This document shows, piece after piece, positions 1 through 64,000 of a stretch of DNA of 64,000 nt. Origin of the DNA: Catellatospora sp. KI3. Its GTDB lineage: Bacteria > Actinomycetota > Actinomycetes > Mycobacteriales > Micromonosporaceae. The notes below the pieces were generated by a model. It saw only the letters and a program-made list of their open reading frames with translations. It did not search any database and was not told the DNA's origin. The stretch lies in NCBI RefSeq assembly GCF_029948125.1, contig NZ_JASAMB010000016.1, positions 124,001 to 188,000 on the forward strand, read 5' to 3'. The translations under genes were made by a program, and so were the position numbers. Position 1 is the first letter of the stretch, and each line of letters begins with the position of its first letter.

Positions 1-1
1 C

Positions 2-856
2 CCGATCCACCAGCTGACCGGGGCGGTGGAGCGGGTCGCCCAGACCGGCGACCTGGCCGTGCCGATCCCGGTGCGCGGTCAGGACGAGGTGGCGCGGCTG
101 TCGCGGGCGTTCAACGGGATGCTCGGCGCGCTGACCGAGTCGCGGGCGGCGCAGCGGGCACTGGTCGAGGACGCCGGGCACGAGCTGCGTACGCCGCTGA
201 CGAGTCTGCGTACCAACATCGAGCTGCTGGCCCGTGCCGAGCAGGAGCCGGCCTCCGGGCGGGTGCTGCCCCCGGCGGACCGGGCCCGGCTCATGCAGGA
301 CCTGCAGACCCAGGTGGTGGAGCTGACCCAGCTCACCAACGAGCTGGTCGACCTCGCGCGGGAGGAGACCAGCCCCGAGCGGGCCGAGGCGCTCGACCTG
401 GCCGAGGTCGTCGCCGCCGCGGTCGACCGCTGCCGGGTACGCGCCAGCGTACCGATCGACGCCGACCTGGCCCCGGCCGGGCTGCTGGGCCGTCCGGCGG
501 CGCTGGAGCGCATGGTGCTCAACCTGCTGGACAACGCGGCGAAGTGGAGCCCGCCCGGCGGCCGGGTCGCGGTGCGGCTGCGCGCGGACGCCGAGCTGGT
601 CGAACTGACCGTCGCCGACGCGGGGCCGGGCATCGACGAGGCCGACCGCCCGCGAGTGTTCGAGCGGTTCTACCGCGCCCCGGCGGCCCGGTCGATGCCG
701 GGGTCGGGCCTGGGGCTGGCCATCGTGGCGCAGACGGTGGCCCAGCACGGCGGCACGGTCACCGCCGAGGCCGCCACCGGCGGTGGCGCGCTGCTGCGCG
801 TGGTGCTGCCGTCGGATTCATCGCGTTTTCTTAGCCGGGAGGGTGGCGCGATTTAG
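2..856 (+). CDS. Sensor histidine kinase, C-terminal part (5' end outside window)
   Basis: This is the cytoplasmic part of a two-component sensor kinase. The reading frame is open from base 2, so the sensor and membrane segments lie before the window. In order one sees a HAMP linker (about the first 45 residues), a HisKA H-box with the phospho-acceptor His in EDAGHELRTPLTSL, an N-box (NLLDNAAKWSP), a G1 box (VADAGPGID), an F box (RVFERFYRA) and a G2 box (GSGLGLAIV). All catalytic boxes are intact. It should autophosphorylate and pass phosphate to a response regulator, probably encoded just upstream. A TnpB element follows directly downstream and separates it from a small membrane protein gene that may once have been its operon partner. 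Confidence 0.95.
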   Translation, partial: PIHQLTGAVERVAQTGDLAVPIPVRGQDEVARLSRAFNGMLGALTESRAAQRALVEDAGHELRTPLTSLRTNIELLARAEQEPASGRVLPPADRARLMQDLQTQVVELTQLTNELVDLAREETSPERAEALDLAEVVAAAVDRCRVRASVPIDADLAPAGLLGRPAALERMVLNLLDNAAKWSPPGGRVAVRLRADAELVELTVADAGPGIDEADRPRVFERFYRAPAARSMPGSGLGLAIVAQTVAQHGGTVTAEAATGGGALLRVVLPSDSSRFLSREGGAI

Positions 857-883
857 TTCGCCGCGCGAGCCTGTGCTGCGTGA

Positions 884-1030
884 CATCCTCCCCGCCCTAA
901 AGGACGGGGATTCCCTTGGTCGCCCTCGGGTGTTCCTGTTTCGCCGACGACTGCCCCGTCCGAGAGGATTCTCGTTGAGGTCTTACATCGTCTCCGCAGG
1001 CTGTCACCGCCAGTCCGGCGGCCAGGATGT
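884..1030 (-). ncRNA. Possible omega (guide) RNA of the TnpB element
   Basis: In IS200/IS605 elements the guide RNA covers the 3' end of tnpB and runs into the right end, with the guide taken from flanking DNA. Here that would be the minus-strand transcript over roughly 1030 down to 884, ending with the hairpin at 890-909. The position is inferred from the family; the boundaries are approximate. Bases below 884 on the minus strand would be the guide. Confidence 0.35.
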
Positions 1031-2111
1031 TGCGTGCGGCGTTGACGTCGCGGTCGTGGAGGGCCCCGCAGCGGCAGGTCCATTCCCGTACGTCCAGGGG
1101 CATCGGTTGTGCGAGTGCGCCGCAGGTCGAGCAGAGTCGGGTCGAGGGGAACCAGCGGTCCACGGCGATCAGGGTGCGGCCGTGCCAGGCCGTCTTGTAC
1201 TCCAGCATGGTGCGCAGTTGCCGCCAGGCCGCGTCCGAGATGGCGCGGGCCAGGCGGTGGTTCTTGACCATGTTGCGCACGGCGAGGTCCTCGATCACGA
1301 TCGTTTGAGTTTCACGAACGAGCCGAGTCGTCAGTTTGTGCAGGTGGTCATGTCTGCGGTCGGTGATGCGGGCGTGGATGCGGGCGAGTTTGATCCGGGC
1401 TTTGGCCCGGTTGGCCGAGCCTTTCTGCTTGCGGGCCAGGTCGCGTTGGGCGCGGGCCAGCCGTTTGCGGTCGGCGCGTTCGTGCCGGGGGTTGGTGATC
1501 TTCTCGCCGGTGGACAGGGTGAGCAGGCTGTCGATGCCGGCGTCGATCCCGACCGCGCCGGCGGCGGGGGTGGGGGTGATCGTGTCGTCGCAGAGCAGGG
1601 ACACGAACCAGCGTCCGGCCGCGTCCTGCGACACGGTCACCGTCGAGGGCGTACAGCCCTGCGGCAGCGGCCGCGACCACACGACGTCGAGGGGTTCGGT
1701 CATCTTGGCCAGGGTCAAGGTGCCGTCGCGCCACCGGAACGCGCTGGCGGTGTACTCCGCCGACCGGCGCGAGCGCTTCTTGGACTTGAACCTCGGATGC
1801 TGGGCGCGTCTGGCCCAGAAGTCGGTGAACGCGGTCTGCAGGTGCCGCAGCGCCTGCTGCAGCGGCACGGACGAGACCTCGTTGAGAAACGCCAGTTCGT
1901 CGGTCTTCTTCCACGCGGTGAGCAGGGCCGAGGTGGCGTTGTAGTTGATCCGTTCCCGGCGCAGGGTCCATGCCTCGGTCCTGGCCTGCAAGGCCATGTT
2001 GTAGACCAGCCGGACGCACCCGAACGTCCGCGACAACTGCGCGGCCTGCGCGTCGGTGGGGTAGAAGCGGAACTTGAACGCCCGCTTCACCGCCCTGGTC
2101 ACACCGAACAT
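897..2111 (-). CDS. tnpB: RNA-guided endonuclease TnpB (IS605 OrfB family)
   Basis: This 404-residue protein has the full TnpB layout: N-terminal OrfB helix-turn-helix region, a split RuvC-like nuclease and a zinc ribbon. Catalytic acids are visible as D190 (VGIDAGID), E274 (IVIEDLAV) and D353/D355 (HDRDVNAARNIL). The zinc ligands are C327, C330, C346 and C348. Size and spacing closely resemble characterised TnpB (ISDra2: D191, E278, D361). TnpB family enzymes cut DNA guided by an omega RNA made from the element's end, and help keep the element after excision. The start at 2111 (MFGVTRAVKRAFKFRFYPT) was chosen because the family N-terminus begins there; the open frame further upstream is not coding. 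The protein appears intact, so the element may still be active as a nuclease. Confidence 0.93.
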   Translation of the reverse strand: MFGVTRAVKRAFKFRFYPTDAQAAQLSRTFGCVRLVYNMALQARTEAWTLRRERINYNATSALLTAWKKTDELAFLNEVSSVPLQQALRHLQTAFTDFWARRAQHPRFKSKKRSRRSAEYTASAFRWRDGTLTLAKMTEPLDVVWSRPLPQGCTPSTVTVSQDAAGRWFVSLLCDDTITPTPAAGAVGIDAGIDSLLTLSTGEKITNPRHERADRKRLARAQRDLARKQKGSANRAKARIKLARIHARITDRRHDHLHKLTTRLVRETQTIVIEDLAVRNMVKNHRLARAISDAAWRQLRTMLEYKTAWHGRTLIAVDRWFPSTRLCSTCGALAQPMPLDVREWTCRCGALHDRDVNAARNILAAGLAVTACGDDVRPQRESSRTGQSSAKQEHPRATKGIPVL

Positions 2112-2257
2112 CCTAAAAGGACAGACGGCGAACCTCGGGGCGAGGTGTGGGTGGACGCCGGTCCGCCATGGCGGCGGATCGGCTTTGCCTGTCCTGCTCC
2201 GCAGGGGCTCCGTTTCCTCTCCGGCCTGAAGGCCGGAGTATCCACGGAAGGAATCTG

Positions 2258-2692
2258 ATGACGACAGAGCCTGAGAAGGCAGCAGACGAAGACCCCACCG
2301 AGGTGGCGGCGCCCGCCCCGCCGCCCGCCGCCGAGCCCGTCCGCCCGAGGACCTCGCGGCGTCCGTCCGGCCGGATCGTGCTGGCGCTGGCCGGGGCGTT
2401 CCTGGCCGGAGCGGTCTGCACCGGGTGCGTCGGGGTCGCCCTGGTCGCGGTGGCCCACCACCACGGCCACGAACGCGGCGACGACTTCCGGCGGCACGAC
2501 CGCGGCGACGACCGCTTCCGACGCGACGGCGACGAGCGCGGACCCCGCCGGGTGTATCCGGTGCCGGAGGGTCGGCCGGGCCGCCCGTTCCCGCCCGGGA
2601 CCGAGGTCTGGCCGGTGCCCGGCGACCGGCTGCCGCAGCTGCCGCAGGACCCGAACGGCCCGACGACCGTGCCGGCGCCCTCACCGTCCTGA
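2258..2692 (+). CDS. Small single-pass membrane protein, unknown function
   Basis: A 144-residue protein of unknown function. The N-terminal 40 residues are acidic and proline/alanine rich, then comes one membrane segment (about residues 43-66, VLALAGAFLAGAVCTGCVGVA), then a strikingly charged stretch with His, Asp and Arg (HHHGHERGDDFRRHDRGDD) and a proline-rich tail. The topology suggests a cytoplasmic N-terminus and an exposed charged C-terminus; the His/Asp cluster could bind metal but this is only a guess. The ATG at 2258 has a GGAAGG ribosome site seven bases upstream (2246-2251). It lies immediately after the TnpB element, so its native promoter may have been displaced. Confidence 0.7.
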   Translation: MTTEPEKAADEDPTEVAAPAPPPAAEPVRPRTSRRPSGRIVLALAGAFLAGAVCTGCVGVALVAVAHHHGHERGDDFRRHDRGDDRFRRDGDERGPRRVYPVPEGRPGRPFPPGTEVWPVPGDRLPQLPQDPNGPTTVPAPSPS

Positions 2693-2798
2693 CCGGACGG
2701 TAGTGCCACCAACGAGCGCCGGATCCGCCGCCACCTGGCCGGTTCCGGCGCTCGCGCCGGTGGGAACGCGTTTGCGCCGGTGGCGCGCGGCGTGCAGG

Positions 2799-3974
2799 AT
2801 GCCGCCCGTGATCCGCAAGTCGTGGCCCTGGCCCTCCCTGCTCCTGCTCAGTCTGGCCGTCTTCGTGTCGGTGACCACCGAACTGGTGCCCACCGGGCTG
2901 CTGCTCGGCATGAGCCGGGACCTGGGCGTGTCCCCGTCCCGACTCGGCCTACTGGTCACCGGGTACGCGGCGATGGTGGCGCTGTTCGCGGCCCCGCTGG
3001 GCACGCTGACCGCGCGGATGCCGCGCAAGCAGCTGCTGGTGGCGGCGCTGGCGGCGTACACGGCCAGCAACGCGATCATGCTGGTCGCCCCGAACTACCC
3101 GGTCGCGTTCGGCGCGCGGCTGCTCGGCGGGGTCACCCACGGGCTGTTCTGGGCGGTGGTCAGCGGCTTCGCCGCGCGCCTGGTCAGCCCCGACCGGCTC
3201 GGCCGGGCGGTCACCATCGTCTCCTCGGGCGGCAGCATGGCGGTGCTGGTCGGGGTGCCGACGGCGACCAGCCTCGGCACCGCGCTGGGCTGGCGGGCCG
3301 CGTTCGCGCTGCTGACCGCGCTGGCGGTGGGGCTGACGCTGCTGGCGTGGCGGCTGCTGCCGCAGGTGCCGGGCAGCAGCGCGCCGGTGCGCACGCCGAT
3401 GCGCGAGGTGCTGCGGGTGCCGAGCTTCCCGCCGCTGGTGGTGATGACCGCGGTGACCATGCTCGGGGCGTACCTGATGATCACCTATATCGCGCCGCTG
3501 CTGCAGCACGCCGGGCTGCGCGAGACCCAGATCGCGCCGGTGCTGTTCGTGAACGGCCTGGCCGGCACGCTGATGCTGCCGGTGGCCGGGTGGGTCGCCG
3601 ACCGGCATCTGCGTACCGGCGTGGTGGTCGCGGGAGGGCTGCTGGCGGCGTCGCTGGCGCTGCTGTGGTGGCAGGGGACCTCGGCCTGGGCGGCGGTGAC
3701 CGCGGTGGTCCTGTTCGGGGTGGGCATGGGCCTGCTGCCGATCCTGATGCAGGCCGCGACGCTGACGGTGGCACCGCAGTACACCGAGCAGGCGTCGGGG
3801 ATCAACGCCAGCGCGTACAACGTCGGCGTCGCCGGCGGCGCCCTGGCCGGTGGGTTGACGCTGGACGCCTGGGGTCTGGGCGGGATCCCGCCGCTCGGCG
3901 TCGGCCTGGTCGCGCTCGGCATGGCCCTGTACGTGCTGGGCACCAGGCGGCCGGTCGCGCCCGCGGCCGCCTGA
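2799..3974 (+). CDS. MFS transporter, DHA1-type drug/sugar efflux
   Basis: A 391-residue major facilitator protein with 12 predicted membrane segments. The first segment (WPSLLLLSLAVFVSVTTELVPTGLL) with the acidic TELVPTG pattern is typical of the AraJ/DHA1 efflux group, and loop 2-3 carries the MFS signature region (GTLTARMPRKQLL). The likely role is proton-driven export of a small molecule, with unknown substrate. The ATG at 2799 was chosen because it sits just before the first membrane segment; upstream codons in frame add only an arginine-rich stretch. It converges on the oxidoreductase gene 12 bases after its stop. Confidence 0.88.
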   Translation: MPPVIRKSWPWPSLLLLSLAVFVSVTTELVPTGLLLGMSRDLGVSPSRLGLLVTGYAAMVALFAAPLGTLTARMPRKQLLVAALAAYTASNAIMLVAPNYPVAFGARLLGGVTHGLFWAVVSGFAARLVSPDRLGRAVTIVSSGGSMAVLVGVPTATSLGTALGWRAAFALLTALAVGLTLLAWRLLPQVPGSSAPVRTPMREVLRVPSFPPLVVMTAVTMLGAYLMITYIAPLLQHAGLRETQIAPVLFVNGLAGTLMLPVAGWVADRHLRTGVVVAGGLLAASLALLWWQGTSAWAAVTAVVLFGVGMGLLPILMQAATLTVAPQYTEQASGINASAYNVGVAGGALAGGLTLDAWGLGGIPPLGVGLVALGMALYVLGTRRPVAPAAA

Positions 3975-3986
3975 CCCGCGCGCCCG

Positions 3987-4973
3987 TCACTCGACGATGA
4001 CCACGACCTTGCCCGGCGCGTGCCCCTGCTCGACGAAGCGGACCGCGTCGGGCAGCTCGGTGAACGGGTAGCGGCGGGCGACCACCGGGGTGACCGCGCC
4101 GCTGTCGAACAGCGGGGTCAGCTCGGTGAGGTCGCGGGCGCTGGCCGCGCCGATGCGGACGGCGGTCACGGCCACCGGCTGCCGGGAGAGCTTGCCCATG
4201 AGGGCGGCCCCGATCATGTGGTCCACCGGCCGGACCCAGCGTCCGGCGTCGCCGCCGACCACGATGTATCCGCCGCCGGGCCGCAGCACCCGGCGGGCCG
4301 CCCACACCGACGGGCTGCCGGCCACGTCGATCAGCGCGTCGAAGCCGCGGGCGGTACGGGTGAAGGCCTGGGCGGTGTAGTCGATCACGTGCGCGGCGCC
4401 GATCGACCGGACCAGCTCCACGTTGCGTCCACTGCAGACGCCGGTGACCTCGGCGCCGAAGGCCCGGCCGAGCTGCACCGCGAACGTGCCCACGCCACCG
4501 GAGGCCCCGTTGACGAGGATCCGCTGCCCGGCTGCCGTCCTGGCGTCGTCGCGCAGCGCCACCAGCGCGGTCACCGCCGCCATCGGCACGGCGGCGGCCT
4601 GCTCGAAGGTGAGGCTCTGCGGCTTGGCCGCCAGGTGCTCCTCGGCGACGAGGACGTACTGCGCGAAGGCGCCGTGGGGGACGAGCGCGTAGACCGGGTC
4701 GCCGGACCGGAAGCGGGTGACGCCGGGGCCGACCGCCTCGACCTCGCCCGCGACGTCGCAGCCGAGGATCGGATGCCCGGGGCGGTGCCCGAGCCCCTTG
4801 TCCATGAACCGGGCGATGACGGGCTCGCCGCGCATGTGGTGCCAGTCGTACGGGTTGATCGAGGTGGCCCGGACCCGGACCAGCACCTCACCCGGGCCGG
4901 GCGACGGCTTCTCGGCCTCGCCGAGCCTCAGGTTCTCCGGCGGTCCGAACGAGTCGAGCAGGTACGCCTTCAT
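3987..4973 (-). CDS. Zinc-independent quinone oxidoreductase / NADP-dependent alcohol dehydrogenase (MDR family)
   Basis: A 328-residue medium-chain dehydrogenase/reductase. It has the GroES-like N-terminal half (SINPYDWHHMRGEP, ending GCDVAGEVEAVG) and a Rossmann half with the nucleotide loop NGASGGVGTFAVQL. The zinc-ligand cysteines of true alcohol dehydrogenases are absent, which fits the quinone oxidoreductase branch. It probably reduces enones or quinones with NADPH, a detoxification role. The ATG at 4973 has a GGAG ribosome site; three palindromic operators lie 14-58 bases upstream. A TetR gene sits just upstream on the same strand, so it is very likely the local repressor. Confidence 0.92.
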   Translation of the reverse strand: MKAYLLDSFGPPENLRLGEAEKPSPGPGEVLVRVRATSINPYDWHHMRGEPVIARFMDKGLGHRPGHPILGCDVAGEVEAVGPGVTRFRSGDPVYALVPHGAFAQYVLVAEEHLAAKPQSLTFEQAAAVPMAAVTALVALRDDARTAAGQRILVNGASGGVGTFAVQLGRAFGAEVTGVCSGRNVELVRSIGAAHVIDYTAQAFTRTARGFDALIDVAGSPSVWAARRVLRPGGGYIVVGGDAGRWVRPVDHMIGAALMGKLSRQPVAVTAVRIGAASARDLTELTPLFDSGAVTPVVARRYPFTELPDAVRFVEQGHAPGKVVVIVE

Positions 4974-4986
4974 CGAGCACTCCAAC

Positions 4987-5031
4987 CTTACGTCGTAAGT
5001 CTTACGCTGTAAGGTAGCCTTACGCCGTAAG
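4987..5031. promoter_or_regulatory. Three tandem palindromic operators, CTTACG-N-CGTAAG type
   Basis: Three 13-base palindromes occur in a row: 4987-4999 (CTTACGTCGTAAG), 5001-5013 (CTTACGCTGTAAG) and 5019-5031 (CTTACGCCGTAAG). They fill the gap between the TetR gene and the oxidoreductase start. This is the expected place for the TetR dimer to block the promoter, and several copies suggest cooperative binding. The assignment to the adjacent TetR protein is inference. Confidence 0.8.
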
Positions 5032-5080
5032 GCGGTCAAGGAGTGCGCCGTGCCGACCTAGATGCCGCAGGTGGAGGCGG

Positions 5081-5776
5081 TCAGCGCAGGCGGTCGAGGC
5101 CGTCGAGGATGATGTCCAGCCCGAACTCGAACTCGGTCTGGTCGTCGCACCAGCCGACAGTCGAGTCGGGATCGTCGTGCACGACCTCGGCCAGCATGCC
5201 CATCAGGTTCGGCAGCCGGGGAGCCATCGCGACCGCGACCGGGTCCGGCTCACCCGTGGCCGGGCCGTCACCGGGGGCGAACAGCTCCTGGGTGAAGCCC
5301 AGGGCGCGGCTGCCCAGCGCGTGCATCGCGTGGTGGGCCAGGTCGTTGGAGAAACCGCCCGCGCGCATGATGCCGATCAGGCCGTCGAAGTAGAGCAGCG
5401 CCTCGGCACTGGTCGACTTGCGCGACTCGAACACCGCCGGTGCCCAGGGGTGGCGCAGCATCACCAGCCGGGCGGTGAGGATGCGCTCGCGCGCCGCGGC
5501 CTTCCAGCCCGCACCGGTCGCGGGCGGACGCAGGCGCGAGACGGCTTCGTTGATCTCGGCGGTGACCGCGTCGACGACGCCGTCCAGGATCTGGTCCTTG
5601 TTGGCCACGTGGTGGTACAGCGACATCGCCTCGGCACCCAGCTCCTCGGCCAGCCGGCGCATCGTCACGGTCCCGAGGCCGCCCTCGTCGGCGAGCCGGA
5701 CCGCGGTACGCAGCACCAGGTCCCGGCTCAGCGGTGTCCGCGACTCGGCGCGCCTGCCACGGGTAGCCAACGACAT
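5081..5776 (-). CDS. TetR/AcrR-family transcriptional repressor
   Basis: A 231-residue regulator. The DNA-binding helix-turn-helix is at about residues 20-65 (TMRRLAEELGAEAMSLYHHVANKDQIL), and the rest is the variable ligand-binding domain of the TetR_C type. The ATG at 5776 has an AAGGG ribosome site four bases upstream. It is transcribed in the same direction as the oxidoreductase gene, with the three palindromic operators in the 107-base gap between them. It probably represses the oxidoreductase, and itself if its promoter carries a similar site, although no fourth copy is seen upstream of it. Confidence 0.92.
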   Translation of the reverse strand: MSLATRGRRAESRTPLSRDLVLRTAVRLADEGGLGTVTMRRLAEELGAEAMSLYHHVANKDQILDGVVDAVTAEINEAVSRLRPPATGAGWKAAARERILTARLVMLRHPWAPAVFESRKSTSAEALLYFDGLIGIMRAGGFSNDLAHHAMHALGSRALGFTQELFAPGDGPATGEPDPVAVAMAPRLPNLMGMLAEVVHDDPDSTVGWCDDQTEFEFGLDIILDGLDRLR

Positions 5777-5838
5777 CAGACCCTTCACTCGCAGGTCATC
5801 GTACAAGGCGGGCGGGCGGTGGCCGGGGTGCCGGGCGA

Positions 5839-6225
5839 TCAGGCGGCCGGCGGCTCCTCCGGCTGCGGCTTGCGCAGCAGGTAGGCCAGGCCGTTCTTCG
5901 CCGAGTCGACGGCGACGGCCCCGGCCACGCCCAGCGCCAGCCAGCGACCCGGCACGCTGGCGGTGACCGCGTTCCACAGCGCCAGGCCCGGCTGGGCGAG
6001 CAGGTCGGTGAGCCAGGCGAACAGGCGGCTGACCGCGTCGTCGCCGTAGAACTCGGCCACCCGCGTGGACAGCGCCCCGGGCGACAGCCGGGCCCCGGCG
6101 TCCCACCAGGACGCGAGGTCGTCATCGGACCCGGCGCGCCCGAATCCGAACGCCACCGCCAGCGACGCCAGCAGGGCCAGGGCGAGCGTACGCATGATGG
6201 CGCGGGCGCGCGGGGTGACGGTCAC
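5839..6225 (-). CDS. Small membrane or secreted protein, unknown function
   Basis: A protein of about 128 residues with a hydrophobic N-terminal segment (MRTLALALLASLAVAFGFG), a soluble middle containing several Trp and Leu (ASWWDAGARLSPGAL, FAWLTDLLAQPG) and a second weakly hydrophobic stretch (WLALGVAGAVAVDSAKNGLAYLL). No family is recognised. A GTG at 6225 follows a CATACT -10-like box closely and may be a leaderless start; an ATG at 6195 is the alternative. It diverges from the membrane GH5 gene. Confidence 0.55.
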   Translation of the reverse strand: MTVTPRARAIMRTLALALLASLAVAFGFGRAGSDDDLASWWDAGARLSPGALSTRVAEFYGDDAVSRLFAWLTDLLAQPGLALWNAVTASVPGRWLALGVAGAVAVDSAKNGLAYLLRKPQPEEPPAA

Positions 6226-6335
6226 GGCGACGAGTATGGCGGGTGCCGGCAGTCGGCCGATCGGTGGCGGCCGCGTGCCGCATCGGACACCGCCCACTCA
6301 GCCGATCGAGTACTGGCCACACCTGGTGCGGCGGC

Positions 6336-6341
6336 TACGCT
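6336..6341 (+). promoter_or_regulatory. Probable -10 box (TACGCT), leaderless gene
   Basis: TACGCT fits the actinobacterial TANNNT -10 pattern and lies 11 bases before the ATG at 6353. No Shine-Dalgarno sequence is present, so the message is probably leaderless or nearly so. Confidence 0.4.
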
Positions 6342-6352
6342 TCACGATCACC

Positions 6353-8917
6353 ATGACCCCTCTTGCCTCGGCGCCCCCGACCTCGCGGCGCTCACCCCTG
6401 CTCCGGCCCGAGTCGCGGGCCAGTGCCGCGGCCGTCTCCGTCGTCCTGGCGATCGTCGCGGCGGGTGCCGCACTGGACCCGTCCGGCCTGCTCTCGACCA
6501 TCGGCGGCCGCGGACTGCCGCTGGCGGGCGCCGGCGGCGCGTACCAGTGGACGCCGCTGGCAGTCGGCCTGCCGATCCTGCTCGGGGGCACGGCCGTGCC
6601 GATCGCCGTGCTCGCCGGCCGGGCTGCGGCGACCGCCCGCTGGGTCTTCGCGGCGGCCTGGGCGGCCGTGGTCGGCGCCGCCGCGACGGCCGCCGCCGCC
6701 ACCGGCTTCGCCGCCTGCCTGCCGCTGCTCGGACCGCACCTGTCGGCCGAGGCGGCACTGCGGTTCGCCCTCGCCGCCGGCGGCTTCGCCGCCATCAAGT
6801 TCCTGCTGGTCGGCCCGCTCGTAGCCGGAGCCGCCGCGCTGGCGTTCCGGATCGGGCCCCGCCGCGCGGCCGAGCCCGACCAGGATGAGGCGAGCGGGGC
6901 GACCGGGACCGCCGTGATGGCCGCCGCGACCGTGACGGCCCTCGTCGCGGCCGAGTTCGGTGCGGGGTGGTGGCGCGGCGGCCCGGTCGGCTACGCGTTC
7001 ACCGGCCCGCTGGTCGCGCCCACCGCGGCCGCCGGGGTGCTCGGGTTCCTCGGCGGCGCCGCACTGTTCGTCGCCGTCCTCTGGGTGACCGTGCGAGCGC
7101 TGCACCGGCGGCTGGCCGCCGCCTCGGCCCCGGCCGTGGCGGCCTCGGTCTGGCTGGCCGCGATCGTGGCCGGACTCGCCCTCGGGGTGGTGGACGCGCT
7201 GGTCGCCGCGCTGGCGACGGACGCGCCGCCGCAGGCCGGGCCAGACGACTGGTGGATCGCCACCACGCTGCTCAGCGTCGGCACCGGGCTGGGCTTCGGC
7301 GCCACGGTCGGACTGTTCGCCGGGCCGCTGGCGGGCCTGGTGCGGCGGCTGGAGCCGCGGCCGCGCCGTACCCCGCGCGCGTGGCAGGCGGGCGTGCTGG
7401 CCGTGGTCCTGGTCGCGCTCGTGCTGGTGGCCGGCGCGACGCCCGCGCCCGGACCCGCCGCCGCCGCGACGGCGGCACCCTCGGGCGGCCTGGAGCGGCT
7501 GCGGCTGCTGCCGGGCCGGGACTGGACCGGCCTGCCGGTGATCGGCGACGCCGCCGGGCGCCAGGTGGTGCTGCGCGGGGTCAACGTGAACCAGCTCATC
7601 GACTACTACCTGCGCGACCCGGGCAAGCCCGCCACCCAGGCACTGACCGACGACGACTTCGCGCAGATGGCCGCGATGGGCTTCAGCGTGGTACGGCTGG
7701 GCATGTCGTGGTCGCGGCTGGAGCCGCAGCGGGGCGTGTTCGACGAGGCCTACCTGCGGCAGATCGCCGCGGCGGTGGCCTCGGCCAAGGCGCACGGCAT
7801 GTACACGGTGCTCGACCTGCACTCCGACGCGTGGGGCAACGCGCTGGCCAAGCCGGGGCAGCAGTGCGACGGCGGCACCTCGCCCACCACGGGCTGGGAC
7901 GGCGCGCCCGCCTGGGCCACCATCACCGACGGCACGCTGCACTGCCAGTTCATGGCCCGCGACCTGGCCCCGGCGGTGGCCACGGCGTACGCCAACTTCT
8001 ACACCGACCGCGACGGGATCCAGTCCGAACTGGTGCGCACCTGGGCCCGGGTGGCCAAGGAGTTCGCGAACGAACCGGCCGTGGCGGGCTTCGACCTGCT
8101 CAACGAGCCCGGCATCGGGGCACTGCCGCCGACCACATCGGGGCTGCTGCTGGGCCGCTACTACGACGCGGCCATCACCGCGATCCGGCAGGCCGAGCGC
8201 GACGGCGGCGGATTCGCGCACCTGGTCTTCTTCGAGCCGAGCGTGCTCTGGTCGGGGCTGGCCTTCGACGTGACGCCGCCGCCCGGGTTCACGCAGGACC
8301 GGCAGCTGGTGTTCGCGCCGCACCCGTACAGCGAGTCGATCACGATGGACCAGAGCCTGGGCCTGACCATCGCCTCGATCGAGCGCAACCTCACGGTCTC
8401 CTCGCACGCCGCGCGCTCCTACGGTGCGGCGCTGTGGACCGGTGAGTGGGGCTGGTTCGGCGATCCGGCCGTGGACGGTGCGAAGGTGCGCCGGTTCGCC
8501 GCCGCGCAGGACCGGCTGGGCATCGGCGGCGCGTTCTGGGTATGGCGGCAGGGCTGCGGCTCGCCGGAGACCGGAGACGATGCGGTGACCTCGGGAAACC
8601 TGGTCAAGGTGGACTGTGCCACGGGTGCCTCGCTCGCACCTGCGGCCGGGTTCGCGCAGCCGCTGTCGCGGGCGTACCCCCGGCTGTTCCCCGGCCACGC
8701 CGATCGGTGGGAGTCCACCGGCGACGGACGCGGCCTGGCCTTCACCGCCGTCGCCGACCCGGACGCGGACTGCCACCTGGAGGTCTGGGTGCCCGGTGAC
8801 GCGGCGCCGAGCATCTCCGCGGCCGGGGTCGACGAACTCGCCACGGTGCGGGTGCCCGGCGGCTGGCGGCTCACCGGCTGCGCGCACGGCCGGTACTCGG
8901 TGACCGTCACGTCCTGA
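6353..8917 (+). CDS. Membrane-anchored GH5 glycosidase, endoglycoceramidase-like
   Basis: An 854-residue fusion. Residues 1-365 are a hydrophobic module with about eight or nine membrane segments and no recognised motif. After an Ala/Pro linker, residues about 385-760 form a GH5 barrel with RGVNVNQL, VVRLGMSWSRLEP, the acid/base E585 (LLNEPG) and the nucleophile E698 (WTGEWGW). The last 80 residues look like the beta-sandwich that follows GH5 endoglycoceramidases. Known relatives cut glycans from ceramides or related glycolipids; here the catalytic domain would sit outside, tethered to the membrane, so a membrane or wall glycolipid substrate is plausible but unproven. Usual family members have a signal peptide rather than a polytopic anchor. 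It is followed 37 bases later by a permease-like gene. Confidence 0.82.
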   Translation: MTPLASAPPTSRRSPLLRPESRASAAAVSVVLAIVAAGAALDPSGLLSTIGGRGLPLAGAGGAYQWTPLAVGLPILLGGTAVPIAVLAGRAAATARWVFAAAWAAVVGAAATAAAATGFAACLPLLGPHLSAEAALRFALAAGGFAAIKFLLVGPLVAGAAALAFRIGPRRAAEPDQDEASGATGTAVMAAATVTALVAAEFGAGWWRGGPVGYAFTGPLVAPTAAAGVLGFLGGAALFVAVLWVTVRALHRRLAAASAPAVAASVWLAAIVAGLALGVVDALVAALATDAPPQAGPDDWWIATTLLSVGTGLGFGATVGLFAGPLAGLVRRLEPRPRRTPRAWQAGVLAVVLVALVLVAGATPAPGPAAAATAAPSGGLERLRLLPGRDWTGLPVIGDAAGRQVVLRGVNVNQLIDYYLRDPGKPATQALTDDDFAQMAAMGFSVVRLGMSWSRLEPQRGVFDEAYLRQIAAAVASAKAHGMYTVLDLHSDAWGNALAKPGQQCDGGTSPTTGWDGAPAWATITDGTLHCQFMARDLAPAVATAYANFYTDRDGIQSELVRTWARVAKEFANEPAVAGFDLLNEPGIGALPPTTSGLLLGRYYDAAITAIRQAERDGGGFAHLVFFEPSVLWSGLAFDVTPPPGFTQDRQLVFAPHPYSESITMDQSLGLTIASIERNLTVSSHAARSYGAALWTGEWGWFGDPAVDGAKVRRFAAAQDRLGIGGAFWVWRQGCGSPETGDDAVTSGNLVKVDCATGASLAPAAGFAQPLSRAYPRLFPGHADRWESTGDGRGLAFTAVADPDADCHLEVWVPGDAAPSISAAGVDELATVRVPGGWRLTGCAHGRYSVTVTS

Positions 8918-8942
8918 GCGTGCCGACCTGGCGAACGTGATC

Positions 8943-8948
8943 CACTAT
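8943..8948 (+). promoter_or_regulatory. Probable -10 box (CACTAT), leaderless gene
   Basis: CACTAT, overlapping TATGGA, lies six bases before the ATG at 8955. There is no room for a normal ribosome site, so a leaderless transcript is likely for the permease-like gene. Confidence 0.3.
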
Positions 8949-8954
8949 GGAGCC

Positions 8955-10013
8955 ATGACCGAACCCACCCCTACCCCGTGGACCGCACCGGCCGAGGTGC
9001 GGCCCCCGCGGCCCGCCTCCGGTCGTCGCGCGCTGCTCGCGCACGGCGCCTGGGAGGCGCTGCTCGCGGTGGCCGCCCTCGGCCTCTGGGCATACCTGCT
9101 GATCAGCAACGATTCGAACCGGCTGCTGCCGAACCTGCTGGCCGTGGCTGGCACCAGCGGCCTGATCGCCTGCGCGGTGGCGCTGTCGCTGCGCACCGGC
9201 ACGCCGAACCTGGCGGTCGGATCGCTGGCCGCGGCCGCCAGCGTGATCACCGCACAGCTCCTCGCCGACGACCGCCCGGTCGCCGTGGCGCTGCTGCTCG
9301 CGGTGCTCGCCACCGCTGCCATCGGGCTGCTGACCGGGGTCGCCGTCGCGCTGCTGTCCGTCCCGGCCTGGGCGGCGACGCTGGCCACCGCCGCGATCGT
9401 CGACGCCGTGCTGCTGGGCACGACGGACGCCCGGTTGATCGCCGCGACCGGGTTCGACCTCGACAGCTCGCTGTGGTTCGCGGTGTTCGTGCTGGTCACG
9501 CTGGCCGGTGGGGCGCTGTGGCTGGTGCCCGGCGTGCGGGCCGGGCTGAGCGGCGCCCGCGGGGCGGCCGCGGTGACCGGGCGCTGGGCCGGGGTCCGGC
9601 CCGGACTGGGCGCACTCGTCGGACTGGCCGGCTCCGGGCTGCTCGCCGGGGTGGCCGGGGCGGCGCTGACCACCCGGCTGCACGCCAGCCTGGTACCCGG
9701 CAGCGGCCTGTCGCTCACCCTCGGCGGGTTGGCGGCCGCGGCGCTCGGCGGGGTGAGCCTGTTCGGGCGGCGTGCCGGGGTGACCGGCACGCTGTTCGCC
9801 GTGCTGCTGCTGACCGCGGTGGGCCAGCTGCTGGCGCTCGAGGGCGTCGCCTACTGGGTGCAGGCGCTCGTGCTCGGCCTGGCCCTGCTCGTCGGCCTGC
9901 TGGTGACCCGGGTGATCGAGAGCGTCGGCGGGCCGCTGCCGCTGGCGGCGGCCCCGGTGCCGGCCGACCCGCTGCCTGCGCCGACCTCACCTGTCCAGCC
10001 TGGACAGAGCTGA
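8955..10013 (+). CDS. Permease-like membrane protein of the RbsC/BPD_transp_2 type, no ATPase nearby
   Basis: A 352-residue polytopic protein with about nine or ten membrane segments. The pattern of long Ala/Leu/Val helices and the NLAVGSLAAAASVITAQL region resembles the inner-membrane subunit of ribose- and nucleoside-type ABC importers (BPD_transp_2 family). No ATP-binding or solute-binding gene is adjacent, so it is either an orphan subunit or a membrane protein with another role. The N-terminal 35 residues are Pro/Thr rich, and the C-terminal tail is Pro/Ala rich. Its gene follows the membrane GH5 gene on the same strand and ends at a strong hairpin terminator. Confidence 0.72.
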   Translation: MTEPTPTPWTAPAEVRPPRPASGRRALLAHGAWEALLAVAALGLWAYLLISNDSNRLLPNLLAVAGTSGLIACAVALSLRTGTPNLAVGSLAAAASVITAQLLADDRPVAVALLLAVLATAAIGLLTGVAVALLSVPAWAATLATAAIVDAVLLGTTDARLIAATGFDLDSSLWFAVFVLVTLAGGALWLVPGVRAGLSGARGAAAVTGRWAGVRPGLGALVGLAGSGLLAGVAGAALTTRLHASLVPGSGLSLTLGGLAAAALGGVSLFGRRAGVTGTLFAVLLLTAVGQLLALEGVAYWVQALVLGLALLVGLLVTRVIESVGGPLPLAAAPVPADPLPAPTSPVQPGQS

Positions 10014-10025
10014 CCGGAATCGAAA

Positions 10026-10059
10026 CCCCGTGCCCGGACCGAGTGGTCCGGGCACGGGG
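10026..10059. terminator. Hairpin terminator between convergent genes
   Basis: A perfect 15-bp stem (10026-10040 with 10045-10059) and a GAGT loop lie between the permease-like gene and the SGNH esterase gene, which converge here. There is no T-tract, as is common in actinomycetes. It can serve both directions. Confidence 0.8.
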
Positions 10060-10088
10060 CTGTGCGAGTGACTCCGGCGAGGTCCGGC

Positions 10089-11228
10089 TCAGCTCGCGGT
10101 GCAGCGTACGGTCGGCGTCTCGTTGGCGGTGTTGTTCCAGCTGGCGAGGAAGCCGAACGAGGTGGACGCCCCGGCCGCCAGGGTGCCGTTGTAGCTCACG
10201 TTGCGAGCGGTCACGGTCGCCCCGCTCTGCGTGATGGCGGCGTTCCACGACTGGGTGACCTGCTGGCCGTTGGCGTACGTGAACACGGCCGTCCAGGCCG
10301 ACAGGGTGGCCGCACCGCTGTTGCGTACGGTCACCTCGCCCTGGAAGTTGCCGCCCCACTGCGAGCTGACCTGGTAGGTCGCAGTGCAGGCGGCCCCGCC
10401 TGAGGTCGGCGACGCCGACGGCTTGGGACTGGCCGACGGCGACGGGCTGGCCGACCGGCTCGGGGAAGGGCTGGCGCTGGCCGTCGGGCTGGGGGTCGTG
10501 CCGCCCAGCACCCGGGCCAGTGCCGGGTAGAAGCGGTTGGCCATCTTCTGGTAGCCGGTGTTGTTGGGGTGCACCCCGTCGCCGGTGTCGACGGCGGCGT
10601 CGAAGCCCGTCCACTGGTCCACCAGCGTGATGGGCGACTGGGCGGTGGTCAGGCCCGCAGCCCAGGCCGGGAGCGCGCTGTTGAACTCGACGATGTCGGC
10701 CGGGCAGGTCGAGCAGGCCGCGGCGGTCATCGGGATGATCTGCGAGACCAGGATCTTCACGTTCGGGTTGTTGGCCCGCATCTGCCCGACCAGCTTGGTG
10801 AACGCGGTCAGCTTGGTCGCGGTGGGGATGTAGTGGCCCCACATGTCGTTGGTGCCCAGGTGCACCAGGACGATGTCGGGCCGGGCGGCGGTCAGCCAGG
10901 GCGGCAGCTGGTTGTTGTCGGCGATGCCGGTGGCCGAGTAGCCGCCGTGGCCCTCGTGGTCGAAGTCGTAGCTGTAGCCGGGGTTGCAGCCGCCGCCGTC
11001 GGACACCCCGCCGACGAAGTCGATGTTCGTGTACCCGGCGAGCTGGAGCTGGTGCCAGAGCATGGCCCGCCAGCAGCCGGTGCCGGCGGTGATGGAATCG
11101 CCCAGCGGCATGATCCGCACCGGGACGGGCGCGGACAGGGCGGGGCGGGCGAGTGCGAACGTGGCCGCGACGAGCAGCGTGGCCAGGGCCGCGACGAGGG
11201 CGGCGGACAGGGAGGACTTGCGGAGCAT
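10089..11228 (-). CDS. Secreted SGNH/GDSL esterase with C-terminal CBM2
   Basis: A 379-residue secreted enzyme. Residues 1-33 are a signal peptide. The SGNH fold follows with block I GDSIT (nucleophile S45), block III GTND (about 126-129) and block V DGVHP (D217, H220). A Ser/Pro linker at about 248-275 leads to a carbohydrate-binding module of family 2 (CxATYQVSSQWGGNFQGEVTV to the end). The catalytic part resembles carbohydrate esterase families that remove acetyl groups from xylan or mannan; the CBM2 would hold it on cellulose or xylan. It sits next to a mannanase with the same module. The ATG at 11228 has a GGAGGGG ribosome site. Confidence 0.9.
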   Translation of the reverse strand: MLRKSSLSAALVAALATLLVAATFALARPALSAPVPVRIMPLGDSITAGTGCWRAMLWHQLQLAGYTNIDFVGGVSDGGGCNPGYSYDFDHEGHGGYSATGIADNNQLPPWLTAARPDIVLVHLGTNDMWGHYIPTATKLTAFTKLVGQMRANNPNVKILVSQIIPMTAAACSTCPADIVEFNSALPAWAAGLTTAQSPITLVDQWTGFDAAVDTGDGVHPNNTGYQKMANRFYPALARVLGGTTPSPTASASPSPSRSASPSPSASPKPSASPTSGGAACTATYQVSSQWGGNFQGEVTVRNSGAATLSAWTAVFTYANGQQVTQSWNAAITQSGATVTARNVSYNGTLAAGASTSFGFLASWNNTANETPTVRCTAS

Positions 11229-11265
11229 GGCGACCCCTCCAAGGAGCGGGACCGGATGGGGGGAG

Positions 11266-11296
11266 CGGCCCGGCACGGGTGGTCCGTGCCGGGCCG
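11266..11296 (-). terminator. Hairpin terminator of the mannanase gene
   Basis: A perfect 13-bp stem (11266-11278 with 11284-11296) with a five-base loop lies just after the mannanase stop codon and before the esterase start, both on the minus strand. This suggests the two genes are transcribed separately. Confidence 0.75.
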
Positions 11297-11318
11297 TCTG
11301 TTCAGGTGCTGACCTGGC

Positions 11319-12722
11319 TCAGCTCGCGGCGCAGGTCACCGCGGGGACGCTGTTGGTGCCGTTCCACGAGCCCAGGAAGCCCCAGGCGGCGCTGGCGCCC
11401 GCCGCCAGACTGCCGTTGTAGCTGACGTTGCGCGCGGTCACGGCGGCGCCGGACTGGGCCACCGTGGCGCTCCAGAACTGCGTGACGGTCTGGCCGTTGG
11501 CGTAGGTCCAGGTCACGGTCCAGCCGGTGATCGCCGACGAACCCGCGGTCACCTTCACTTCGGCCTGGAACCCGCCCTGCCAGGAGTTGAGGATCGTGTA
11601 CGTCGCGGAGCACGTCCGTCCGGGCAGCGGGCTCGTGCTCGGCGACGGGCTGGCCGACCGGGACGGGGACGGGCTGGGCGAGGCCGAGCGGCTGGGCGAC
11701 GGGCTCGGGGAGGCCGAGCGGCTGGCCGACGGCGACGGGCTGGCCGTACCGCCGTAGATCGTGGCCTCCTTCGAGGTGGCCGTGATGCCGTTCGGGCCGT
11801 TGAAGATCCGCAGACCCCAGGTGCTGAGCTGGGCGGGGTCGAAGTTGTTGGTCATGTCCAGGTACGGATCGTTGTTGCCCGCCCAGGACCAGCCCAGGTA
11901 GCCCAGGCCGCGGGCGTTGGCCTCGGCCAGGATGGTCTGGTCGTCGACGTTGTTGGACGAGCGCTGCCAGCCGAACTCGCCGATGACCAGCGGCCAGTTG
12001 TTGGTCTGGAACCGGTTGAGGTAGTCGGTGATCGAGGCGGCGGTGTTGAACACGTCGTACATGTGGATCGACAGGACCGTGTTGTGCTTGGTGTCGGCGT
12101 CGAGCACGGTCTGCGCGTTGTCGCGCATCACGTACTGCCAGTCCTGGCCCCAGTTCGGCGCGTCGACCATCAGCAGGTGCTCGAAACCGTTGGTGCGCAT
12201 CTTCTGGATCGCGCCGACGGTCGCGGCGGTCCACTGGGCGGCGTTGGTGTTGCCGATCGGCTCGTTGCCGATGTTGATGACGACGTAGCTCTCCTGGCCG
12301 ACCAGGTTCGCCTTCTGGCTGATCCAGTAGTTGACCGCCTCGTCGAGCGAGGCGGCGGCGCTGTCCTCGCCGTACCCGGTGGTGTCGTGCACCTCCAGGA
12401 CGCAGATCAGCTTGTTCTGCTTGCACAGGGTGATGATGGCCGGGACGTCGTTGGACGGCCCCCACCGCTTGCCGCTGCCGAGCACGACGCGGACGGAGTT
12501 GGCGCCCTTGGCCTTGATGTTGGCGAACGAGCTGGTCTGGCCGGTGAACCAGACGTGCTCGTGGTTGACGCCGCGCATGACGAACTTCTGGCCGTTGGCC
12601 TCGACGATGTCGCGGCCGCTGGTGTGCAGGCCGACGGCCGCGCTGGCGGGGCTGACGGCGACCAGTACTGACGCGGCGAACGCCACGACGGCGACGCCGG
12701 TGGCGGTGAGCAGTCTTCTCAT
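11319..12722 (-). CDS. Secreted endo-beta-1,4-mannanase (GH5) with CBM2
   Basis: A 467-residue secreted enzyme. Residues 1-29 are a signal peptide (cleavage near ASA-A). The GH5 barrel covers about 30-320 with RGVNHEH, the acid/base E154 (NIGNEPIGN) and the nucleophile E249 (VIGEFGW). These motifs match bacterial mannanases of the GH5_8 type, which cut beta-1,4-mannan backbones. A long Ser/Pro/Arg linker (about 325-368) repeats the block SPSPSPSRSA, and a family 2 binding module ends the protein. The direct repeats in the linker DNA (11640-11750) may vary in copy number. ATG 12722 is the only start in front of the signal peptide. The SGNH esterase with the same module lies downstream. Confidence 0.93.
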   Translation of the reverse strand: MRRLLTATGVAVVAFAASVLVAVSPASAAVGLHTSGRDIVEANGQKFVMRGVNHEHVWFTGQTSSFANIKAKGANSVRVVLGSGKRWGPSNDVPAIITLCKQNKLICVLEVHDTTGYGEDSAAASLDEAVNYWISQKANLVGQESYVVINIGNEPIGNTNAAQWTAATVGAIQKMRTNGFEHLLMVDAPNWGQDWQYVMRDNAQTVLDADTKHNTVLSIHMYDVFNTAASITDYLNRFQTNNWPLVIGEFGWQRSSNNVDDQTILAEANARGLGYLGWSWAGNNDPYLDMTNNFDPAQLSTWGLRIFNGPNGITATSKEATIYGGTASPSPSASRSASPSPSPSRSASPSPSPSRSASPSPSTSPLPGRTCSATYTILNSWQGGFQAEVKVTAGSSAITGWTVTWTYANGQTVTQFWSATVAQSGAAVTARNVSYNGSLAAGASAAWGFLGSWNGTNSVPAVTCAAS

Positions 12723-12972
12723 GACCTACCTCAGGCAGGAAGGCCCCAGGACAGGGGCTGGACGTGTGACGGAGCCAAGGCGTGAACGCCTGACCGCTGG
12801 TCGCTGCCCAACTCACCCGCGCGCACCTCAGCCTAGGTCTATTCGTATGGACGCGCAACTTTGTCGCCGGCTGCTCCGGCTGCCGGTCGGCGCCGCGTCG
12901 AGGAGCACCCGGTTCGGCGGAGCACTCAGCACATTCCCAGCCGGCGGTCCCCCCGATTCCACTCCGGACCGG

Positions 12973-12978
12973 TAGCTT
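12973..12978 (+). promoter_or_regulatory. Probable -10 box (TAGCTT), leaderless gene
   Basis: TAGCTT matches TANNNT and lies six bases before the GTG at 12985. No ribosome site is present. Confidence 0.35.
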
Positions 12979-12984
12979 CGGCTT

Positions 12985-13611
12985 GTGACGCAAGAACAGA
13001 CCGAGAAGCGCAAGAAGTCGGGTTCCTTCTGGCGGGAGCTGCCGGTCCTGCTGGTCGTCGCCCTGGTCGTGGCGTTCGGGGTGCGCCAGTTCGTGGTCCA
13101 GACCTTCTACATCCCGTCGGAGTCGATGGAGCACACCCTCGACCGCTACGACCGGGTGCTGGTGAACAAGCTGGTCTACGAGTTCCGGGCGCCCGAAGAG
13201 GGCGAGATCATCGTCTTCGAGTCGCCCGAGAGCTGGCGCAACTCGATGGAGGAGAAGGACTTCATCAAGCGCGTCATCGGCGCTGCGGGCGACCACGTGG
13301 TCTGCTGCGACCCGCAGGGACGCATAGAGGTCAACGGCCATGCCCTGGACGAGCCGTACGTGTACCCGGGCAACAAGATGGCGCCCTCCGCATTCGACAT
13401 CACCGTGCCCGCGGGCAGGCTCTGGGTGATGGGCGACCACCGGGAGGCCTCCAGCGACTCGCTGGCCAACTACAACAGCCACGGGCACGACCTGCAGCAG
13501 GCCACCATCCCGGTGGACGCGGTGATCGGCCGTGCCTTCGTGCTGTTCTGGCCGTTCGACCGGTCGACTTGGCTGACCAGGCCGGAGACGTTCGACGGGA
13601 TACCGCACTGA
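12985..13611 (+). CDS. lepB: Signal peptidase I
   Basis: A 208-residue type I signal peptidase with one N-terminal membrane anchor (about residues 18-38) and the catalytic domain outside. The Ser/Lys dyad is visible: S47 in PSESM and K95 in IKRVIG. Box E is MGDHREASSDS. It removes signal peptides from exported proteins, and this window encodes many of them. Start is GTG 12985; the 12-residue charged cytoplasmic tail fits the family. It stands alone rather than in the usual rplS-lepB-rnhB context, so it is probably one of several paralogues. Confidence 0.96.
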   Translation: MTQEQTEKRKKSGSFWRELPVLLVVALVVAFGVRQFVVQTFYIPSESMEHTLDRYDRVLVNKLVYEFRAPEEGEIIVFESPESWRNSMEEKDFIKRVIGAAGDHVVCCDPQGRIEVNGHALDEPYVYPGNKMAPSAFDITVPAGRLWVMGDHREASSDSLANYNSHGHDLQQATIPVDAVIGRAFVLFWPFDRSTWLTRPETFDGIPH

Positions 13612-13673
13612 CCCCATGCGGTCGCGGCTGAACCTCCCTCGCGGCGGTGCACCCCGGTCGTCTTTGGACGCGG

Positions 13674-13679
13674 TATAGA
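13674..13679 (+). promoter_or_regulatory. Probable -10 box (TATAGA) of the LAL regulator gene
   Basis: TATAGA is the best -10-like sequence in the gap and lies ten bases before the ATG at 13690. This again points to a leaderless message. Confidence 0.45.
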
Positions 13680-13689
13680 CTCCCGGGTC

Positions 13690-16344
13690 ATGCGCGACAC
13701 CCCGCGCTTCGTCGGCCGGAACCCGGAGCTGCAGGCCCTGCACCTCGCCTGGGCGGCAGCCCGACAGGGCCAGCCCAGGGTCGTCGCGATCGAGGGCGAA
13801 GCCGGAGTCGGCAAGACCGCGCTGCTGCGCCACTTCCTGACCACCGCCGGGCCGCGCGGGCGCCGCTGGGCCTCCGGCGACCCCGACGAGGCCACCCTGC
13901 CGTGGGCGATGCTCGGGCAGCTCGTCCCCGGGATCGAGGCGGCAGACGTCGCGTACGCCGGCCGGGCACTGGCCCGCGAACTCGACCGGGCCGGGGAGCT
14001 GCTGCTCGTCGTCGAGGACACGCAGTGGGTGGACGAGCCGTCGCTGACCGCGCTGCGGCTGGCCGTGCGTGCCATGGTGAGCGAGCCCGTCCTCGTGATC
14101 GTCACCAGCCAGCACGACGCGGGCTGGGCCGCCGACGACGGCTGGCGCCGGCTGATCGACGGCGAACGCGGGCAGCGGCTGGCGCTGCGGGGACTCGACG
14201 TGGCGGAGCTGACCAGGTTCGCGCTGGCCTGCGGGCATCCGGACCTGTCCCCGGCGGGCGCGGCCCGCCTGCACGAGCACACCGCCGGGCATCCGCTGCA
14301 TGCCCAGCACGTGCTGGACCGGGTGCCGCCGCACGTGCTCGCCCACGGCGACGGGCCGCTGCCCGCCCCGGCGGGCGTGTCGGCGGTGATCGCCGAACGG
14401 GTCGCCGTCCTCACCCCGGCCGCGCGGCGGCTCGTCGAGGCCGGTGCGGTGCTGGGTACGGAGTTCCCGCTGCACCGGGCCCGGGAGGTGTCCGGCGTCT
14501 CCCCGGCGGCGCCCGCGGTGGCCGAGGCGGTCGCGGCGCGCCTGCTCAGCGAGATCCCGGGGACCGGCGGGCGGGAACTCGCCTTCACCGCGACGTTGAC
14601 GCGGGCAGTGGTCTACCAGGCGCTGGACCCGCGAGAGCGCCGTGAGCTGCACCGGCGGGCGGCTGAGGTGGACCACGTCCGCGCGGTGGCCCACCTGATC
14701 GCGGGCGCGGACGGCCCGGACGAGCAGCTGGCGCAGCGGGTGGCCGCGCAGGCGGCGGTGCTCGCGGCCGAGGGGCGGGCCCAGCAGGCGGCGGCGTACC
14801 TGCGGCACAGCGCCGATCTCACCCCGCCGGGCCCGGCCCGCGCGCCGATCCTGTTCGCGGCGTGCGAGGCGCTGCTCGTGACCGGCGACCTGCGGGGTGC
14901 CGACGGGTACGCGGCTGAGATCCAGGCGTCGCCGCGCGGCCCGTGGCGCGACTATATTTGCGGATACCACGCGCTGGTCAGCGGTCGCACCGCCGAGGCC
15001 ACCCGACTGCTGACGCGGGCGCTGGCCGAGGCCCCGCCGGAGCTGACCGCCCGCGTCGCGGCCCAGCTGGCGATCATCGCCATCCTCGACACCGACTACG
15101 ACGCCATGGTCGGGCACGGGCAGGCGGCGCTGGCGGCGGCCCGCGAACCGGCGGTGGCCTCGTTCGCCTGGTTCGCCCGCGCGGTCGGGCTGACGCTCAG
15201 CGGCCAGGGGCAGCGTGCCCTGGCCGAGCTCCCGCCGGATCCGCCGGGGCTGGACGGGCTGGTGGCCCGGGGGATGGTCCGGCTGTGGACCGACGACCTC
15301 GACGGCGCGTACACGGACCTCAGCGGCGCGGTCGAACGGGCCGTACGCGGCGAGCCGCTGCGCGTCGGGCAGGCCCTGGCCTACCTCGGCGAGACGGAGT
15401 ACCGGCGCGGCAACCTGGCCGAGGCGGCGCTGCACACCGCGCTGGCGGTCGGCGACGCCGAGGCCAACGCCCGGGTCTGGGACTATTCGCTGGTCCATGC
15501 CCTGGCCACGTATCCGCTGGCCGCGCAGGGCGATCCGGGCGCGGTGCGGCACCTGGAGCAGGCGCGGGACTGGTCCCGGCGGATCGGCTCGCGCGCGGCG
15601 CTGACCTACGCGGCGCTGGCGCAGGCAGCCGTGTGCGACGCGGCCGGGGACACCGACGGGCTGCTGGCGGCCGCGACCGCGTTCGAGGAGGTCTACGACT
15701 GCCGCGAACCGGGGACCCACCTGTTCGGACCGCTGCTGGCCGACGCGCTGGCCCGCGCGGGGCAGGCGGTCTCGGCGCAGGAGGCCCTGGACAGGTTCAC
15801 CGCCCGGCCGGTCGCGCGGGTGTCGGCGCGGGCGGCGGTCGCCCGCGTACAGGCGATGATCTGCGCCGGGCGCGGCGACCTGGCGGAGGCGGCGGCGCAG
15901 TGTGCCGCCGCGCGATCGCTGGCCGAGGCGGCGGGGCTGCCGCTGGAGGCGGCGCGGGCCGCCGCGCTGGGCGCCGGATTCCTGGCCGCGGTCGGGCGCC
16001 GCGCCGCCGCCGAGCGGGCCTGGCGCTTCGCCCACGACCGCTACGCCGACCGGGGCGCGCACGCTTTCGCCGCCCGGGTAAGGGCCGACGCCGACGCGGC
16101 CGGGCTGCCCCTGACCGAGGGCGTGACCTGGCCCAACCTGACCCCGGCCGAGCGGGCCGTGGTCAACCTGGTCTGCGCGGGACTGTCCAACCGCGAGATC
16201 GCGGCCCGCCTGGTGCTCAGCCCCAAGACCGTCGAGACGCATCTGAGCAGCGCCTTCCGGCGCCTCGACGTGACCGGAAGGGCCGAGCTGCGCGCGCTGG
16301 CCGCGGCGACCCCAGGGTGGTCGGCGCCGAACTCCGGGGTCTGA
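13690..16344 (+). CDS. LuxR-family ATP-binding regulator (LAL type)
   Basis: An 884-residue large transcription activator. It begins with FVGRNPEL, a Walker A motif at 36-43 (GEAGVGKT) and a Walker B-like LLLVVEDTQWVDEPSL near residue 105-120, so it is a STAND-type ATPase. The middle is a long helical TPR-like array. The C-terminus (about 815-870) is a LuxR helix-turn-helix: LTPAERAVVNLVCAGLSNREIA and VETHLSSAFRRL. LAL proteins usually activate nearby metabolic or antibiotic genes on binding a ligand and ATP. Its target here is unknown; the secreted protein gene 41 bases downstream and the cluster beyond 17.5 kb are candidates. Confidence 0.93.
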   Translation: MRDTPRFVGRNPELQALHLAWAAARQGQPRVVAIEGEAGVGKTALLRHFLTTAGPRGRRWASGDPDEATLPWAMLGQLVPGIEAADVAYAGRALARELDRAGELLLVVEDTQWVDEPSLTALRLAVRAMVSEPVLVIVTSQHDAGWAADDGWRRLIDGERGQRLALRGLDVAELTRFALACGHPDLSPAGAARLHEHTAGHPLHAQHVLDRVPPHVLAHGDGPLPAPAGVSAVIAERVAVLTPAARRLVEAGAVLGTEFPLHRAREVSGVSPAAPAVAEAVAARLLSEIPGTGGRELAFTATLTRAVVYQALDPRERRELHRRAAEVDHVRAVAHLIAGADGPDEQLAQRVAAQAAVLAAEGRAQQAAAYLRHSADLTPPGPARAPILFAACEALLVTGDLRGADGYAAEIQASPRGPWRDYICGYHALVSGRTAEATRLLTRALAEAPPELTARVAAQLAIIAILDTDYDAMVGHGQAALAAAREPAVASFAWFARAVGLTLSGQGQRALAELPPDPPGLDGLVARGMVRLWTDDLDGAYTDLSGAVERAVRGEPLRVGQALAYLGETEYRRGNLAEAALHTALAVGDAEANARVWDYSLVHALATYPLAAQGDPGAVRHLEQARDWSRRIGSRAALTYAALAQAAVCDAAGDTDGLLAAATAFEEVYDCREPGTHLFGPLLADALARAGQAVSAQEALDRFTARPVARVSARAAVARVQAMICAGRGDLAEAAAQCAAARSLAEAAGLPLEAARAAALGAGFLAAVGRRAAAERAWRFAHDRYADRGAHAFAARVRADADAAGLPLTEGVTWPNLTPAERAVVNLVCAGLSNREIAARLVLSPKTVETHLSSAFRRLDVTGRAELRALAAATPGWSAPNSGV

Positions 16345-16372
16345 CCCTGAGGCACGCATCGGCTGCCGTCCC

Positions 16373-16378
16373 TACGCT
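16373..16378 (+). promoter_or_regulatory. Probable -10 box (TACGCT), leaderless gene
   Basis: TACGCT lies seven bases before the ATG at 16386, without any ribosome site. The sequence is identical to the box before the GH5 gene at 6353. Confidence 0.4.
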
Positions 16379-16385
16379 GCCGGGC

Positions 16386-17423
16386 ATGCATATCTCTGCC
16401 AGAGTACTGTCACCGCTGGTCGCCGCCGTGCTGGCGGCGGGCGCGGTCACGGTAACGCCCACTCCGGCGGCCGCCGGGCACCGGCCGGCGCCCACCAACG
16501 GATTCTCGCGGTCGGGTCCGTGGAACACGAAGCTGCCGCGCAACGTCGCGCTCGATCCGCGCTCGGCGCAGATCGTGCACAACATCCAGCTCGACAAGGA
16601 GAACAACTACGGCACCTGGGCCGTCAACACCGACACCTACTCCACGCCGATCTTCACCGTCGACCGGCGTACGCCGCGGACGCGGTGGACGTTCTCGGAC
16701 TGCCTCGGCATACCCGAGGCGGGACCGGTGATCGCCGACAGCCTCGCGGCGGTGCCGACCCCACCGGACCTGTTCGCCTCGCTGGGCACCGACGCCGCGA
16801 TCACCATCTACGAGCCCGACACCGACACCTACTGGGACTTCTGGCGGGCCGAGAAGGACGCGGCGGGCAACTGGTCCGCGTGCTGGGGCGGCAAGATCTC
16901 GCACTACTCGCGCAACCCCGGGATCTTCCCGAACCCACTCGGCGCGACCGCCACCGGGCTGCCGATGGGCGCGTTCACGATCCGCCTCGACGAGCTGCGG
17001 CGCGGCCGCATCGACCACGCGATCAACATCGCCACGGTACGGACCAAGGCGGGCTGCCACTCGTGGCCCGCGACCCGCGACGACGGCAACACCGTCGGCG
17101 AGGACCTGCCGTGTGAGGGGCAGCGGTTCCGGCTCGACCCGGACTTCGACGTGGACACGCTGCTCAGCCCGGCCGCACGCACCATCGCGCGGGCCATGCA
17201 GGAGTACGGCGTCATCATGACCGACAAGGCCGGGGCCGTGGTCACCTACGCCGAGGACCCGCGCATCGAGATGGCCGCCAACGGCGGGATCGACCCGTAC
17301 ACGCTGCTCATCGACCCGGACAACCTGGTGCCGGACGGCCTGGAGAAGTACTACCTGTTCTACGACCTGCCGCTGGAGCGGCTGCAGGCGCTGCCGCTGG
17401 ACTACGGCAAGCCCTGCCCGTGA
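16386..17423 (+). CDS. Secreted protein of unknown function
   Basis: A 345-residue exported protein with a signal peptide at residues 1-30 (VLSPLVAAVLAAGAVTVTPTPAAAG). The mature part has many aromatic residues and acidic patches (ITIYEPDTDTYWDFWRAEKD, ACWGGKISHYSRNPG) and four cysteines, two of which flank TKAGCHSW and EDLPCEGQ. It is reminiscent of secreted carbohydrate-active or beta-rich proteins, but I cannot place it in a family. The start codon follows a -10-like box directly. It ends at a hairpin that separates it from the convergent gene at 17537. Confidence 0.7.
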   Translation: MHISARVLSPLVAAVLAAGAVTVTPTPAAAGHRPAPTNGFSRSGPWNTKLPRNVALDPRSAQIVHNIQLDKENNYGTWAVNTDTYSTPIFTVDRRTPRTRWTFSDCLGIPEAGPVIADSLAAVPTPPDLFASLGTDAAITIYEPDTDTYWDFWRAEKDAAGNWSACWGGKISHYSRNPGIFPNPLGATATGLPMGAFTIRLDELRRGRIDHAINIATVRTKAGCHSWPATRDDGNTVGEDLPCEGQRFRLDPDFDVDTLLSPAARTIARAMQEYGVIMTDKAGAVVTYAEDPRIEMAANGGIDPYTLLIDPDNLVPDGLEKYYLFYDLPLERLQALPLDYGKPCP

Positions 17424-17460
17424 TCCGGTCGCCGGCGGCGCGTGATCAGTCCAGGTAGGC

Positions 17461-17497
17461 GCGGAGCCGCTCGGCCGGACCGGCCGGGCGGCTCCGC
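17461..17497. terminator. Hairpin between convergent genes
   Basis: Arms GCGGAGCCGC (17461-17470) and GCGGCTCCGC (17488-17497) pair perfectly, and the inner CGGCCGG/CCGGCCG bases extend the stem. It lies between the convergent genes ending at 17423 and 17537. Confidence 0.6.
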
Positions 17498-17536
17498 GAC
17501 CCGGCCGGACCGTCGGCGGCTCGCGCGTCGCGCGGT

Positions 17537-18160
17537 TCACATGACGGTGCCGGCGCGCGCCGCTCGGGCGTAGTCGCGCAGCTCCTGCGGCGCGTCGCGG
17601 TTGCGGGCCAGCCAGCGGTCCACTATCGCGGGGACGTGCTGCGGCACGTGGCGGTGGGCGTGGCCCAGCCCGTGCAGGGCGGCCCGCTGGCAGGGGACCG
17701 ACTCGAGTGCCAGCACGTCCTCCATGACGTCCAGCACGGTGTCCTCGGCCAGGTCGACGGGTGCGATCTCGAAGAACATGAAGCACACGTACTCCAGGTC
17801 CGACCGGCCCTCGACCTGCTCGACGAGGATCCGCGGGGCGAACACCTCGGCGAACAGCGTGGTGATCGCGCGCAGGCCGCGGGTGCGCAGCACCGTCGGC
17901 ACGTCCCTGCCGCCGAGCACGTGGATGTCGCCCCCGCCGACGAGTTGGACCAGACCCCGGCCGACCTGCTCGTCGCGGTAGCCGCCGAGCAGCGTGCCGG
18001 CCTGCCCGAACAGGTGCAGGATCCGTTCGGCGACGGCGACCGGGGTGTCGTGGTGGGCGTACCGCTCCAGCCACTCGGGCTCGGGTTCGTCCCACGGGGC
18101 GCCGCGTCGGTGGTACTCGTACTCGAACAGGTACGTCATCCAGGCGTCGAAACCGTCCAC
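17537..18160 (-). CDS. Conserved-looking protein of unknown function, divergent from thiosugar operon
   Basis: A 207-residue soluble protein with no membrane segment or signal peptide and no family I can name. It is helix-rich. It has an N-terminal aromatic/acidic stretch (WMTYLFEYEYHRRG, DEPEPEWLERY) and a C-terminal histidine-rich helix (ALHGLGHAHRHVPQHVPAIVDRWL) that recalls HEAT-like repeats. The start is taken as GTG 18160; an ATG at 18139 is the alternative. It is transcribed away from the ThiG-like gene with a 185-base gap between them, so it may share that control region and belong to the same system. Confidence 0.65.
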   Translation of the reverse strand: MDGFDAWMTYLFEYEYHRRGAPWDEPEPEWLERYAHHDTPVAVAERILHLFGQAGTLLGGYRDEQVGRGLVQLVGGGDIHVLGGRDVPTVLRTRGLRAITTLFAEVFAPRILVEQVEGRSDLEYVCFMFFEIAPVDLAEDTVLDVMEDVLALESVPCQRAALHGLGHAHRHVPQHVPAIVDRWLARNRDAPQELRDYARAARAGTVM

Positions 18161-18285
18161 GGATGTCGATTGAACTGCGCGGACCCGGGTCTGTCGAGGC
18201 GATTGCGCCCGGTTGGGCCCGCGGCTGGGCCGCCCCGATTCTGTCCCAGACGCCGGAATCGGGCCCTACGGAGCAATTTGGAAGA

Positions 18286-18301
18286 CGTCGCGGGCGCGAC
18301 G
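18286..18301. promoter_or_regulatory. Palindrome upstream of the thiosugar operon
   Basis: GTCGCG and CGCGAC arms around a GG centre (18287-18300), extended by one C and one G, form a 16-base palindrome 45-60 bases before the ATG at 18346. A second inverted repeat, CCCGATTC (18234-18241) with GAATCGGG (18256-18263), lies further up. The stretch after the palindrome (18306-18330) is unusually AT-rich for this genome. These may be an operator and promoter for the divergent pair; no regulator is identified. Confidence 0.35.
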
Positions 18302-18345
18302 GGCATGAAGAATTCATTAAAAGATTTCACGAGAGGTGGCGATAA

Positions 18346-19131
18346 ATGTCTGTGACCGCGCTGGAGTCCTCCGGTGTCCAGGAACCCTGGCTCAACCTCG
18401 GTGGGTACGAGCTGACCTCGCGGCTGCTGGTCGGCATCGAGCAGTACACGTCACCGAGCCTGGTGCGGCAGGTGCTGGAGGCGAGCGGTTCGCAGATCTT
18501 CATCACGACCGTCGACCCCGACAACAACCGGCCCAGCCTGCTGCTGTCCGATCTGGAGGACGAGCTGCCGCTGGAGCGCTACCTGTGGATCGGGACCACG
18601 TCGTTCGCCCGGTCGGGGGCCAGCGCCCTGCACACCGCGCACATCCTGCGCGACTCGTACGGCATCGACATCCTGAAGCTCGACGTCCGCGACGACGGCA
18701 ACCGCCCGGACAACAAGACCACCATCGAGATCGCCGAGGTGCTGCGCGCCGAGGGGTACAGCGTGCTGCCGTTCATCCTGCCGGACCTGGACGACGCCCG
18801 GGCGCTGCAGGACCTCGGCTGCTCGGCGCTGCGGATCATGGCCGCCCCGGTGGCGTCCGGCCGGGGCATCCCGGAGCCGCGCCGCATCCGCGAGATCATC
18901 GACGGGGTCGACCTGCCGGTGATCGTCGAGGGCGGACTCGGCACCGCGCGGCACGTCACGCTCGCCATGGAGATGGGCGCGGCCGGGGTGCTGGTCAACA
19001 CCGCCCTGGTCGACGCGAAGGAGCCGCTGCTGATGGCCGCCGCGATGCGCGCGGCCGTCGAGGCGGGCCGCCTGGCGCACCTCGCGGTCGCGATGCCCGG
19101 CGACGAGGACTCGGTCGGGGGTGACCGGTGA
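18346..19131 (+). CDS. ThiG-family synthase, probably thiosugar-forming (BexX-like)
   Basis: A 261-residue TIM-barrel protein of the ThiG family. ThiG makes the thiazole of thiamin from deoxyxylulose phosphate and a sulfur-carrier thiocarboxylate; its homologue BexX instead adds sulfur to a sugar phosphate. The Schiff-base lysine is present as K111 (DILKLDV). The phosphate-binding end PVIVEGGLGTARH and GVLVNTALVDAKEP is conserved. Two acidic positions differ from thiamin ThiG: KLEV reads KLDV (D113), and VDAG reads VEGG (E195). No ThiS, ThiO or ThiF gene is nearby; the next gene is a CysO-like carrier and the rest are glucan and trehalose enzymes. I therefore favour thiosugar synthesis over thiamin. 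ATG 18346 follows a GAGAGGTGG ribosome site. It overlaps the next gene by four bases. Confidence 0.85.
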   Translation: MSVTALESSGVQEPWLNLGGYELTSRLLVGIEQYTSPSLVRQVLEASGSQIFITTVDPDNNRPSLLLSDLEDELPLERYLWIGTTSFARSGASALHTAHILRDSYGIDILKLDVRDDGNRPDNKTTIEIAEVLRAEGYSVLPFILPDLDDARALQDLGCSALRIMAAPVASGRGIPEPRRIREIIDGVDLPVIVEGGLGTARHVTLAMEMGAAGVLVNTALVDAKEPLLMAAAMRAAVEAGRLAHLAVAMPGDEDSVGGDR

Positions 19132-19406
19132 TGGAGGTCCTGGTCGAGATCCCGACGGTGTTCCTGTCCCACACCAACGGCTCCAAGCGGGTCACCGCGT
19201 ACGGCGGCACGGTCGCCGAGGTGCTGGCCGACCTCGACTCGCGGCACCGGGGCATCCGGTCGCGGGTGGTCAACGCCGACGGCACCCTGAAGCGGTTCGT
19301 CAACGTGTACGTCAACGAGAAGGACGTCCGCGCCGCGGACTCGCTCGACACCCAGGTCGCCGACGGCGACTCCATCCTCATCCTGCCCGCGGTCGCGGGC
19401 GGGTGA
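19128..19406 (+). CDS. CysO/MoaD-family sulfur-carrier protein
   Basis: A 92-residue ubiquitin-like sulfur carrier ending in the required Gly-Gly (LPAVAGG). The sequence VEIPTVFLSHTNGSKRV, FVNVYVNEKDVR and DGDSILILPAVAGG closely follows CysO, the cysteine-synthesis carrier of mycobacteria. The C-terminal glycine would be adenylated and converted to a thiocarboxylate by a MoeZ-type enzyme, which is not encoded here. The usual partners of CysO, the Mec peptidase and CysM, are also absent. Placement between the ThiG-like and phosphatase genes suggests it is the dedicated sulfur donor for the ThiG-like enzyme. GTG 19128 gives a GTGA overlap; ATG 19131 is equally possible. Confidence 0.92.
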   Translation: MMEVLVEIPTVFLSHTNGSKRVTAYGGTVAEVLADLDSRHRGIRSRVVNADGTLKRFVNVYVNEKDVRAADSLDTQVADGDSILILPAVAGG

Positions 19407-20103
19407 GCGCACCGCTGTTCGACAGCGCCCTGTTCGACCTGGACGGGGTGCTGATCGACACGCAGGACGCGATCGTCGCGCTCTGGCGCGACCTGGCCGC
19501 CGGCCACGGATTCGAGCTGAGCGGGCACGACGTCGACAGCCACGTGCTGGGCTGCTCGCCGGAGCACACGGTGCGCGCGGTCTTCGGCGGCCTGGACGAC
19601 GGCGGCCGGGAGCGGGTGCTGGCCGCGGTCCGCGCCGCCGAGCCGGAGCTGGCGTTCAAGCCGGTGGCCGGGGCCGCCGAGCTGGTCACCGCGCTGCGCG
19701 CGGCCGGGGTGCGGCTGGGCCTGGTGACGGGCGCCTCGGCGTACCGGGCCGGGCGGGTGCTGGCCGAGCTGGGCGTGCGGGACGCGTTCGGGGCGTGGGT
19801 GACCTGGGGCGAGGTCGAGCACGGCAAGCCCGCCCCCGACTGCTACGAGCTGGGCGCGCGCCGGCTGGGCTGCGTACCGGCGCGGTGCCTGGTGTTCGAG
19901 GACGCGCCCAGCGGGGTGACCGCGGCGGTGAGCGCGGGCGCGGTGTGCGTCGGCGTCGGCGCCGATCCGCGCCTGGCCGCCAGCGGCGCGGTCTGGACGG
20001 TGCCCGACCTGGCCGCGGTCGGCACCCGGCCGGGCGATCAGGGCGTGGTCCTGGCGCTGTCGGCGGTGCCGGTGGCCGTGCTGCGCCGCGAAGGAGCGGG
20101 GGC

Positions 20104-20107
<4 letters not shown>
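19403..20107 (+). CDS. HAD-superfamily sugar phosphatase / beta-phosphoglucomutase-like
   Basis: A 234-residue haloacid dehalogenase-type enzyme with a C1 cap. Motif I is FDLDGVLID (nucleophile D12, acid D14), motif II is LVTGAS, motif III lysine is in EHGKPAPD and motif IV is VFEDAPSG. These features fit sugar-phosphate phosphatases or beta-phosphoglucomutase; sequence alone does not separate them. In this operon the sensible role is removing phosphate from the thiosugar phosphate, so that a glucan transferase can use it as an acceptor. The GTG at 19403 overlaps the carrier gene's stop by four bases. Confidence 0.9.
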
Positions 20108-21497
<1,390 letters not shown>

Positions 21498-21501
<4 letters not shown>

Positions 21502-23000
21502 GTCTGGTCCGACGCAGCGGCATCCTGCTGCACCCCAGTTCGCTGCCCGGCCGCTACGGCATCGGCGAGTTCGGCCCGGCCGCCGCCGAGTGGCTGGAGT
21601 TCCTGGCCGGGGCCGAGCAGTCGGTATGGCAGATGCTGCCGCTCAACCCGGTCGACGGCGACGGGTGCCCGTACCAGTCGTACGCGACGATGGCCGGGAA
21701 CACGCTGTTCGTCAGCGTGGACCGGCTGCTGGACGCCGGGCTGCTCGACCGGTCCGACCTGGCCGACCTGCCGTCGCTGCCCGGCGGCGCGGTGGACTAT
21801 CCGGCGGCGGCGCAGGTCAAGGACAAGCTGCTCGCGCGGGCGTTCGCGAACTTCACCCCGACCGCCGACAGCGAGCGGTTCGTACGCGAGCAGAGCTGGT
21901 GGCTGGACGACTACGCCCACTACATGGCGCTGCGGCGCCGGTACGGCTGGGCCTGGACGCAGTGGCCGCAGCCGCTGGCCCGCCGCGACCCCGGCGCGCT
22001 GGCCCGCTCGGCCGAGGAGCTGGCCCGCGAGCTCGACTACCACCGGTTCACCCAGTACCTGTTCGGCAGCCACTACGCGGCGCTGCGGGAGCAGGCCCGG
22101 ACGCTGGGCATCGAGATCCTGGGCGACGTCGCCATGTTCGTCGGCACGCACAGCGCCGACGTGTGGGCCCGGCCGGACCTGTTCCAGCTCGACGCCGCCG
22201 GTCGGCCCACCTTCGTGGCCGGCTTCCCGCCGGACGAGTTCAGCCGCGACGGCCAGGTCTGGGGCAACGCCCTGTACCGCTGGGACGCGATGGCGGCCGA
22301 GGACCACCGGTGGTGGATCGACCGGGTACGCCGGATGGGGGACCTGTTCGACATCGTGCGGCTGGACCACTTCCGCGGCTTCCACCGCTACTGGGCGGTG
22401 CCCGTGCCCGGCGACGCCACCCAGGGCCACTGGCAGGACGGTCCGGGCGGCGACCTGTTCACGGCGATCCGCAAGGAGCTCGCCGACATCGACATGATCG
22501 CCGAGGACCTCGGCCCGCCGTCGCAGGACGTGCAGCGGATGCGCATCGACGCGGGCATCCCCGGCATGCGGCTGCTGCAGTTCGCCTTCTCCGGCGACGA
22601 GAACCAGCACCTGCCGCACCACTACCCGGCCGACTGCGTCGCCTACACCGGCACCCACGACAACGACACCACCACCGGCTGGTGGGACACGGCCACCGCC
22701 GACGAGCGCGACCGGGTGGAGCTGTACCTGGGCGGGGTCGGCGACGGCATCTGCTGGTCGTCCGCGCGGGCGATCTTCGGCTCGGTGGCGTACCTGGCGG
22801 TGCTGCCCATGCAGGACGTGCTGCAGCTGGGCAGCGAGGCCCGGCTGAACACCCCCGGCCGGGCCGCCGGGAACTGGCAGTGGCGGCTGGACGAGCGGTC
22901 GCTCACGCCCGGGGTCGAGTTCCGGCTGCGCCGCCTGACCGAGGTGTACGGCCGCGACCGGCTGGCCACGCAGCGGCGGGCGCGGGGGTTCACCGGCTGA
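21498..23000 (+). CDS. malQ: 4-alpha-glucanotransferase (GH77, MalQ)
   Basis: A 500-residue disproportionating enzyme of the short amylomaltase type. It starts RRSGILLHPSSLPGRYGIGEFG, as usual for GH77. Catalytic residues line up with Thermus amylomaltase: nucleophile D290 (RLDHFRGF), acid/base E336 (IAEDLG) and D388 (GTHDNDTT). MalQ moves maltosyl chains from one glucan to a glucose or glucan acceptor. That is the property needed to attach a free thiosugar at the reducing end of a glucan. The start is TTG 21498, in a TTGA overlap with glgA, with GAGAAGGGG upstream; no ATG or GTG fits the family N-terminus. Confidence 0.95.
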
Positions 23001-25309
23001 TGGCGGCTCCCTCCTCGACCTACCGGCTCCAGTTCGGACCGCACCTGAGCCTGACCGGGGCCGCGCCGGTGGCCGACTACCTGGCCGCGCTGGGCGTCGG
23101 CGCGCTCTACAGCTCGCCGCTGCTGGCCTGCGCGCCGGGCTCGACACACGGCTACGACCTGGTCGACCCGGCGCGGACCGACGCCGACCGGGGCGGCGAC
23201 GACGCCCGGCGCGACCTGGCCGACCGGCTGCGCCGGGCGGGGCTGGGCTTCGTGGTCGACGTCGTCTGCAACCACATGGGCATCGCCGACCCGCCCGCCA
23301 ACCCGTGGTGGTGGGGTGTCCTGCGGGACGGCCGCGACTCGCCGTACGCGGGGTTCTTCGACATCGACTGGGCGGCGGGGCCGCTGCTGATCCCGGTGCT
23401 GGCCGACGACGGCGACGGCGGGGCGGCCGCCCTGGCCGACCTCGCGGTCGACGGCGATGAGCTGCGCTACTACGAGCACCGGTACCCGCTGGCGCCCGGC
23501 ACCGGCGGCGGCGCCCCCGGGCAGGTGCACCAGCGCCAGCACTACCGGCTGGTGTCCTGGCGGCGCGGCATGGCCGAGCTGACGTACCGGCGCTTCTTCA
23601 ACATCGACACGCTGGCGGGGCTGCGGACCGAGGATCCGCGCGTCTTCGCCGCGGTGCACGCCGAGGTGCTGCGCTGGGTGCGCGAGGGCCAGGCCACCGG
23701 CCTGCGCATCGACCACCCCGACGGCCTGGCCGACCCCGGCGGCTACCTGCGCCGCCTGCGCGCCGCCGCGCCCGGCGCCTGGATCGTGGTGGAGAAGGTC
23801 ACCGCCGTCGGCGAGCCGCTGCCCGCCTCCTGGCCGGTCGACGGCACGACCGGCTACGACGCGCTGCGCGAGGTCTGCGGCGTCTTCGTCGACCCCGGCG
23901 GCCGCGACCTGTTCGAGGCCAGGCAGCGGGCCTCGGCCGCCGAGGTGGACGCGGCCTGCCGCCGGCAGATCGCGCTGACGCTGCTGCCGATGGAGGTGGG
24001 CCGCGTCGCCGGGCTCATCGGCGCCCTGCTGCCCGGCGAACCCGCGCCCCGGTGCCACGACGCCGCGCTGGAGCTGCTGACCGCGTTCCCGGTCTACCGC
24101 AGCTACCTGCCCGAACACCGGTGGGCGCTGGACCGGGCCGTCGCGACCGCGCGGGGCCGCCGCCCGGACCTGGCCCCGATCCTGGCGGCCGTCGCCGCGC
24201 GGATGACCGCCGAGCCGACCGGCGAGCTCGCCGTCCGGATCCAGCAGACCACCGGCCCGATCATGGCCAAGGGGGTCGAGGACACCGCCTTCTACCGGTA
24301 CCACCGCCTGGTCTCGCTCAACGAGGTCGGCGGCGACCTGGAGCGCTTCGCCGTGCCGCCGGGCGAGCTGCACGCGGCCAACACGGCCCGCCAGGCCACC
24401 TGGCCGCACACCATGACCACCCTGTCCACCCACGACACCAAGCGCTCGGAGGACGTACGGGCCCGGCTGGCGGTGCTCAGCGAGGTGCCCGGGCAGTTCC
24501 TCGCCGCGATGGACGGCTGGGAGGCGCGCTGCCCGCTCGGCTACCCGGAGCTGGCGCCGCTGGCCTGGCAGACCCTCGTCGGCGCCTGGCCGATCGAGCC
24601 CGAGCGGCTCAGCGGCTTCCTGTTCAAAGCCGCCCGCGAGGCGCGGCAGCACACCGACTGGACCGATCCCGACCCGGACCTGGAGCGCGCGGTGACGGGC
24701 TGGCCCCAGCGGCTGGCGGCGCACGCCGAGGTGGCCGCCGACGTCGCCCGGTTCGTCGACCGGATCCGGGACGCGGGCTGGTCGAACTCGCTCGGGCAGA
24801 AGCTGCTGCAGCTGGCCGGGCCGGGCGTGCCCGACGTGTACCAGGGCACCGAGCTGTGGGACTGGTCGCTGGTCGACCCGGACAACCGGCGCCCGGTGGA
24901 CTTCGCGGCCCGCCGCGAGCTGCTGGACAAGCTCGACAGCGGCTGGCGGCCCGACGTCGACGACACCGGCGCGGCGAAGCTGCTCGTGGTCGCCACCGTG
25001 CTGCGGCTGCGCCGCGACCGGCCCGAGCTGTGGCCCGGCTACGCACCCGTGTACGCCGAGGGCCCGGCCGCCGGCCACCTCGTCGGCTTCGCCCGCGGCC
25101 CGCGCCGCGACGTGGTGGCCGTGGCGACCCGGCTGCCGGTGGGGCTGTCGGCGGCGGGCGGCTGGGCGGACACCGTGCTGCCGCTGCCGTACGGCACCGG
25201 CGAATGGACCGATCTGATCAGCGGCGAACCGGTCGACACCGACCCGCCCCGGGTCGCCGAGCTGCTGCGGCGATACCCGGTGGCCCTACTGGTACGGGGG
25301 AAGCATTGA
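23000..25309 (+). CDS. treY: Maltooligosyltrehalose synthase (GH13_26, TreY)
   Basis: A 769-residue enzyme with the family hallmark STYRLQF at the N-terminus. Catalytic residues are nucleophile D238 (LRIDHPDGL), acid/base E265 (VVEKV) and D479 (STHDTKRSEDVRARL). TreY rearranges the reducing-end alpha-1,4 bond of a maltooligosaccharide into the alpha,alpha-1,1 bond of a trehalose unit. If the reducing-end unit is a thiosugar, the product would be a maltooligosyl thio-trehalose. The ATG at 23000 shares one base with the malQ stop (TGATG). The usual neighbour glgX/treX (debranching) is not present; malQ and glgA take its place. Confidence 0.96.
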   Translation: MAAPSSTYRLQFGPHLSLTGAAPVADYLAALGVGALYSSPLLACAPGSTHGYDLVDPARTDADRGGDDARRDLADRLRRAGLGFVVDVVCNHMGIADPPANPWWWGVLRDGRDSPYAGFFDIDWAAGPLLIPVLADDGDGGAAALADLAVDGDELRYYEHRYPLAPGTGGGAPGQVHQRQHYRLVSWRRGMAELTYRRFFNIDTLAGLRTEDPRVFAAVHAEVLRWVREGQATGLRIDHPDGLADPGGYLRRLRAAAPGAWIVVEKVTAVGEPLPASWPVDGTTGYDALREVCGVFVDPGGRDLFEARQRASAAEVDAACRRQIALTLLPMEVGRVAGLIGALLPGEPAPRCHDAALELLTAFPVYRSYLPEHRWALDRAVATARGRRPDLAPILAAVAARMTAEPTGELAVRIQQTTGPIMAKGVEDTAFYRYHRLVSLNEVGGDLERFAVPPGELHAANTARQATWPHTMTTLSTHDTKRSEDVRARLAVLSEVPGQFLAAMDGWEARCPLGYPELAPLAWQTLVGAWPIEPERLSGFLFKAAREARQHTDWTDPDPDLERAVTGWPQRLAAHAEVAADVARFVDRIRDAGWSNSLGQKLLQLAGPGVPDVYQGTELWDWSLVDPDNRRPVDFAARRELLDKLDSGWRPDVDDTGAAKLLVVATVLRLRRDRPELWPGYAPVYAEGPAAGHLVGFARGPRRDVVAVATRLPVGLSAAGGWADTVLPLPYGTGEWTDLISGEPVDTDPPRVAELLRRYPVALLVRGKH

Positions 25310-26517
25310 CGACGACGACCACCACCCGGCTCGCGGTGCCGGACACCCGCCGCCGACCGATGGCGGTGCTGTTCACCGGCTCGGCCGCCACCAACGTGTC
25401 CATGGTGGGCGCCAGCACGGTCAGCACCCTGCTCGGCGCGCAGCTGCTCGGTCCGGTGTGGAGCGGCATACCCAACGCGGCCGGGGTCATCGGCTCGGCG
25501 GTCGGCACGCTGACCCTGGCCGCGGTGATGGCCCGGCACGGCAGCCGGATCGCGCTGGTGGTCGGGTACGCGGTCGCGGTCGCCGGGGCGGTGGTCGCCG
25601 GGTACGCCGTCGCGGCCGACTCGGCGACCGTGCTGATGACCGGCATGCTGCTGCTCGGCATCGGCAACGGCGGCGCGCAGCTGTCGCGCTACTGCGCGGC
25701 CGACCTGTACCCGCCGGACCGCAAGGGCTTCGCGGTCGGGCTGCTCGTCTGGGGCGGCACCGTCGGTGCGCTGATCGGCCCGAACCTCATCGAGCCGCTC
25801 ACCCGGCTGGCCGGTGGGCTGGGGCTGCGGCCGTACGCGGGACCGTATCTGCTGGCACTGGTCTGCGCCGCGGTGGCGGGCCTGGCCTCGACGGCGCTGC
25901 CCGCCACCCGGACCCGCCGCGGCGGCGTGGCGGCCGGACCGGCCCCCGCCCGCGTCTGGCGCCTGCCGGTGGTGCGCGCGGCGATCGTGTCGATGGCCGG
26001 CGGCCAGGTCGCCATGGTCGGCGTGATGACCATGACGCCGCTGCAGATGGAGATGCACGGCCACGGGCTGGGCGCGGTCGGCGCGGTGCTGAGCGCGCAC
26101 CTGCTGGGCATGTTCGCGCTCGCGCCGCTGTCCGGGCACCTCGCCGACCGGTTCGGCGCCCGGACCACGATCGTGCTGGGCATCGGGGTGATCCTGGCCT
26201 CGGCCGCGGCCGCGCTGTGGCCCGCGACGGCCGCGCTCTACGTGGCCCTGTTCCTGCTCGGGTACGGCTGGAACCTGACCTTCGTCGGCGGCAGCAGCCT
26301 GCTCACCCAGGCGCTCACCCCCGACGAGCGCCTGCACGTCCAGGGCGGCGTCGACGCGATCGTGTGGACCGCCTCGGCCGTGTCCAGCATCGGCGCCGGC
26401 ATGCTGCTCGGCGTGGTCGGCTACCCGGCCGTGGTCGCCTGCTCGGCGGCGGTGGTGCTGCTCCCGCTGCTGTTCCTGTTCGGCCACCGGGCCAGCGCCC
26501 CGGCGGCGGGCCGATGA
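25306..26517 (+). CDS. MFS transporter within the thiosugar/trehalose operon
   Basis: A 403-residue major facilitator protein with 12 predicted membrane segments and two halves joined by a loop near residue 200 (PATRTRRGGVAAGPAPARVW). The second half contains the repeat signature GHLADRFGARTTI. It belongs to the drug/sugar exporter groups, with substrate not deducible by sequence. Trehalose operons do not normally include such an exporter, so its position between treY and treZ suggests that the final product is secreted. Start is TTG 25306 in a TTGA overlap with treY, after a GGGGGAAG ribosome site. Confidence 0.9.
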   Translation: MTTTTTTRLAVPDTRRRPMAVLFTGSAATNVSMVGASTVSTLLGAQLLGPVWSGIPNAAGVIGSAVGTLTLAAVMARHGSRIALVVGYAVAVAGAVVAGYAVAADSATVLMTGMLLLGIGNGGAQLSRYCAADLYPPDRKGFAVGLLVWGGTVGALIGPNLIEPLTRLAGGLGLRPYAGPYLLALVCAAVAGLASTALPATRTRRGGVAAGPAPARVWRLPVVRAAIVSMAGGQVAMVGVMTMTPLQMEMHGHGLGAVGAVLSAHLLGMFALAPLSGHLADRFGARTTIVLGIGVILASAAAALWPATAALYVALFLLGYGWNLTFVGGSSLLTQALTPDERLHVQGGVDAIVWTASAVSSIGAGMLLGVVGYPAVVACSAAVVLLPLLFLFGHRASAPAAGR

Positions 26518-28301
26518 CCAGCGCACCGGAAAGGCCGGGGACGGAGGACACGGTGACGGCGCGGACGTACAGGTTCTCGGTATGGGCACCGCTGCCCGCC
26601 CGCGTGGCCGTCCGGGTCGCCGGGCAGGACCACGCCATGGCCGCCGGCGCCGACGGCTGGTGGCACGCCGACGTGCCGGACGTGCCCGCCGACGCGGACT
26701 ACGCGTTTCTGCTCGACGACGACCCCACCCCGCTGCCCGATCCCCGCTCGGCCTGGCAGCCCGACGGCGTGCACGGCCCGACCCGCCGCTACGACCACGG
26801 CGCCCACCGGTGGCAGGACGCGCACTGGCACGGGCGGCCGCTGGCCGGCGGCGTCGTCTACCAGCTGCACGTGGGCACCTTCACCGAGCAGGGCACCTTC
26901 GACGCCGCGGCCGAGCGCCTGGACCACCTGGTGCGGCTGGGCGTCGACTTCGTGCAGCTGCTGCCGGTCAACGCGTTCGAGGGCGAGGCCGGCTGGGGCT
27001 ACGACGGCGTGCTCTGGTTCGCCGTGCACCAGCCGTACGGCGGCCCCGACGCGATGAAGCGCTTCGTCGACGCCTGCCACCGGCACGGCCTCGGGGTGCT
27101 GCTCGACGTGGTGCACAACCACCTCGGCCCGGCGGGCGCCTACCTGCCCAGGTTCGGGCCCTACTTCGCCGACCAGACCAAGTGGGGACCGGCGCTGAAC
27201 CTCGACGGCCCCGGCTCCGACGAGGTCCGCCGGTACGTGCTGGACAACGCGCTGGCCTGGCTGCGCGACTTCCACCTCGACGGGCTGCGCCTGGACGCCG
27301 TGCACGCGCTGCGCGACGGCCGGGCCGTGCACCTGCTGGAGGAGCTGTCGGTCGCCGTCGACGCGCTGTCGGCGCACCTCGGCCGCCCGCTGGCGTTGCT
27401 GGCCGAGTCCGACCAGAACGACCCGCGCCTGGTCACCGCGCGCGAGGCGGGCGGGTTCGGGCTGACCGCGCTGTGGAACGACGACGTGCACCACAGCCTG
27501 CACGCCGCGCTGACCGGCGAGCGGCACGGCTACTACGCCGACTACGGCCCGCTGCGGGACCTGGCCGACGCGCTGCGACAGGTGTTCCTGTTCACCGGGC
27601 GGCACTCGACGTTCCGCGGGCGCGGCTACGGGCGGCCGGTGGACACGGCCCGCATCCCGGCCAGCCGGTTCCTGGTCTACGTGCAGTCGCACGACCAGGT
27701 CGGCAACCGGGCCGAGGGGGACCGGATCGGGGCGGCGCTGTCGCCGGGGCTGCTCGGGTGCGCGGCGGCGATCGTGCTCTGCTCGCCGTACACGCCGATG
27801 ATCTTCATGGGGGAGGAGTGGGGCAGCCGGGGGCCGTGGGAGTTCTTCGTCTCGTTCCACGACGAGGGGCTGCGCGCCGCGGTCCGCCAGGGGCGGCGGC
27901 GTGAGCTGGGCGCGACCTGGGGGCTGGAGGTCTCGTCGGACCCGGGCGACCCCAAGACGTTCCTGGCGTCGAAGCTGCGCTGGTCGGAGCTGGCCGAGCC
28001 GGAGCACCAGCGGATCGCGGAGCTGTACCGCGACCTCATCGCGCTGCGCCGCGCCCGCCCCGAACTGACCGACCCCAGGCTGGACCGGGTGGGCGTGGAC
28101 GTCGACGAGGCGCGGCGGTGGCTGGTGGTGCGGCGGGGTGCGGTGAGCCTGGTGTGCAACCTCGCCGCCGAGCCGCAGCGGGTGCCGCTGGACGCGCCCC
28201 CGCGCGAGCTGCTGCTGTCCTCCGGGCCGGCGGACTGGCACGGCAGTGGGCTGGAGTTGGCGGCCGAGTCCTTCGCGGTGGTGGTGACCGGGGTCGCGTG
28301 A
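26514..28301 (+). CDS. treZ: Maltooligosyltrehalose trehalohydrolase (GH13_10, TreZ)
   Basis: A 595-residue enzyme: an N-terminal beta-sandwich (FSVWAPLPARVAVRV), then the GH13 barrel with VVYQLHVGTFTEQGTF, the nucleophile D261 (LRLDAVHAL), acid/base E298 (LLAESDQND) and D394 (QSHDQVGNRAEGDRI), then a C-terminal sandwich. TreZ cuts the alpha-1,4 bond next to the trehalose unit and frees the disaccharide. It closes the operon and would release trehalose or its sulfur analogue. ATG 26514 overlaps the MFS stop by four bases; a GTG at 26553 behind GGAGGA is an alternative start that would trim 13 non-conserved residues. Confidence 0.96.
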   Translation: MTSAPERPGTEDTVTARTYRFSVWAPLPARVAVRVAGQDHAMAAGADGWWHADVPDVPADADYAFLLDDDPTPLPDPRSAWQPDGVHGPTRRYDHGAHRWQDAHWHGRPLAGGVVYQLHVGTFTEQGTFDAAAERLDHLVRLGVDFVQLLPVNAFEGEAGWGYDGVLWFAVHQPYGGPDAMKRFVDACHRHGLGVLLDVVHNHLGPAGAYLPRFGPYFADQTKWGPALNLDGPGSDEVRRYVLDNALAWLRDFHLDGLRLDAVHALRDGRAVHLLEELSVAVDALSAHLGRPLALLAESDQNDPRLVTAREAGGFGLTALWNDDVHHSLHAALTGERHGYYADYGPLRDLADALRQVFLFTGRHSTFRGRGYGRPVDTARIPASRFLVYVQSHDQVGNRAEGDRIGAALSPGLLGCAAAIVLCSPYTPMIFMGEEWGSRGPWEFFVSFHDEGLRAAVRQGRRRELGATWGLEVSSDPGDPKTFLASKLRWSELAEPEHQRIAELYRDLIALRRARPELTDPRLDRVGVDVDEARRWLVVRRGAVSLVCNLAAEPQRVPLDAPPRELLLSSGPADWHGSGLELAAESFAVVVTGVA

Positions 28302-28338
28302 CCGCCTGGCGGTCGGACCGGCGTGCGATGCTGGGTGG

Positions 28339-28752
28339 ATGAACCGGGACGATCTCGTCCGGCTGCGCCGGGCCCGCGACCGGATGGACCGCGACTTCGC
28401 CCAGCCGCTGGACGTGCCCGCGCTGGCCCGCGAGGCGCTGATGTCGGCGGGCCACTTCTCCCGCAGCTTCCGGGCCGCCTTCGGCGAGACGCCGTACAGC
28501 CACCTGATGACCAGGCGGATCGAGCGGGCCAAGGCGCTGCTGCGCCGGGGCGACCTGAGCGTCACCGACGTGTGCTTCGCCGTCGGCTGCACCTCGCTCG
28601 GCTCGTTCAGCTCCCGCTTCACCGAACTGGTCGGCGAGTCGCCGAGCGCGTACCGGGCGCGCGAGCATGACACCGGGTCGGCGATCCCGGCCTGCGTGGC
28701 CAAGATGATGACCCGGCCGGTACGCGGCGGGCAGGCTCCCGCCGGGTCCTGA
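28339..28752 (+). CDS. Short AraC-family DNA-binding regulator
   Basis: A 137-residue protein consisting almost only of the AraC/XylS double helix-turn-helix domain (VPALAREALMSAGHFSRSFRAAFGETPYSHLMTRRIERAK, given here in part; second motif VTDVCFAVGCTSLGSFSSRF). There is no ligand-binding domain. Such short AraC proteins are commonly paired with a VOC/glyoxalase gene, as here. It starts 37 bases after treZ; the gap is large compared with the overlapping operon before it, so it is probably a separate unit. Confidence 0.9.
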   Translation: MNRDDLVRLRRARDRMDRDFAQPLDVPALAREALMSAGHFSRSFRAAFGETPYSHLMTRRIERAKALLRRGDLSVTDVCFAVGCTSLGSFSSRFTELVGESPSAYRAREHDTGSAIPACVAKMMTRPVRGGQAPAGS

Positions 28753-28757
28753 CGCCG

Positions 28758-28763
28758 TATGGT
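28758..28763 (+). promoter_or_regulatory. Probable -10 box (TATGGT) of the VOC gene
   Basis: TATGGT fits TANNNT and lies seven bases before the GTG at 28771, which supports that codon, not the ATG at 28759, as the start. Confidence 0.35.
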
Positions 28764-28770
28764 GAGCTGC

Positions 28771-29181
28771 GTGGACATCAGGGTTTCGCACTGCTTCATC
28801 ACCGTGGACGACCATGAGCGGGCGCTCGGCTTCTACCGTGACGCGCTCGGGCTCGAAGTCCGCAACGACGTCAGCTTCGAGGGCATGCGCTGGGTGACGC
28901 TGGTGCCGCCGAGCCAGCCGGAACTCCAGATCACGCTGGAGACGGTCGGCGCCGGACCGGGCGCGTCGCCCGACGACCGGCGGCGGATGTCGGAGCTGCT
29001 CGCCAAGGGTCTGCTGCGGGGGCTCATCTTCGCCACCGACGACGTCGACGCCGCCTTCGACCGCATCCAGGCCACCGGCGCCGAAGTCCTCCAGGAGCCG
29101 ATGGACCAGCCCTACGGCGTACGCGACTGCGCCTTCCGCGACCCCGCCGGCAACATGGTCCGACTCAACCAGACCAAGTAA
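28771..29181 (+). CDS. VOC-family protein (glyoxalase/bleomycin-resistance fold)
   Basis: A 136-residue vicinal-oxygen-chelate protein with the paired beta-alpha-beta-beta-beta units: ISxCFITVDDHERALGFYRDALGLEV pattern at the start and GLIFATDDVDAAFDRIQATGAEV, then RDCAFRDPAGNMVRLNQ at the end. Such proteins bind metals or ligands and include glyoxalases and drug-binding resistance proteins; the exact role is open. The start is taken as GTG 28771. It probably forms a functional pair with the AraC regulator just upstream. Confidence 0.88.
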   Translation: MDIRVSHCFITVDDHERALGFYRDALGLEVRNDVSFEGMRWVTLVPPSQPELQITLETVGAGPGASPDDRRRMSELLAKGLLRGLIFATDDVDAAFDRIQATGAEVLQEPMDQPYGVRDCAFRDPAGNMVRLNQTK

Positions 29182-29206
29182 CCACCCCGCACCCAGGATC
29201 GGGCGT

Positions 29207-29266
29207 GCAGTTTCGGGGAAAGTGCGCGAATCTCGACGACGATTCCTGCACTTTCCCCGAAACTGC
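29207..29266. repeat. Long hairpin repeat, first copy (GCAGTTTCGGGGAAA family)
   Basis: A perfect 19-bp inverted repeat (29207-29225 with 29248-29266, GCAGTTTCGGGGAAAGTGC) surrounds an inner GAATC/GATTC pair. It lies between the convergent VOC and subtilase genes and could act as a bidirectional terminator. A near-identical structure occurs at 54644-54703, so it is a dispersed intergenic repeat, not just a local terminator. Confidence 0.8.
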
Positions 29267-29272
29267 CGCAAC

Positions 29273-30634
29273 CTACGCGCCGCTGACGGTGCGGAAGTCG
29301 GCGCAGTAGGCGGGCCAGGCGGGGCGGTCCTCGTCCTTCCAGGGCAGGACGCCCGTGGTGGCGGCGCTGAGGACGTCGGCGTGGGTGACGTAGGCCAGGG
29401 GCGGCCGGTCCGCCGTCGGGGCGCAGCGGATCCGGCCGGTACGCAGCAGGTACACCGCCTCGTACGCGCTCAGGCGCGGTGCCGCGAACGAGGTGCCGTG
29501 GCTGCCGGGCAGCAGCGCGGACGGCCCCTCGCCGTCGAGCCTCACCTCACCGGAGTTCGAGTACGGCATGATCCCGCCGGCCGGGTTCGCCGCGCTGACG
29601 CTGACCACGCCGTCCCACAGGGCCGGGGCGAACGGGAACCGGAACGACGCCCGGCGCTCCTTGCCGCACCGGATTCCGTTGCCCGCCGCGCCGACCGCGA
29701 CCACCGCCTGCGCGTCCTTCGACTGGCCGACCGAGTTCTGGAACCGGGCCCAGGCCGCGTCCTCGACCAGGCGACGGCCGATCGGGCTCTCGCCGAGCTT
29801 CTGGCCCCGCTCGACCGCCCGGTAGACGCCGTCGACCAGGCAGCCGCGCAGCGGCCCGAGCCGCGGCTCGGTCAGCACCGCCTTGTCCACGTCCGACGTC
29901 CGGCGGCTCAGCGCCGCCAGGTCGAGGCCGTCGGCCGGGATGCCCAGCGCGTCCGACAGCCCGGCGAGCAGCTCCGGATCGGCCGCGGCCAGCTCCAGGT
30001 ACGACTCCAGCAGCGCCCGCTGGTCCGTTCCGGTCAGCAGCGCCAGCGGGTCGCAGGGCAGCACCACGAAGCTGAGGTTCAGCACGAAGCGGTGGAAGCC
30101 GTCCTCGGCCAGCTTGCCCAGCATGTCCTGCAGGCCGCCGACGACGTCGGCGGTGGTGTGACCGGGGGCGTCCACGGCGACCAGCCGGATCCGGTAGTCC
30201 CGCCCGCCCTCGGGCAGCTTCCACTCGGCGCTCGTCTCGACCGTGCGCGGCGACCCCTTGGGCAGGGCCGGGGCCGGTTCGGTCGTGGTGACCGGAGCGG
30301 TGCTCACCGAGGCGTCGAGGGAGTCGCGCAGCGTACGGTAGACCAGCTCGCCATGGGTGACGGCGGTCAGCGGCAGGTCGTCGCCGGCGCCGCCGGAGCC
30401 GACCACGTTCGCGCCCACGGCGCAGTTTTCGGCGGGTCCGCCCGGCGGCGACGTCGCCGGGCCGGTCAGCTGGAAGTCGTCCACCACCAGCACCGCCACG
30501 TCGGCCGGGCTGCGCTCGGCGGGCTTGGGGCCCGGTGAGGTCCGGTCGGCGGGGGTGCCGCTGGGGGTGCAGGCGGTCAGGCCCAGCGCGAGCAGTGCCG
30601 CCAGGGCCGCGGTACGGGATCTGCGCTTGTGCAT
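29273..30634 (-). CDS. Lipoprotein subtilase (S8-family serine protease-like)
   Basis: A 453-residue exported protein with a lipobox (LALGLTAC, Cys22), so it should be anchored to the outer face of the membrane. The S8 catalytic elements can be found in order: Asp in VLVVDDFQL, His in VTHGELVYRT, the oxyanion Asn in AAGNG and Ser in HGTSFAAPRLSAYEA. The spacing between His and Asn is long, with a 130-residue insert not seen in simple subtilisins. Activity is likely but substrate unknown. The gene begins 34 bases before the stop of the small SARP regulator upstream on the same strand and may be cotranscribed with it. Confidence 0.82.
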   Translation of the reverse strand: MHKRRSRTAALAALLALGLTACTPSGTPADRTSPGPKPAERSPADVAVLVVDDFQLTGPATSPPGGPAENCAVGANVVGSGGAGDDLPLTAVTHGELVYRTLRDSLDASVSTAPVTTTEPAPALPKGSPRTVETSAEWKLPEGGRDYRIRLVAVDAPGHTTADVVGGLQDMLGKLAEDGFHRFVLNLSFVVLPCDPLALLTGTDQRALLESYLELAAADPELLAGLSDALGIPADGLDLAALSRRTSDVDKAVLTEPRLGPLRGCLVDGVYRAVERGQKLGESPIGRRLVEDAAWARFQNSVGQSKDAQAVVAVGAAGNGIRCGKERRASFRFPFAPALWDGVVSVSAANPAGGIMPYSNSGEVRLDGEGPSALLPGSHGTSFAAPRLSAYEAVYLLRTGRIRCAPTADRPPLAYVTHADVLSAATTGVLPWKDEDRPAWPAYCADFRTVSGA

Positions 30635-30668
30635 GTGTGTCCTCCGTGATGGGTGGCGGGCGCCGGGG

Positions 30669-31397
30669 TCACCGGTTGGCCCGGACGTGCAGTTCCGCGC
30701 GCCAGGCGGCGACCTGCTGCTGGAGCGCGGTGTCCTCCGGCTGGGCGGCCTGGAGGCGGTCGAGGGCGTGCAGGGCGTCGCGGGTGCGGCCGAGGGCCGG
30801 GCTGACCGAGACGAGGTCGCGGCAGGCGCGTTCGCGCAGCGCGGCCAGGTGCTGCGCGCCGGCGCGTACGAAGTCCTGGTCGTGCAGGCCGAGCAGCGGC
30901 CGCTCCCGCCACAGGCCCAGGGCCTGGATCAGCAGGTCCACCGCGACGTTGTCCCAGCCCGCCCCGGCGCGCCAGACGAGGTCCTCGAACCGGTGGATGT
31001 CCACCTGGTTCGGGTCCAGGATCAGGCGGTAGCCGGTCGTGGCGGCGCGCTCGGTGAACAGCACCTCCTGCGGCGCCCGCCCGCCCGCGGCCAGGCACAT
31101 CCGGATCATGTGGATCCGCTTGTGCACCGCGACCCGGTGCTCGCGGCGCATGATGCGGACGGGGTCGGGCCAGCAGTCGCGGTAGAGGGTGTCGGCGTGC
31201 ACCAGCCCGCCACGGGCCAGCACCAGCCGGGCCAGCACGGTGGTGGCCAGCGGCGGCAGCGGCGAGGCGGCCCCGTCGACCTCGGTGCGGAACCGGCCGA
31301 AGGCGTGCAGCCGCACCGCGACCGGCTGCGGCGCCCGCCGCGCCTCGGCGGGCTTGGCGGCGGGCACCGGTCGGCCGAGGTGGTTGTCTGAGTACAT
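30669..31397 (-). CDS. Small SARP-type regulator with BTAD domain
   Basis: A 242-residue regulator of the SARP/AfsR type without any ATPase domain. The N-terminal winged helix covers about residues 25-115 (VRLHAFGRFRTEVDG, TTVLARLVLARGGLVHADTLYRDCWP), and the C-terminal part is the bacterial transcriptional activation domain (VDIHRFEDLVWRAG, ALHALDRLQAAQPEDTALQQQV). SARPs bind direct heptamer repeats spaced 11 bases apart, and exactly such repeats occur 76-113 bases upstream (31473-31510). The ATG at 31397 has a GGAGG ribosome site. It diverges from an NB-ARC/TPR gene. Confidence 0.85.
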   Translation of the reverse strand: MYSDNHLGRPVPAAKPAEARRAPQPVAVRLHAFGRFRTEVDGAASPLPPLATTVLARLVLARGGLVHADTLYRDCWPDPVRIMRREHRVAVHKRIHMIRMCLAAGGRAPQEVLFTERAATTGYRLILDPNQVDIHRFEDLVWRAGAGWDNVAVDLLIQALGLWRERPLLGLHDQDFVRAGAQHLAALRERACRDLVSVSPALGRTRDALHALDRLQAAQPEDTALQQQVAAWRAELHVRANR

Positions 31398-31699
31398 CTG
31401 GGGCCTCCCTGGCATCGCTTTCGATGCCAGGGTCGCGGCCCGCCCGCGCCGTCGCCAGGTCCGGCGGCCACTTGCCGAGAGTCTGCCGACGGTGCCGACA
31501 GATTGCCAACGGATCGCCCGTCCCGGTGCCAGATTGGCGATTGACAGCGCCCGCTGCGTGACTGTCCGGGCGGGTACTGTCTGGTTCGCGTCCAATGTGC
31601 TGTCCGCTATCGATGGTCGCGTTGACCGGGCAGCTGAATGGGGTCATCGTCGTAATCCGACAGATTCTAGGGCCGCGCGGAGCATCGACGGGGGCGAAG
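31398..31699. other. Divergent intergenic region between SARP and NB-ARC genes
   Basis: These 302 bases contain no convincing gene. The only clear structure is the pair of SARP-type heptamer repeats at 31473-31510. The right part (31520-31690) is less GC-rich than the genes around it and probably holds the promoter of the NB-ARC gene. Confidence 0.6.
31473..31510 (+). promoter_or_regulatory. SARP-type direct heptamer repeats, two 11-base-spaced pairs
   Basis: TGCCGAG (31473), TGCCGAC (31484), TGCCGAC (31493) and TGCCAAC (31504) form two pairs, each with an 11-base period. That period is the known signature of SARP binding sites, where one protein contacts each helical turn. The natural candidate is the SARP encoded at 30669-31397, controlling itself, the divergent NB-ARC gene or both. 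Confidence 0.6.
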
Positions 31700-33946
31700 A
31701 TGGCCGACTACACGAAGCGCTGGTGGCCCGCTGACGGCCCGGTGCTGGAGCTGCTGTCGTACCTGGACAAGCTGCACGCCTCGGCCGGTCGGCCGACGAT
31801 GGTCGCCATCGCCCGCGCGGTGCACCTGGAACCGGCCACCGTGCACCAGTTCTTCACCGGCAAGCGGCTGGTCGGCCAGGCGCACCTGCGCAACCTCGCC
31901 CTGCACCTGGACGGCGACCCCGAGCTGGCCGAGCAGCTGCGCCGCGCCGCGGTGCCCGCCTGGCAGGACCTGCGCGCCGGGCGGCCGCCGGCCGAGCCCG
32001 CGCCGCCGGCGCACCAGGAGCGGGGGACGCGCGGTTGGACGGTCGCGCCAGACAGCACCGAGGGCAGCGAGGTCATCTTCTACGAGGCGGCGGTGAACCG
32101 GCCCAACCGGCCGCGGCTGCTGGTCGGCCGGGCCGACCTGATCGAGGCGGTGGGCGGGCGGCTGGACGCGGGGGCGCGGCTGCTGCTGCACGGCCTGGGC
32201 GGCAGCGGCAAGACCGCGCTGGCGGCCACCATCGCCGACCGGCGCATCGAGGCGGGCAAGGGGCCGTACCTGTGGGTACGGGTCGGCACCACCGGCGCCG
32301 ACCTGGTGCTCGACGCGATGGCCCGCTGCCTGGCCACGGTCACCGGCCGCCGCTGGACCGGCACCAGCGCGGGCGACGGCAGGCTGCTGGCCGTGGCCGG
32401 CGCCATCACCGCCAGCGGCGCCACCCTGTGCGTGCTGGACGACGCGTGGGAGGCGGGCACCCTGCACACGGTGCTGCAGGCGGTGCCCGACCACGTCGGC
32501 GTGCTGGTCACCTCCCGGTTCCGGATCGGCGTGGCCGACCAGGTCGCCGTCGACGGGCTGGACCCGGTCGCGGCGGCGGGGCTGCTGGCCCACCACGCCC
32601 AGCAGGACTCCTACACCGCCCGCCCCGACTCCTACGAGCTGTGCGCCTACCTGGCGTACCAGCCGTACCTGATCGAGATCGCGGGTCACCGGCTGCGGCA
32701 GTACGCGCTGACCCCCGCCGAGCTGCGGCGGCAGCTGGAGACGCCCACCGAGATCGAGATGCCGGCCGGGTTCGCCGCGCCGGGCCGGGAGAACGGGCGG
32801 CGCCTGCTCGACACCACCTACGAGGCGCTGCCGCCGGACGCGCGGGCGGTGCTCGGCGCGGTCGGCGGCCTGTTCAGCGGCGTGGTCACGCCGGGTCTGG
32901 TCGAGCGCTGCCTCGGCTTCGGCGCCAACCGGACCCTGGCCGCGCTCAACGCCCTGGTCGACGCGAGCTTCGCCAAGCGGGCGGCGGGGACCGCGGCGTA
33001 CGCGTTCCACGACCTGACCGTCGGCTACGCCCGGGTGGTGCTGCACGGCGACCGCGACCCGGGCGCCGCGATCACGGCGGTGCGGGCGTTCGTCGAGGCG
33101 TACCGGGCCGAGCACCAGGTCATCGCCCTCGACCTCGACAACGTGATCGCGGCCGCCGAGCGTGCGCAGAGCGCGGCGGTCGAGGACTTCCTGGCGATCG
33201 TGACCACCCTGGCCGAGGGCGGCTACCTGGACACCTACGGCCACCTTGCCCTGCTGAACCTCGTGGACGCCGCGATCGCCCGGCTGTGGGAGCGCCACGA
33301 CGTGCGGCGGCTGCACCTGCTGCTGAGCAAGCGGGGCAACGCCTGCTACAACCAGCGCGAGTTCGCGCAGGCCGTGCACTACTACCAGCAGGCGCTGGCG
33401 CTGGCGCCCACCCCGGCCCGCCGGGCGGTGCTGCTCAGCGTCATCGGCAAGTCGTACGCCGAATCCGGGCAGCGGGCCGAGTCCGACGAGGCGTTCGCGC
33501 AGGCGTACGCGATCGCCGCGGCGCAGGACGACGAGGCGGCCCGGGTGCGGGTGCTGGAGGCGCACACGGTGGCCGCGTTCCGCCAGCGCGACTACGACCG
33601 GGTGCGTGAACTGGCCGAGCGGGGGGTGGCGCTGAGCCGGCAGTCCGGCAACCGCGCGTCGGAGGCGTACTTCCTCAACAACCTGGGCACCGCCCACTTC
33701 CACCTCGGCGTGGAGGCCAGTCTCGGCTACCACCGGATGGCTATGGACATCGGCACGGAGCTGGACAACCAGCGGGTGCTCGCCCTCACCCACTACAGCG
33801 TCGGGATCGACCACCACGCGCTGGAGGACTTCGACGAGGCGCGGGCCCACCTCACCGAGGCCAGGCGCCTGCACGAGCGGCTCGGCGAGACCGGCGCGTC
33901 TGCGGATCTGCGAGCGGTGATGCAGCGGTTCGGCTACCTGAACTGA
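31700..33946 (+). CDS. HTH / NB-ARC / TPR STAND ATPase regulator
   Basis: A 748-residue signal-transduction ATPase. An N-terminal segment (about 1-75; TMVAIARAVHLEPATVHQFF) looks like an Xre-type helix-turn-helix. The NB-ARC module follows with Walker A at about 165-172 (GLGGSGKT), Walker B-like LCVLDDAWEAG and VLVTSRFRIG. The C-terminal 250 residues are TPR repeats (QREFAQAVHYYQQALALAP and following). The family works as a ligand-operated switch that oligomerises on ATP binding. ATG 31700 was chosen as it starts the conserved N-terminus. It diverges from the SARP gene, so together they split the domains that AfsR carries in one chain. Confidence 0.88.
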   Translation: MADYTKRWWPADGPVLELLSYLDKLHASAGRPTMVAIARAVHLEPATVHQFFTGKRLVGQAHLRNLALHLDGDPELAEQLRRAAVPAWQDLRAGRPPAEPAPPAHQERGTRGWTVAPDSTEGSEVIFYEAAVNRPNRPRLLVGRADLIEAVGGRLDAGARLLLHGLGGSGKTALAATIADRRIEAGKGPYLWVRVGTTGADLVLDAMARCLATVTGRRWTGTSAGDGRLLAVAGAITASGATLCVLDDAWEAGTLHTVLQAVPDHVGVLVTSRFRIGVADQVAVDGLDPVAAAGLLAHHAQQDSYTARPDSYELCAYLAYQPYLIEIAGHRLRQYALTPAELRRQLETPTEIEMPAGFAAPGRENGRRLLDTTYEALPPDARAVLGAVGGLFSGVVTPGLVERCLGFGANRTLAALNALVDASFAKRAAGTAAYAFHDLTVGYARVVLHGDRDPGAAITAVRAFVEAYRAEHQVIALDLDNVIAAAERAQSAAVEDFLAIVTTLAEGGYLDTYGHLALLNLVDAAIARLWERHDVRRLHLLLSKRGNACYNQREFAQAVHYYQQALALAPTPARRAVLLSVIGKSYAESGQRAESDEAFAQAYAIAAAQDDEAARVRVLEAHTVAAFRQRDYDRVRELAERGVALSRQSGNRASEAYFLNNLGTAHFHLGVEASLGYHRMAMDIGTELDNQRVLALTHYSVGIDHHALEDFDEARAHLTEARRLHERLGETGASADLRAVMQRFGYLN

Positions 33947-33959
33947 TCCGCGCGATCGA

Positions 33960-33990
33960 GGCCGCCCGACCGGATCCCGGTCGGGCGGCC
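33960..33990. terminator. Hairpin terminator between convergent genes
   Basis: A perfect 14-bp stem (33960-33973 with 33977-33990) with a three-base loop separates the NB-ARC gene from the convergent VWD gene. No T-tract follows on either strand. Confidence 0.78.
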
Positions 33991-34001
33991 GGATCGGCGG
34001 G

Positions 34002-35888
34002 TTACCGCTTCGGGTTGCCGTTCACGGGCGGCTCGTCGGCGCCGACGTAGGCGGCCGCGGCCGCCTTGCCGAGCACCGCGACGTCCAGGGTGCAGGCGTC
34101 GAGCACGGTCGGGGAGTCCTTGACCCCGGCCTCCAGGCAGATCGCGCGGGCCCTGCCGCGCTCCTCCTGGTCGAGGTCGCCGGCGAAGAACGGCCGACCG
34201 GGGTTGCCCTCCTCGGTGACCTTGCCGCAGTCGTTCAGCAGCGACTCCTCGGCCCTGACCCGCCAGCTCTCGCCGTACTTCCAGTACAGCTCCTCGAAGG
34301 TCAGCGGGGTCTGGTACACGCTGCCGTCGCGGCCCTGCAGCAGCTGCGGCGAGTTCTCCGGGTTGGCGAGCAGCCCGCGCACCTGGGTCGGCCACTTGCC
34401 CAGGCCGACGTCGGCGTTGATCCAGGTGCTCTCGTTGATCGTCGCGGTGACGCTGTTGCCGTGCTCGTCGACGATCGTGTACGTGTCGCCGGACCGGTCG
34501 ATGCTGACGCCGTCCCGGTAGATCGCGGTGCCGCTGGTGACGTGGACGGGGCTGCCGTTGACGAACAGCTGGTCCTTGTCCGACGCGCAGACCGCGACCC
34601 GGGTCGGGCCCATCTGCGCGGCCACCGCGCTGTTGTATGAGGCGTCCGGCCAGCGCGGCGCGCTGGAGATCTGCCGCGACTGGACGGTGAACTCCGGGTC
34701 GGCCTGGGCGAGCAGGAAGTCGCCGGTGGCCTGGAAGTCGTAGTACGTCCCGCCGAAGGTGCGCAGGTGGGTGTCGCCGATGGCGGTGGCCTGGGTCGCG
34801 CAGTTCGGCGTCGAGCTGCCGGCGGTGTTCTCCACGAACATCAGGGCCGGGCCGGGCGGGGTGGGGCTGGGCGGGGTGGTGGTGAAGCCGAGGTTGTTGG
34901 TCTCGCCGGTGAAGCCGCGCGCGACGCAGTCGGGCTTCTCGGTGCCGCCGTACAGGATGCGGGTCCGCACCGAGATCGACGCGCCCGGGTTGAAGGTGGC
35001 CATGCCGCCGCCGTCGCTGTTGCCGCCGTAGCCGAAGACGTTGAACTCGGCGGTGGTCCAGCCCCCGGCCGCGCGGACGGCGTTGTCGCCGACCGCGGTG
35101 TAGCTCGTGGGCCCGACGTACATCGTGACCGAGTCGCCGGTCGGCGTGGCCGCGCCGGCCAGCCGCAGGTTGGCCAGGTTGGTGATCGGCTGGAACGGGA
35201 CCGCCACGCCGGTCGGGGCGTTGCGCCAGCAGTAGATCGTGCTGCTGCCGGTGAACGAGAACTGGTTCCAGAGGATGCCGCCGCCGGTGGGGCAGGACGC
35301 GTTGTACTCCAGCAGCCAGTACTGGATGAACGCCACGCCGCTGGTGCCGTCGTTGGCGAAGATGAACTGCTCCCAGCCCAGGCAGCCGGGGTTCGGCGAG
35401 CCCGCGCAGGCCGGGGTGGCGAAGTAGTCGGTGTTGAGCTGCAGGGTGTACGCGTTGGCGACCGGCCCGCCGGTGTTGCCGATCGGGGAGCTCTCGCTCA
35501 GCACGCCAGAGACCGCGTCGAACGAGCCGACGCCCAGGCTGATGTTGCCGCTCGGCGCCTTCGCGGACAGGCCGGTGCCGCTGCCGATGACGTGGGGTGT
35601 GCGCGGGGTCCCGGGCTGCCGGGGCAGCTGCGGCAGGTTCGGCGGCGTCTTGCACGACGCCGACTGCCACACCAGGCGCGGGTACACCGTGGAGGCGCAA
35701 CTGGTCGCGGGCGGCGGCTGCTGCGGCAGCTGCACCCGCCACTCCTCCTGGGTCAGCGGCGGCGGGACCGGCACCGCCCAGGCGTCGGATCTGCGCGCGA
35801 GGGCACCGGCGGCGGCCACGGCCGCCAGCACGGCGACCAGGGCCCAGACTCTGCCGAGTCTGCGCGCGGAGGTTGCAGAGGTGGTCAT
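34002..35888 (-). CDS. Secreted or membrane-anchored protein with von Willebrand type D domain
   Basis: A 628-residue exported protein. One N-terminal hydrophobic segment (about 13-31, VWALVAVLAAVAAAGALA) acts as signal or anchor. The first 350 residues are a beta-rich module with cysteines (SGNISLGVGSFDAV, GWEQFIFANDG, SFTGSSTIYCWRN) that I cannot assign. A VWD-like domain follows at about 385-560, starting GDTHLRTFGGTYYDFQATGDFLL, which is the typical VWD opening. The protein ends in a soluble acidic tail. VWD domains mediate surface adhesion and disulfide-linked assembly. ATG 35888 has GGAAAGGAC upstream. It diverges from the alpha-mannosidase gene. Confidence 0.82.
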   Translation of the reverse strand: MTTSATSARRLGRVWALVAVLAAVAAAGALARRSDAWAVPVPPPLTQEEWRVQLPQQPPPATSCASTVYPRLVWQSASCKTPPNLPQLPRQPGTPRTPHVIGSGTGLSAKAPSGNISLGVGSFDAVSGVLSESSPIGNTGGPVANAYTLQLNTDYFATPACAGSPNPGCLGWEQFIFANDGTSGVAFIQYWLLEYNASCPTGGGILWNQFSFTGSSTIYCWRNAPTGVAVPFQPITNLANLRLAGAATPTGDSVTMYVGPTSYTAVGDNAVRAAGGWTTAEFNVFGYGGNSDGGGMATFNPGASISVRTRILYGGTEKPDCVARGFTGETNNLGFTTTPPSPTPPGPALMFVENTAGSSTPNCATQATAIGDTHLRTFGGTYYDFQATGDFLLAQADPEFTVQSRQISSAPRWPDASYNSAVAAQMGPTRVAVCASDKDQLFVNGSPVHVTSGTAIYRDGVSIDRSGDTYTIVDEHGNSVTATINESTWINADVGLGKWPTQVRGLLANPENSPQLLQGRDGSVYQTPLTFEELYWKYGESWRVRAEESLLNDCGKVTEEGNPGRPFFAGDLDQEERGRARAICLEAGVKDSPTVLDACTLDVAVLGKAAAAAYVGADEPPVNGNPKR

Positions 35889-36070
35889 CGGAAGTCCTTT
35901 CCGGACTGGACGGCAGCCCCGGGTGAGGCTGCCCGCAACCAGAGGACGGCTCGACGCGCTACCCGGACAACATCCGTGCCGCTTCCGAATCAGCTCCGGC
36001 CTGGTCGTCAATCCGACGAACCGCGACAATGACCTTGCTGTCAGACATCCGGCGAACCCTTGGAGCGACG

Positions 36071-39000
36071 ATGCACGACGACCGCCTACTGGCCGAGGGT
36101 CGGCTCAAGCGGGTCCTGGAGGAGCGCATCCGACCGGCGATCCACCCCGAGTCGGTGCCGCTGCGGGTGACCGTCTGGACCGCCCCGGGCGAGCCCGTCC
36201 CGGTGGCCGAGGGCCTGGCCGCCCCGCGTACGCCGGTGCGGGTGGGGGACCGGTGGGGCGCGCCCTGGGGCACCAGCTGGTTCACCGTCTCCGGCACCGT
36301 GCCCGCCGCCTGGGCGGGCCGTACCGTGGAGGCCCTGCTCGACCTCGGCTTCGACCCGAACCGGCCCGGGTTCCAGTGCGAGGGCCTGGTGTACCGCCCC
36401 GACGGCACCCCGGTGAAGGGCCTGCAGCCGCGCAACCAGTGGGTCCGCGTCGGCGCGCCGGTCGCCGGCGGCGAGGAGGTGCTGCTGCACATCGAGGCGG
36501 CGGCCAACCCGATGATCCTGGACTACCAGCCGTTCAAGCCCACCGAACTCGGCGACCGCGACACCGCCGGGGACGAGCCGCTGTACCGGCTGGAGCGGAT
36601 GGACCTGGCGGTGTTCGACCCCGAGGTGTGGCACCTGGTCCAGGATCTGGAGGTGCTCGGCGAGCTGATGGCCGAGCTGCCGGTCGAGGGCGCCCGCCGC
36701 TGGGACGTACTGCGCGCCGTGGACCGCGCCCTGGACGTACTCGACCTGCAGGACGTCAACGCCACCGCCGCGGCCGCCCGCGCGCGGCTCGCCGGGGTGC
36801 TCGCCGCACCGGCCGAGCCGTCGGCGCACCGGATCAGCGCGGTGGGGCACGCGCACATCGACTCGGCCTGGCTGTGGCCGCTGCGGGAGACCGTACGCAA
36901 GGTGGCCCGGACCGCGGCGAACATGACCGCGCTGCTGCGCGACGAGCCCGACTTCGTCTACACGATGTCGCAGGCCCAGCAGTACGCCTGGATCAAGGAG
37001 CACCGGCCGGAGATCTACGCGCAGGTCAAGGCGGCCGTCGCGGAGGGCCGCTTCGTGCCCGCGGGCGGCATGTGGGTGGAGTCGGACACGAACATGCCCG
37101 GGTCGGAGGCGATGGCCCGCCAGTTCGTCCACGGCAAGCGGTTCTTCCTGGACGAGTTCGGGATCGAGAACGAGGAGGCGTGGCTGCCCGACACGTTCGG
37201 GTTCGCCGGCGGCCTGCCGCAGATCATCAAGGCCGCGGGCTCGAAGTGGCTGCTGACGCAGAAGATCTCGTGGAGCCAGGTCAACAAGTTCCCGCACCAC
37301 ACGTTCCTGTGGGAGGGCATCGACGGCACCCGGATCTTCACGCACTTCCCGCCGGTGGACACGTACAACTGCTCGATGCTGGGCCGGGAGATCGCGCACG
37401 CGGCCCGCAACTTCAAGGACAAGGGCCGAGCGCGGCACTCGCTGGCGCCTACCGGCTGGGGCGACGGCGGTGGCGGCACCACCCGCGAGATGATCGCCAA
37501 GGCGGCCCGGATGCGCGACCTGGAGGGCTCGGCGGTGGTGCGCTGGCAGCGCCCGGCGGAGTTCTTCGCGCAGGCGCAGGCGGAGTACCCTGATCCGCCG
37601 GTGTGGGTGGGGGAGCTCTACCTGGAGCTGCACCGGGCCACGCTGACCAGCCAGGCCCGCACCAAGCAGGGCAACCGCCGCTGCGAGCACCTGCTCTACG
37701 AGGCCGAGCTGTGGTCGGCGACGGCCGCGGTGCGGGTCGGGCTGGACTACCCGTACCAGGACCTGGACCGGCTCTGGAAGACCGTGCTGCTGCACCAGTT
37801 CCACGACATCCTGCCGGGGTCGTCGATCGCCTGGGTGCACCGGGAGGCCGAGGCAGCCTACGCCGCGGTGACCGCCGAGCTGTCGGCGCTCGTCGACCGG
37901 GCCCAGCGCGCGCTGGCCGGGGACGCCGTGCCGGGCGGCGAGGTGGTCTTCAACGGCGCCCCGCATGCCCGCGCGGGCGTACCCGGCCGGTCGGGCCGCC
38001 GCGCGCCCGCCGGGGCGGCCGGCTGCTCGGTGGCCGAGCTGCCCGGCGGCGGCTGGCTGCTGGACAACGGCCTGCTGCGGGTACGGGTCGACGCCCGCGG
38101 CCTGGTCGTGTCCGTGTACGACGTCGCCGCCGACCGGGAGGCGGTGCCCGCCGGTGCCGCCGCGAACCTGCTGCAGCTGCACCCGGACTTCCCGAACAAG
38201 TGGGACGCCTGGGACGTGGACCAGTTCTACCGCAACTCCGTCACCGACCTGACCGGCCTGGACGAGATCGCCGTCAGCGCCGGCGGACCGGACGCGGTCG
38301 CGCTGCGGCTGGTCCGCTCGTTCGGCGCCTCGTCAGTGGTCCAGACGCTCACCCTGGCCGCCGGGCAGCGGCGGCTGGACGTCGAGACCGAGGTGGACTG
38401 GCACGAGCGGGAGAAGTTCCTCAAGGTCGCGTTCCCGCTGGACATCCACACCGACCGCTACGCCGCCGAGACCCAGTTCGGCCACATCTTCCGGCCGACG
38501 CACACCAACACCAGCTGGGAGGCGGCGAAGTTCGAGGCGTGCAACCACCGGTTCGTGCACCTGGCCGAGCCGGACTGGGGCGTCGCGGTCGTCACCGGCT
38601 CGACCTACGGCCACGACGTCACCCGCACCGTGCGCGCCGACGAGGGCACCACCACGACCGTGCGGCTGTCGCTGCTGCGCGCCCCGCGCTTCCCCGACCC
38701 CCGCACCGACCAGGGCCGGCACCGCTTCTCGTACGCGCTGGTGCCGGGCGCGGACATCGGCGACGCGGTCCGCGAGGGCTACTCGATCAACCTGCCGCCG
38801 CGGCGGGTGCCGGGCAGCGCCGACGTGGACGCGCTGCTGACCGTCGACGCGGACGCGGTCGTGGCCACCGCGGTCAAGCTCGCCGACGACCTGAGCGGCG
38901 ACGTCGTGGTGCGCCTGTACGAGTCACGGGGCACCCGCGCCCGCGCGACGCTCACCCCGTCCTTCGACCTCGCCGCCGTGACCGCGTGCGACCTGCTGGA

Positions 39001-39112
39001 GCGGCCTGTCGGGAACGCTGGCGTCCAGCTCGCCGACGGCGCGGTCCGGCTGCGGCTGCGGCCCTTCGAGCTGGTGACCCTGCGCCTGCGCCGATCCGCC
39101 GAGCGCCGCTGA
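36071..39112 (+). CDS. Alpha-mannosidase (GH38)
   Basis: A 1013-residue cytoplasmic GH38 enzyme. An N-terminal jelly-roll-like domain (about 1-250) precedes the catalytic domain. The zinc-site motif is HAHIDSAWLWPLRET, the nucleophile Asp lies in GGMWVESDTNMPGSEA, and further conserved blocks are LPDTFGFAGGLPQI and FHDILPGSSI. The C-terminal 400 residues are the beta-sandwich region. It hydrolyses alpha-mannosides, and without a signal peptide it should act on imported oligosaccharides or on the cell's own glycans. ATG 36071 follows a GGAG ribosome site; an ATG at 36029 is in frame but has none. It fits the mannan-degrading theme, though alpha-linked mannan differs from the substrate of the GH5 mannanase. 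Confidence 0.94.
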   Translation: MHDDRLLAEGRLKRVLEERIRPAIHPESVPLRVTVWTAPGEPVPVAEGLAAPRTPVRVGDRWGAPWGTSWFTVSGTVPAAWAGRTVEALLDLGFDPNRPGFQCEGLVYRPDGTPVKGLQPRNQWVRVGAPVAGGEEVLLHIEAAANPMILDYQPFKPTELGDRDTAGDEPLYRLERMDLAVFDPEVWHLVQDLEVLGELMAELPVEGARRWDVLRAVDRALDVLDLQDVNATAAAARARLAGVLAAPAEPSAHRISAVGHAHIDSAWLWPLRETVRKVARTAANMTALLRDEPDFVYTMSQAQQYAWIKEHRPEIYAQVKAAVAEGRFVPAGGMWVESDTNMPGSEAMARQFVHGKRFFLDEFGIENEEAWLPDTFGFAGGLPQIIKAAGSKWLLTQKISWSQVNKFPHHTFLWEGIDGTRIFTHFPPVDTYNCSMLGREIAHAARNFKDKGRARHSLAPTGWGDGGGGTTREMIAKAARMRDLEGSAVVRWQRPAEFFAQAQAEYPDPPVWVGELYLELHRATLTSQARTKQGNRRCEHLLYEAELWSATAAVRVGLDYPYQDLDRLWKTVLLHQFHDILPGSSIAWVHREAEAAYAAVTAELSALVDRAQRALAGDAVPGGEVVFNGAPHARAGVPGRSGRRAPAGAAGCSVAELPGGGWLLDNGLLRVRVDARGLVVSVYDVAADREAVPAGAAANLLQLHPDFPNKWDAWDVDQFYRNSVTDLTGLDEIAVSAGGPDAVALRLVRSFGASSVVQTLTLAAGQRRLDVETEVDWHEREKFLKVAFPLDIHTDRYAAETQFGHIFRPTHTNTSWEAAKFEACNHRFVHLAEPDWGVAVVTGSTYGHDVTRTVRADEGTTTTVRLSLLRAPRFPDPRTDQGRHRFSYALVPGADIGDAVREGYSINLPPRRVPGSADVDALLTVDADAVVATAVKLADDLSGDVVVRLYESRGTRARATLTPSFDLAAVTACDLLERPVGNAGVQLADGAVRLRLRPFELVTLRLRRSAERR

Positions 39113-39131
39113 ACCCCGGCTGAGCCGCGAC

Positions 39132-39164
39132 GGCGGCCGTGCGGACGCATGCCGTACGGCCGCC
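39132..39164 (+). terminator. Hairpin terminator after the GH38 gene
   Basis: A 13-bp stem (39132-39144 with 39152-39164, one G-U pair) with a seven-base loop lies 20 bases after the alpha-mannosidase stop. Confidence 0.7.
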
Positions 39165-39265
39165 CTCAGTCCACTGTGGCCATTCGATCCGGGTGGCGGG
39201 GCAACCCGCGTCCGGCCCTCAAGCATCAACTTGTGGGCGGTTTGTCGCGTGGACGGGGGACAAGG

Positions 39266-42200
39266 GTGGAGTACCGGCTGCTGGGTCCGGTCGAGGTGGT
39301 CGCGGGGGCGGCCCAGGTGCCGCTGGGCGGGCTCAAACCGCAGACGCTGCTGGCCGCCCTGCTGCTGGAGCACGGCCGGGTCGTGCCGCTGACCCGGTTG
39401 ATCGACATCCTGTGGCCGGGGGATCCGCCCGAGACCGCCAAGGCGGCGATCCACACGTACGTCAAGTCGCTGCGGCAGGCGCTGGCCCGGCACGGGGCCG
39501 ACGGCGTGATCGTCACGCGGGCGCCCGGCTACCTGGTCGAACTGGCCCCGGACTCGCTCGACCTGCACGTGTTCGAGCAGCTGCTGGCCGGGGCGCACCG
39601 GGCCGAGGCCGCCGAGGAGGTCTCCCGGCTGCTGACGGCCGCGCTGGCGCTGTGGCGCGGCCCCGCGCTGGCCGGCCTGGGCGACTCCCTGCTGTCGGGC
39701 GAGGCCGAGCGGCTGGAGCAGCTGCGTCTCGGCGCCACCGAGCGGCGCGTCGCGGCCGATCTGGTGCTGGGACGCCACGGCCAGGTGGTGGCCGAGCTGG
39801 CGGCGCTGGTCGCCCGGCATCCGGCCAACGAGCGGCTGCGCGGCCAGTACATGACCGCGCTGTACGGGGCGGGCCGCCAGTCCGACGCGCTGGCCGCGTT
39901 CGAGGAGGGCCGTGCCGCGCTGAGCGAGGAGCTCGGCGTCGACCCCGGCCCGGAGCTGACCTCGCTGCACCGGGCCATCCTGCGCGGCGACCCGGCCCTG
40001 ATGCCGCCGGCGGCGCCCGACCGCCCGCAGCGCACCGCTCCGGCGCAGCTGCCGGTGGCCCCGGCCGACTTCACCGGACGCGCCGACCAGACCGACGCCC
40101 TGATCGCCGCGCTGACCCCGGCGCCCGGCGCTGCCGTCCACGTGATCGCGGGCCGGGGCGGCAGCGGCAAGTCCGCCCTGGCCGTGCACGTCGCCCACCA
40201 GGTGAAGGCGTCCTTCCCCGACGGCCAGCTCTACGCCGAGCTGCGCGGCATGGGCGACGCCCCCGCCGAACCCGGTGAGGTGCTGGGCCGGATGCTCAAG
40301 GCGCTGGGGGTCGAGTTCACCGCGATGCCCGCGGCCGCCGCCGAGCGGGCCGAGCTGTACCGCAGCCTGCTGGCCGGGCGGCGGCTGCTGGTGGTGCTGG
40401 ACGACGCCGCCGACGAGCAGCAGGTCCGGCCGCTGCTGCCGGGCGACCCCGGCTGCGCGGTGCTCGTCACCGGGCGCAACCGGCTCGGCGGCCTGTCCGG
40501 CGCCCGCCGGATCGACCTCGACGTCCTGGGGCCGCAGGACGCGCTGGACCTGCTGGGCCGCATCGTCGGCGCCGACCGGGCCGCCGCGGAGCCGGCGGCC
40601 GCGCAGGCCATCGTCGAACTCTGCGGTCACCTGCCGTTGGCCATCTGCATCGCGGGCGCCCGGCTGGCCACCCGCCAGCGGTGGCCGCTGCGGCTGCTCG
40701 CCGACCGGCTGGCCGACGAGCAGCGCCGGCTGGACGAGCTGACCATCGCCGACCTGCAGGTCCGGGCCGGGTTCGAGCTCAGCTACCGGGGGCTGGACGA
40801 GCCGGCCCGGCGGGCGCTGCGGCGGCTGGGCTACCTGGGCGTGCCGGAGTTCTCGTCGTGGATCCCGGCCTGGCTGACCGACACCGCCGAGACCGCGGCC
40901 GAGGACGTGGTCGAGCAGCTGGTGGACGCGCACCTGGTCGACTTCAGCCATGTGGACGGCCTCGGCCGGCTGCGCTACCGGCTGCACGAGCTGGTGCGGC
41001 TGTACGCGCGGGAGCGGGCCGAGGCCGAGGAGTCGGCCGGCTCGCTGTCGGCGGCGGTGAGCCGGGTGCTCAGCGGCTGGCTCACGCTGGCCGACCAGGT
41101 CACCGCGGACGCCCCGGCGGACGCGATCGGCTGGGCCCGTCCGGTGATCGAGGCGCGGCCGATGGACGCCGGGCTGCTGGCGCAGGTGCGCTCCGCCCCG
41201 CACACCTGGTTCGATCTGGAGCACGCCGCCCTGGTCGTCGGCCTGGAGCGGGCCGCCGTGCTGGGCCTGCACGATCTGGTCTGCCTGTTCGCCTCGGCCC
41301 GGCTGGGGCCCTCGTTCCTCGGCGTGAACCGCTTCGAGGCCCGGGAACGGATCAACCAGGCGGCCCTGGCGGCGGCGGTGTCGGCGGGCGACCGGCGCGG
41401 TGAGGCGATCATGCTGGCGGAGCTGGGCCATCTGCGCTATCTGCAGGACCGGTTCCCGGAGTCGCGGCAGCACTTCACCGAGGCGCTGGCCGCCTTCCGC
41501 GAGCACGGCGACGGGCGCGGCATGGCGGTGGCCCTGATCGGACTCGGCGCCGGCTGCCGCGAAGCCGGGCGGCTGGTGGAGGCGCTGCACTTCCTTGACC
41601 AGGGCGGTGACCGGGTGCGCGAACTCGGCGACGACATCGCCCTGGGCTACCTGCACCGCCTGGCCGGGTCGGTGCGGCTGGAACTCGGCGACTACGAGCA
41701 GGTCCGCACCGACCTGAAGGAGTCGCTGGCCGCCTACCAGCGCGCGGGGAGCCAGCGGGGCGAGGGGCTGACGCTGCGCACGCTGAGCATGTACCACCGG
41801 GCGGTGGGCGAGTACGAGGAGGCGGTCGAGACCGCGATGCGGGCACAGGAGATCTTCACGGAGCTGGGTGACGCGCTGATGGAGGCGTACGCGGTGCGTT
41901 CGCTGGCCAAGGCCCGGCTGCGCAGGGGTGAGAGCGCCGGGGTGCTCGCGCAGCTGGAGCACGTGCTGACGGTCTGCCACGCGATGGGCGACCGCCTCGG
42001 CCACGCGGTGACGATGCGGACCGTCGGCGAGCTGCACCTGGCCGAGGGCCGCCTGGACGAGGCGTACGCGCTGCTGGACGCGGCGCTGCGGCAGTGCGAG
42101 CAGATGGATGTGCCGCTGTGGCAGGCGCGCACCGAACGCGACCTGGCCCTGCTGCACGAGGCCCGGGGCGAGTCCGAAGCGGCCGCCGCGCTGCGGGCCA

Positions 42201-42274
42201 AGGCGGTCAGGACGTTCCGCGCCTTCGCCGCGCGCGAGTCCGAGGAGCTCACCGGTGGTGTGAAAACGTACTGA
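39266..42274 (+). CDS. AfsR-type regulator (SARP, BTAD, NB-ARC, TPR)
   Basis: A 1002-residue global-type regulator. The SARP winged helix covers about 1-95 (VEYRLLGPVEVV, LLAALLLEHGRVVPLTRLIDILWPG in part) and the BTAD about 95-245 (ADLVLGRHGQVVAELAALVARHP). The NB-ARC ATPase begins near residue 270, with Walker A at about 296-303 (GRGGSGKS) and LLVVLDDAADEQQVRPLLPG. The last 350 residues are TPR repeats. AfsR proteins integrate kinase or ligand signals and activate secondary-metabolism genes. The start is GTG 39266 with a GGGGGACAAGG ribosome region. The next gene downstream (NlpC/P60) has its own leader and may be a target. Confidence 0.93.
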   Translation: MEYRLLGPVEVVAGAAQVPLGGLKPQTLLAALLLEHGRVVPLTRLIDILWPGDPPETAKAAIHTYVKSLRQALARHGADGVIVTRAPGYLVELAPDSLDLHVFEQLLAGAHRAEAAEEVSRLLTAALALWRGPALAGLGDSLLSGEAERLEQLRLGATERRVAADLVLGRHGQVVAELAALVARHPANERLRGQYMTALYGAGRQSDALAAFEEGRAALSEELGVDPGPELTSLHRAILRGDPALMPPAAPDRPQRTAPAQLPVAPADFTGRADQTDALIAALTPAPGAAVHVIAGRGGSGKSALAVHVAHQVKASFPDGQLYAELRGMGDAPAEPGEVLGRMLKALGVEFTAMPAAAAERAELYRSLLAGRRLLVVLDDAADEQQVRPLLPGDPGCAVLVTGRNRLGGLSGARRIDLDVLGPQDALDLLGRIVGADRAAAEPAAAQAIVELCGHLPLAICIAGARLATRQRWPLRLLADRLADEQRRLDELTIADLQVRAGFELSYRGLDEPARRALRRLGYLGVPEFSSWIPAWLTDTAETAAEDVVEQLVDAHLVDFSHVDGLGRLRYRLHELVRLYARERAEAEESAGSLSAAVSRVLSGWLTLADQVTADAPADAIGWARPVIEARPMDAGLLAQVRSAPHTWFDLEHAALVVGLERAAVLGLHDLVCLFASARLGPSFLGVNRFEARERINQAALAAAVSAGDRRGEAIMLAELGHLRYLQDRFPESRQHFTEALAAFREHGDGRGMAVALIGLGAGCREAGRLVEALHFLDQGGDRVRELGDDIALGYLHRLAGSVRLELGDYEQVRTDLKESLAAYQRAGSQRGEGLTLRTLSMYHRAVGEYEEAVETAMRAQEIFTELGDALMEAYAVRSLAKARLRRGESAGVLAQLEHVLTVCHAMGDRLGHAVTMRTVGELHLAEGRLDEAYALLDAALRQCEQMDVPLWQARTERDLALLHEARGESEAAAALRAKAVRTFRAFAARESEELTGGVKTY

Positions 42275-42323
42275 AACGGTGCCCCAGCTCGTTTTCAGAG
42301 CGATTTCAACGACGGGTTCGAAT

Positions 42324-42360
42324 CTTTCATCGCAAGGGAGAAAGCCTCCCGCGATGAAAG
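42324..42360 (+). promoter_or_regulatory. 5'-leader hairpin touching the ribosome site of the NlpC/P60 gene
   Basis: CTTTCATCGC (42324-42333) pairs perfectly with GCGATGAAAG (42351-42360), and inner GGGAG/CTCCC (42336-42340, 42346-42350) extends the stem. Its right arm runs into the ribosome site AAAGGAAG before the ATG at 42370. It could control translation or stabilise the message. It does not show the conserved core of the c-di-AMP riboswitch that often precedes such hydrolase genes. Confidence 0.5.
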
Positions 42361-42369
42361 GAAGACGTC

Positions 42370-43641
42370 ATGAAACTGAACCGACTGGTCTCCGGGGCGC
42401 TCGCGGTCGCGCTGGCGGCGGGTGTGGGCGTGGCGATGGCCGTGGCCGGTTCGGCCGCGGCGCCCGAGGCGGCGCACGCCGCCTCCACCCTGGGCAGTCC
42501 CATCACCCGATCGGAGGTGATCAGCCGAGCCGCCTACTGGAAGAGCACCAACCCGGTCACCTACAACACCAACGCGACCGACAAGTGGGACAGCGGCTAC
42601 ACCAGACAGTACCGGCGGGACTGCTCCGGACTGATCGACATGGCCTGGCACCTCAACTCGGACCCGAACTCGGTGGCGCTGGGCAGCTCCACCTACTCGG
42701 CCCCGATCGCCAAGACGAAGCTGAAGCCCGGTGACATCCTCACCTGGGGCGGCTCGGGGGCCAGCGGGCACGTGGTCCTGTTCGCCAAGTGGGCGCCGGT
42801 CTACCCGAACTTCGAGTACTACTCCTTCGGCAGCGACGACATCAAGTACCGCTCGGCGAGCCTGACCTCGGGCACCATCGACAGCCACACGGCGGTCGAC
42901 TACAGCGCCTACCGGTACAAGAACATCATCGACGACCTGGGCGGCGCCGAACTCGGCGTGCTGGACTTCCTGATGTCGGACAGCCGGACCTCGAATGTCG
43001 CGACCCGGTCGACGATCGCCTACGGCAACAGCCCGATGATCGCCATCTCCGGTGACTGGGACGGCGACGGCACCGACACCCCCAGCGCGTACGACCCGCG
43101 CAGCGGCACCTTCCTGCTCAGCAACACCCCGCAGACAGGCGCCGCGCAGTACCAGTTCGTCTACGGCGACGCCTGGGCCGTGCCGCTGGTCGGCGACTGG
43201 GACGGCGACGGCAAGGACAACGTCGGCGTCCGGATGGGCTTCAACTCCTACCTGCGCACCAGCCCCGTGACCAGCGCGACCGAGACCACCTCGGTGGTGG
43301 CGTTCGGCAACGCCAACGACACGCCGGTCGTCGGCGACTTCGACGGCAACGGCCGGGACGAGGTCGGCGTCTACCGCCCCGCGAACTTCACGTTCTACCT
43401 GCCCAACGCGACGCTGGCCTACGGCGACCCGTACGCCACGCCGGTGGTCGGCGACTGGGACGGCGACGGCAAGGACAACATCGGGGTGCGGATGGGCAAC
43501 GTCTTCTACTTCCGTACCGGTGCCGTGACCAGCGCGACCGAGGCCACCGAGTCGGTCGCCTACGGCAACGGCGGGTCGGAGATGCCGCTGATCGGCGACT
43601 GGGACGGCAACGGCAAGGACAGCCAGGCCGTCGTCGGCTGA
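42370..43641 (+). CDS. Secreted NlpC/P60-like protein with FG-GAP/VCBS-type repeats
   Basis: A 423-residue exported protein with a signal peptide (about 1-40, cleavage near AHAAS). Residues 45-190 form a compact NlpC/P60-like domain: the Cys in YRRDCSGLIDMAWHL and the His in GASGHVVLFAKW are placed as in cell-wall peptidases. The rest is a run of about four repeats of roughly 50 residues, each with a calcium-loop-like DWDGDGxDxxGVR motif, as in FG-GAP or integrin-like propellers. The first part may cut peptidoglycan or another amide, and the repeats may bind surface or polysaccharide ligands. The combination is uncommon. It follows the AfsR-type gene by 95 bases. Confidence 0.85.
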   Translation: MKLNRLVSGALAVALAAGVGVAMAVAGSAAAPEAAHAASTLGSPITRSEVISRAAYWKSTNPVTYNTNATDKWDSGYTRQYRRDCSGLIDMAWHLNSDPNSVALGSSTYSAPIAKTKLKPGDILTWGGSGASGHVVLFAKWAPVYPNFEYYSFGSDDIKYRSASLTSGTIDSHTAVDYSAYRYKNIIDDLGGAELGVLDFLMSDSRTSNVATRSTIAYGNSPMIAISGDWDGDGTDTPSAYDPRSGTFLLSNTPQTGAAQYQFVYGDAWAVPLVGDWDGDGKDNVGVRMGFNSYLRTSPVTSATETTSVVAFGNANDTPVVGDFDGNGRDEVGVYRPANFTFYLPNATLAYGDPYATPVVGDWDGDGKDNIGVRMGNVFYFRTGAVTSATEATESVAYGNGGSEMPLIGDWDGNGKDSQAVVG

Positions 43642-43686
43642 CGGCCGCAGGGACCTCCGGGAACTGGCCCGGGGACGAGAAGCGCA

Positions 43687-43736
43687 GAACCGCCGTGGTG
43701 CCGGTGACGACCTCGTCACCGGCACTGCGGTGGTTC
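43687..43736 (+). terminator. Long hairpin after the NlpC/P60 gene
   Basis: A stem of 24 positions (43687-43710 with 43713-43736) with three non-Watson-Crick positions and a very short loop lies 45 bases after the stop. It probably ends transcription before the VanX-like gene. Confidence 0.7.
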
Positions 43737-43766
43737 CGGGAAAGGAAGGGGTCGTATGGAGGGAAA

Positions 43767-44207
43767 ATGACGCCGCCCGAGGAGCCGGCCGCCGTCGAGG
43801 TGCACGAGTGCGGCGAGCCCCTCGTCGATCTGCGCGGCATCAGCGCGCTGCTGGTGGCCCCGACGGCGGCCGCGACGCTGGTCCGGGTCGGGGTGGCCGA
43901 CCGGCTGGTCACCGCCCAGACGCTGCTGCCGATCGGGGTGCGGCTGCTGGTGGTGTCCGGAGGCTGCCCGAGCGGGTGGCATGCCACCGGCGCCGCCGCC
44001 GATCTGCGGATCTGCACCGTGGACGGCGGCGACGTCGCGGCCGAGGCCGGGGGCGCTGACCCGCTAGGCGCCGCACTCGCGGCAGCGGGCCTGGTCAACG
44101 ACCCGCAACGGCCGTGGCACTGGTCCTACGGGGACCGGGCCTGGGCGCGCCACCGGGGCATCCGCCAGGCCCGGTACGGGCCGATCGCCGCGCTCGGCAT
44201 CCGGTAG
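43767..44207 (+). CDS. VanX-like (M15) protein, probably without a catalytic Glu
   Basis: A 146-residue protein resembling the core of D-Ala-D-Ala dipeptidases. The zinc motif HxxxxxxD is present in SGWHATGAAADLRI, and a second ligand His lies in RPWHWSYGDRAWA. In VanX enzymes this last motif is ExWH with Glu as catalytic base; here the position three before His is Arg. The upstream GYRP motif is also replaced (VVSGGCPSG). It is shorter than VanX (about 200 residues) and lacks a signal peptide. It may be a degenerate or repurposed relative, such as a binding protein. ATG 43767 has a GGAGGG ribosome site. Confidence 0.6.
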   Translation: MTPPEEPAAVEVHECGEPLVDLRGISALLVAPTAAATLVRVGVADRLVTAQTLLPIGVRLLVVSGGCPSGWHATGAAADLRICTVDGGDVAAEAGGADPLGAALAAAGLVNDPQRPWHWSYGDRAWARHRGIRQARYGPIAALGIR

Positions 44208-44263
44208 GGCGAAAGAAGGTCGGCGAGGGCGTCCTCCCTCGCCGACCCGCACCACCCGGCGGC

Positions 44264-45082
44264 CTACCCGGAACCCGGTGCTGAGGGCTGGTCCCCGTCG
44301 GCAAGGCGCCGGGTGAGCGCCCTCAACTCCCTCACCTCCGCCCGCAGGAGGCTGAGCTCGTTGAGCACCGAATCGTTCGACGCCGTCGGCTCCGCTGCCG
44401 CCTGCTCGGGCTCGAGGCCGAAGAAGCTGGCCAGCGAACCGGCGAGCAGGCCGAGCAGGGCGACGCCCATGAACATGATGGCCGCCCCGTCGAACCGTCC
44501 GGCGGTGGTGATGGGCACGATGTCGCCGTAGCCGACCGTGGTCAGGGTGACGGTCGCCCACCACAGCGAGTCGCCGAAGGTGGCGAACTCCGGATTCGTC
44601 GGGTGCTCGGCGTAGTAGGCCATGGCCGCGCCCACGAACAGCACCGCCGCCGCGATGATCGCGACCCGGCCGAGCCGGGCGAACAGCCGCCGGACGCCCT
44701 TGGTGGCGATGATGAGCCGACCGAGCCTGGCCAGCCGCAGCACCACCACGAAGCCCGCGGCCGGCGCCCCGGCGAGCAGGAACCACGGTGCGGTGAGGAC
44801 CACGATCGCGAGGTCGAACCGGCCCAGGTGGGTGCCGAGGTAGTTGACCATCAGCCGCTGGTGGACGAGGAAGTCGGCGAGGAACACCAGCCACGAGCCG
44901 ACGCCGACGGCCACCGCGACCCAGTTCCCCTGCTCGGGCACGATGATCAGGGGCAGTACGGCAGACAGGATGATCGGCACCCGGGCGCGCCGGTCGTACT
45001 TCTCCAGCGCCGCCGCGGCCGCCGCGTCCCGCGGCTGCCCCCGTCGCGGCGGGGTGCGGTCAGTCCCTTCTGTCGCCTTCAC
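44264..45082 (-). CDS. Voltage-gated-type potassium channel
   Basis: A 272-residue channel subunit with six predicted membrane segments. The selectivity filter TVGYGD is perfect (TLTTVGYGDIVP), preceded by the pore helix GDSLWWAT. The fourth segment carries spaced arginines (VLRLARLGRLIIATKGVRRLFARLGR), as in voltage sensors. A C-terminal helical tail (LLRAEVRELRALTRRLAD) probably forms a tetramerising coiled coil. The start is taken as GTG 45082 without a ribosome site. It diverges from the GH12 gene. Confidence 0.92.
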   Translation of the reverse strand: MKATEGTDRTPPRRGQPRDAAAAAALEKYDRRARVPIILSAVLPLIIVPEQGNWVAVAVGVGSWLVFLADFLVHQRLMVNYLGTHLGRFDLAIVVLTAPWFLLAGAPAAGFVVVLRLARLGRLIIATKGVRRLFARLGRVAIIAAAVLFVGAAMAYYAEHPTNPEFATFGDSLWWATVTLTTVGYGDIVPITTAGRFDGAAIMFMGVALLGLLAGSLASFFGLEPEQAAAEPTASNDSVLNELSLLRAEVRELRALTRRLADGDQPSAPGSG

Positions 45083-45236
45083 GCTGCAGATACTGCCCGG
45101 TGCGGGCTGCGGACGCCGGGAACCGACGTCTCCGCTGCCGCGTGTTGCCGGTGCCGGGACCCGGGCGGTGCGGCCGGGCGGACAGTTTCGAAACTGATTG
45201 ATGTATGTCGACGTGTGCGTACGCTCCTGGAAGAAG

Positions 45237-45260
45237 TCTCGTGGGAGCCCTCCCACGAGA
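45237..45260. promoter_or_regulatory. CebR-like operator upstream of the GH12 gene
   Basis: The core TGGGAG-CC-CTCCCA (45242-45255) differs from the CebR consensus TGGGAGCGCTCCCA only at one central base, and the palindrome extends to 11-base perfect arms (45237-45247 and 45250-45260). CebR is the cellobiose-responsive LacI-type repressor of cellulase genes. Its place, 48 bases before the GH12 start, fits that role. Confidence 0.7.
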
Positions 45261-45307
45261 GTCCGCCGTGCCCGCGGCGATTCCGTCCGCTCTGAGGGAG
45301 TACCACC

Positions 45308-46498
45308 ATGAAACGGCGACTCCGCCCACTCGCCCTGGCCGTCGCACTCGGCACCGCCGTGGCGGCCAGTGTGCTGACCGTGGCCGCCACTCCGGCCGCC
45401 GCCGCCCCGATCATCTGCGACCAGTACGGCACCGCGCCGGTCCAGGGCGGCAAGTACATCGTGCAGAACAACCGCTGGGGCGCGAGCACCACCCAGTGCA
45501 TCGACGTCTCCAACGCCGGGTTCACCGTGACCCAGGCCGACCACAACAACGCGACCAACGGCCCGCCCGCGTCGTACCCGTCGATCTACGCCGGCTGCCA
45601 CTACGGCGCCTGCACCGCCGGCAGCGGCCTGCCCGCCCGGGTCAGCTCGCTGAACAACCCCCGCGCGACCTTCAACATCTCCACGCCGAACTCCGGTGAG
45701 TGGGACACCGCGTTCGACATCTGGTTCGACGCCAACCCGAACCCGCCGGGGCAGAACTACGGCGCCGAGGTGATGATCTGGACGAACCACCGCGGTCGTC
45801 CGCAGCCGATCGGCAGCCGGATCGCCACCGTGAACCTCGAGGGCGGCACCTGGGACGTCTGGTTCGGCAACATCGGCTGGAACGTCATCTCCTACGTCCG
45901 TACCGTGCCGAACAACTCGTTCCCGAACTTCAGCCTCAAGGCGTTCATCGACGACTCGGTGTCGCGCGGCAAGATCAGCACGGCCTGGTACATGACCAGC
46001 GTCCAGGCGGGCTTCGAGCCGTGGATCGGTGGCGCGGGCCTGGCCGTGAACCTGTTCGACTTCAACGTCAACGGCAACGCGGCAGGCGGCGGCGGCACCG
46101 GCGGCACCTCCGTCATCCGGGGCGTGGCGTCCAACCGCTGCGTCGACGTGGACGCCTGGGGCAAGAATGACGGCAACGTCGTGCACCTGTGGGACTGCTT
46201 CCCGAACAACGCGAACCAGCAGTGGCGCCGGGTCGGCAACACCTTCGTCAGCGTCGACTCCGGCAAGTGCCTGGACGTCTCGGGCGGCCGCACCGCCAAC
46301 GGCAGCGTGGTGCAGCTGTGGACCTGCCTGAACAACGGCGCCCAGCAGTGGGTCGTCAACAGCAACGGGTCGATCGTCAACCCCAACTCGGGCAAGTGCC
46401 TGGACGCCGTCGAGTTCGGCACCGGCAACGGCACCCGCCTGCAGATCTGGGACTGCGGCAACCCGCTGGGCGGCAACCAGCAGTGGCGCCTGGGCTGA
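45308..46498 (+). CDS. Secreted endo-beta-1,4-glucanase (GH12) with CBM13
   Basis: A 396-residue secreted cellulase-type enzyme. Residues 1-33 are the signal peptide (ATPAAAAP). The GH12 jelly roll covers about 34-255, with the nucleophile Glu in YGAEVMIWTNHRG and the acid/base Glu in SVQAGFEPW. A short Gly/Thr linker (GGGGTGG) leads to a ricin-type CBM13 (about 270-396) with three QxW-type repeats (QQWRR, QQWVV, QQWRL). It cuts beta-1,4-glucan and possibly xyloglucan. A CebR-like operator lies just upstream, so cello-oligosaccharide induction is likely. The CBM13 is very similar to that of the next gene, suggesting module shuffling. Confidence 0.93.
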   Translation: MKRRLRPLALAVALGTAVAASVLTVAATPAAAAPIICDQYGTAPVQGGKYIVQNNRWGASTTQCIDVSNAGFTVTQADHNNATNGPPASYPSIYAGCHYGACTAGSGLPARVSSLNNPRATFNISTPNSGEWDTAFDIWFDANPNPPGQNYGAEVMIWTNHRGRPQPIGSRIATVNLEGGTWDVWFGNIGWNVISYVRTVPNNSFPNFSLKAFIDDSVSRGKISTAWYMTSVQAGFEPWIGGAGLAVNLFDFNVNGNAAGGGGTGGTSVIRGVASNRCVDVDAWGKNDGNVVHLWDCFPNNANQQWRRVGNTFVSVDSGKCLDVSGGRTANGSVVQLWTCLNNGAQQWVVNSNGSIVNPNSGKCLDAVEFGTGNGTRLQIWDCGNPLGGNQQWRLG

Positions 46499-46518
46499 TC
46501 CCGCCCGTCGTCTGAGCA

Positions 46519-46549
46519 GCAGCCCTCCCGCCGCCGACGGGAGGGCTGC
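46519..46549 (+). terminator. Hairpin terminator after the GH12 gene
   Basis: A perfect 12-bp stem (46519-46530 with 46538-46549) and a seven-base loop lie 20 bases after the GH12 stop. Confidence 0.8.
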
Positions 46550-46781
46550 CCGCCGTCGGGCTGCCCGGAGTGACCGGGGACCGCGATCTTGGGGCGCTCA
46601 CCTGAACCTGATCGCTGTCCACGGTCAGGAAGTCGCCTGCAACCGGCTGTTTTGGCCGCTGGCGGCGATCAAACACCACCCAGGGCGTCGCCGCGCCGTC
46701 GATGTATCGAAAAGCGGCGGTGTTTCGCGGCATCGTTCGTAGCCTGGCGGAATCCGTCCCCCTTTCGCCCGGAAGGTTCCC

Positions 46782-48398
46782 GTGAGACGTCTCGCGATCC
46801 ACCTCACCAGCGTCCTGCTGGTCGCGGCCGCCCTGGCCGCCGTCGGCCCGGCCGCCTCGGCCAGTGCCTCGACCTTCGCCCCCGCCAACGGGCGGCTGCT
46901 GTTCATCGGCCAGTCCACCCAGGCCGCCTACAACGACTACACCAGCTTCGCCGCCCCGCCCGCGGGCGGCTCGGTCTACTACGAGGTCAAGTCCGGCACC
47001 TGGGTCAACAACGGCCACCGCGACTACGCCACCGCCCTGGCCCAGCAGGGCAGGATGGTGCAGGTCGGGGTGAGCTGGAAGGACAACCCGCCCGGTTTCA
47101 CCGGCGGCGACGAGAACGCCAAGGCGGCCCGCTCCCGCGCGGTCACCCAGGAGCTGGCCAACGGCCAGTGGGCGTCCCAGTTCACCAATCTGATCAACTT
47201 CATGAACGCGTACCCGCAGGCGAAGTTCTTCCTGCGCCTGGACTACGAGGTGTCCAGCTTCTACCACTGCACCGACGCCACCTGCTCCTCGTACAAGAAC
47301 GCCTTCGCGCGGCTGCGCAGCCTGATCAACGGGGCGAAGGCGAACGACAACGTGACCTACGTCTTCCACCCGGTACGCGGCGAGTACGAGAAGCTGTACC
47401 CCGGTGACTCCGTCGTCGACTGGATCGGCGTCTCGGTGTTCGCGCACGAGCTGTGCCTGCCGATCTACGACAACGGCTACCTGTACAACGGCACCCCGCC
47501 GCAGAACTACGACACCGGTGCCCTGCAGTGCCGCAACGCGTACATCGGCAAGGACGCCAACGGCAACGACGCGGCGGTCTGGCGCAACTGGGACTACGAC
47601 GGCAACGTGCTCAAGATGATGAAGTTCGCCAAGGACCACGGCAAGCCGATGATCGTGTCGGAGTCCGGGATGATGAACTTCACCGACGACGGCGGCAACA
47701 CCTCCGGGCTGGAGGCGGCCCGGGGCGACACCTGGGTGCGCCGCCTGTTCGGCCTGATGAACTACAGCGGCCCGATCCCGAACCTGTCCGGCTCGTACGA
47801 CCTCAGCGGCGTCATCAAGGCGGCCGTCTACATCAACCTGGACTTCCGCTACGGCTGGGACGGCATCGACGACGGCAGCTTCGACTTCCCGGTCAACTCG
47901 ACCTGGTTCGTCGACGGCAAGCTGTCGCACTACTCGGGTGCGCGGACGTCGTTCTGCCAGGGCCTGGTCGACCGCGGCTTCACCACGACCTGCGCTGGCG
48001 GCGGTGCCCAGGTGCGCACGTTCGTCAACGTCGGCTCGAACCGCTGCCTCGACGTCTCCGGCGGCCGCACCGCCGACGGCACCAAGGTGCAGCTGTGGGA
48101 CTGCCTGAACAACACCGCGCAGCAGTGGCGGGTGGAGTCGAACGGCTCGCTGGTCAACACGAACTCCAACAAGTGCCTGGACGTCGCGGGCGGCTCGACC
48201 GCCAACGGCGCGATCGTGCAGCTGTGGACGTGCCTGGGCAACGGCGCGCAGAAGTGGACGGTCAACGCCAACGGCAACATCGTGAACCCGGCGTCGGGCA
48301 AGTGCCTGGACGCCGACGGCTGGGGCACCGCCAACGGCACCCAGATGATCCTCTGGACCTGCGGCAGCCCGGTCCAGTCCAACCAGAACTGGCGCTGA
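46782..48398 (+). CDS. Secreted glycoside hydrolase, GH26-like, with CBM13
   Basis: A 538-residue secreted enzyme with a signal peptide at about 1-30. The catalytic part (about 35-400) looks like a clan-A TIM barrel. A probable acid/base Glu lies in FLRLDYEVSSFYH and a probable nucleophile Glu in PMIVSESGMMNF; RMVQVGVSWKDNP and VFHPVRGEYEKLYPG are further family-like blocks. This resembles GH26 (mannanase and related enzymes), but the match is by eye only. The last 130 residues are a ricin-type CBM13 with QxW repeats (QQWRV, QKWTV, QNWR). GTG 46782 follows a GGAAGG ribosome site. Confidence 0.75.
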   Translation: MRRLAIHLTSVLLVAAALAAVGPAASASASTFAPANGRLLFIGQSTQAAYNDYTSFAAPPAGGSVYYEVKSGTWVNNGHRDYATALAQQGRMVQVGVSWKDNPPGFTGGDENAKAARSRAVTQELANGQWASQFTNLINFMNAYPQAKFFLRLDYEVSSFYHCTDATCSSYKNAFARLRSLINGAKANDNVTYVFHPVRGEYEKLYPGDSVVDWIGVSVFAHELCLPIYDNGYLYNGTPPQNYDTGALQCRNAYIGKDANGNDAAVWRNWDYDGNVLKMMKFAKDHGKPMIVSESGMMNFTDDGGNTSGLEAARGDTWVRRLFGLMNYSGPIPNLSGSYDLSGVIKAAVYINLDFRYGWDGIDDGSFDFPVNSTWFVDGKLSHYSGARTSFCQGLVDRGFTTTCAGGGAQVRTFVNVGSNRCLDVSGGRTADGTKVQLWDCLNNTAQQWRVESNGSLVNTNSNKCLDVAGGSTANGAIVQLWTCLGNGAQKWTVNANGNIVNPASGKCLDADGWGTANGTQMILWTCGSPVQSNQNWR

Positions 48399-48404
48399 TC
48401 CCGC

Positions 48405-48442
48405 GACCCGGCGCCGATCGACCTTCTGGCCGGCGCCGGGTC
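48405..48442. terminator. Hairpin terminator between convergent genes
   Basis: GACCCGGCGCCG (48405-48416) pairs with CGGCGCCGGGTC (48431-48442), giving a 12-bp stem between the convergent GH26-like and membrane-protein genes. Confidence 0.72.
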
Positions 48443-48459
48443 CCGGGCAATGGCGCCGC

Positions 48460-49806
48460 TCAGGCGGGCGGTGCCGCCTTCGACCTCACCGGCACCCGCC
48501 AGAACCCGAGGCGGATCCATCCCCACAGGAGCATGGCCAGTGCGGCGGCCCCGGCGAGGATCTCCCGCCACCACCAGGACCACCAGGCGGTGCTCAGCCC
48601 GAACGGCCACCCGTGCGCCTCGCCCGCCAGCGCGTCGGACGCCCAGACGAGGCAGGTGGCCGACAGGTCCGGATCAGCGGCCACCACCTGGCGCGGGCCG
48701 TCGGGCCGCAGCAGCGCGGTGGAGGCGGTTCCGCCGTCATCGCTGCGCAGCATGAGCGGCATGGCCGCGACCTCTCCCGCCCAGCTCGATCCGCACGGGA
48801 CCCACACGTCGTCGACCGTGGTCACGCCGAGCTCGGTGCCGTCGCGCAGCGAGAACCTGCGCACCTCGCCCCGGTCGCCGGTCAGGTAGCCCGTGAGCAG
48901 CAGCTGGTCACCCGTCGGCGAGGCCAGCCCGGACCACTGGTTGAGCCCGCCGCCTCCCGGCCAGGCGTCGCTGGGGCGCAGCGTCACGGTGGTGACCGGC
49001 GTGCCGGTCAGGTCGGTGGTCGTCGCGGTCACCTTGTACTCGGACCGGCCGTCCGCGCCCGAGACCTTGACCCACACCGGCCGGTCGGCGGCCGCCCAAC
49101 CGGCGGGGAAGCCCAGGTCACCGGGGACGCTGCGTACCGACCCGGTCAGGTCGACGATCAGTCCGGCCGGCGGCGTGCCGTCGGCGGTGCGCTCACCGCC
49201 GGAGAGCAGCAGGTGCGCTCCGTCTGGTGACCAGAATGTGGGGGTCTGGTCACCCACCCAGTACCGGGCGGGCAGGCCGATGGTGCCTCCGCTGATGGAG
49301 GGGATGCGCAGCTGCGTGCCCTCGACCAGGTCCCGCAGCACGTACGGGCCTTCCTGCGCGGCGAGGTAGCCCAGGCGGCGTCCGTCCGAGGACAGCGCCG
49401 GCCAGTCGCCGGTGCCGATGCCCTGGGGAAGCCGCCACTGGTTGCCGTGCTGGGACAGCGCGCGCCAGCCGAAGGTGTCGGGGCCGTTGATCTCCACGAG
49501 TCCGGCGAGCGGGCCCGGCCGGTCCGGCAGGTCGCTGAGCCACCACTGGTGCGTGATGCGCTGCGGATAGCCCGTGGCGCGGGCGTCGGTGCCGGCTGGT
49601 CCCAGCGTCTGCGGGATGACCGGCCAGGGCGCGATCAGGGCCAGCACGGCCGCGGCGGCCAGGGCCAGGCCGCCGGTGGCGGCCAGGCGGCGGGTGCGGC
49701 GGCGGCGTCCGGCCCGCCAGGCGGTACGGCCGAGGTCGTCGCCGACCACGTACGGGGCGACGTCGGCGCTCAGGTCGTCGAACGCGTCGCGCAGATCGCT
49801 GGTCAT
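48460..49806 (-). CDS. Membrane protein with propeller-like outer domain, partner of the sigma factor
   Basis: A 448-residue protein with a cytoplasmic N-terminus (about 1-40, arginine rich), a membrane segment (about 41-60), a large outer region with WD/TolB-like blades (ALSSDGRRLGYLA, TFWSPDGAHLLLSG, ASPTGDQLLLTGY) and a second membrane helix near the C-terminus (EILAGAAALAMLLWGWIRLG). Its start overlaps the sigma gene stop (ATGA), so the two are translationally coupled. In this SigE-type arrangement the second gene often encodes a membrane regulator of the sigma factor. No zinc anti-sigma (HxxxCxxC) motif is present, so anti-sigma function is only inferred. Confidence 0.78.
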   Translation of the reverse strand: MTSDLRDAFDDLSADVAPYVVGDDLGRTAWRAGRRRRTRRLAATGGLALAAAAVLALIAPWPVIPQTLGPAGTDARATGYPQRITHQWWLSDLPDRPGPLAGLVEINGPDTFGWRALSQHGNQWRLPQGIGTGDWPALSSDGRRLGYLAAQEGPYVLRDLVEGTQLRIPSISGGTIGLPARYWVGDQTPTFWSPDGAHLLLSGGERTADGTPPAGLIVDLTGSVRSVPGDLGFPAGWAAADRPVWVKVSGADGRSEYKVTATTTDLTGTPVTTVTLRPSDAWPGGGGLNQWSGLASPTGDQLLLTGYLTGDRGEVRRFSLRDGTELGVTTVDDVWVPCGSSWAGEVAAMPLMLRSDDGGTASTALLRPDGPRQVVAADPDLSATCLVWASDALAGEAHGWPFGLSTAWWSWWWREILAGAAALAMLLWGWIRLGFWRVPVRSKAAPPA

Positions 49807-50333
49807 CGTGCCTCCACCGGGGTGCCGGGGCCGAACAGGTCGGCGAGTTCGGGGGCGAGCTGCCGCAGCCGCTCCAGCGCGTGCCGGGTCTGCGACTTGA
49901 CGGTGTTGGGCGAGCAGTGCAGCGCCTCGGCGGTCTGCACCTCGGTCAGGTCCTCGTAGAAGCGCAGCACCAGCACCGCGCGCTGGCGCTGGGTCAGCCG
50001 GGCCAGCGCGTCGCGCAGCACCAGCCGCCGGGTCACCGTGTCGGCGTCGTCGGGTCGGCCACGCAGCTCAGGGCGCTGCCGGGCCTCGGTGGTGTCGAGC
50101 GCGGCGCGGCGCTGCCGGCCGCGCCAGCCGTCGATCGCGCGGGTGTACAGCATGCGCCGCACGTACGGCTCCGGATCGCCGCCGCGCGACACGGCCGTCC
50201 AGCGCTCGGCCACCCGCGCCAGCGTGTCCTGCAGCAGGTCCTCGGCCTGATGCCGGTCGCCGGTGAGCAGGTACGCGGTCCGGGCGAGCGCGGTCGAGCG
50301 CGCCCGGACGAACCCTTCGAAGTCCTCCACCAT
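49803..50333 (-). CDS. ECF sigma factor, SigE family
   Basis: A 176-residue extracytoplasmic-function sigma factor. Region 2 is at about 12-80 (YLLTGDRHQAEDLLQDTLARVAERW, in part) and region 4 at about 110-165 (LTQRQRAVLVLRFYEDLTEVQTAEALHCSPNTVKSQTRHAL, in part). It directs RNA polymerase to a small regulon, probably under control of the membrane protein encoded by the overlapping downstream gene. ATG 50333 has a strong AGGAGG ribosome site; the in-frame stretch upstream is not family-like. Confidence 0.93.
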   Translation of the reverse strand: MVEDFEGFVRARSTALARTAYLLTGDRHQAEDLLQDTLARVAERWTAVSRGGDPEPYVRRMLYTRAIDGWRGRQRRAALDTTEARQRPELRGRPDDADTVTRRLVLRDALARLTQRQRAVLVLRFYEDLTEVQTAEALHCSPNTVKSQTRHALERLRQLAPELADLFGPGTPVEAR

Positions 50334-50512
50334 GCCTCCTCGACCGGGTACACGTCTGCCACCGCCTCGGCGGGTGGAACCCCGGTGCCGGGGCGGAGAG
50401 CATATTGCGCCCGCGCAGGTGAAGCCGTTCCAGGGGCGATGCGGGTTTCCGTCGACGACCGGACCTAACACCTTCCACGTCATATAACGGCGAACGTGCC
50501 ATGAAGGCGGTG

Positions 50513-50543
50513 TCGGGTCGGGGCGCGACCGGCCCCGACCCGA
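50513..50543 (-). terminator. Hairpin terminator of the pectate lyase gene
   Basis: TCGGGTCGGGG (50513-50523) pairs with CCCCGACCCGA (50533-50543), an 11-bp stem that lies 17 bases beyond the pectate lyase stop on the minus strand. Confidence 0.7.
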
Positions 50544-50559
50544 CGACGTACGACCGCGG

Positions 50560-52401
50560 TTACAGGCTGACGACCCGCCCGCCGATGGTCACCACGAGGC
50601 GGCCGTCAGAGGCGAACGACCAGGCCAGCGAGCCGGTGTACGACGCGCACCGGGAACCGTTGCCGCCGGTCCAGAACTGGTTGGAGCTGTCGGCGTCGCC
50701 GATCGTCTTGTCGTTCGAGCCGCTGCCGCTGCGGCAGGAGGTGTTGCCGCGGTATACGTGCGTGCCCGCGTCGAACGAGAAGTTGCGCTCGGTGTTGTCG
50801 ATGCTCAGGTTGCTGGACATGGTGATGCTGCCCGGGTTGCTGTTGTAGGTGAACCCGTGCTTGCCGTTGCGGAAGGCGATGCTCCGGCGTACCACGTGGT
50901 TGACCTTGATGTCCTCGCCGCCCAGCTTGTAGCCGTTGCGGTCGCCGTTGGTGTTCACGGTGCCGTTGCTGAGCGTGCCGTTGTTGTAGGACAGCGAGTC
51001 CTCGATGGTCACCGGGCCGATCGGGCCGGTGTCGGTCTTGGTGTACAGGTCCCAGCCGTCGTCGATGTTGTTGTGCGAGACGGCGTAGCGGAACACGTTG
51101 CCGGTGCCGATGGTGAGCTTGGCGGCGAAACCGTCGGCGTCCTCACCGTCGGAGTCGGCGTTGTCGTGCGACTCCGCGCTGAGGATGAGGTTGTTGGCGG
51201 GCCACAGGCTCTGCGGGGTGTCCGAGGCGGTCCGGGACAGCTGCAGCCCGCTGTCGCGGTTGAAGCGGGTGATCGTACGCTCGATGATGTTGTTGCTGCC
51301 GCTGACGAAGATGCCGTTGTCACCGGCCCGCTCGACGATCAGGCCGTAGACGTGCCAGTAGTTGCCGTTGAGCGCCAGCCCCCGGTTGGCCGGGTCCTCG
51401 GCCTGGGCCGAGAAGTTCAGCACCGGCGTCTCGCCGGAGTAGGCCGACAGCTTCTTGCGGGCGCTGGAGGTGCCGTTGTTGCCTGTCGCGATGGTGACCG
51501 TGGTGGAGTAGTTGTACGTGCCGCCGCGCATGTAGATCGTGCCGCCGGCGGCGATACGGGTGATCGCCGAGGTCAGCGTGGTCGGGCTCGACACGGTGCC
51601 GGGCGCGCTGTCGCTGCCGCCGGGGGCCACGTACAGCGCCGACGACGGCGGCGTGCTCGGCGACGGTGACGGCGAGGTGGGCGACGAAGGCGACGGTGAC
51701 GGGCTGGCGGACCGGGACGGGGACACCGTCGGCGTCGGCGAGCTCGCCGACGCCGACGGCGACGGGGTGGTGCCGCCGGTGGTCACCGTGACGTTGTCGA
51801 AGTTCGCGCTCGAGTAGGCCGTCTGCAGGCCGATGCGGCCCTTGGCGACCACGCTGCTGGTGCCGGTGGCGACCGTGGCGCCGTTGACGGCGCCGCTGAT
51901 CTGCGTGCCGCTGACGGTCAGCGACAGGGTGTACCAGGTGCCGGTCGCGACGGTGCGCGAGACGCTGCCGAGCACGGTGACCGACCCGCTGTTGACGGCC
52001 TGGAGCTGCACCACGTTGCCCGGCAGCAGTGCCAGCCGGTAGAAGGTGGTGGAGCTGGACGCGCGGGCCAGCAGTCCGACGAAGCCGCCGGAGCCGAGCG
52101 ACAGCGGCTTCACGCTGGCCTGCACGGTGTAGTCGGTCCAGGCCGCGTCACCGGCGAACTCGCGGGCGTTCTCGCTGGTGGCGTTGGACTGCTGCAGCAC
52201 CTTGCTGCCGTCGGTGACGACGGCCCAGGTGCCGCCGGACTTCGACCAGCCGCTGGTGCTGCCGTCCTCGAAGGTGGCGCTGAAGACGGTGGCGGCGAAC
52301 GCGGCCTGGGTGGCCGAGAACAGGCCGAAGGCGAGCAGGGCGCTGGCGCCTGCGGCCAGCCACCTGCGTGTTCGCGGACTTGTCGAGGAAAGAGAGCGCA
52401 T
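50560..52401 (-). CDS. Secreted pectate lyase (PL9) with N-terminal binding module
   Basis: A 613-residue secreted enzyme. The signal peptide covers about 1-37 (GLFSATQAAFAAT). Residues 38-205 form a jelly-roll of the laminin-G/DUF1080 type (VFSATFEDGSTSGWSKSGGTW). A Ser/Pro/Thr linker follows, and residues about 255-613 form a right-handed parallel beta-helix starting LYVAPGGSDSAPGTVSSP. The acidic cluster DNADSDGEDADGF (calcium site) and the Lys in NGDRNGYKLGGE (base) match family PL9. It cleaves polygalacturonate by beta-elimination. ATG 52401 has an AGGAGGA ribosome site. A LacI-type palindrome lies about 150 bases upstream. Confidence 0.9.
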   Translation of the reverse strand: MRSLSSTSPRTRRWLAAGASALLAFGLFSATQAAFAATVFSATFEDGSTSGWSKSGGTWAVVTDGSKVLQQSNATSENAREFAGDAAWTDYTVQASVKPLSLGSGGFVGLLARASSSTTFYRLALLPGNVVQLQAVNSGSVTVLGSVSRTVATGTWYTLSLTVSGTQISGAVNGATVATGTSSVVAKGRIGLQTAYSSANFDNVTVTTGGTTPSPSASASSPTPTVSPSRSASPSPSPSSPTSPSPSPSTPPSSALYVAPGGSDSAPGTVSSPTTLTSAITRIAAGGTIYMRGGTYNYSTTVTIATGNNGTSSARKKLSAYSGETPVLNFSAQAEDPANRGLALNGNYWHVYGLIVERAGDNGIFVSGSNNIIERTITRFNRDSGLQLSRTASDTPQSLWPANNLILSAESHDNADSDGEDADGFAAKLTIGTGNVFRYAVSHNNIDDGWDLYTKTDTGPIGPVTIEDSLSYNNGTLSNGTVNTNGDRNGYKLGGEDIKVNHVVRRSIAFRNGKHGFTYNSNPGSITMSSNLSIDNTERNFSFDAGTHVYRGNTSCRSGSGSNDKTIGDADSSNQFWTGGNGSRCASYTGSLAWSFASDGRLVVTIGGRVVSL

Positions 52402-52822
52402 TGGGGTCCTCCTGAGAGCGGGGGTTGCGCCGCCGGGCGCGGGTCCGGATGGACTTGTGGGTACGGCGACGTGCGCTCGCGCCGTACCGGGGCAGGGGGA
52501 GACCGTCCCGGGCGAGATGGCTCGACCTGCATCGATGGGGACATCGTAAGGAAAGCGCTTTCCTAGGAACAAGGCTTCCCGTGTGCAGGTTTGTTGCAGT
52601 CCCTCACCCCGACCAGCCGCAGACCTACCTCCAGCCGCCCTGCGGCACACCGCGGGCAGACCGCGGGGGTCACTAGCCGGCGCGTGCGGTCTATTCGCGA
52701 GGTCACGCCTACGGTGATCGGCATTCGGTGTCGCAACCTCGGTCGTAGGGCCTGGTTTTGACCTCGAAGGCCGATCATCGACCGGACCGGAGCCGAATTT
52801 GCGGTCGACTCGTCCGAGACGG
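52402..52822. other. 421-base gap between PoxB-type and pectate lyase genes
   Basis: No gene is supported here. The right part is less GC-rich than coding DNA. The clear feature is the palindrome at 52549-52564. The PoxB-type gene ends at 52823 and no strong terminator hairpin is visible after it. Confidence 0.5.
52549..52564. promoter_or_regulatory. LacI-type operator upstream of the pectate lyase gene
   Basis: AGGAAAGCGCTTTCCT is a perfect 16-base palindrome with the central GCGC typical of LacI-family sites. It lies 148-163 bases before the pectate lyase start, on the promoter side. It differs from the CebR-type box before the GH12 gene, so pectin and glucan genes are probably controlled by different repressors. 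Confidence 0.65.
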
Positions 52823-54562
52823 CTACTCGCGGTCGAGTTCGCGGAGGTTGGTCTTGGCGAGGTCGAAGATCTCGTCGGCGTTGCCGGACAGGACGGTGCG
52901 GGTCGCGTACAGGGTGAAGCCCTTGAGCTGCGCGAGCGTGATCTTCGGGGGCAGTGAGAGCTCCTGTCGGCTGACGCGCACGTCGACCACGGCGGGGCCG
53001 TCGTACGCGAAGGCGGCTCGCAGCGCGTCGCCCAGGTCACCCGCGCGGTCCACCCGGACCCCGAACAGCCCGACCGCCTGAGCCACCTGCGCGAAGTCCG
53101 GGTTGTCCAACCCGGTGGCGTACGTGACGATGCCCGCCGCCTTCATCTCCAGCTCCACGAACGACAGCGCCCCGTTGTCGAAGACCACGACCTTCACCGG
53201 CAGCCGCTGCTGGCGCAGCGTGATCAGCTCACCGAGCAGCATGGCCAGCCCGCCGTCGCCGGACAGCGCGACCACCTGCCGGCCCGGCTGCGCGGCCTGC
53301 GCCCCGATGGCCTGCGGCAGCGCGTTGGCCATCGACCCATGGTTGAACGAGCCGACCAGCCGTCGCCGCCCGTTCATCCGCAGGTAGCGGGCGGCCCAGA
53401 TGCACGGGGTGCCGACGTCGGCGGTGAAGATCGCGTCGTCGGCGGCGAGCTTGCTCACCATCGCGGCGACGTACTGCGGGTGCAGTGGGGAGTCGGTCAC
53501 CCGGCTCTCGGTGAGCTTGTCCAGCCGCTGCCGGGCCCGGTCGTAGTGGGCGAGCATCCGGTGCAGGTGGGCCGAGTCCGTCTTGGCGACCAGGTACGGC
53601 AGCAGCGCGTCGACCGTGTCGCGCACGGTGCCGACGAGCGGCACGTCGACCCGCACCCGGCGCCCGATCTGCTCGCCGCGTACGTCGACCTGCACCACCG
53701 GCACCCCGTCGGGGTAGAACTGCCGGTAGGGGAAGTCGGTGCCGAGCATGAGCAGCGCGTCGCAGTGCTCCATCGCCCGGTAGCCGGAACTGAACCCGAT
53801 CAGGCCGGTCATGCCCACGTCGTACGGGTTGTCGTACTCGACGTGCTCCTTGCCGCGCATCGCGTGCACCACCGGCGCCTGCAACCTCTCGGCGGTGCTC
53901 AGCAGCTGGTCGTGCGCCCCGGCGCAGCCCGCCCCGGCCAGGATGGTGACCCGGTCGGCGGCGTTCAGTACGGCCGCGGCCGCGGCCAGCGACTGCTCGT
54001 CGGGCCGCATGACCGGCTCGGGGAGCTGGACGGTGACCGGCGCGGCGCCGTCGGGGGCGTCGGCGAGGAACACCTCGCCCGGTACGACGATGACCGAGAC
54101 CCCGCGGCGCGCCAGCGCGGTGCGCATGGCGATCTCCATGGTGCGGGGGAGCTGGCTGGGGGTGGTCACCAGTTCGCAGTAGACGGAGCACTCGCGGAAC
54201 AGCTCCTGCGGGTGCGTCTCCTGGAAGTAGCCGGACCCGATCTCGTCGCGCGGGATGTGCGCGGCGACGGCGAGCACCGGCACGCGGCTGCGGCTCGCGT
54301 CGAACAGGCCGTTGATCAGGTGCAGGTTGCCGGGGCCGCAGCTGCCGACGCAGACCGCGAGTCCGCCGGTCACCGCGGCCTCGCCGGCGGCGGCGAACGC
54401 GGCGGCCTCCTCGTGGCGCATCAGCTGCCAGCCGAGGTCGCCGTCGCGGCGCAGCGCGTCGGTCAGCCCGTTGAGCGAGTCGCCGGGAACTCCGTACATC
54501 TGGCGTACGCCCGAGGCTTTGAGCGTCGCGACCATCAGGTCCGCCACCGTGCGCGCCATCAT
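52823..54562 (-). CDS. Thiamin-diphosphate enzyme, pyruvate dehydrogenase (quinone) / PoxB type
   Basis: A 579-residue enzyme with the three domains of the acetolactate synthase family: N-terminal PYR domain with the catalytic Glu (MRHEEAAAFAA, about residue 51), a central FAD-type domain (GAGCAGAHDQLLSTAERLQAPV) and the C-terminal PP domain with the thiamin-diphosphate motif (SGDGGLAMLLGELITL to VFDNGALSF). It resembles PoxB, which oxidises pyruvate to acetate and CO2 and passes electrons to quinone. Related enzymes act on other 2-keto acids. It starts at ATG 54562 after a purine-rich ribosome site; the adjacent ATG at 54559 is an alternative. Confidence 0.9.
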   Translation of the reverse strand: MMARTVADLMVATLKASGVRQMYGVPGDSLNGLTDALRRDGDLGWQLMRHEEAAAFAAAGEAAVTGGLAVCVGSCGPGNLHLINGLFDASRSRVPVLAVAAHIPRDEIGSGYFQETHPQELFRECSVYCELVTTPSQLPRTMEIAMRTALARRGVSVIVVPGEVFLADAPDGAAPVTVQLPEPVMRPDEQSLAAAAAVLNAADRVTILAGAGCAGAHDQLLSTAERLQAPVVHAMRGKEHVEYDNPYDVGMTGLIGFSSGYRAMEHCDALLMLGTDFPYRQFYPDGVPVVQVDVRGEQIGRRVRVDVPLVGTVRDTVDALLPYLVAKTDSAHLHRMLAHYDRARQRLDKLTESRVTDSPLHPQYVAAMVSKLAADDAIFTADVGTPCIWAARYLRMNGRRRLVGSFNHGSMANALPQAIGAQAAQPGRQVVALSGDGGLAMLLGELITLRQQRLPVKVVVFDNGALSFVELEMKAAGIVTYATGLDNPDFAQVAQAVGLFGVRVDRAGDLGDALRAAFAYDGPAVVDVRVSRQELSLPPKITLAQLKGFTLYATRTVLSGNADEIFDLAKTNLRELDRE

Positions 54563-54643
54563 CGGCCCCCTTTGCCCGGCTCGCCCCCGATTATCGCGAG
54601 CCGGACGCCCGCCACGCCCGGGAACGACCTGGATCGGCAGGCT

Positions 54644-54703
54644 GCGGTTTCGGGGAAACTGCAGGAATCAAGGACCGGATTCCAGCAGTTTCCCCGAAAC
54701 TGC
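54644..54703. repeat. Long hairpin repeat, second copy
   Basis: GCGGTTTCGGGGAAACTGC (54644-54662) pairs with GCAGTTTCCCCGAAACTGC (54685-54703), apart from one G-U pair, and an inner GGAATC/GATTCC stem continues it. It shares sequence and architecture with the repeat at 29207-29266. It lies between the cupin stop and the PoxB-type start, both on the minus strand. Confidence 0.8.
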
Positions 54704-54744
54704 ACGCACCCTCAGCGTCCGCGCGCCGCGCGGACGCGTCGGCG

Positions 54745-55638
54745 TCACTGGTAGGTGGGGTCGGTCCAGCGGCCGATGCTGCGGGAGCGGACCGGCTCGA
54801 CCAGCCGGGGCGCGGCGCTGTGCGGGTTGGCCGGGCCCCAGTTGGTGGCGTCGCCCTCCATCACCACGCGCGCGTTGTCGGTGTACCAGTCGACCAGGTC
54901 GCTGTCGGAGCGGACGAGCCAGGTGCAGCCGACCTCGTCACCGGCGGTGAAGTCGCCGTGGCGCACCAGCGGCGGCCGCCAGAAGTACGTGCCCGGCCAC
55001 ATCTTGCCGAAGTTGTAGTCGAACGCGCCCTCCAGGCAGTACGCCTCCTCCGAGCAGGGGTGGTGCGCCAGCGGCACCTCGCGCCAACCGGGCTTGGCCT
55101 TGATCAGCCGGGTGTAGAAGCCGGTCTTCTCATCCCGGTGCAGCAGCTTGATGTAGAGGCCGGGCACCGGCGTGCCGCCGAGGTCGAAGCGCATGGGGCT
55201 GCCGTCCTTGACGTCGATCCACGGCATCTGCGCGCTGTCGAGGACCACCAGGACCTGGTCGGGGCGGACGAACTCCCGGTCGGCGTCGGCGAGGTCGAAG
55301 TGCCAGTCGCCGTACTCGCGGTACAGCAGGATCTCGGTGCCCTCGGTGACGGTGATCGCGGGGGTCCACACGCCCTTCGGGGCGGTCCAGTAGCCCTGCT
55401 CGCCCAGCACGGTGTCGCCGATGGTCACCTGGCCGGACAGGACGTACCACTCGGTGTCGGCGTGGTGGGTGCCGGCGGGGCGGGACCAGTCGCTGGTGAA
55501 GCGGACCTTCAGCGAGGCGGAGCCGTCCTCCTCGTCGTAGCTGAGGTTGCGCTGCTCGGCGCTGCCGCTGGCGTGCTGGAACTCCGCGACGTGCCAGATG
55601 AGGTCGCGTTCATCGATGATCTCCACATGCGGGCGCAT
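54745..55638 (-). CDS. Two-domain cupin protein (DUF4437-like)
   Basis: A 297-residue protein with two cupin barrels: the first around THHADTEWYVLSGQVTIGD, the second around HPCSEEAYCLEGAFDYNFG and PLVRHGDF. The His/Glu pattern of metal-binding cupins is at least partly kept in each. Such proteins are often metal-dependent dioxygenases, isomerases or small-molecule binders; the substrate is unknown. ATG 55638 has a GAGGAGG ribosome site. It diverges from a TetR gene, which probably controls it. Confidence 0.82.
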   Translation of the reverse strand: MRPHVEIIDERDLIWHVAEFQHASGSAEQRNLSYDEEDGSASLKVRFTSDWSRPAGTHHADTEWYVLSGQVTIGDTVLGEQGYWTAPKGVWTPAITVTEGTEILLYREYGDWHFDLADADREFVRPDQVLVVLDSAQMPWIDVKDGSPMRFDLGGTPVPGLYIKLLHRDEKTGFYTRLIKAKPGWREVPLAHHPCSEEAYCLEGAFDYNFGKMWPGTYFWRPPLVRHGDFTAGDEVGCTWLVRSDSDLVDWYTDNARVVMEGDATNWGPANPHSAAPRLVEPVRSRSIGRWTDPTYQ

Positions 55639-55676
55639 GGCCGCCTCCTCCGGGCCGGAACAATTTCCAGTGCGGA

Positions 55677-55718
55677 ATGTATCGCTTAACTTTTTCAAGT
55701 ACAAGATGTAGCGTTAAC
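55677..55718. promoter_or_regulatory. Repeated operator-like sites between cupin and TetR genes
   Basis: ATGTATCGCTTAAC (55677-55690) and ATGTAGCGTTAAC (55706-55718) are near-identical direct repeats in the short divergent gap, in an AT-rich setting. They are likely sites for the TetR protein at 55722 and cover both promoters. Confidence 0.5.
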
Positions 55719-55721
55719 CCT

Positions 55722-56282
55722 GTGAACCGACCTGGCCGCCCCACCGGGCCCACCGCCGACACCGCGACCGTGGTGCTCACCTCGGCGCTGGAGCTGCTCC
55801 TGTCCGAGGGCGCCGCGGCGCTCACCGCCCAGCGCCTGCACCAGGCCACCGGCGTGTCCCGCTCCACGATCTACCGCCACTGGCCCACCCCGGCCGCGGT
55901 GCTGGCGGCCCTGATCGAGGTCGCGCCGCTGCCGCCCGTCGAGCCCTCCGGCGACCTGGCCCGCGACCTGCACGCCGAGGTCGACCAGCTGTGCAACCGG
56001 CTGCGCGACCGGCCCGTCGGCGCCTTCCTGCAGGCGCTGGTCGTCGCGGCGGCGGCCGACCCCGCCGCCGCCGAGCTGCGCCACCGGTACGTGGGCGACC
56101 TGCTGGAGCCGTTCCACGCGGTGCTGCGCGCGGCGGGTGTGTCGGCGACCCAGCGCGAGGACGCCGTCGCGGTCATCGCCTCGCCGCTGCTGCTGGACGC
56201 GCTGCTGCTGGACCGGCCCACCGCCCGCACCCGGGCGCACCGCATCGTCGACGACGTCGTGCACACGCTGGCCCGCGCATGA
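55722..56282 (+). CDS. TetR-family regulator
   Basis: A 186-residue regulator with an N-terminal helix-turn-helix at about 15-60 (ALTAQRLHQATGVSRSTIYRHWPTPAAVL, in part) and a helical C-terminal ligand domain. The GTG at 55722 is preceded closely by TAACCC and no ribosome site, so it may be leaderless. It overlaps the racemase-family gene by four bases (ATGA), which indicates one operon, and diverges from the cupin gene across repeated sites. Confidence 0.9.
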   Translation: MNRPGRPTGPTADTATVVLTSALELLLSEGAAALTAQRLHQATGVSRSTIYRHWPTPAAVLAALIEVAPLPPVEPSGDLARDLHAEVDQLCNRLRDRPVGAFLQALVVAAAADPAAAELRHRYVGDLLEPFHAVLRAAGVSATQREDAVAVIASPLLLDALLLDRPTARTRAHRIVDDVVHTLARA

Positions 56283-57022
56283 CCAACGCCGTCGGGCCGC
56301 GCGCCGTCTTCGGCGTCATCGTGCCCAGCACCAACACCGTCGTCGAGCACGACTACTGGACCGCCGGGGTGCCCGGCATCGCCTACCGCGCCGGATCGAT
56401 GTACATCCCGAACCCGGTCATGGGCGACGACGCCGACTTCGAGGCGCTGCTCGGCCAGATCCGGGCCTCGATCGACACCGCCGTGCGCGACGTGCTCACC
56501 GCCGAGCCGGACCGGATGGTCATGGGCATGTCGGCCGAGACGTTCTGGGGCGGGGTGGAGGGCAACGCCGCGTTCGAGCGGCGGCTGCGCGAGCGCACCG
56601 GGCTGCCGGTCACCACCGGCGCGAGCTCGTGCCGGGCGGCGCTGCGGGAGCTGGGCTGCCGCCGGATCGCCGTCTTCTCGCCGTACCAGCCGATCGCCGA
56701 CCGCGAGGTCGGCCGCTTCTTCACCGAGGCGGGCTTCGACGTCGCGGCCGTCACCGGACTGCGGTGCCCGACCGCGATGGACATCGCCCGGGTGCCCGAC
56801 GACCGGCTGCGCGAGACCGTGGCCGCGCTGGACGGTCCGGACGTGGAGGCGATCGTGCAGGTCGGCACCAACCTGTCCTTTGTGGCGCTGGCCGACCGGC
56901 TGGAGCAGGAGCTGGGCAAACCGGTGATCGCGATCAACGCCGCGACGCTGTGGCACGCGCTGCGCGAGCACGGGCTGGCCGACCGGGTGGCGGGTGCGGG
57001 GCGGCTGCTGCGCGAGCACTGA
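56279..57022 (+). CDS. Asp/Glu racemase superfamily protein (maleate isomerase / arylmalonate decarboxylase-like)
   Basis: A 247-residue protein of the Asp/Glu racemase superfamily, closest by eye to maleate isomerase and arylmalonate decarboxylase (start FGVIVPSTNTVVEHDYW; middle GLPVTTGASSCRAALRELGCRRIAVFSPY, in part). These enzymes use one or two cysteines. Here the first expected position reads MGMSAETF and the second reads VQVGTNLSF, so neither catalytic Cys is evident. It may have a different chemistry or bind without turnover. It is coupled to the TetR gene by a four-base overlap. Confidence 0.78.
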   Translation: MTNAVGPRAVFGVIVPSTNTVVEHDYWTAGVPGIAYRAGSMYIPNPVMGDDADFEALLGQIRASIDTAVRDVLTAEPDRMVMGMSAETFWGGVEGNAAFERRLRERTGLPVTTGASSCRAALRELGCRRIAVFSPYQPIADREVGRFFTEAGFDVAAVTGLRCPTAMDIARVPDDRLRETVAALDGPDVEAIVQVGTNLSFVALADRLEQELGKPVIAINAATLWHALREHGLADRVAGAGRLLREH

Positions 57023-57052
57023 ACGCTGTTTCCTCTATCGAAACAGCGTTTC
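57022..57052. promoter_or_regulatory. Inverted repeat upstream of the MFS gene; operator or terminator
   Basis: AACGCTGTTTC (57022-57032) pairs perfectly with GAAACAGCGTT (57040-57050). The reverse complement of 57040-57052 is GAAACGCTGTTTC, identical to the palindrome before the HisD-like gene at 60606-60618. It lies 49-79 bases before the MFS start. A T-rich run follows (TCTTTTGCTT), so it could also end transcription of the racemase gene. Confidence 0.65.
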
Positions 57053-57100
57053 TTTTGCTTATCCTGATCGTCTCTGACGCCCGCCCCGGAAGGCGCACTC

Positions 57101-58468
57101 ATGACGGTCAGCGCAGCAACGGACGAGACCACCGAGGTGACCGCCTTCGCGGGCAGGCCGCCGGTGACGGTGCGGCGCGGCCGCGCGGCGCCGTTCGGGT
57201 GGTGGCCCGCGGTGTGCGTGGCCCTGGTCGCGCTGGTCGACCGGGTCGAGTACAACCTGCTCGCCGGGTCGCTGCCGCAGATCCAGCGCGAGTTCGGGTT
57301 CAGCGACGGCGCCGCCGGGGCGATCGCCACCGCCGGTGCCGTCGCGGCCGTGCTCCTGCTGCTGCCCGCCGGGCGGCTGGCCGACACCGGCCGCCGCACC
57401 TGGACGATCGCCGCGGTGGTGGCGGTCTGGGCACTGCTGACCCTGGGCACCGGCCTGGTCGGTTCCTACGCGGCCCTGTTCGGGGTACGGGTGCTGCTGG
57501 GCTCCGCCGGACAGCTCTACAACCCGCCCGCCTCCAGCCTGCTCGGCGACCTCTACCCGGGCACGGGCCGCACCCGTGCGTTCGGCCTGGAGCGGGCCGC
57601 CTACTTCGCCGGGCTGCCCATCGGCGTCATCGCCGGCGGCGCCCTGGCCCAGGCGTACGGCTGGCGCACCGGCTTCTTCCTGGTCGCCGTGCCCGGCGCG
57701 ATCATCGCGCTGCTGATGCTGACCGTCCGCGAACCGGTGCGCGGCATCGGCGACCGGCTGACCGCCTGGTACGGCGGCGCCGCCGCGACCTCGGCCGCCC
57801 CGGTCGCCGCCCCGTCGGCGCCGCTGCTGCGGCAGGTGCGCGAGCTGTGGCGGGTGCGTACCCTGCGCTCGGTCGTGACCGGACTGAGCATCCTGTTCTT
57901 CGGCCTCGGCGGCCTCTTCTTCTGGATGCCGTCCTACTACCAGCGCGAGTTCGGGCTCGACGAGGCGGCGGCGGCCGCGGTCGGCGGCGGGGCCGGGCTG
58001 GTCGGCATCCTCGTCGGCATGGGCCTGGGCAGCTGGCTGGGCGACCGCGGGCACGGGCGCCGGCCCGGCTGGCGGGTGCTGCTCGGCGGCTGGTCGCTGG
58101 TGCTGGGCTCCGTCGCGCTCGCCGGGGCGGTCGCGCTGACCGACCTCGGGCCGCAGGTCGCCTGCTTCGCACTGGCCAACGTGGGCTTCGCGGGCGCCAT
58201 CGCGAACCTGACCGCCGCCAACGCCGACGTGGTCGCCGCGCACCGGCGCGGCCTGGGCTTCGCCGTGCTGCAGATGCTGGTCACCCTCGGCGGGGCGCTG
58301 GGGCCGTGGCTGATCGGCGAGGCCTCCGACGCGACCGGGTCGCTGCGCGCGGCGTACGCGGTGGTGCTGGCTCCGCTCGCGATCGGCTGCCTGATCGTGC
58401 TGCGCTCGTGGCGGGCCTACGACGCCGACGCGGCCGCCGCACTGGCGGCGGCCGACCAGGCGGACTGA
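57101..58468 (+). CDS. MFS transporter of the HisD/SDR locus
   Basis: A 455-residue transporter with 12 predicted membrane segments. The first helix contains VALVDRVEYNLLAGSLPQIQREFGF, and a GRLADTGRRTW loop follows helix 2, typical of organic-acid or sugar-acid transporters. The long central loop (about 215-245) is Ala/Pro rich. It probably imports the substrate of the SDR and HisD-like dehydrogenases encoded convergently, because the same 13-base palindrome precedes both transcription units. ATG 57101 has a GGAAGG ribosome site. Its stop lies only four bases from the SDR stop. Confidence 0.88.
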   Translation: MTVSAATDETTEVTAFAGRPPVTVRRGRAAPFGWWPAVCVALVALVDRVEYNLLAGSLPQIQREFGFSDGAAGAIATAGAVAAVLLLLPAGRLADTGRRTWTIAAVVAVWALLTLGTGLVGSYAALFGVRVLLGSAGQLYNPPASSLLGDLYPGTGRTRAFGLERAAYFAGLPIGVIAGGALAQAYGWRTGFFLVAVPGAIIALLMLTVREPVRGIGDRLTAWYGGAAATSAAPVAAPSAPLLRQVRELWRVRTLRSVVTGLSILFFGLGGLFFWMPSYYQREFGLDEAAAAAVGGGAGLVGILVGMGLGSWLGDRGHGRRPGWRVLLGGWSLVLGSVALAGAVALTDLGPQVACFALANVGFAGAIANLTAANADVVAAHRRGLGFAVLQMLVTLGGALGPWLIGEASDATGSLRAAYAVVLAPLAIGCLIVLRSWRAYDADAAAALAAADQAD

Positions 58469-58472
58469 GCGG

Positions 58473-59243
58473 TCAGCGGCCGATCATCCCGGCGGACAGG
58501 TCGATGTCCGCCCCGGTCAGGCCGGGCATCCGCAGCATCGCCACGACCGCCGCGCCGACCTCGGCCTCGGTGACCATCCGGCCCAGGGCCGAGCGGGACA
58601 CGAACGCCTGCTCGGCCTGCTCGTAGGTGGTGCCGGTGCGCTGCGCCTCCAGCCGGAAGTTGCGGTGCATCCGGGGGCCGTCGACCGGGCCGGGCGACAG
58701 GCAGTTGACGCTGATCCCGTACGGCCCCACCTCGTGCGCCAGCGTGAACGTCAGGCCGAGCACCGCCATCTTCGAGGCGGTGTAGGGCGTGCGGCGGGCC
58801 AGCGGGCGCTTGCCGCTGACCGAGGCGAGGTTGACCACGTCGCCGGCCCGGCGCTCGATCATCGCGGGCAGGAACTCGCGGCACATCAGGTAGACGCCGC
58901 GGACGTTGACCGCGAACACCTCGTCCCAGTCGTCGGGCTGGACGTCGACCAGCTCGGCCACCGGTCCGGCGATGCCCGCGTTGTTGACCAGGATGGACAC
59001 CTGCTCGTCGGCCAGCTCGCGGCCCAGGGCCCGCACCTGCTCGGGCAGGGCCGCGTCGCACGCCGCCACCCGCACCCCCGCCGGGGCTTCCCGCAGCTCG
59101 TCGGCCACGGCGTCCAGGGTCTGGCGGGTGCGGCCGACCAGGATCACCCGGGCCCCCGCCCCGACCAGGGCGTGCGCGGTGGCCCGCCCGAGTCCGTTGC
59201 CCGCGCCGGTCACCAGCGCCGTACGTCCGGTCAGCTCCGTCAT
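58473..59243 (-). CDS. Short-chain dehydrogenase/reductase (SDR)
   Basis: A 256-residue classical SDR. It shows the cofactor motif TGAGNGLG (about 11-18), NNAG, the catalytic Ser in VNLASVSGK and YxxxK in YTASK. The expected reaction is NAD(P)-dependent oxidation of a hydroxyl group. It follows the HisD-like gene by four bases on the same strand, so they form an operon and probably act in sequence on one substrate. ATG 59243 has a GGAGG ribosome site. Confidence 0.93.
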   Translation of the reverse strand: MTELTGRTALVTGAGNGLGRATAHALVGAGARVILVGRTRQTLDAVADELREAPAGVRVAACDAALPEQVRALGRELADEQVSILVNNAGIAGPVAELVDVQPDDWDEVFAVNVRGVYLMCREFLPAMIERRAGDVVNLASVSGKRPLARRTPYTASKMAVLGLTFTLAHEVGPYGISVNCLSPGPVDGPRMHRNFRLEAQRTGTTYEQAEQAFVSRSALGRMVTEAEVGAAVVAMLRMPGLTGADIDLSAGMIGR

Positions 59244-59247
59244 CGGG

Positions 59248-60552
59248 CTACCTCCACTCGTGCGCTGACCAGGGCAGCGGGTCCCCGGCGTACTTGGCCG
59301 CGCGCACGTCGCCGGAGCGCGCGTGCCCCTCGAACAGCTCGACCCGGCTGGCCCGCCCGCACAGGCGGCCCAGCTCCACACTGGCCTGCGGATCGACCAC
59401 CTCCTGGTAGGTGACGGTCTTGAGGTACCGGCCCACCCAGAGCCCGCCGGTGTAGCGGGCGCCCTGCCTGGTCGGCAGCGTGTGGTTGGTCCCGATCACC
59501 TTGTCGCCGTACGACACGCAGGTGCCCTCGCCCAGGAACAGCGCGCCGTAGTCGCGCATCCGCTCCAGCGCCTCGCGCGGCTGCCGGGTCAGCACCTGCA
59601 CGTGCTCGAACGCGAACTCGTCGGCCAGCCGGTACGCCTCGTCCAGGTCGTCGACGACGATGACCTGGCCGTGGTCGCGCCACGCCGGTCCGGCGAAGTC
59701 GCGGGTCGGCATCGTCGGCAGGATCTGCTCGATGTGCGCCAGGACCTCCTCGCCCAGCGCGCGCGAGGTGGTGATCAGGACGGCGGGGGAGTCCGGGCCG
59801 TGCTCGGCCTGGCTGAGCAGGTCGACGGCGGCCACGAAGGGGTCGGCGTACTCGTCGGCGATGACCAGGATCTCGGTCGGCCCGGCGAGCAGGTCGATGC
59901 CGACCTCGCCGAACAGCTGTCGCTTGGCCTCGGCGACGTAGGCGTTGCCCGGTCCGGCGATCATCGCGACCGGGGCGATGGACTCGGTGCCCAGGGCCAT
60001 CGCGGCCACCGCCTGTACGCCGCCGACCAGGTAGATCTCGTCGGCCCCGGCCAGGTGCATGGCCGCGACGGTCGCCGCGGGGATCTCGCCGCGGATCGGC
60101 GGGGTGCAGGCGGCGACGCGTTCGACCCCGGCGACCTTGGCGGTCACGATGGTCATGTGCGCGGAGGCGACGAGGGGGTAGCGGCCGCCGGGGATGTAGG
60201 CGCCCGCCGCCGCGACCGGGATGCTGCGCTGGCCGAGCAGGACGCCCGGGGCGGTCTCGACCTCGAAGTCCCGCAGCGACCGGCGCTGGTGCTCGGCGAA
60301 GGCGCGTACGTTGGCCTGCACCGTGCGGATGTCGTCGAGCACCTGTCCGGGCACGCCCGCCACGATGTCGGCGATCTCGTCGGGGTCGAGCCGGAACCGG
60401 GCCGGACTCCACGAGTCGAACCGGACGGACAGCTCGCGTACCGCTTCGTCGCCGCGCCGCCGTACATCGGCGATGATCTGCGCGACGGTCTCGCTGACGT
60501 CTGCGGGGGCACTCGCCGACAGTGGTGCGGCGCTCTTGAGATGCTCAGGCAT
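59248..60552 (-). CDS. Histidinol dehydrogenase-family enzyme, probably not for histidine
   Basis: A 434-residue HisD-family alcohol/aldehyde dehydrogenase. Zinc ligands and catalytic residues are recognisable: Gln and His in SQAEHGPDS, Glu-His in FAFEHVQV, Asp in YGDKVIGTNHTLPT and His in FEGHARSGD. HisD oxidises an alcohol to an acid in two NAD-dependent steps. No other his genes are present; instead the neighbours are an SDR and an MFS protein. Paralogues in such settings include HpsN, which oxidises dihydroxypropanesulfonate. That or another vicinal diol is a reasonable guess, not a proof. ATG 60552 has a GGAGG ribosome site, and a palindrome lies 52-68 bases upstream. Confidence 0.85.
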   Translation of the reverse strand: MPEHLKSAAPLSASAPADVSETVAQIIADVRRRGDEAVRELSVRFDSWSPARFRLDPDEIADIVAGVPGQVLDDIRTVQANVRAFAEHQRRSLRDFEVETAPGVLLGQRSIPVAAAGAYIPGGRYPLVASAHMTIVTAKVAGVERVAACTPPIRGEIPAATVAAMHLAGADEIYLVGGVQAVAAMALGTESIAPVAMIAGPGNAYVAEAKRQLFGEVGIDLLAGPTEILVIADEYADPFVAAVDLLSQAEHGPDSPAVLITTSRALGEEVLAHIEQILPTMPTRDFAGPAWRDHGQVIVVDDLDEAYRLADEFAFEHVQVLTRQPREALERMRDYGALFLGEGTCVSYGDKVIGTNHTLPTRQGARYTGGLWVGRYLKTVTYQEVVDPQASVELGRLCGRASRVELFEGHARSGDVRAAKYAGDPLPWSAHEWR

Positions 60553-60603
60553 GTGCTGCCTCCGGTCGCCGCTGGGGTGGGCTGGGCGCCGAGCGTATCA
60601 AAC

Positions 60604-60620
60604 TGGAAACGCTGTTTCCA
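60604..60620. promoter_or_regulatory. Operator palindrome TGGAAAC-GCT-GTTTCCA
   Basis: Seven-base arms TGGAAAC and GTTTCCA flank GCT. The arms resemble IclR-type boxes (TGGAAA/TTTCCA), though with a wider spacer. Its central 13 bases recur before the MFS gene at 57040-57052. It lies 52-68 bases before the HisD-like start. Confidence 0.7.
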
Positions 60621-60650
60621 TCCGGCGTGATCGGGTTGCCGGGTCGGCGA

Positions 60651-60698
60651 GATCTTGTGCGTCTTCTGCCGCTGGAGCGACGGAGAACGCACAAGATC
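60651..60698. repeat. Inverted repeat GATCTTGTGCGT
   Basis: GATCTTGTGCGT (60651-60662) pairs perfectly with ACGCACAAGATC (60687-60698) across a 24-base spacer that itself is partly self-complementary. It resembles an intergenic hairpin repeat; only this copy is seen in the window. Confidence 0.55.
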
Positions 60699-60897
60699 CG
60701 GATCGGACGATCGAGTGGGGGCAGCCGGATCGGGGCGTGTTGCGGCCGGCTCTGGGCGATACGGGATGATTTAGACTGTCTGCTCGCGCGGCCGCCTCGG
60801 TTCCTCGTGCCGCTGACAGCTCTGTCCGCCGCAGCGGGTGATTCGCGTTCGCCGGCGGGTAGGCCGTCGGTACGGTGCTGTCGAGGAGGGAGCGGGG

Positions 60898-61893
60898 ATG
60901 GCCGACCGCGAGGCCCCCGGCCCGGGGCCGGGACTCGGGGCGGTGCCGGCCGCCTCGGAGAGCGTTCGCACGGTCGTGGTGGCGCTGGTGGCCAACACCC
61001 TGATCGCGGTGGCCAAGTCGGGCGCGGCCGTGATGACCGGCTCGGCGTCGCTGGCGGCCGAGGCCGCCCACTCCTGGGCGGACACCGGCAACGAACTCTT
61101 CCTCGTCGCCGCCGGTCGCCGGGCGGCCCGCCCGCCGGACGCGGGGCACCCCCTCGGCCACGGCCGGGAGGCCTACGTCTGGTCCCTGTTCGCGGCGATC
61201 GGCCTGTTCGTCGCGGGCGGCGCGATCTCGGTCAGCCACGGCGTGCAGGAGCTGCTGCACCCCGAACCGGCCGAGCACTTCGCCATCGGCTACGCCGTGA
61301 TCTCGTTCGTGCTGGAGGGCATCTCCTATCTGCGCTCGGTCAAGCAGGCGCGCGAGGCGGCCCGGCTGCTGAACCGGGACGTGCTCGAACACGTCATGGC
61401 CACCTCCGATCCGACGCTGCGCGCGGTGTTCGCCGAGGACGCGGCGGCGCTGATCGGCCTGGTGATCGCCACGCTGGGCCTGGCGGCGCACCAGCTGACC
61501 GGGTCGGCCGTACCGGATGCGATCGGCTCGATCCTGGTCGGTGTGCTGCTCACCGCGGTGGCGTTCGTGCTGATCAATTCGAACCGGCGCTTCCTCGTCG
61601 GTCAGCAGGCGGGCCCCGAGGTGGTCGGCTCGGTGGCGGAGCTGCTCGCGCGGCAGCCGGACGTGGACCGGGTGACGGCGCTGCGGGTGGAGGTCGTCGG
61701 CCCGCTGATGTTGTCGGTCATCGGCCGCGTGGACCTCGCCGGCGACGAGGTGGAGTCGCTGCTGGCCGTGCGGTTGCGCGCGGTGGAGGCGCGGCTGCGG
61801 GAGGCGTCGCCCGTGATCGTCGCCGTGGTGCTGGGGCCGTCCGCGCCGGACGAGCCGCCGCTGTCCGGCCCGACCCGGCCACAAGCCTCTTGA
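60898..61893 (+). CDS. Cation diffusion facilitator (CDF) transporter
   Basis: A 331-residue metal transporter with five or six predicted membrane segments and a short C-terminal cytoplasmic domain. The metal-site region reads AEAAHSWADTGNELFLV (the HxxxD pattern of helix 2), and helix 5 contains FAEDAAALIGLVIA, the second acidic pair. CDF proteins export zinc, iron, manganese or related ions in exchange for protons; the metal here is not predictable. ATG 60898 has a strong GGAGGGAGCGGGG ribosome region. Confidence 0.93.
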   Translation: MADREAPGPGPGLGAVPAASESVRTVVVALVANTLIAVAKSGAAVMTGSASLAAEAAHSWADTGNELFLVAAGRRAARPPDAGHPLGHGREAYVWSLFAAIGLFVAGGAISVSHGVQELLHPEPAEHFAIGYAVISFVLEGISYLRSVKQAREAARLLNRDVLEHVMATSDPTLRAVFAEDAAALIGLVIATLGLAAHQLTGSAVPDAIGSILVGVLLTAVAFVLINSNRRFLVGQQAGPEVVGSVAELLARQPDVDRVTALRVEVVGPLMLSVIGRVDLAGDEVESLLAVRLRAVEARLREASPVIVAVVLGPSAPDEPPLSGPTRPQAS

Positions 61894-62070
61894 GCTGCTG
61901 AAACGCGCTCAGTCGACGCGGCCGGGCGGACCGGCCACGGGTGGGCTGTGCTCGATGGACGAGCGGTAAGTCGGAATCCGTCGTTAGAAGGGTGCAAAGT
62001 CCGACAGATACGGGTCCGAAGGCGAAGCGGAAATGATGACAGACGGTTGTGTGCGGAGGGGTGCGGACCG

Positions 62071-64000
62071 ATGACCTCGCGCCCCACGCCCCGTTCGCGG
62101 CGCACCCCGCCGCCTGCCGACGGACAGCGTCCGAGCACCGAGCCGACCCGGGCGATCGGACGCGCGAGCGTCGGCGGTGCGGGCGTACCCCCGACCGGAG
62201 CCGACGGCGACGCCGCGGCGGCGGGCGCCTCCCCGGGCGGTCGCAAGCGCCCCCGGCGGTGGCGCAGCATGCTGGTCGCGGCGTTCGCGGTGCTGATCCT
62301 GCTGGCCGGGGCCGGTCTGATCGGCGGGGCCTACTTCTACGACTCGGTCCCCGAGCCCGCGGACTTCAGCTCCAACGAGAACACCTTCGTGTACTCGGCC
62401 GACGGCGTCCGGATCGCCAAGCTGGGCGGGGAGAACCGCGAGATCGTCGCCATGTCCACCCTGTCCGACCAGGTGAAGTCGGCGCTGATCGCGGGCGAGG
62501 ACAAGAACTTCTTCACCCACAGCGGCATCGACCTGTGGGGCGTCGCCCGCGCGGCGTGGAACAACCTCACCGGCGGCGAGACCCAGGGCGCCTCCACCAT
62601 CACCCAGCAGTACGCGCGCAACGCCGCCCGGGACCTGGAGGTCAGCTACGCCCGTAAGCTGCGCGAGGCGGTGATGGCGCGGCGGCTGGAGCAGGAGCAC
62701 ACCAAGGACGAGATCCTCGGCTACTACGTCAACACCGTGTGGTTCGGCCGGGCCTCGACCGGTGTCGGCGCGGCCGCCAAGGCGTACTTCGGCAAGTCGG
62801 CCGGCAAGCTGACGGTCGAGGAGGCCGCGGTGCTCGGGGCCGTGCTGAAGCAGCCGGAGCCCAACGACGCCGACGGCTCCAAGGGCTACGACCCGCACTT
62901 CAACCCCGACGCCGCCCGCAGCCGCTGGGGCTACGTGCTCGACAACATGGTCGAGATGGGCAAGCTCACCGCGCAGCAGCGGGCGGGCATGGCGTACCCG
63001 GAGAAGTCGCTGCGCAAGTACTCGGCCAGCGCCGGGGAGACGGGGATCCAGGGCACCGGCACCGGCTTCGTGATCCAGAAGTACGTCGAGCGGGAGCTGG
63101 CCGCCTGGGGCATCCAGGACTGGCGCGACAAGGGCTACCGGATCACCACGACGATCGACTCGCGTGCGCAGAAGGCGCTGGAGGCGCAGCTGTTCCGCAC
63201 GTTCGAGTGGAAGGAGACCTGCACCGGCAAGGGCGAGCAGCGCCGGTGCGTCCACGACGTGGTCAAGGCGGTCGACCACGAGGTCGACGGCAAGGACACG
63301 AAGATCAAGGGGTATCCGAAGAACGTGATCGCGGCCGGGGTGGCGATCGACCCGAGCAACGGCCGGGTGCTGGCGTACTACGGCGGTGCCGACGGCACCG
63401 GCATCGACTACGCCGGAAAGATCAACGAGGGCACGATCTGGGAGGACGGCGGCCACCCGCCCGCGTCCTCGTTCAAGGTGTACGCGCTGGCCGCCGCGAT
63501 CGACGCCGGCATCTCGCTCAGGTCCACCTGGGACCCGACCCCGATCACCGCCACGGGCCGGAAGAGGAACTGCGACAAGTACCAGGCCTGCCCGTACGAG
63601 GTGGAGAACGCGGGCCGGTCGCAGGGTGCGATCAAGTGCAAGCGCAAGTGCACCCTGGAGGAGGTCACGAAGATGTCGCTCAACGTGCCCTTCTTCAAGA
63701 TCGCGAAGAAGATCGGCCCGGACAAGGTCGTCGCCATGGCGCACGCCGCGGGCGTCAACACGATGTGGGCCCTCATCGACGGCAAGGCCCGCCACCTCGA
63801 CGACCCCGACACGGACATCAGCCGGGCCTCGTTCGACTACCAGGTCGGCTTCGGCCAGTACCCGATCACGGTGCTGGACCACGCCTCGGGCATGGCGACG
63901 TTCGCCGACCGGGGCATCTACCACAAGCCCCACTTCGTGGTCCGGGTGGAGAAGAAGGACGAGCAGACCGGCCGGTACCACCTGGTGCCCAACACCGGTG
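62071..64000 (+). CDS. Class A penicillin-binding protein (transglycosylase/transpeptidase), 3' end outside window
   Basis: The first 643 residues of a bifunctional peptidoglycan synthase. A proline/arginine-rich cytoplasmic tail (1-68) precedes one membrane helix (about 69-92). The GT51 transglycosylase follows with the catalytic Glu in AGEDKNFFTHSGID, then ASTITQQYARN and VNTVWFGR. The transpeptidase domain shows SSFK (Ser nucleophile and Lys) within HPPASSFKVYALAAA and SLN in KMSLNVPFF. The KTG motif would lie beyond the window. It polymerises and cross-links the cell wall. ATG 62071 has GGAGGGG upstream. The frame is open to the last base. Confidence 0.96.
   Translation, partial: MTSRPTPRSRRTPPPADGQRPSTEPTRAIGRASVGGAGVPPTGADGDAAAAGASPGGRKRPRRWRSMLVAAFAVLILLAGAGLIGGAYFYDSVPEPADFSSNENTFVYSADGVRIAKLGGENREIVAMSTLSDQVKSALIAGEDKNFFTHSGIDLWGVARAAWNNLTGGETQGASTITQQYARNAARDLEVSYARKLREAVMARRLEQEHTKDEILGYYVNTVWFGRASTGVGAAAKAYFGKSAGKLTVEEAAVLGAVLKQPEPNDADGSKGYDPHFNPDAARSRWGYVLDNMVEMGKLTAQQRAGMAYPEKSLRKYSASAGETGIQGTGTGFVIQKYVERELAAWGIQDWRDKGYRITTTIDSRAQKALEAQLFRTFEWKETCTGKGEQRRCVHDVVKAVDHEVDGKDTKIKGYPKNVIAAGVAIDPSNGRVLAYYGGADGTGIDYAGKINEGTIWEDGGHPPASSFKVYALAAAIDAGISLRSTWDPTPITATGRKRNCDKYQACPYEVENAGRSQGAIKCKRKCTLEEVTKMSLNVPFFKIAKKIGPDKVVAMAHAAGVNTMWALIDGKARHLDDPDTDISRASFDYQVGFGQYPITVLDHASGMATFADRGIYHKPHFVVRVEKKDEQTGRYHLVPNTG

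What the first reader, a model, noticed from the sequence alone, without database searches (positions are those of the whole stretch)
17537..28301. Candidate thio-trehalose (thiosugar disaccharide) biosynthetic operon
Seen: eight genes (ThiG-like, CysO-like carrier, HAD phosphatase, glycogen synthase, MalQ, TreY, MFS, TreZ) overlap end to end. Known: ThiG homologue BexX makes a 2-thiosugar phosphate using sulfur-carrier thiocarboxylates; MalQ can use glucose as acceptor, so the acceptor ends up at the reducing end; TreY converts the reducing end to a 1,1-linkage; TreZ frees the disaccharide. Inference: the acceptor is a thiosugar, and the product is a sulfur analogue of trehalose that the MFS protein exports. 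I know of no described operon with this combination, but could not search.
Basis: partly seen in the sequence, partly recalled or inferred. Interest (0 to 1): 0.93.

Follow-up and report, generated by a model that had tools for sequence, protein, structure and literature searches.

The report
Operon for a sulfur-containing trehalose
A soil actinomycete carries a compact eight-gene operon that most likely replaces one oxygen of the sugar trehalose with sulfur and exports the product, by a route different from the one known to build the same kind of sugar in an antibiotic.

Summary
The operon is real: eight + strand genes at 18346-28301, overlapping 1 or 4 nt at every junction: BexX-type 2-thiosugar synthase, CysO-like carrier, HAD phosphatase, GlgA, MalQ, TreY, MFS, TreZ. 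The first protein is BexX-like, not ThiG (319 vs 130 bits); the genome has its own thiG. The order BexX-CysO-HAD-GlgA-MalQ-TreY-MFS occurs in 6 genomes of two genera. Among 354 family genomes, operon-type TreY was found only in those 6 and forms its own clade. Independent support: in 7 of 18 BexX-bearing genomes of another family, BexX stands with a related MFS and a GT20 (trehalose-phosphate-synthase family) enzyme; one of them has BexX identical, 240/240, to the crystallised BexX. So two unrelated trehalose-type enzymes pair with one thiosugar synthase and one exporter family. Best reading: free 2-thiotrehalose made from maltooligosaccharides. No product was observed; TreZ is in the operon in only 2 of 6 genomes (the other four carry it elsewhere); 14 of 27 BexX-like loci have neither TreY nor GT20 nearby.

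The parts
18346..19131 (+). BexX-type 2-thiosugar-phosphate synthase (ThiG superfamily)
   Evidence: Pfam ThiG 191 bits; PDB 4n6e 'Putative thiosugar synthase' 319 bits vs ThiG at most 130 bits; 155/240 identical to 4n6e; K111, D113, E195 in 27/27 BexX-like sequences
19128..19406 (+). CysO-like sulfur carrier, C-terminus -AVAGG (start GTG 19128 or ATG 19131)
   Evidence: Pfam ThiS; closest PDB chain 4n6e_B, from the same entry as BexX, then 3dwg_C; C-terminus
19403..20107 (+). HAD-family sugar phosphatase
   Evidence: Pfam Hydrolase/HAD_2; best NCBIfam PGMB-YQAB and sugar phosphatase models, below their cut-offs; a related HAD gene stands by BexX in 4 loci without TreY or GT20
20104..21501 (+). 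GlgA, GT5 ADP-glucose-type alpha-1,4-glucan synthase
   Evidence: TIGR02095 413 bits, over cut-off; PDB glycogen synthases
21498..23000 (+). MalQ, 4-alpha-glucanotransferase (GH77)
   Evidence: Pfam GH77 518 bits; TIGR00217 over cut-off
23000..25309 (+). TreY, maltooligosyltrehalose synthase; the only TreY over cut-off in the genome; operon-specific clade
   Evidence: TIGR02401 776 bits; genome search; tree 100/100; catalytic motifs kept
25306..26517 (+). MFS transporter, probable disaccharide exporter (TTG start overlapping the TreY stop)
   Evidence: Pfam MFS_1; start; nearest homologues outside the operon, among 594 called genes, are the MFS of the BexX-GT20 loci
26514..28301 (+). TreZ, maltooligosyltrehalose trehalohydrolase; the only TreZ found in the genome
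   Evidence: TIGR02402 712 bits; PDB 1eh9/3vgb E 8e-127; genome search at E 1e-60
17537..18160 (-). Divergent ORF of unknown function upstream; possibly a regulator, not shown to belong
   Evidence: no Pfam or NCBIfam match; 75% identical ORF at the same place in C. tritici

Best explanation
The operon makes and exports free 2-thiotrehalose (alpha-D-glucosyl 1,1-linked to 2-deoxy-2-thio-D-glucose). Steps, all inferred from homology: (1) a ThiF/MoeZ-like enzyme encoded elsewhere charges the operon's CysO with sulfur as a C-terminal thiocarboxylate; (2) the BexX-type enzyme forms an imine with glucose 6-phosphate through Lys111 and transfers the sulfur to C2, giving 2-thioglucose 6-phosphate; (3) the HAD enzyme removes the phosphate; (4) GlgA makes alpha-1,4-glucan from ADP-glucose and MalQ moves glucosyl chains onto O4 of 2-thioglucose, so that the thiosugar becomes the reducing end; (5) TreY turns that last alpha-1,4 bond into an alpha,alpha-1,1 bond; (6) TreZ cuts off the terminal disaccharide (in Micromonospora the housekeeping TreZ would do this); (7) the MFS protein exports it. 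Shown here: the gene identities, their conservation, the dedicated TreY clade, and the parallel BexX-MFS-GT20 arrangement. Not shown: any reaction or product.
For: BexX identity: 319 vs 130 bits; 27 BexX-like rows apart from 7 ThiG rows at 100/100; Lys kept 27/27, Asp113 and Glu195 in 27/27 where ThiG has Glu and Asp in 7/7; own thiG with a ThiS-family gene just upstream. Sulfur supply: own CysO closest to the carrier in the BexX crystal entry; a strong ThiF-family gene in 7 of 7 genomes searched, outside the operon (its rhodanese domain was not tested). Conserved unit: order in 6 genomes of 2 genera, with no flank DNA shared between the window and L048 or L050 at blastn E 1e-15. Dedicated TreY: 66-100% identity in 6 of 354 genomes, the same 6; next best about 60% (list cut, best first); clade 100/100. 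TreY absent from 9 of 9 other genomes of the genus, while the 4 Micromonospora have a second, housekeeping TreY next to TreZ. Convergence: BexX-MFS-GT20 in 7 of 18, their MFS being the next-best relatives of the operon MFS (E 7e-34 to 3e-11; every other non-operon gene E >= 0.008). One of them (G1117) has BexX 240/240 identical to 4n6e and KS, KS and ACP genes about 20 kb away. A bacterial MalQ accepts C2-altered glucose (mannose, GlcNAc, 2,3-dideoxyglucose; PMC3789958, passages). TreY forms acarbose component C, so it can act on a modified substrate (PMC4479805, passages).
Against: No product, activity or expression evidence. TreZ is in the operon in only 2 of 6 genomes. 14 of 27 BexX-like loci have neither TreY nor GT20 in the stretch of about 20 kb read, so BexX does not imply trehalose. 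The GT20 arrangement is not one clade: 6 of 7 group together, L105 sits with two loci that have neither gene. The link from BexG2 to 2-thiotrehalose 6-phosphate is recalled; the paper is not held. Why both GlgA and MalQ are needed is not settled. MFS direction is unknown. Catalytic motifs of TreY do not reveal the acceptor. CysO of G597 and G620 ends GGAG, so it would need trimming.
Confidence: 0.7

Rival explanations
1. The operon makes a 2-thiosugar trehalose-type product, but not the free disaccharide: for instance maltooligosyl-2-thiotrehalose, or 2-thiotrehalose later attached to another molecule as in BE-7585A.
For: TreZ is not in the operon in 4 of 6 genomes; in the bex-like locus (G1117) type II PKS genes lie about 20 kb from BexX.
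Against: The four Micromonospora have a TreZ elsewhere; in the window the operon holds the only TreZ found in the genome and an MFS; the eight genes include no obvious tailoring enzyme.
Confidence: 0.13
2. The glycogen/trehalose genes make ordinary trehalose, and the sulfur genes do something separate (for example free 2-thioglucose); the linkage is incidental or only co-regulates osmoprotection and sulfur metabolism.
For: TreY and TreZ pass curated cut-offs of the ordinary enzymes; BexX-HAD pairs exist without TreY or GT20 (L054, L111, L112, L118).
Against: The host has three GT20 (OtsA-type) genes over cut-off; four Micromonospora carry a second TreY only in this operon although they have TreY-TreZ elsewhere; BexX pairs with an unrelated trehalose-type enzyme in another family.
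Confidence: 0.1
3. The thiosugar enters differently: GlgA or another enzyme loads activated thioglucose, or the thiol itself is glycosylated by MalQ or TreY to give an S-linked disaccharide.
For: A GlgA is kept in 6 of 6 operons; a thiol at C2 is a possible acceptor atom (inference).
Against: No nucleotidyltransferase among the eight genes; in the first case the released disaccharide would be the same 2-thiotrehalose, as trehalose is symmetric.
Confidence: 0.05
4. The first gene is a thiazole synthase paralogue serving thiamine.
For: Pfam ThiG match, 191 bits.
Against: BexX at 319 bits vs ThiG 130; separate clade 100/100; a 345-bit thiG elsewhere in the genome with a ThiS-family gene just upstream.
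Confidence: 0.02

Closest known systems
BexX and the bex (BE-7585A) thiosugar genes of Amycolatopsis (PDB 4n6e/4n6f)
   Same: Orthologous thiosugar synthase (155 of 240 residues identical); carrier-protein sulfur; related MFS and a trehalose-type partner enzyme (GT20) in the locus whose BexX equals 4n6e
   Different: bex uses its glycosyltransferase on sugar phosphate with UDP-glucose (recalled) and, per PMC6225789 (passage), has no sulfur carrier of its own; the window has its own CysO, a phosphatase and a GlgA-MalQ-TreY-TreZ route, and no PKS was seen in the 28 of 47 called window genes scanned by Pfam
TreY-TreZ trehalose pathway
   Same: Same enzyme families, over curated cut-offs; catalytic motifs kept
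   Different: Separate TreY clade (66-71% between its three lineages, 55-59% to housekeeping TreY), embedded with sulfur genes; no debranching enzyme (TreX) among the eight genes
Trehalosamines (2-, 3-, 4-aminotrehalose natural products)
   Same: C2-substituted trehalose from actinomycetes; 2-trehalosamine is a natural growth inhibitor (PMC11019547, passages)
   Different: Amine rather than thiol; their biosynthesis was not compared here
TreY-made acarbose component C
   Same: TreY acting on a modified oligosaccharide (PMC4479805, passages)
   Different: A by-product, not a dedicated pathway; no sulfur

Membership tests
BexX-type 2-thiosugar synthase | Closer to BexX than to ThiG | tested here: met
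   319 vs 130 bits; clade apart from ThiG at 100/100
BexX-type 2-thiosugar synthase | Imine-forming lysine (BexX Lys110, recalled) | tested here: met
   Lys111 in 27/27 BexX-like and the same column in 7/7 ThiG
BexX-type 2-thiosugar synthase | Converts glucose 6-phosphate with carrier thiocarboxylate | not testable with these tools
   needs an enzyme assay
ThiG (thiazole synthase) | ThiG-type Glu and Asp at the active site (their role is recalled) | tested here: not met
   Asp113 and Glu195 in 27/27 where ThiG has Glu and Asp in 7/7
bex (BE-7585A) gene cluster | GT20-type partner beside BexX | tested here: not met
   none of the eight genes is GT20; the genome's three GT20 genes over cut-off lie on other contigs
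bex (BE-7585A) gene cluster | Type II PKS nearby | tested here: inconclusive
   none in the 28 of 47 called window genes scanned; the rest and the flanking contig were not scanned
Maltooligosyltrehalose synthase (TreY) | TIGR02401 over cut-off; GH13 catalytic motifs | tested here: met
   776 vs 498.65 bits; RIDHPDG, VVEKV, THDTKR
Maltooligosyltrehalose trehalohydrolase (TreZ) | TIGR02402 over cut-off | tested here: met
   712 vs 538.8 bits
Housekeeping TreY of the family | Falls in the clade of TreY genes standing beside TreZ | tested here: not met
   six operon TreY and six housekeeping TreY are separate clades, each 100
CysO sulfur carrier | ThiS-family protein with C-terminal GG | tested here: met
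   GG at the end in 4 of 6 operons, window included, GGAG in 2

The most novel reading that the evidence does not exclude
A stand-alone pathway for free, exported 2-thiotrehalose: a modified trehalose built on the maltooligosaccharide route with a dedicated TreY, evolved separately from the GT20 route of the bex type, with both routes sharing one thiosugar synthase and one exporter family. The product would be the sulfur counterpart of the natural growth inhibitor 2-trehalosamine, possibly a trehalose mimic or an extracellular thiol.
Probability: 0.6. Interest if true: 0.85.

Novelty: new variant of a known kind. Interest (0 to 1): 0.76.

Why it matters
Sulfur sugars are rare in nature, and their known routes are few (general knowledge). 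A compact operon with a predicted product of exact formula (C12H22O10S) makes a specific, cheap test possible by mass spectrometry. If true, it shows TreY and TreZ recruited to make something other than trehalose, two unrelated enzymes converging on one linkage around a thiosugar, and a candidate new trehalose-analogue natural product. No paper describing such an operon came up in the term searches made (open-licence PMC papers only).

Tried and rejected
Thiazole synthase for thiamine: rejected on score, tree, residues and presence of a true thiG. Ordinary trehalose pathway: judged unlikely because of three GT20 genes and the second TreY in Micromonospora. The first gene caller missed most operon genes, probably because it took the longest ORF; it was replaced by a start-optimised caller, whose starts are approximate. 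In one search three housekeeping TreY genes were read on the wrong strand; one search repeats the comparison correctly, and only one search is used. Operon-specific TreY substitutions (28 positions; e.g. Cys90 where the others have Pro, Met93 where they have Ala or Val, Asn201 where they have Ala) were noted but not interpreted, as no substrate-bound coordinates were at hand. A promoter/terminator scan of 18100-18400 found nothing. Paper searches for thiotrehalose, thiosugar or TreY-with-sulfur gene clusters gave no such operon (open-licence PMC only); the 2014 and 2010 BexX papers are not held, so BexG2's activity is recalled. Structure prediction was not used: the families are clear by sequence. 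The named-genome scan works by conserved peptides and reached only two close relatives.

Full report
What is there. The window lies in an 8.2-Mb genome with the same genus code as G487, whose contig has the length of the matching Catellatospora tritici NEAU-YM18 contig (260,849). Eight + strand genes run from 18346 to 28301 with 1- or 4-nt overlaps at every junction. Pfam and NCBIfam identify a ThiG-superfamily protein, a ThiS-family carrier, a HAD phosphatase, GlgA, MalQ, TreY, an MFS transporter and TreZ; GlgA, MalQ, TreY and TreZ pass curated NCBIfam cut-offs.

The first protein is BexX-like, not ThiG. Against solved structures it scores 319 bits to 4n6e ('Putative thiosugar synthase') and at most 130 to ThiG chains; 155 of 240 residues are identical to 4n6e. 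A tree of 27 BexX-like and 7 ThiG sequences separates the two at 100/100. In all 27 the lysine is kept, and two positions that are Glu and Asp in 7 of 7 ThiG are Asp113 and Glu195; that these positions are catalytic is recalled. The genome has a 345-bit thiG elsewhere with a ThiS-family gene just upstream. The carrier's closest solved chain is 4n6e_B, from the BexX crystal entry; a strong ThiF-family gene (MoeZ/MoeB-like; rhodanese domain not tested) lies outside the operon in 7 of 7 genomes searched.

Conservation. BexX-like proteins (E <= 1e-45) occur in 9 of 354 genomes of the window's family, own genome included, in 18 of 390 of family f15, probably Pseudonocardiaceae, and in 1 of 394 of a class sample, the own genome. 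In an order sample of 397, searched at E <= 1e-20, three matches stand above the ThiG background: own 100%, 65% and 47%, the rest at most 39% in the part of the list shown. I read 18 to 20 kb around each of the 27 (9 + 18; L005). In 6 of them (2 Catellatospora, 4 Micromonospora) the order BexX-CysO-HAD-GlgA-MalQ-TreY-MFS is kept; TreZ follows only in the two Catellatospora. Flanking DNA of the window is not shared with L048 or L050 at blastn E 1e-15. A search with the operon TreY finds a match at E <= 1e-120 in 255 of 354 family genomes; six matches reach 66-100% identity, in those same six genomes, and the next best are about 60% (two candidates per genome were scored, and the list was cut, best first). 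In a tree the six form a clade at 100/100 beside six housekeeping TreY.

Complementary distribution. In the window's genome no other TreY over cut-off and no other TreZ were found, and 9 of 9 other genomes of its genus lack TreY at E 1e-60, so there the pathway comes with the sulfur genes. The four Micromonospora have TreY next to TreZ elsewhere plus the operon TreY; their operons lack TreZ. This fits a dedicated TreY with a TreZ that can act in trans, but a product other than the free disaccharide is not excluded there.

An independent arrangement. In 7 of the 18 (L045, L104, L105, L107-L110) BexX stands on one strand with an MFS and a GT20 enzyme. The MFS are the next-best relatives of the operon MFS among 594 called genes (E 7e-34 to 3e-11; every other non-operon gene E >= 0.008). 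The GT20 of L107 is about 29-31% identical to the window genome's three GT20 proteins. In L107 BexX is identical to 4n6e over 240 of 240 residues, and KS, KS and ACP genes lie about 20 kb away, so this is the bex cluster or its twin. I recall that BexG2 of that cluster couples 2-thioglucose 6-phosphate and UDP-glucose to 2-thiotrehalose 6-phosphate (Sasaki 2010; not held); that the GT20 of L107 is BexG2 is inferred. PMC4784017 (passages) describes BexX as turning glucose 6-phosphate to 2-thioglucose; PMC5321127 (passages) names MoeZ and carrier proteins of primary metabolism as its partners; PMC6225789 (passage) says the bex cluster lacks its own carrier. In the BexX tree the six TreY-type rows are one clade (100/99), and the GT20 type is not: six of seven group together (99/96), L105 sits with two loci that have neither gene.

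Mechanism. The thiosugar phosphate would be made as in bex, but dephosphorylated and fed into glucan metabolism. A bacterial MalQ accepts C2-altered sugars with an equatorial O4 (mannose, GlcNAc, 2,3-dideoxyglucose; PMC3789958, passages), so 2-thioglucose is a reasonable acceptor. TreY can act on a modified oligosaccharide (acarbose component C; PMC4479805, passages), and the operon TreY keep the catalytic motifs in 6 of 6. TreZ then releases 2-thiotrehalose. The steps are inferences; the gene facts are shown.

Results against. 14 of the 27 BexX-like loci have neither TreY nor GT20 in the stretch read (4 with a HAD gene, 10 others; tblastn E 1e-8), so the family makes other things too; in one of these, L052, a TreS-maltokinase-GlgB run lies about 5 kb from BexX on the other strand, perhaps by chance. 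TreZ is in 2 of 6 operons. Two of six carriers end GGAG and would need trimming. No metabolite is known here.

Novelty. Term searches of open-licence PMC papers found no such operon. The unit 2-thiotrehalose is known (recalled); the route, the carrier and TreY belonging to the operon, and the stand-alone exported product appear new. Natural 2-trehalosamine inhibits mycobacterial growth (PMC11019547, passages), which suggests, without testing it, what a C2-thio trehalose might do.

Noticed in passing
L048:7627-7908 and L049:7609-7890: The operon CysO of two Micromonospora ends AVAGGAG instead of AVAGG, so a protease would have to expose the GG before sulfur loading.
   Followed up: no
L054, L111, L112, L118: BexX with a neighbouring HAD gene but no TreY or GT20: beside a GT2 and ABC transporter (L054), sugar transporters (L111, L118) or a LacI regulator (L112); probably other thiosugar products.
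   Followed up: partly
L052:8895-13026 and L053:9769-13169: BexX-like genes beside NB-ARC/TPR proteins, in L052 with an EAD8-trypsin protein between; an unexpected context for a thiosugar synthase.
   Followed up: no
L052:2148-7416: TreS, maltokinase-like and GlgB genes in a row about 5 kb from a BexX-like gene, on the other strand.
   Followed up: partly
L046, L115, L116, L117: A divergent BexX-like gene (46-48%) follows a conserved membrane protein of about 575-584 aa (87-88% identical) in four genomes of one genus code.
   Followed up: no
window 23000-25309: 28 positions where the six operon TreY agree and differ from six housekeeping TreY and 6lcv, including Cys90 and Met93 in the DVVCNHMG motif and Asn201.
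   Followed up: partly
window 28306-29181: An AraC-type HTH protein and a glyoxalase-family protein follow TreZ; present in C. tritici, not found in the four Micromonospora loci.
   Followed up: partly
window 31613-42274: Two large NB-ARC/TPR proteins (31613-33946; 39266-42274, the second with BTAD and Trans_reg_C domains), with a GH38 alpha-mannosidase between them at 36071-39112.
   Followed up: no
window 10089-12722: Cellulase (GH5) and GDSL lipase genes, each with a CBM2 domain.
   Followed up: no
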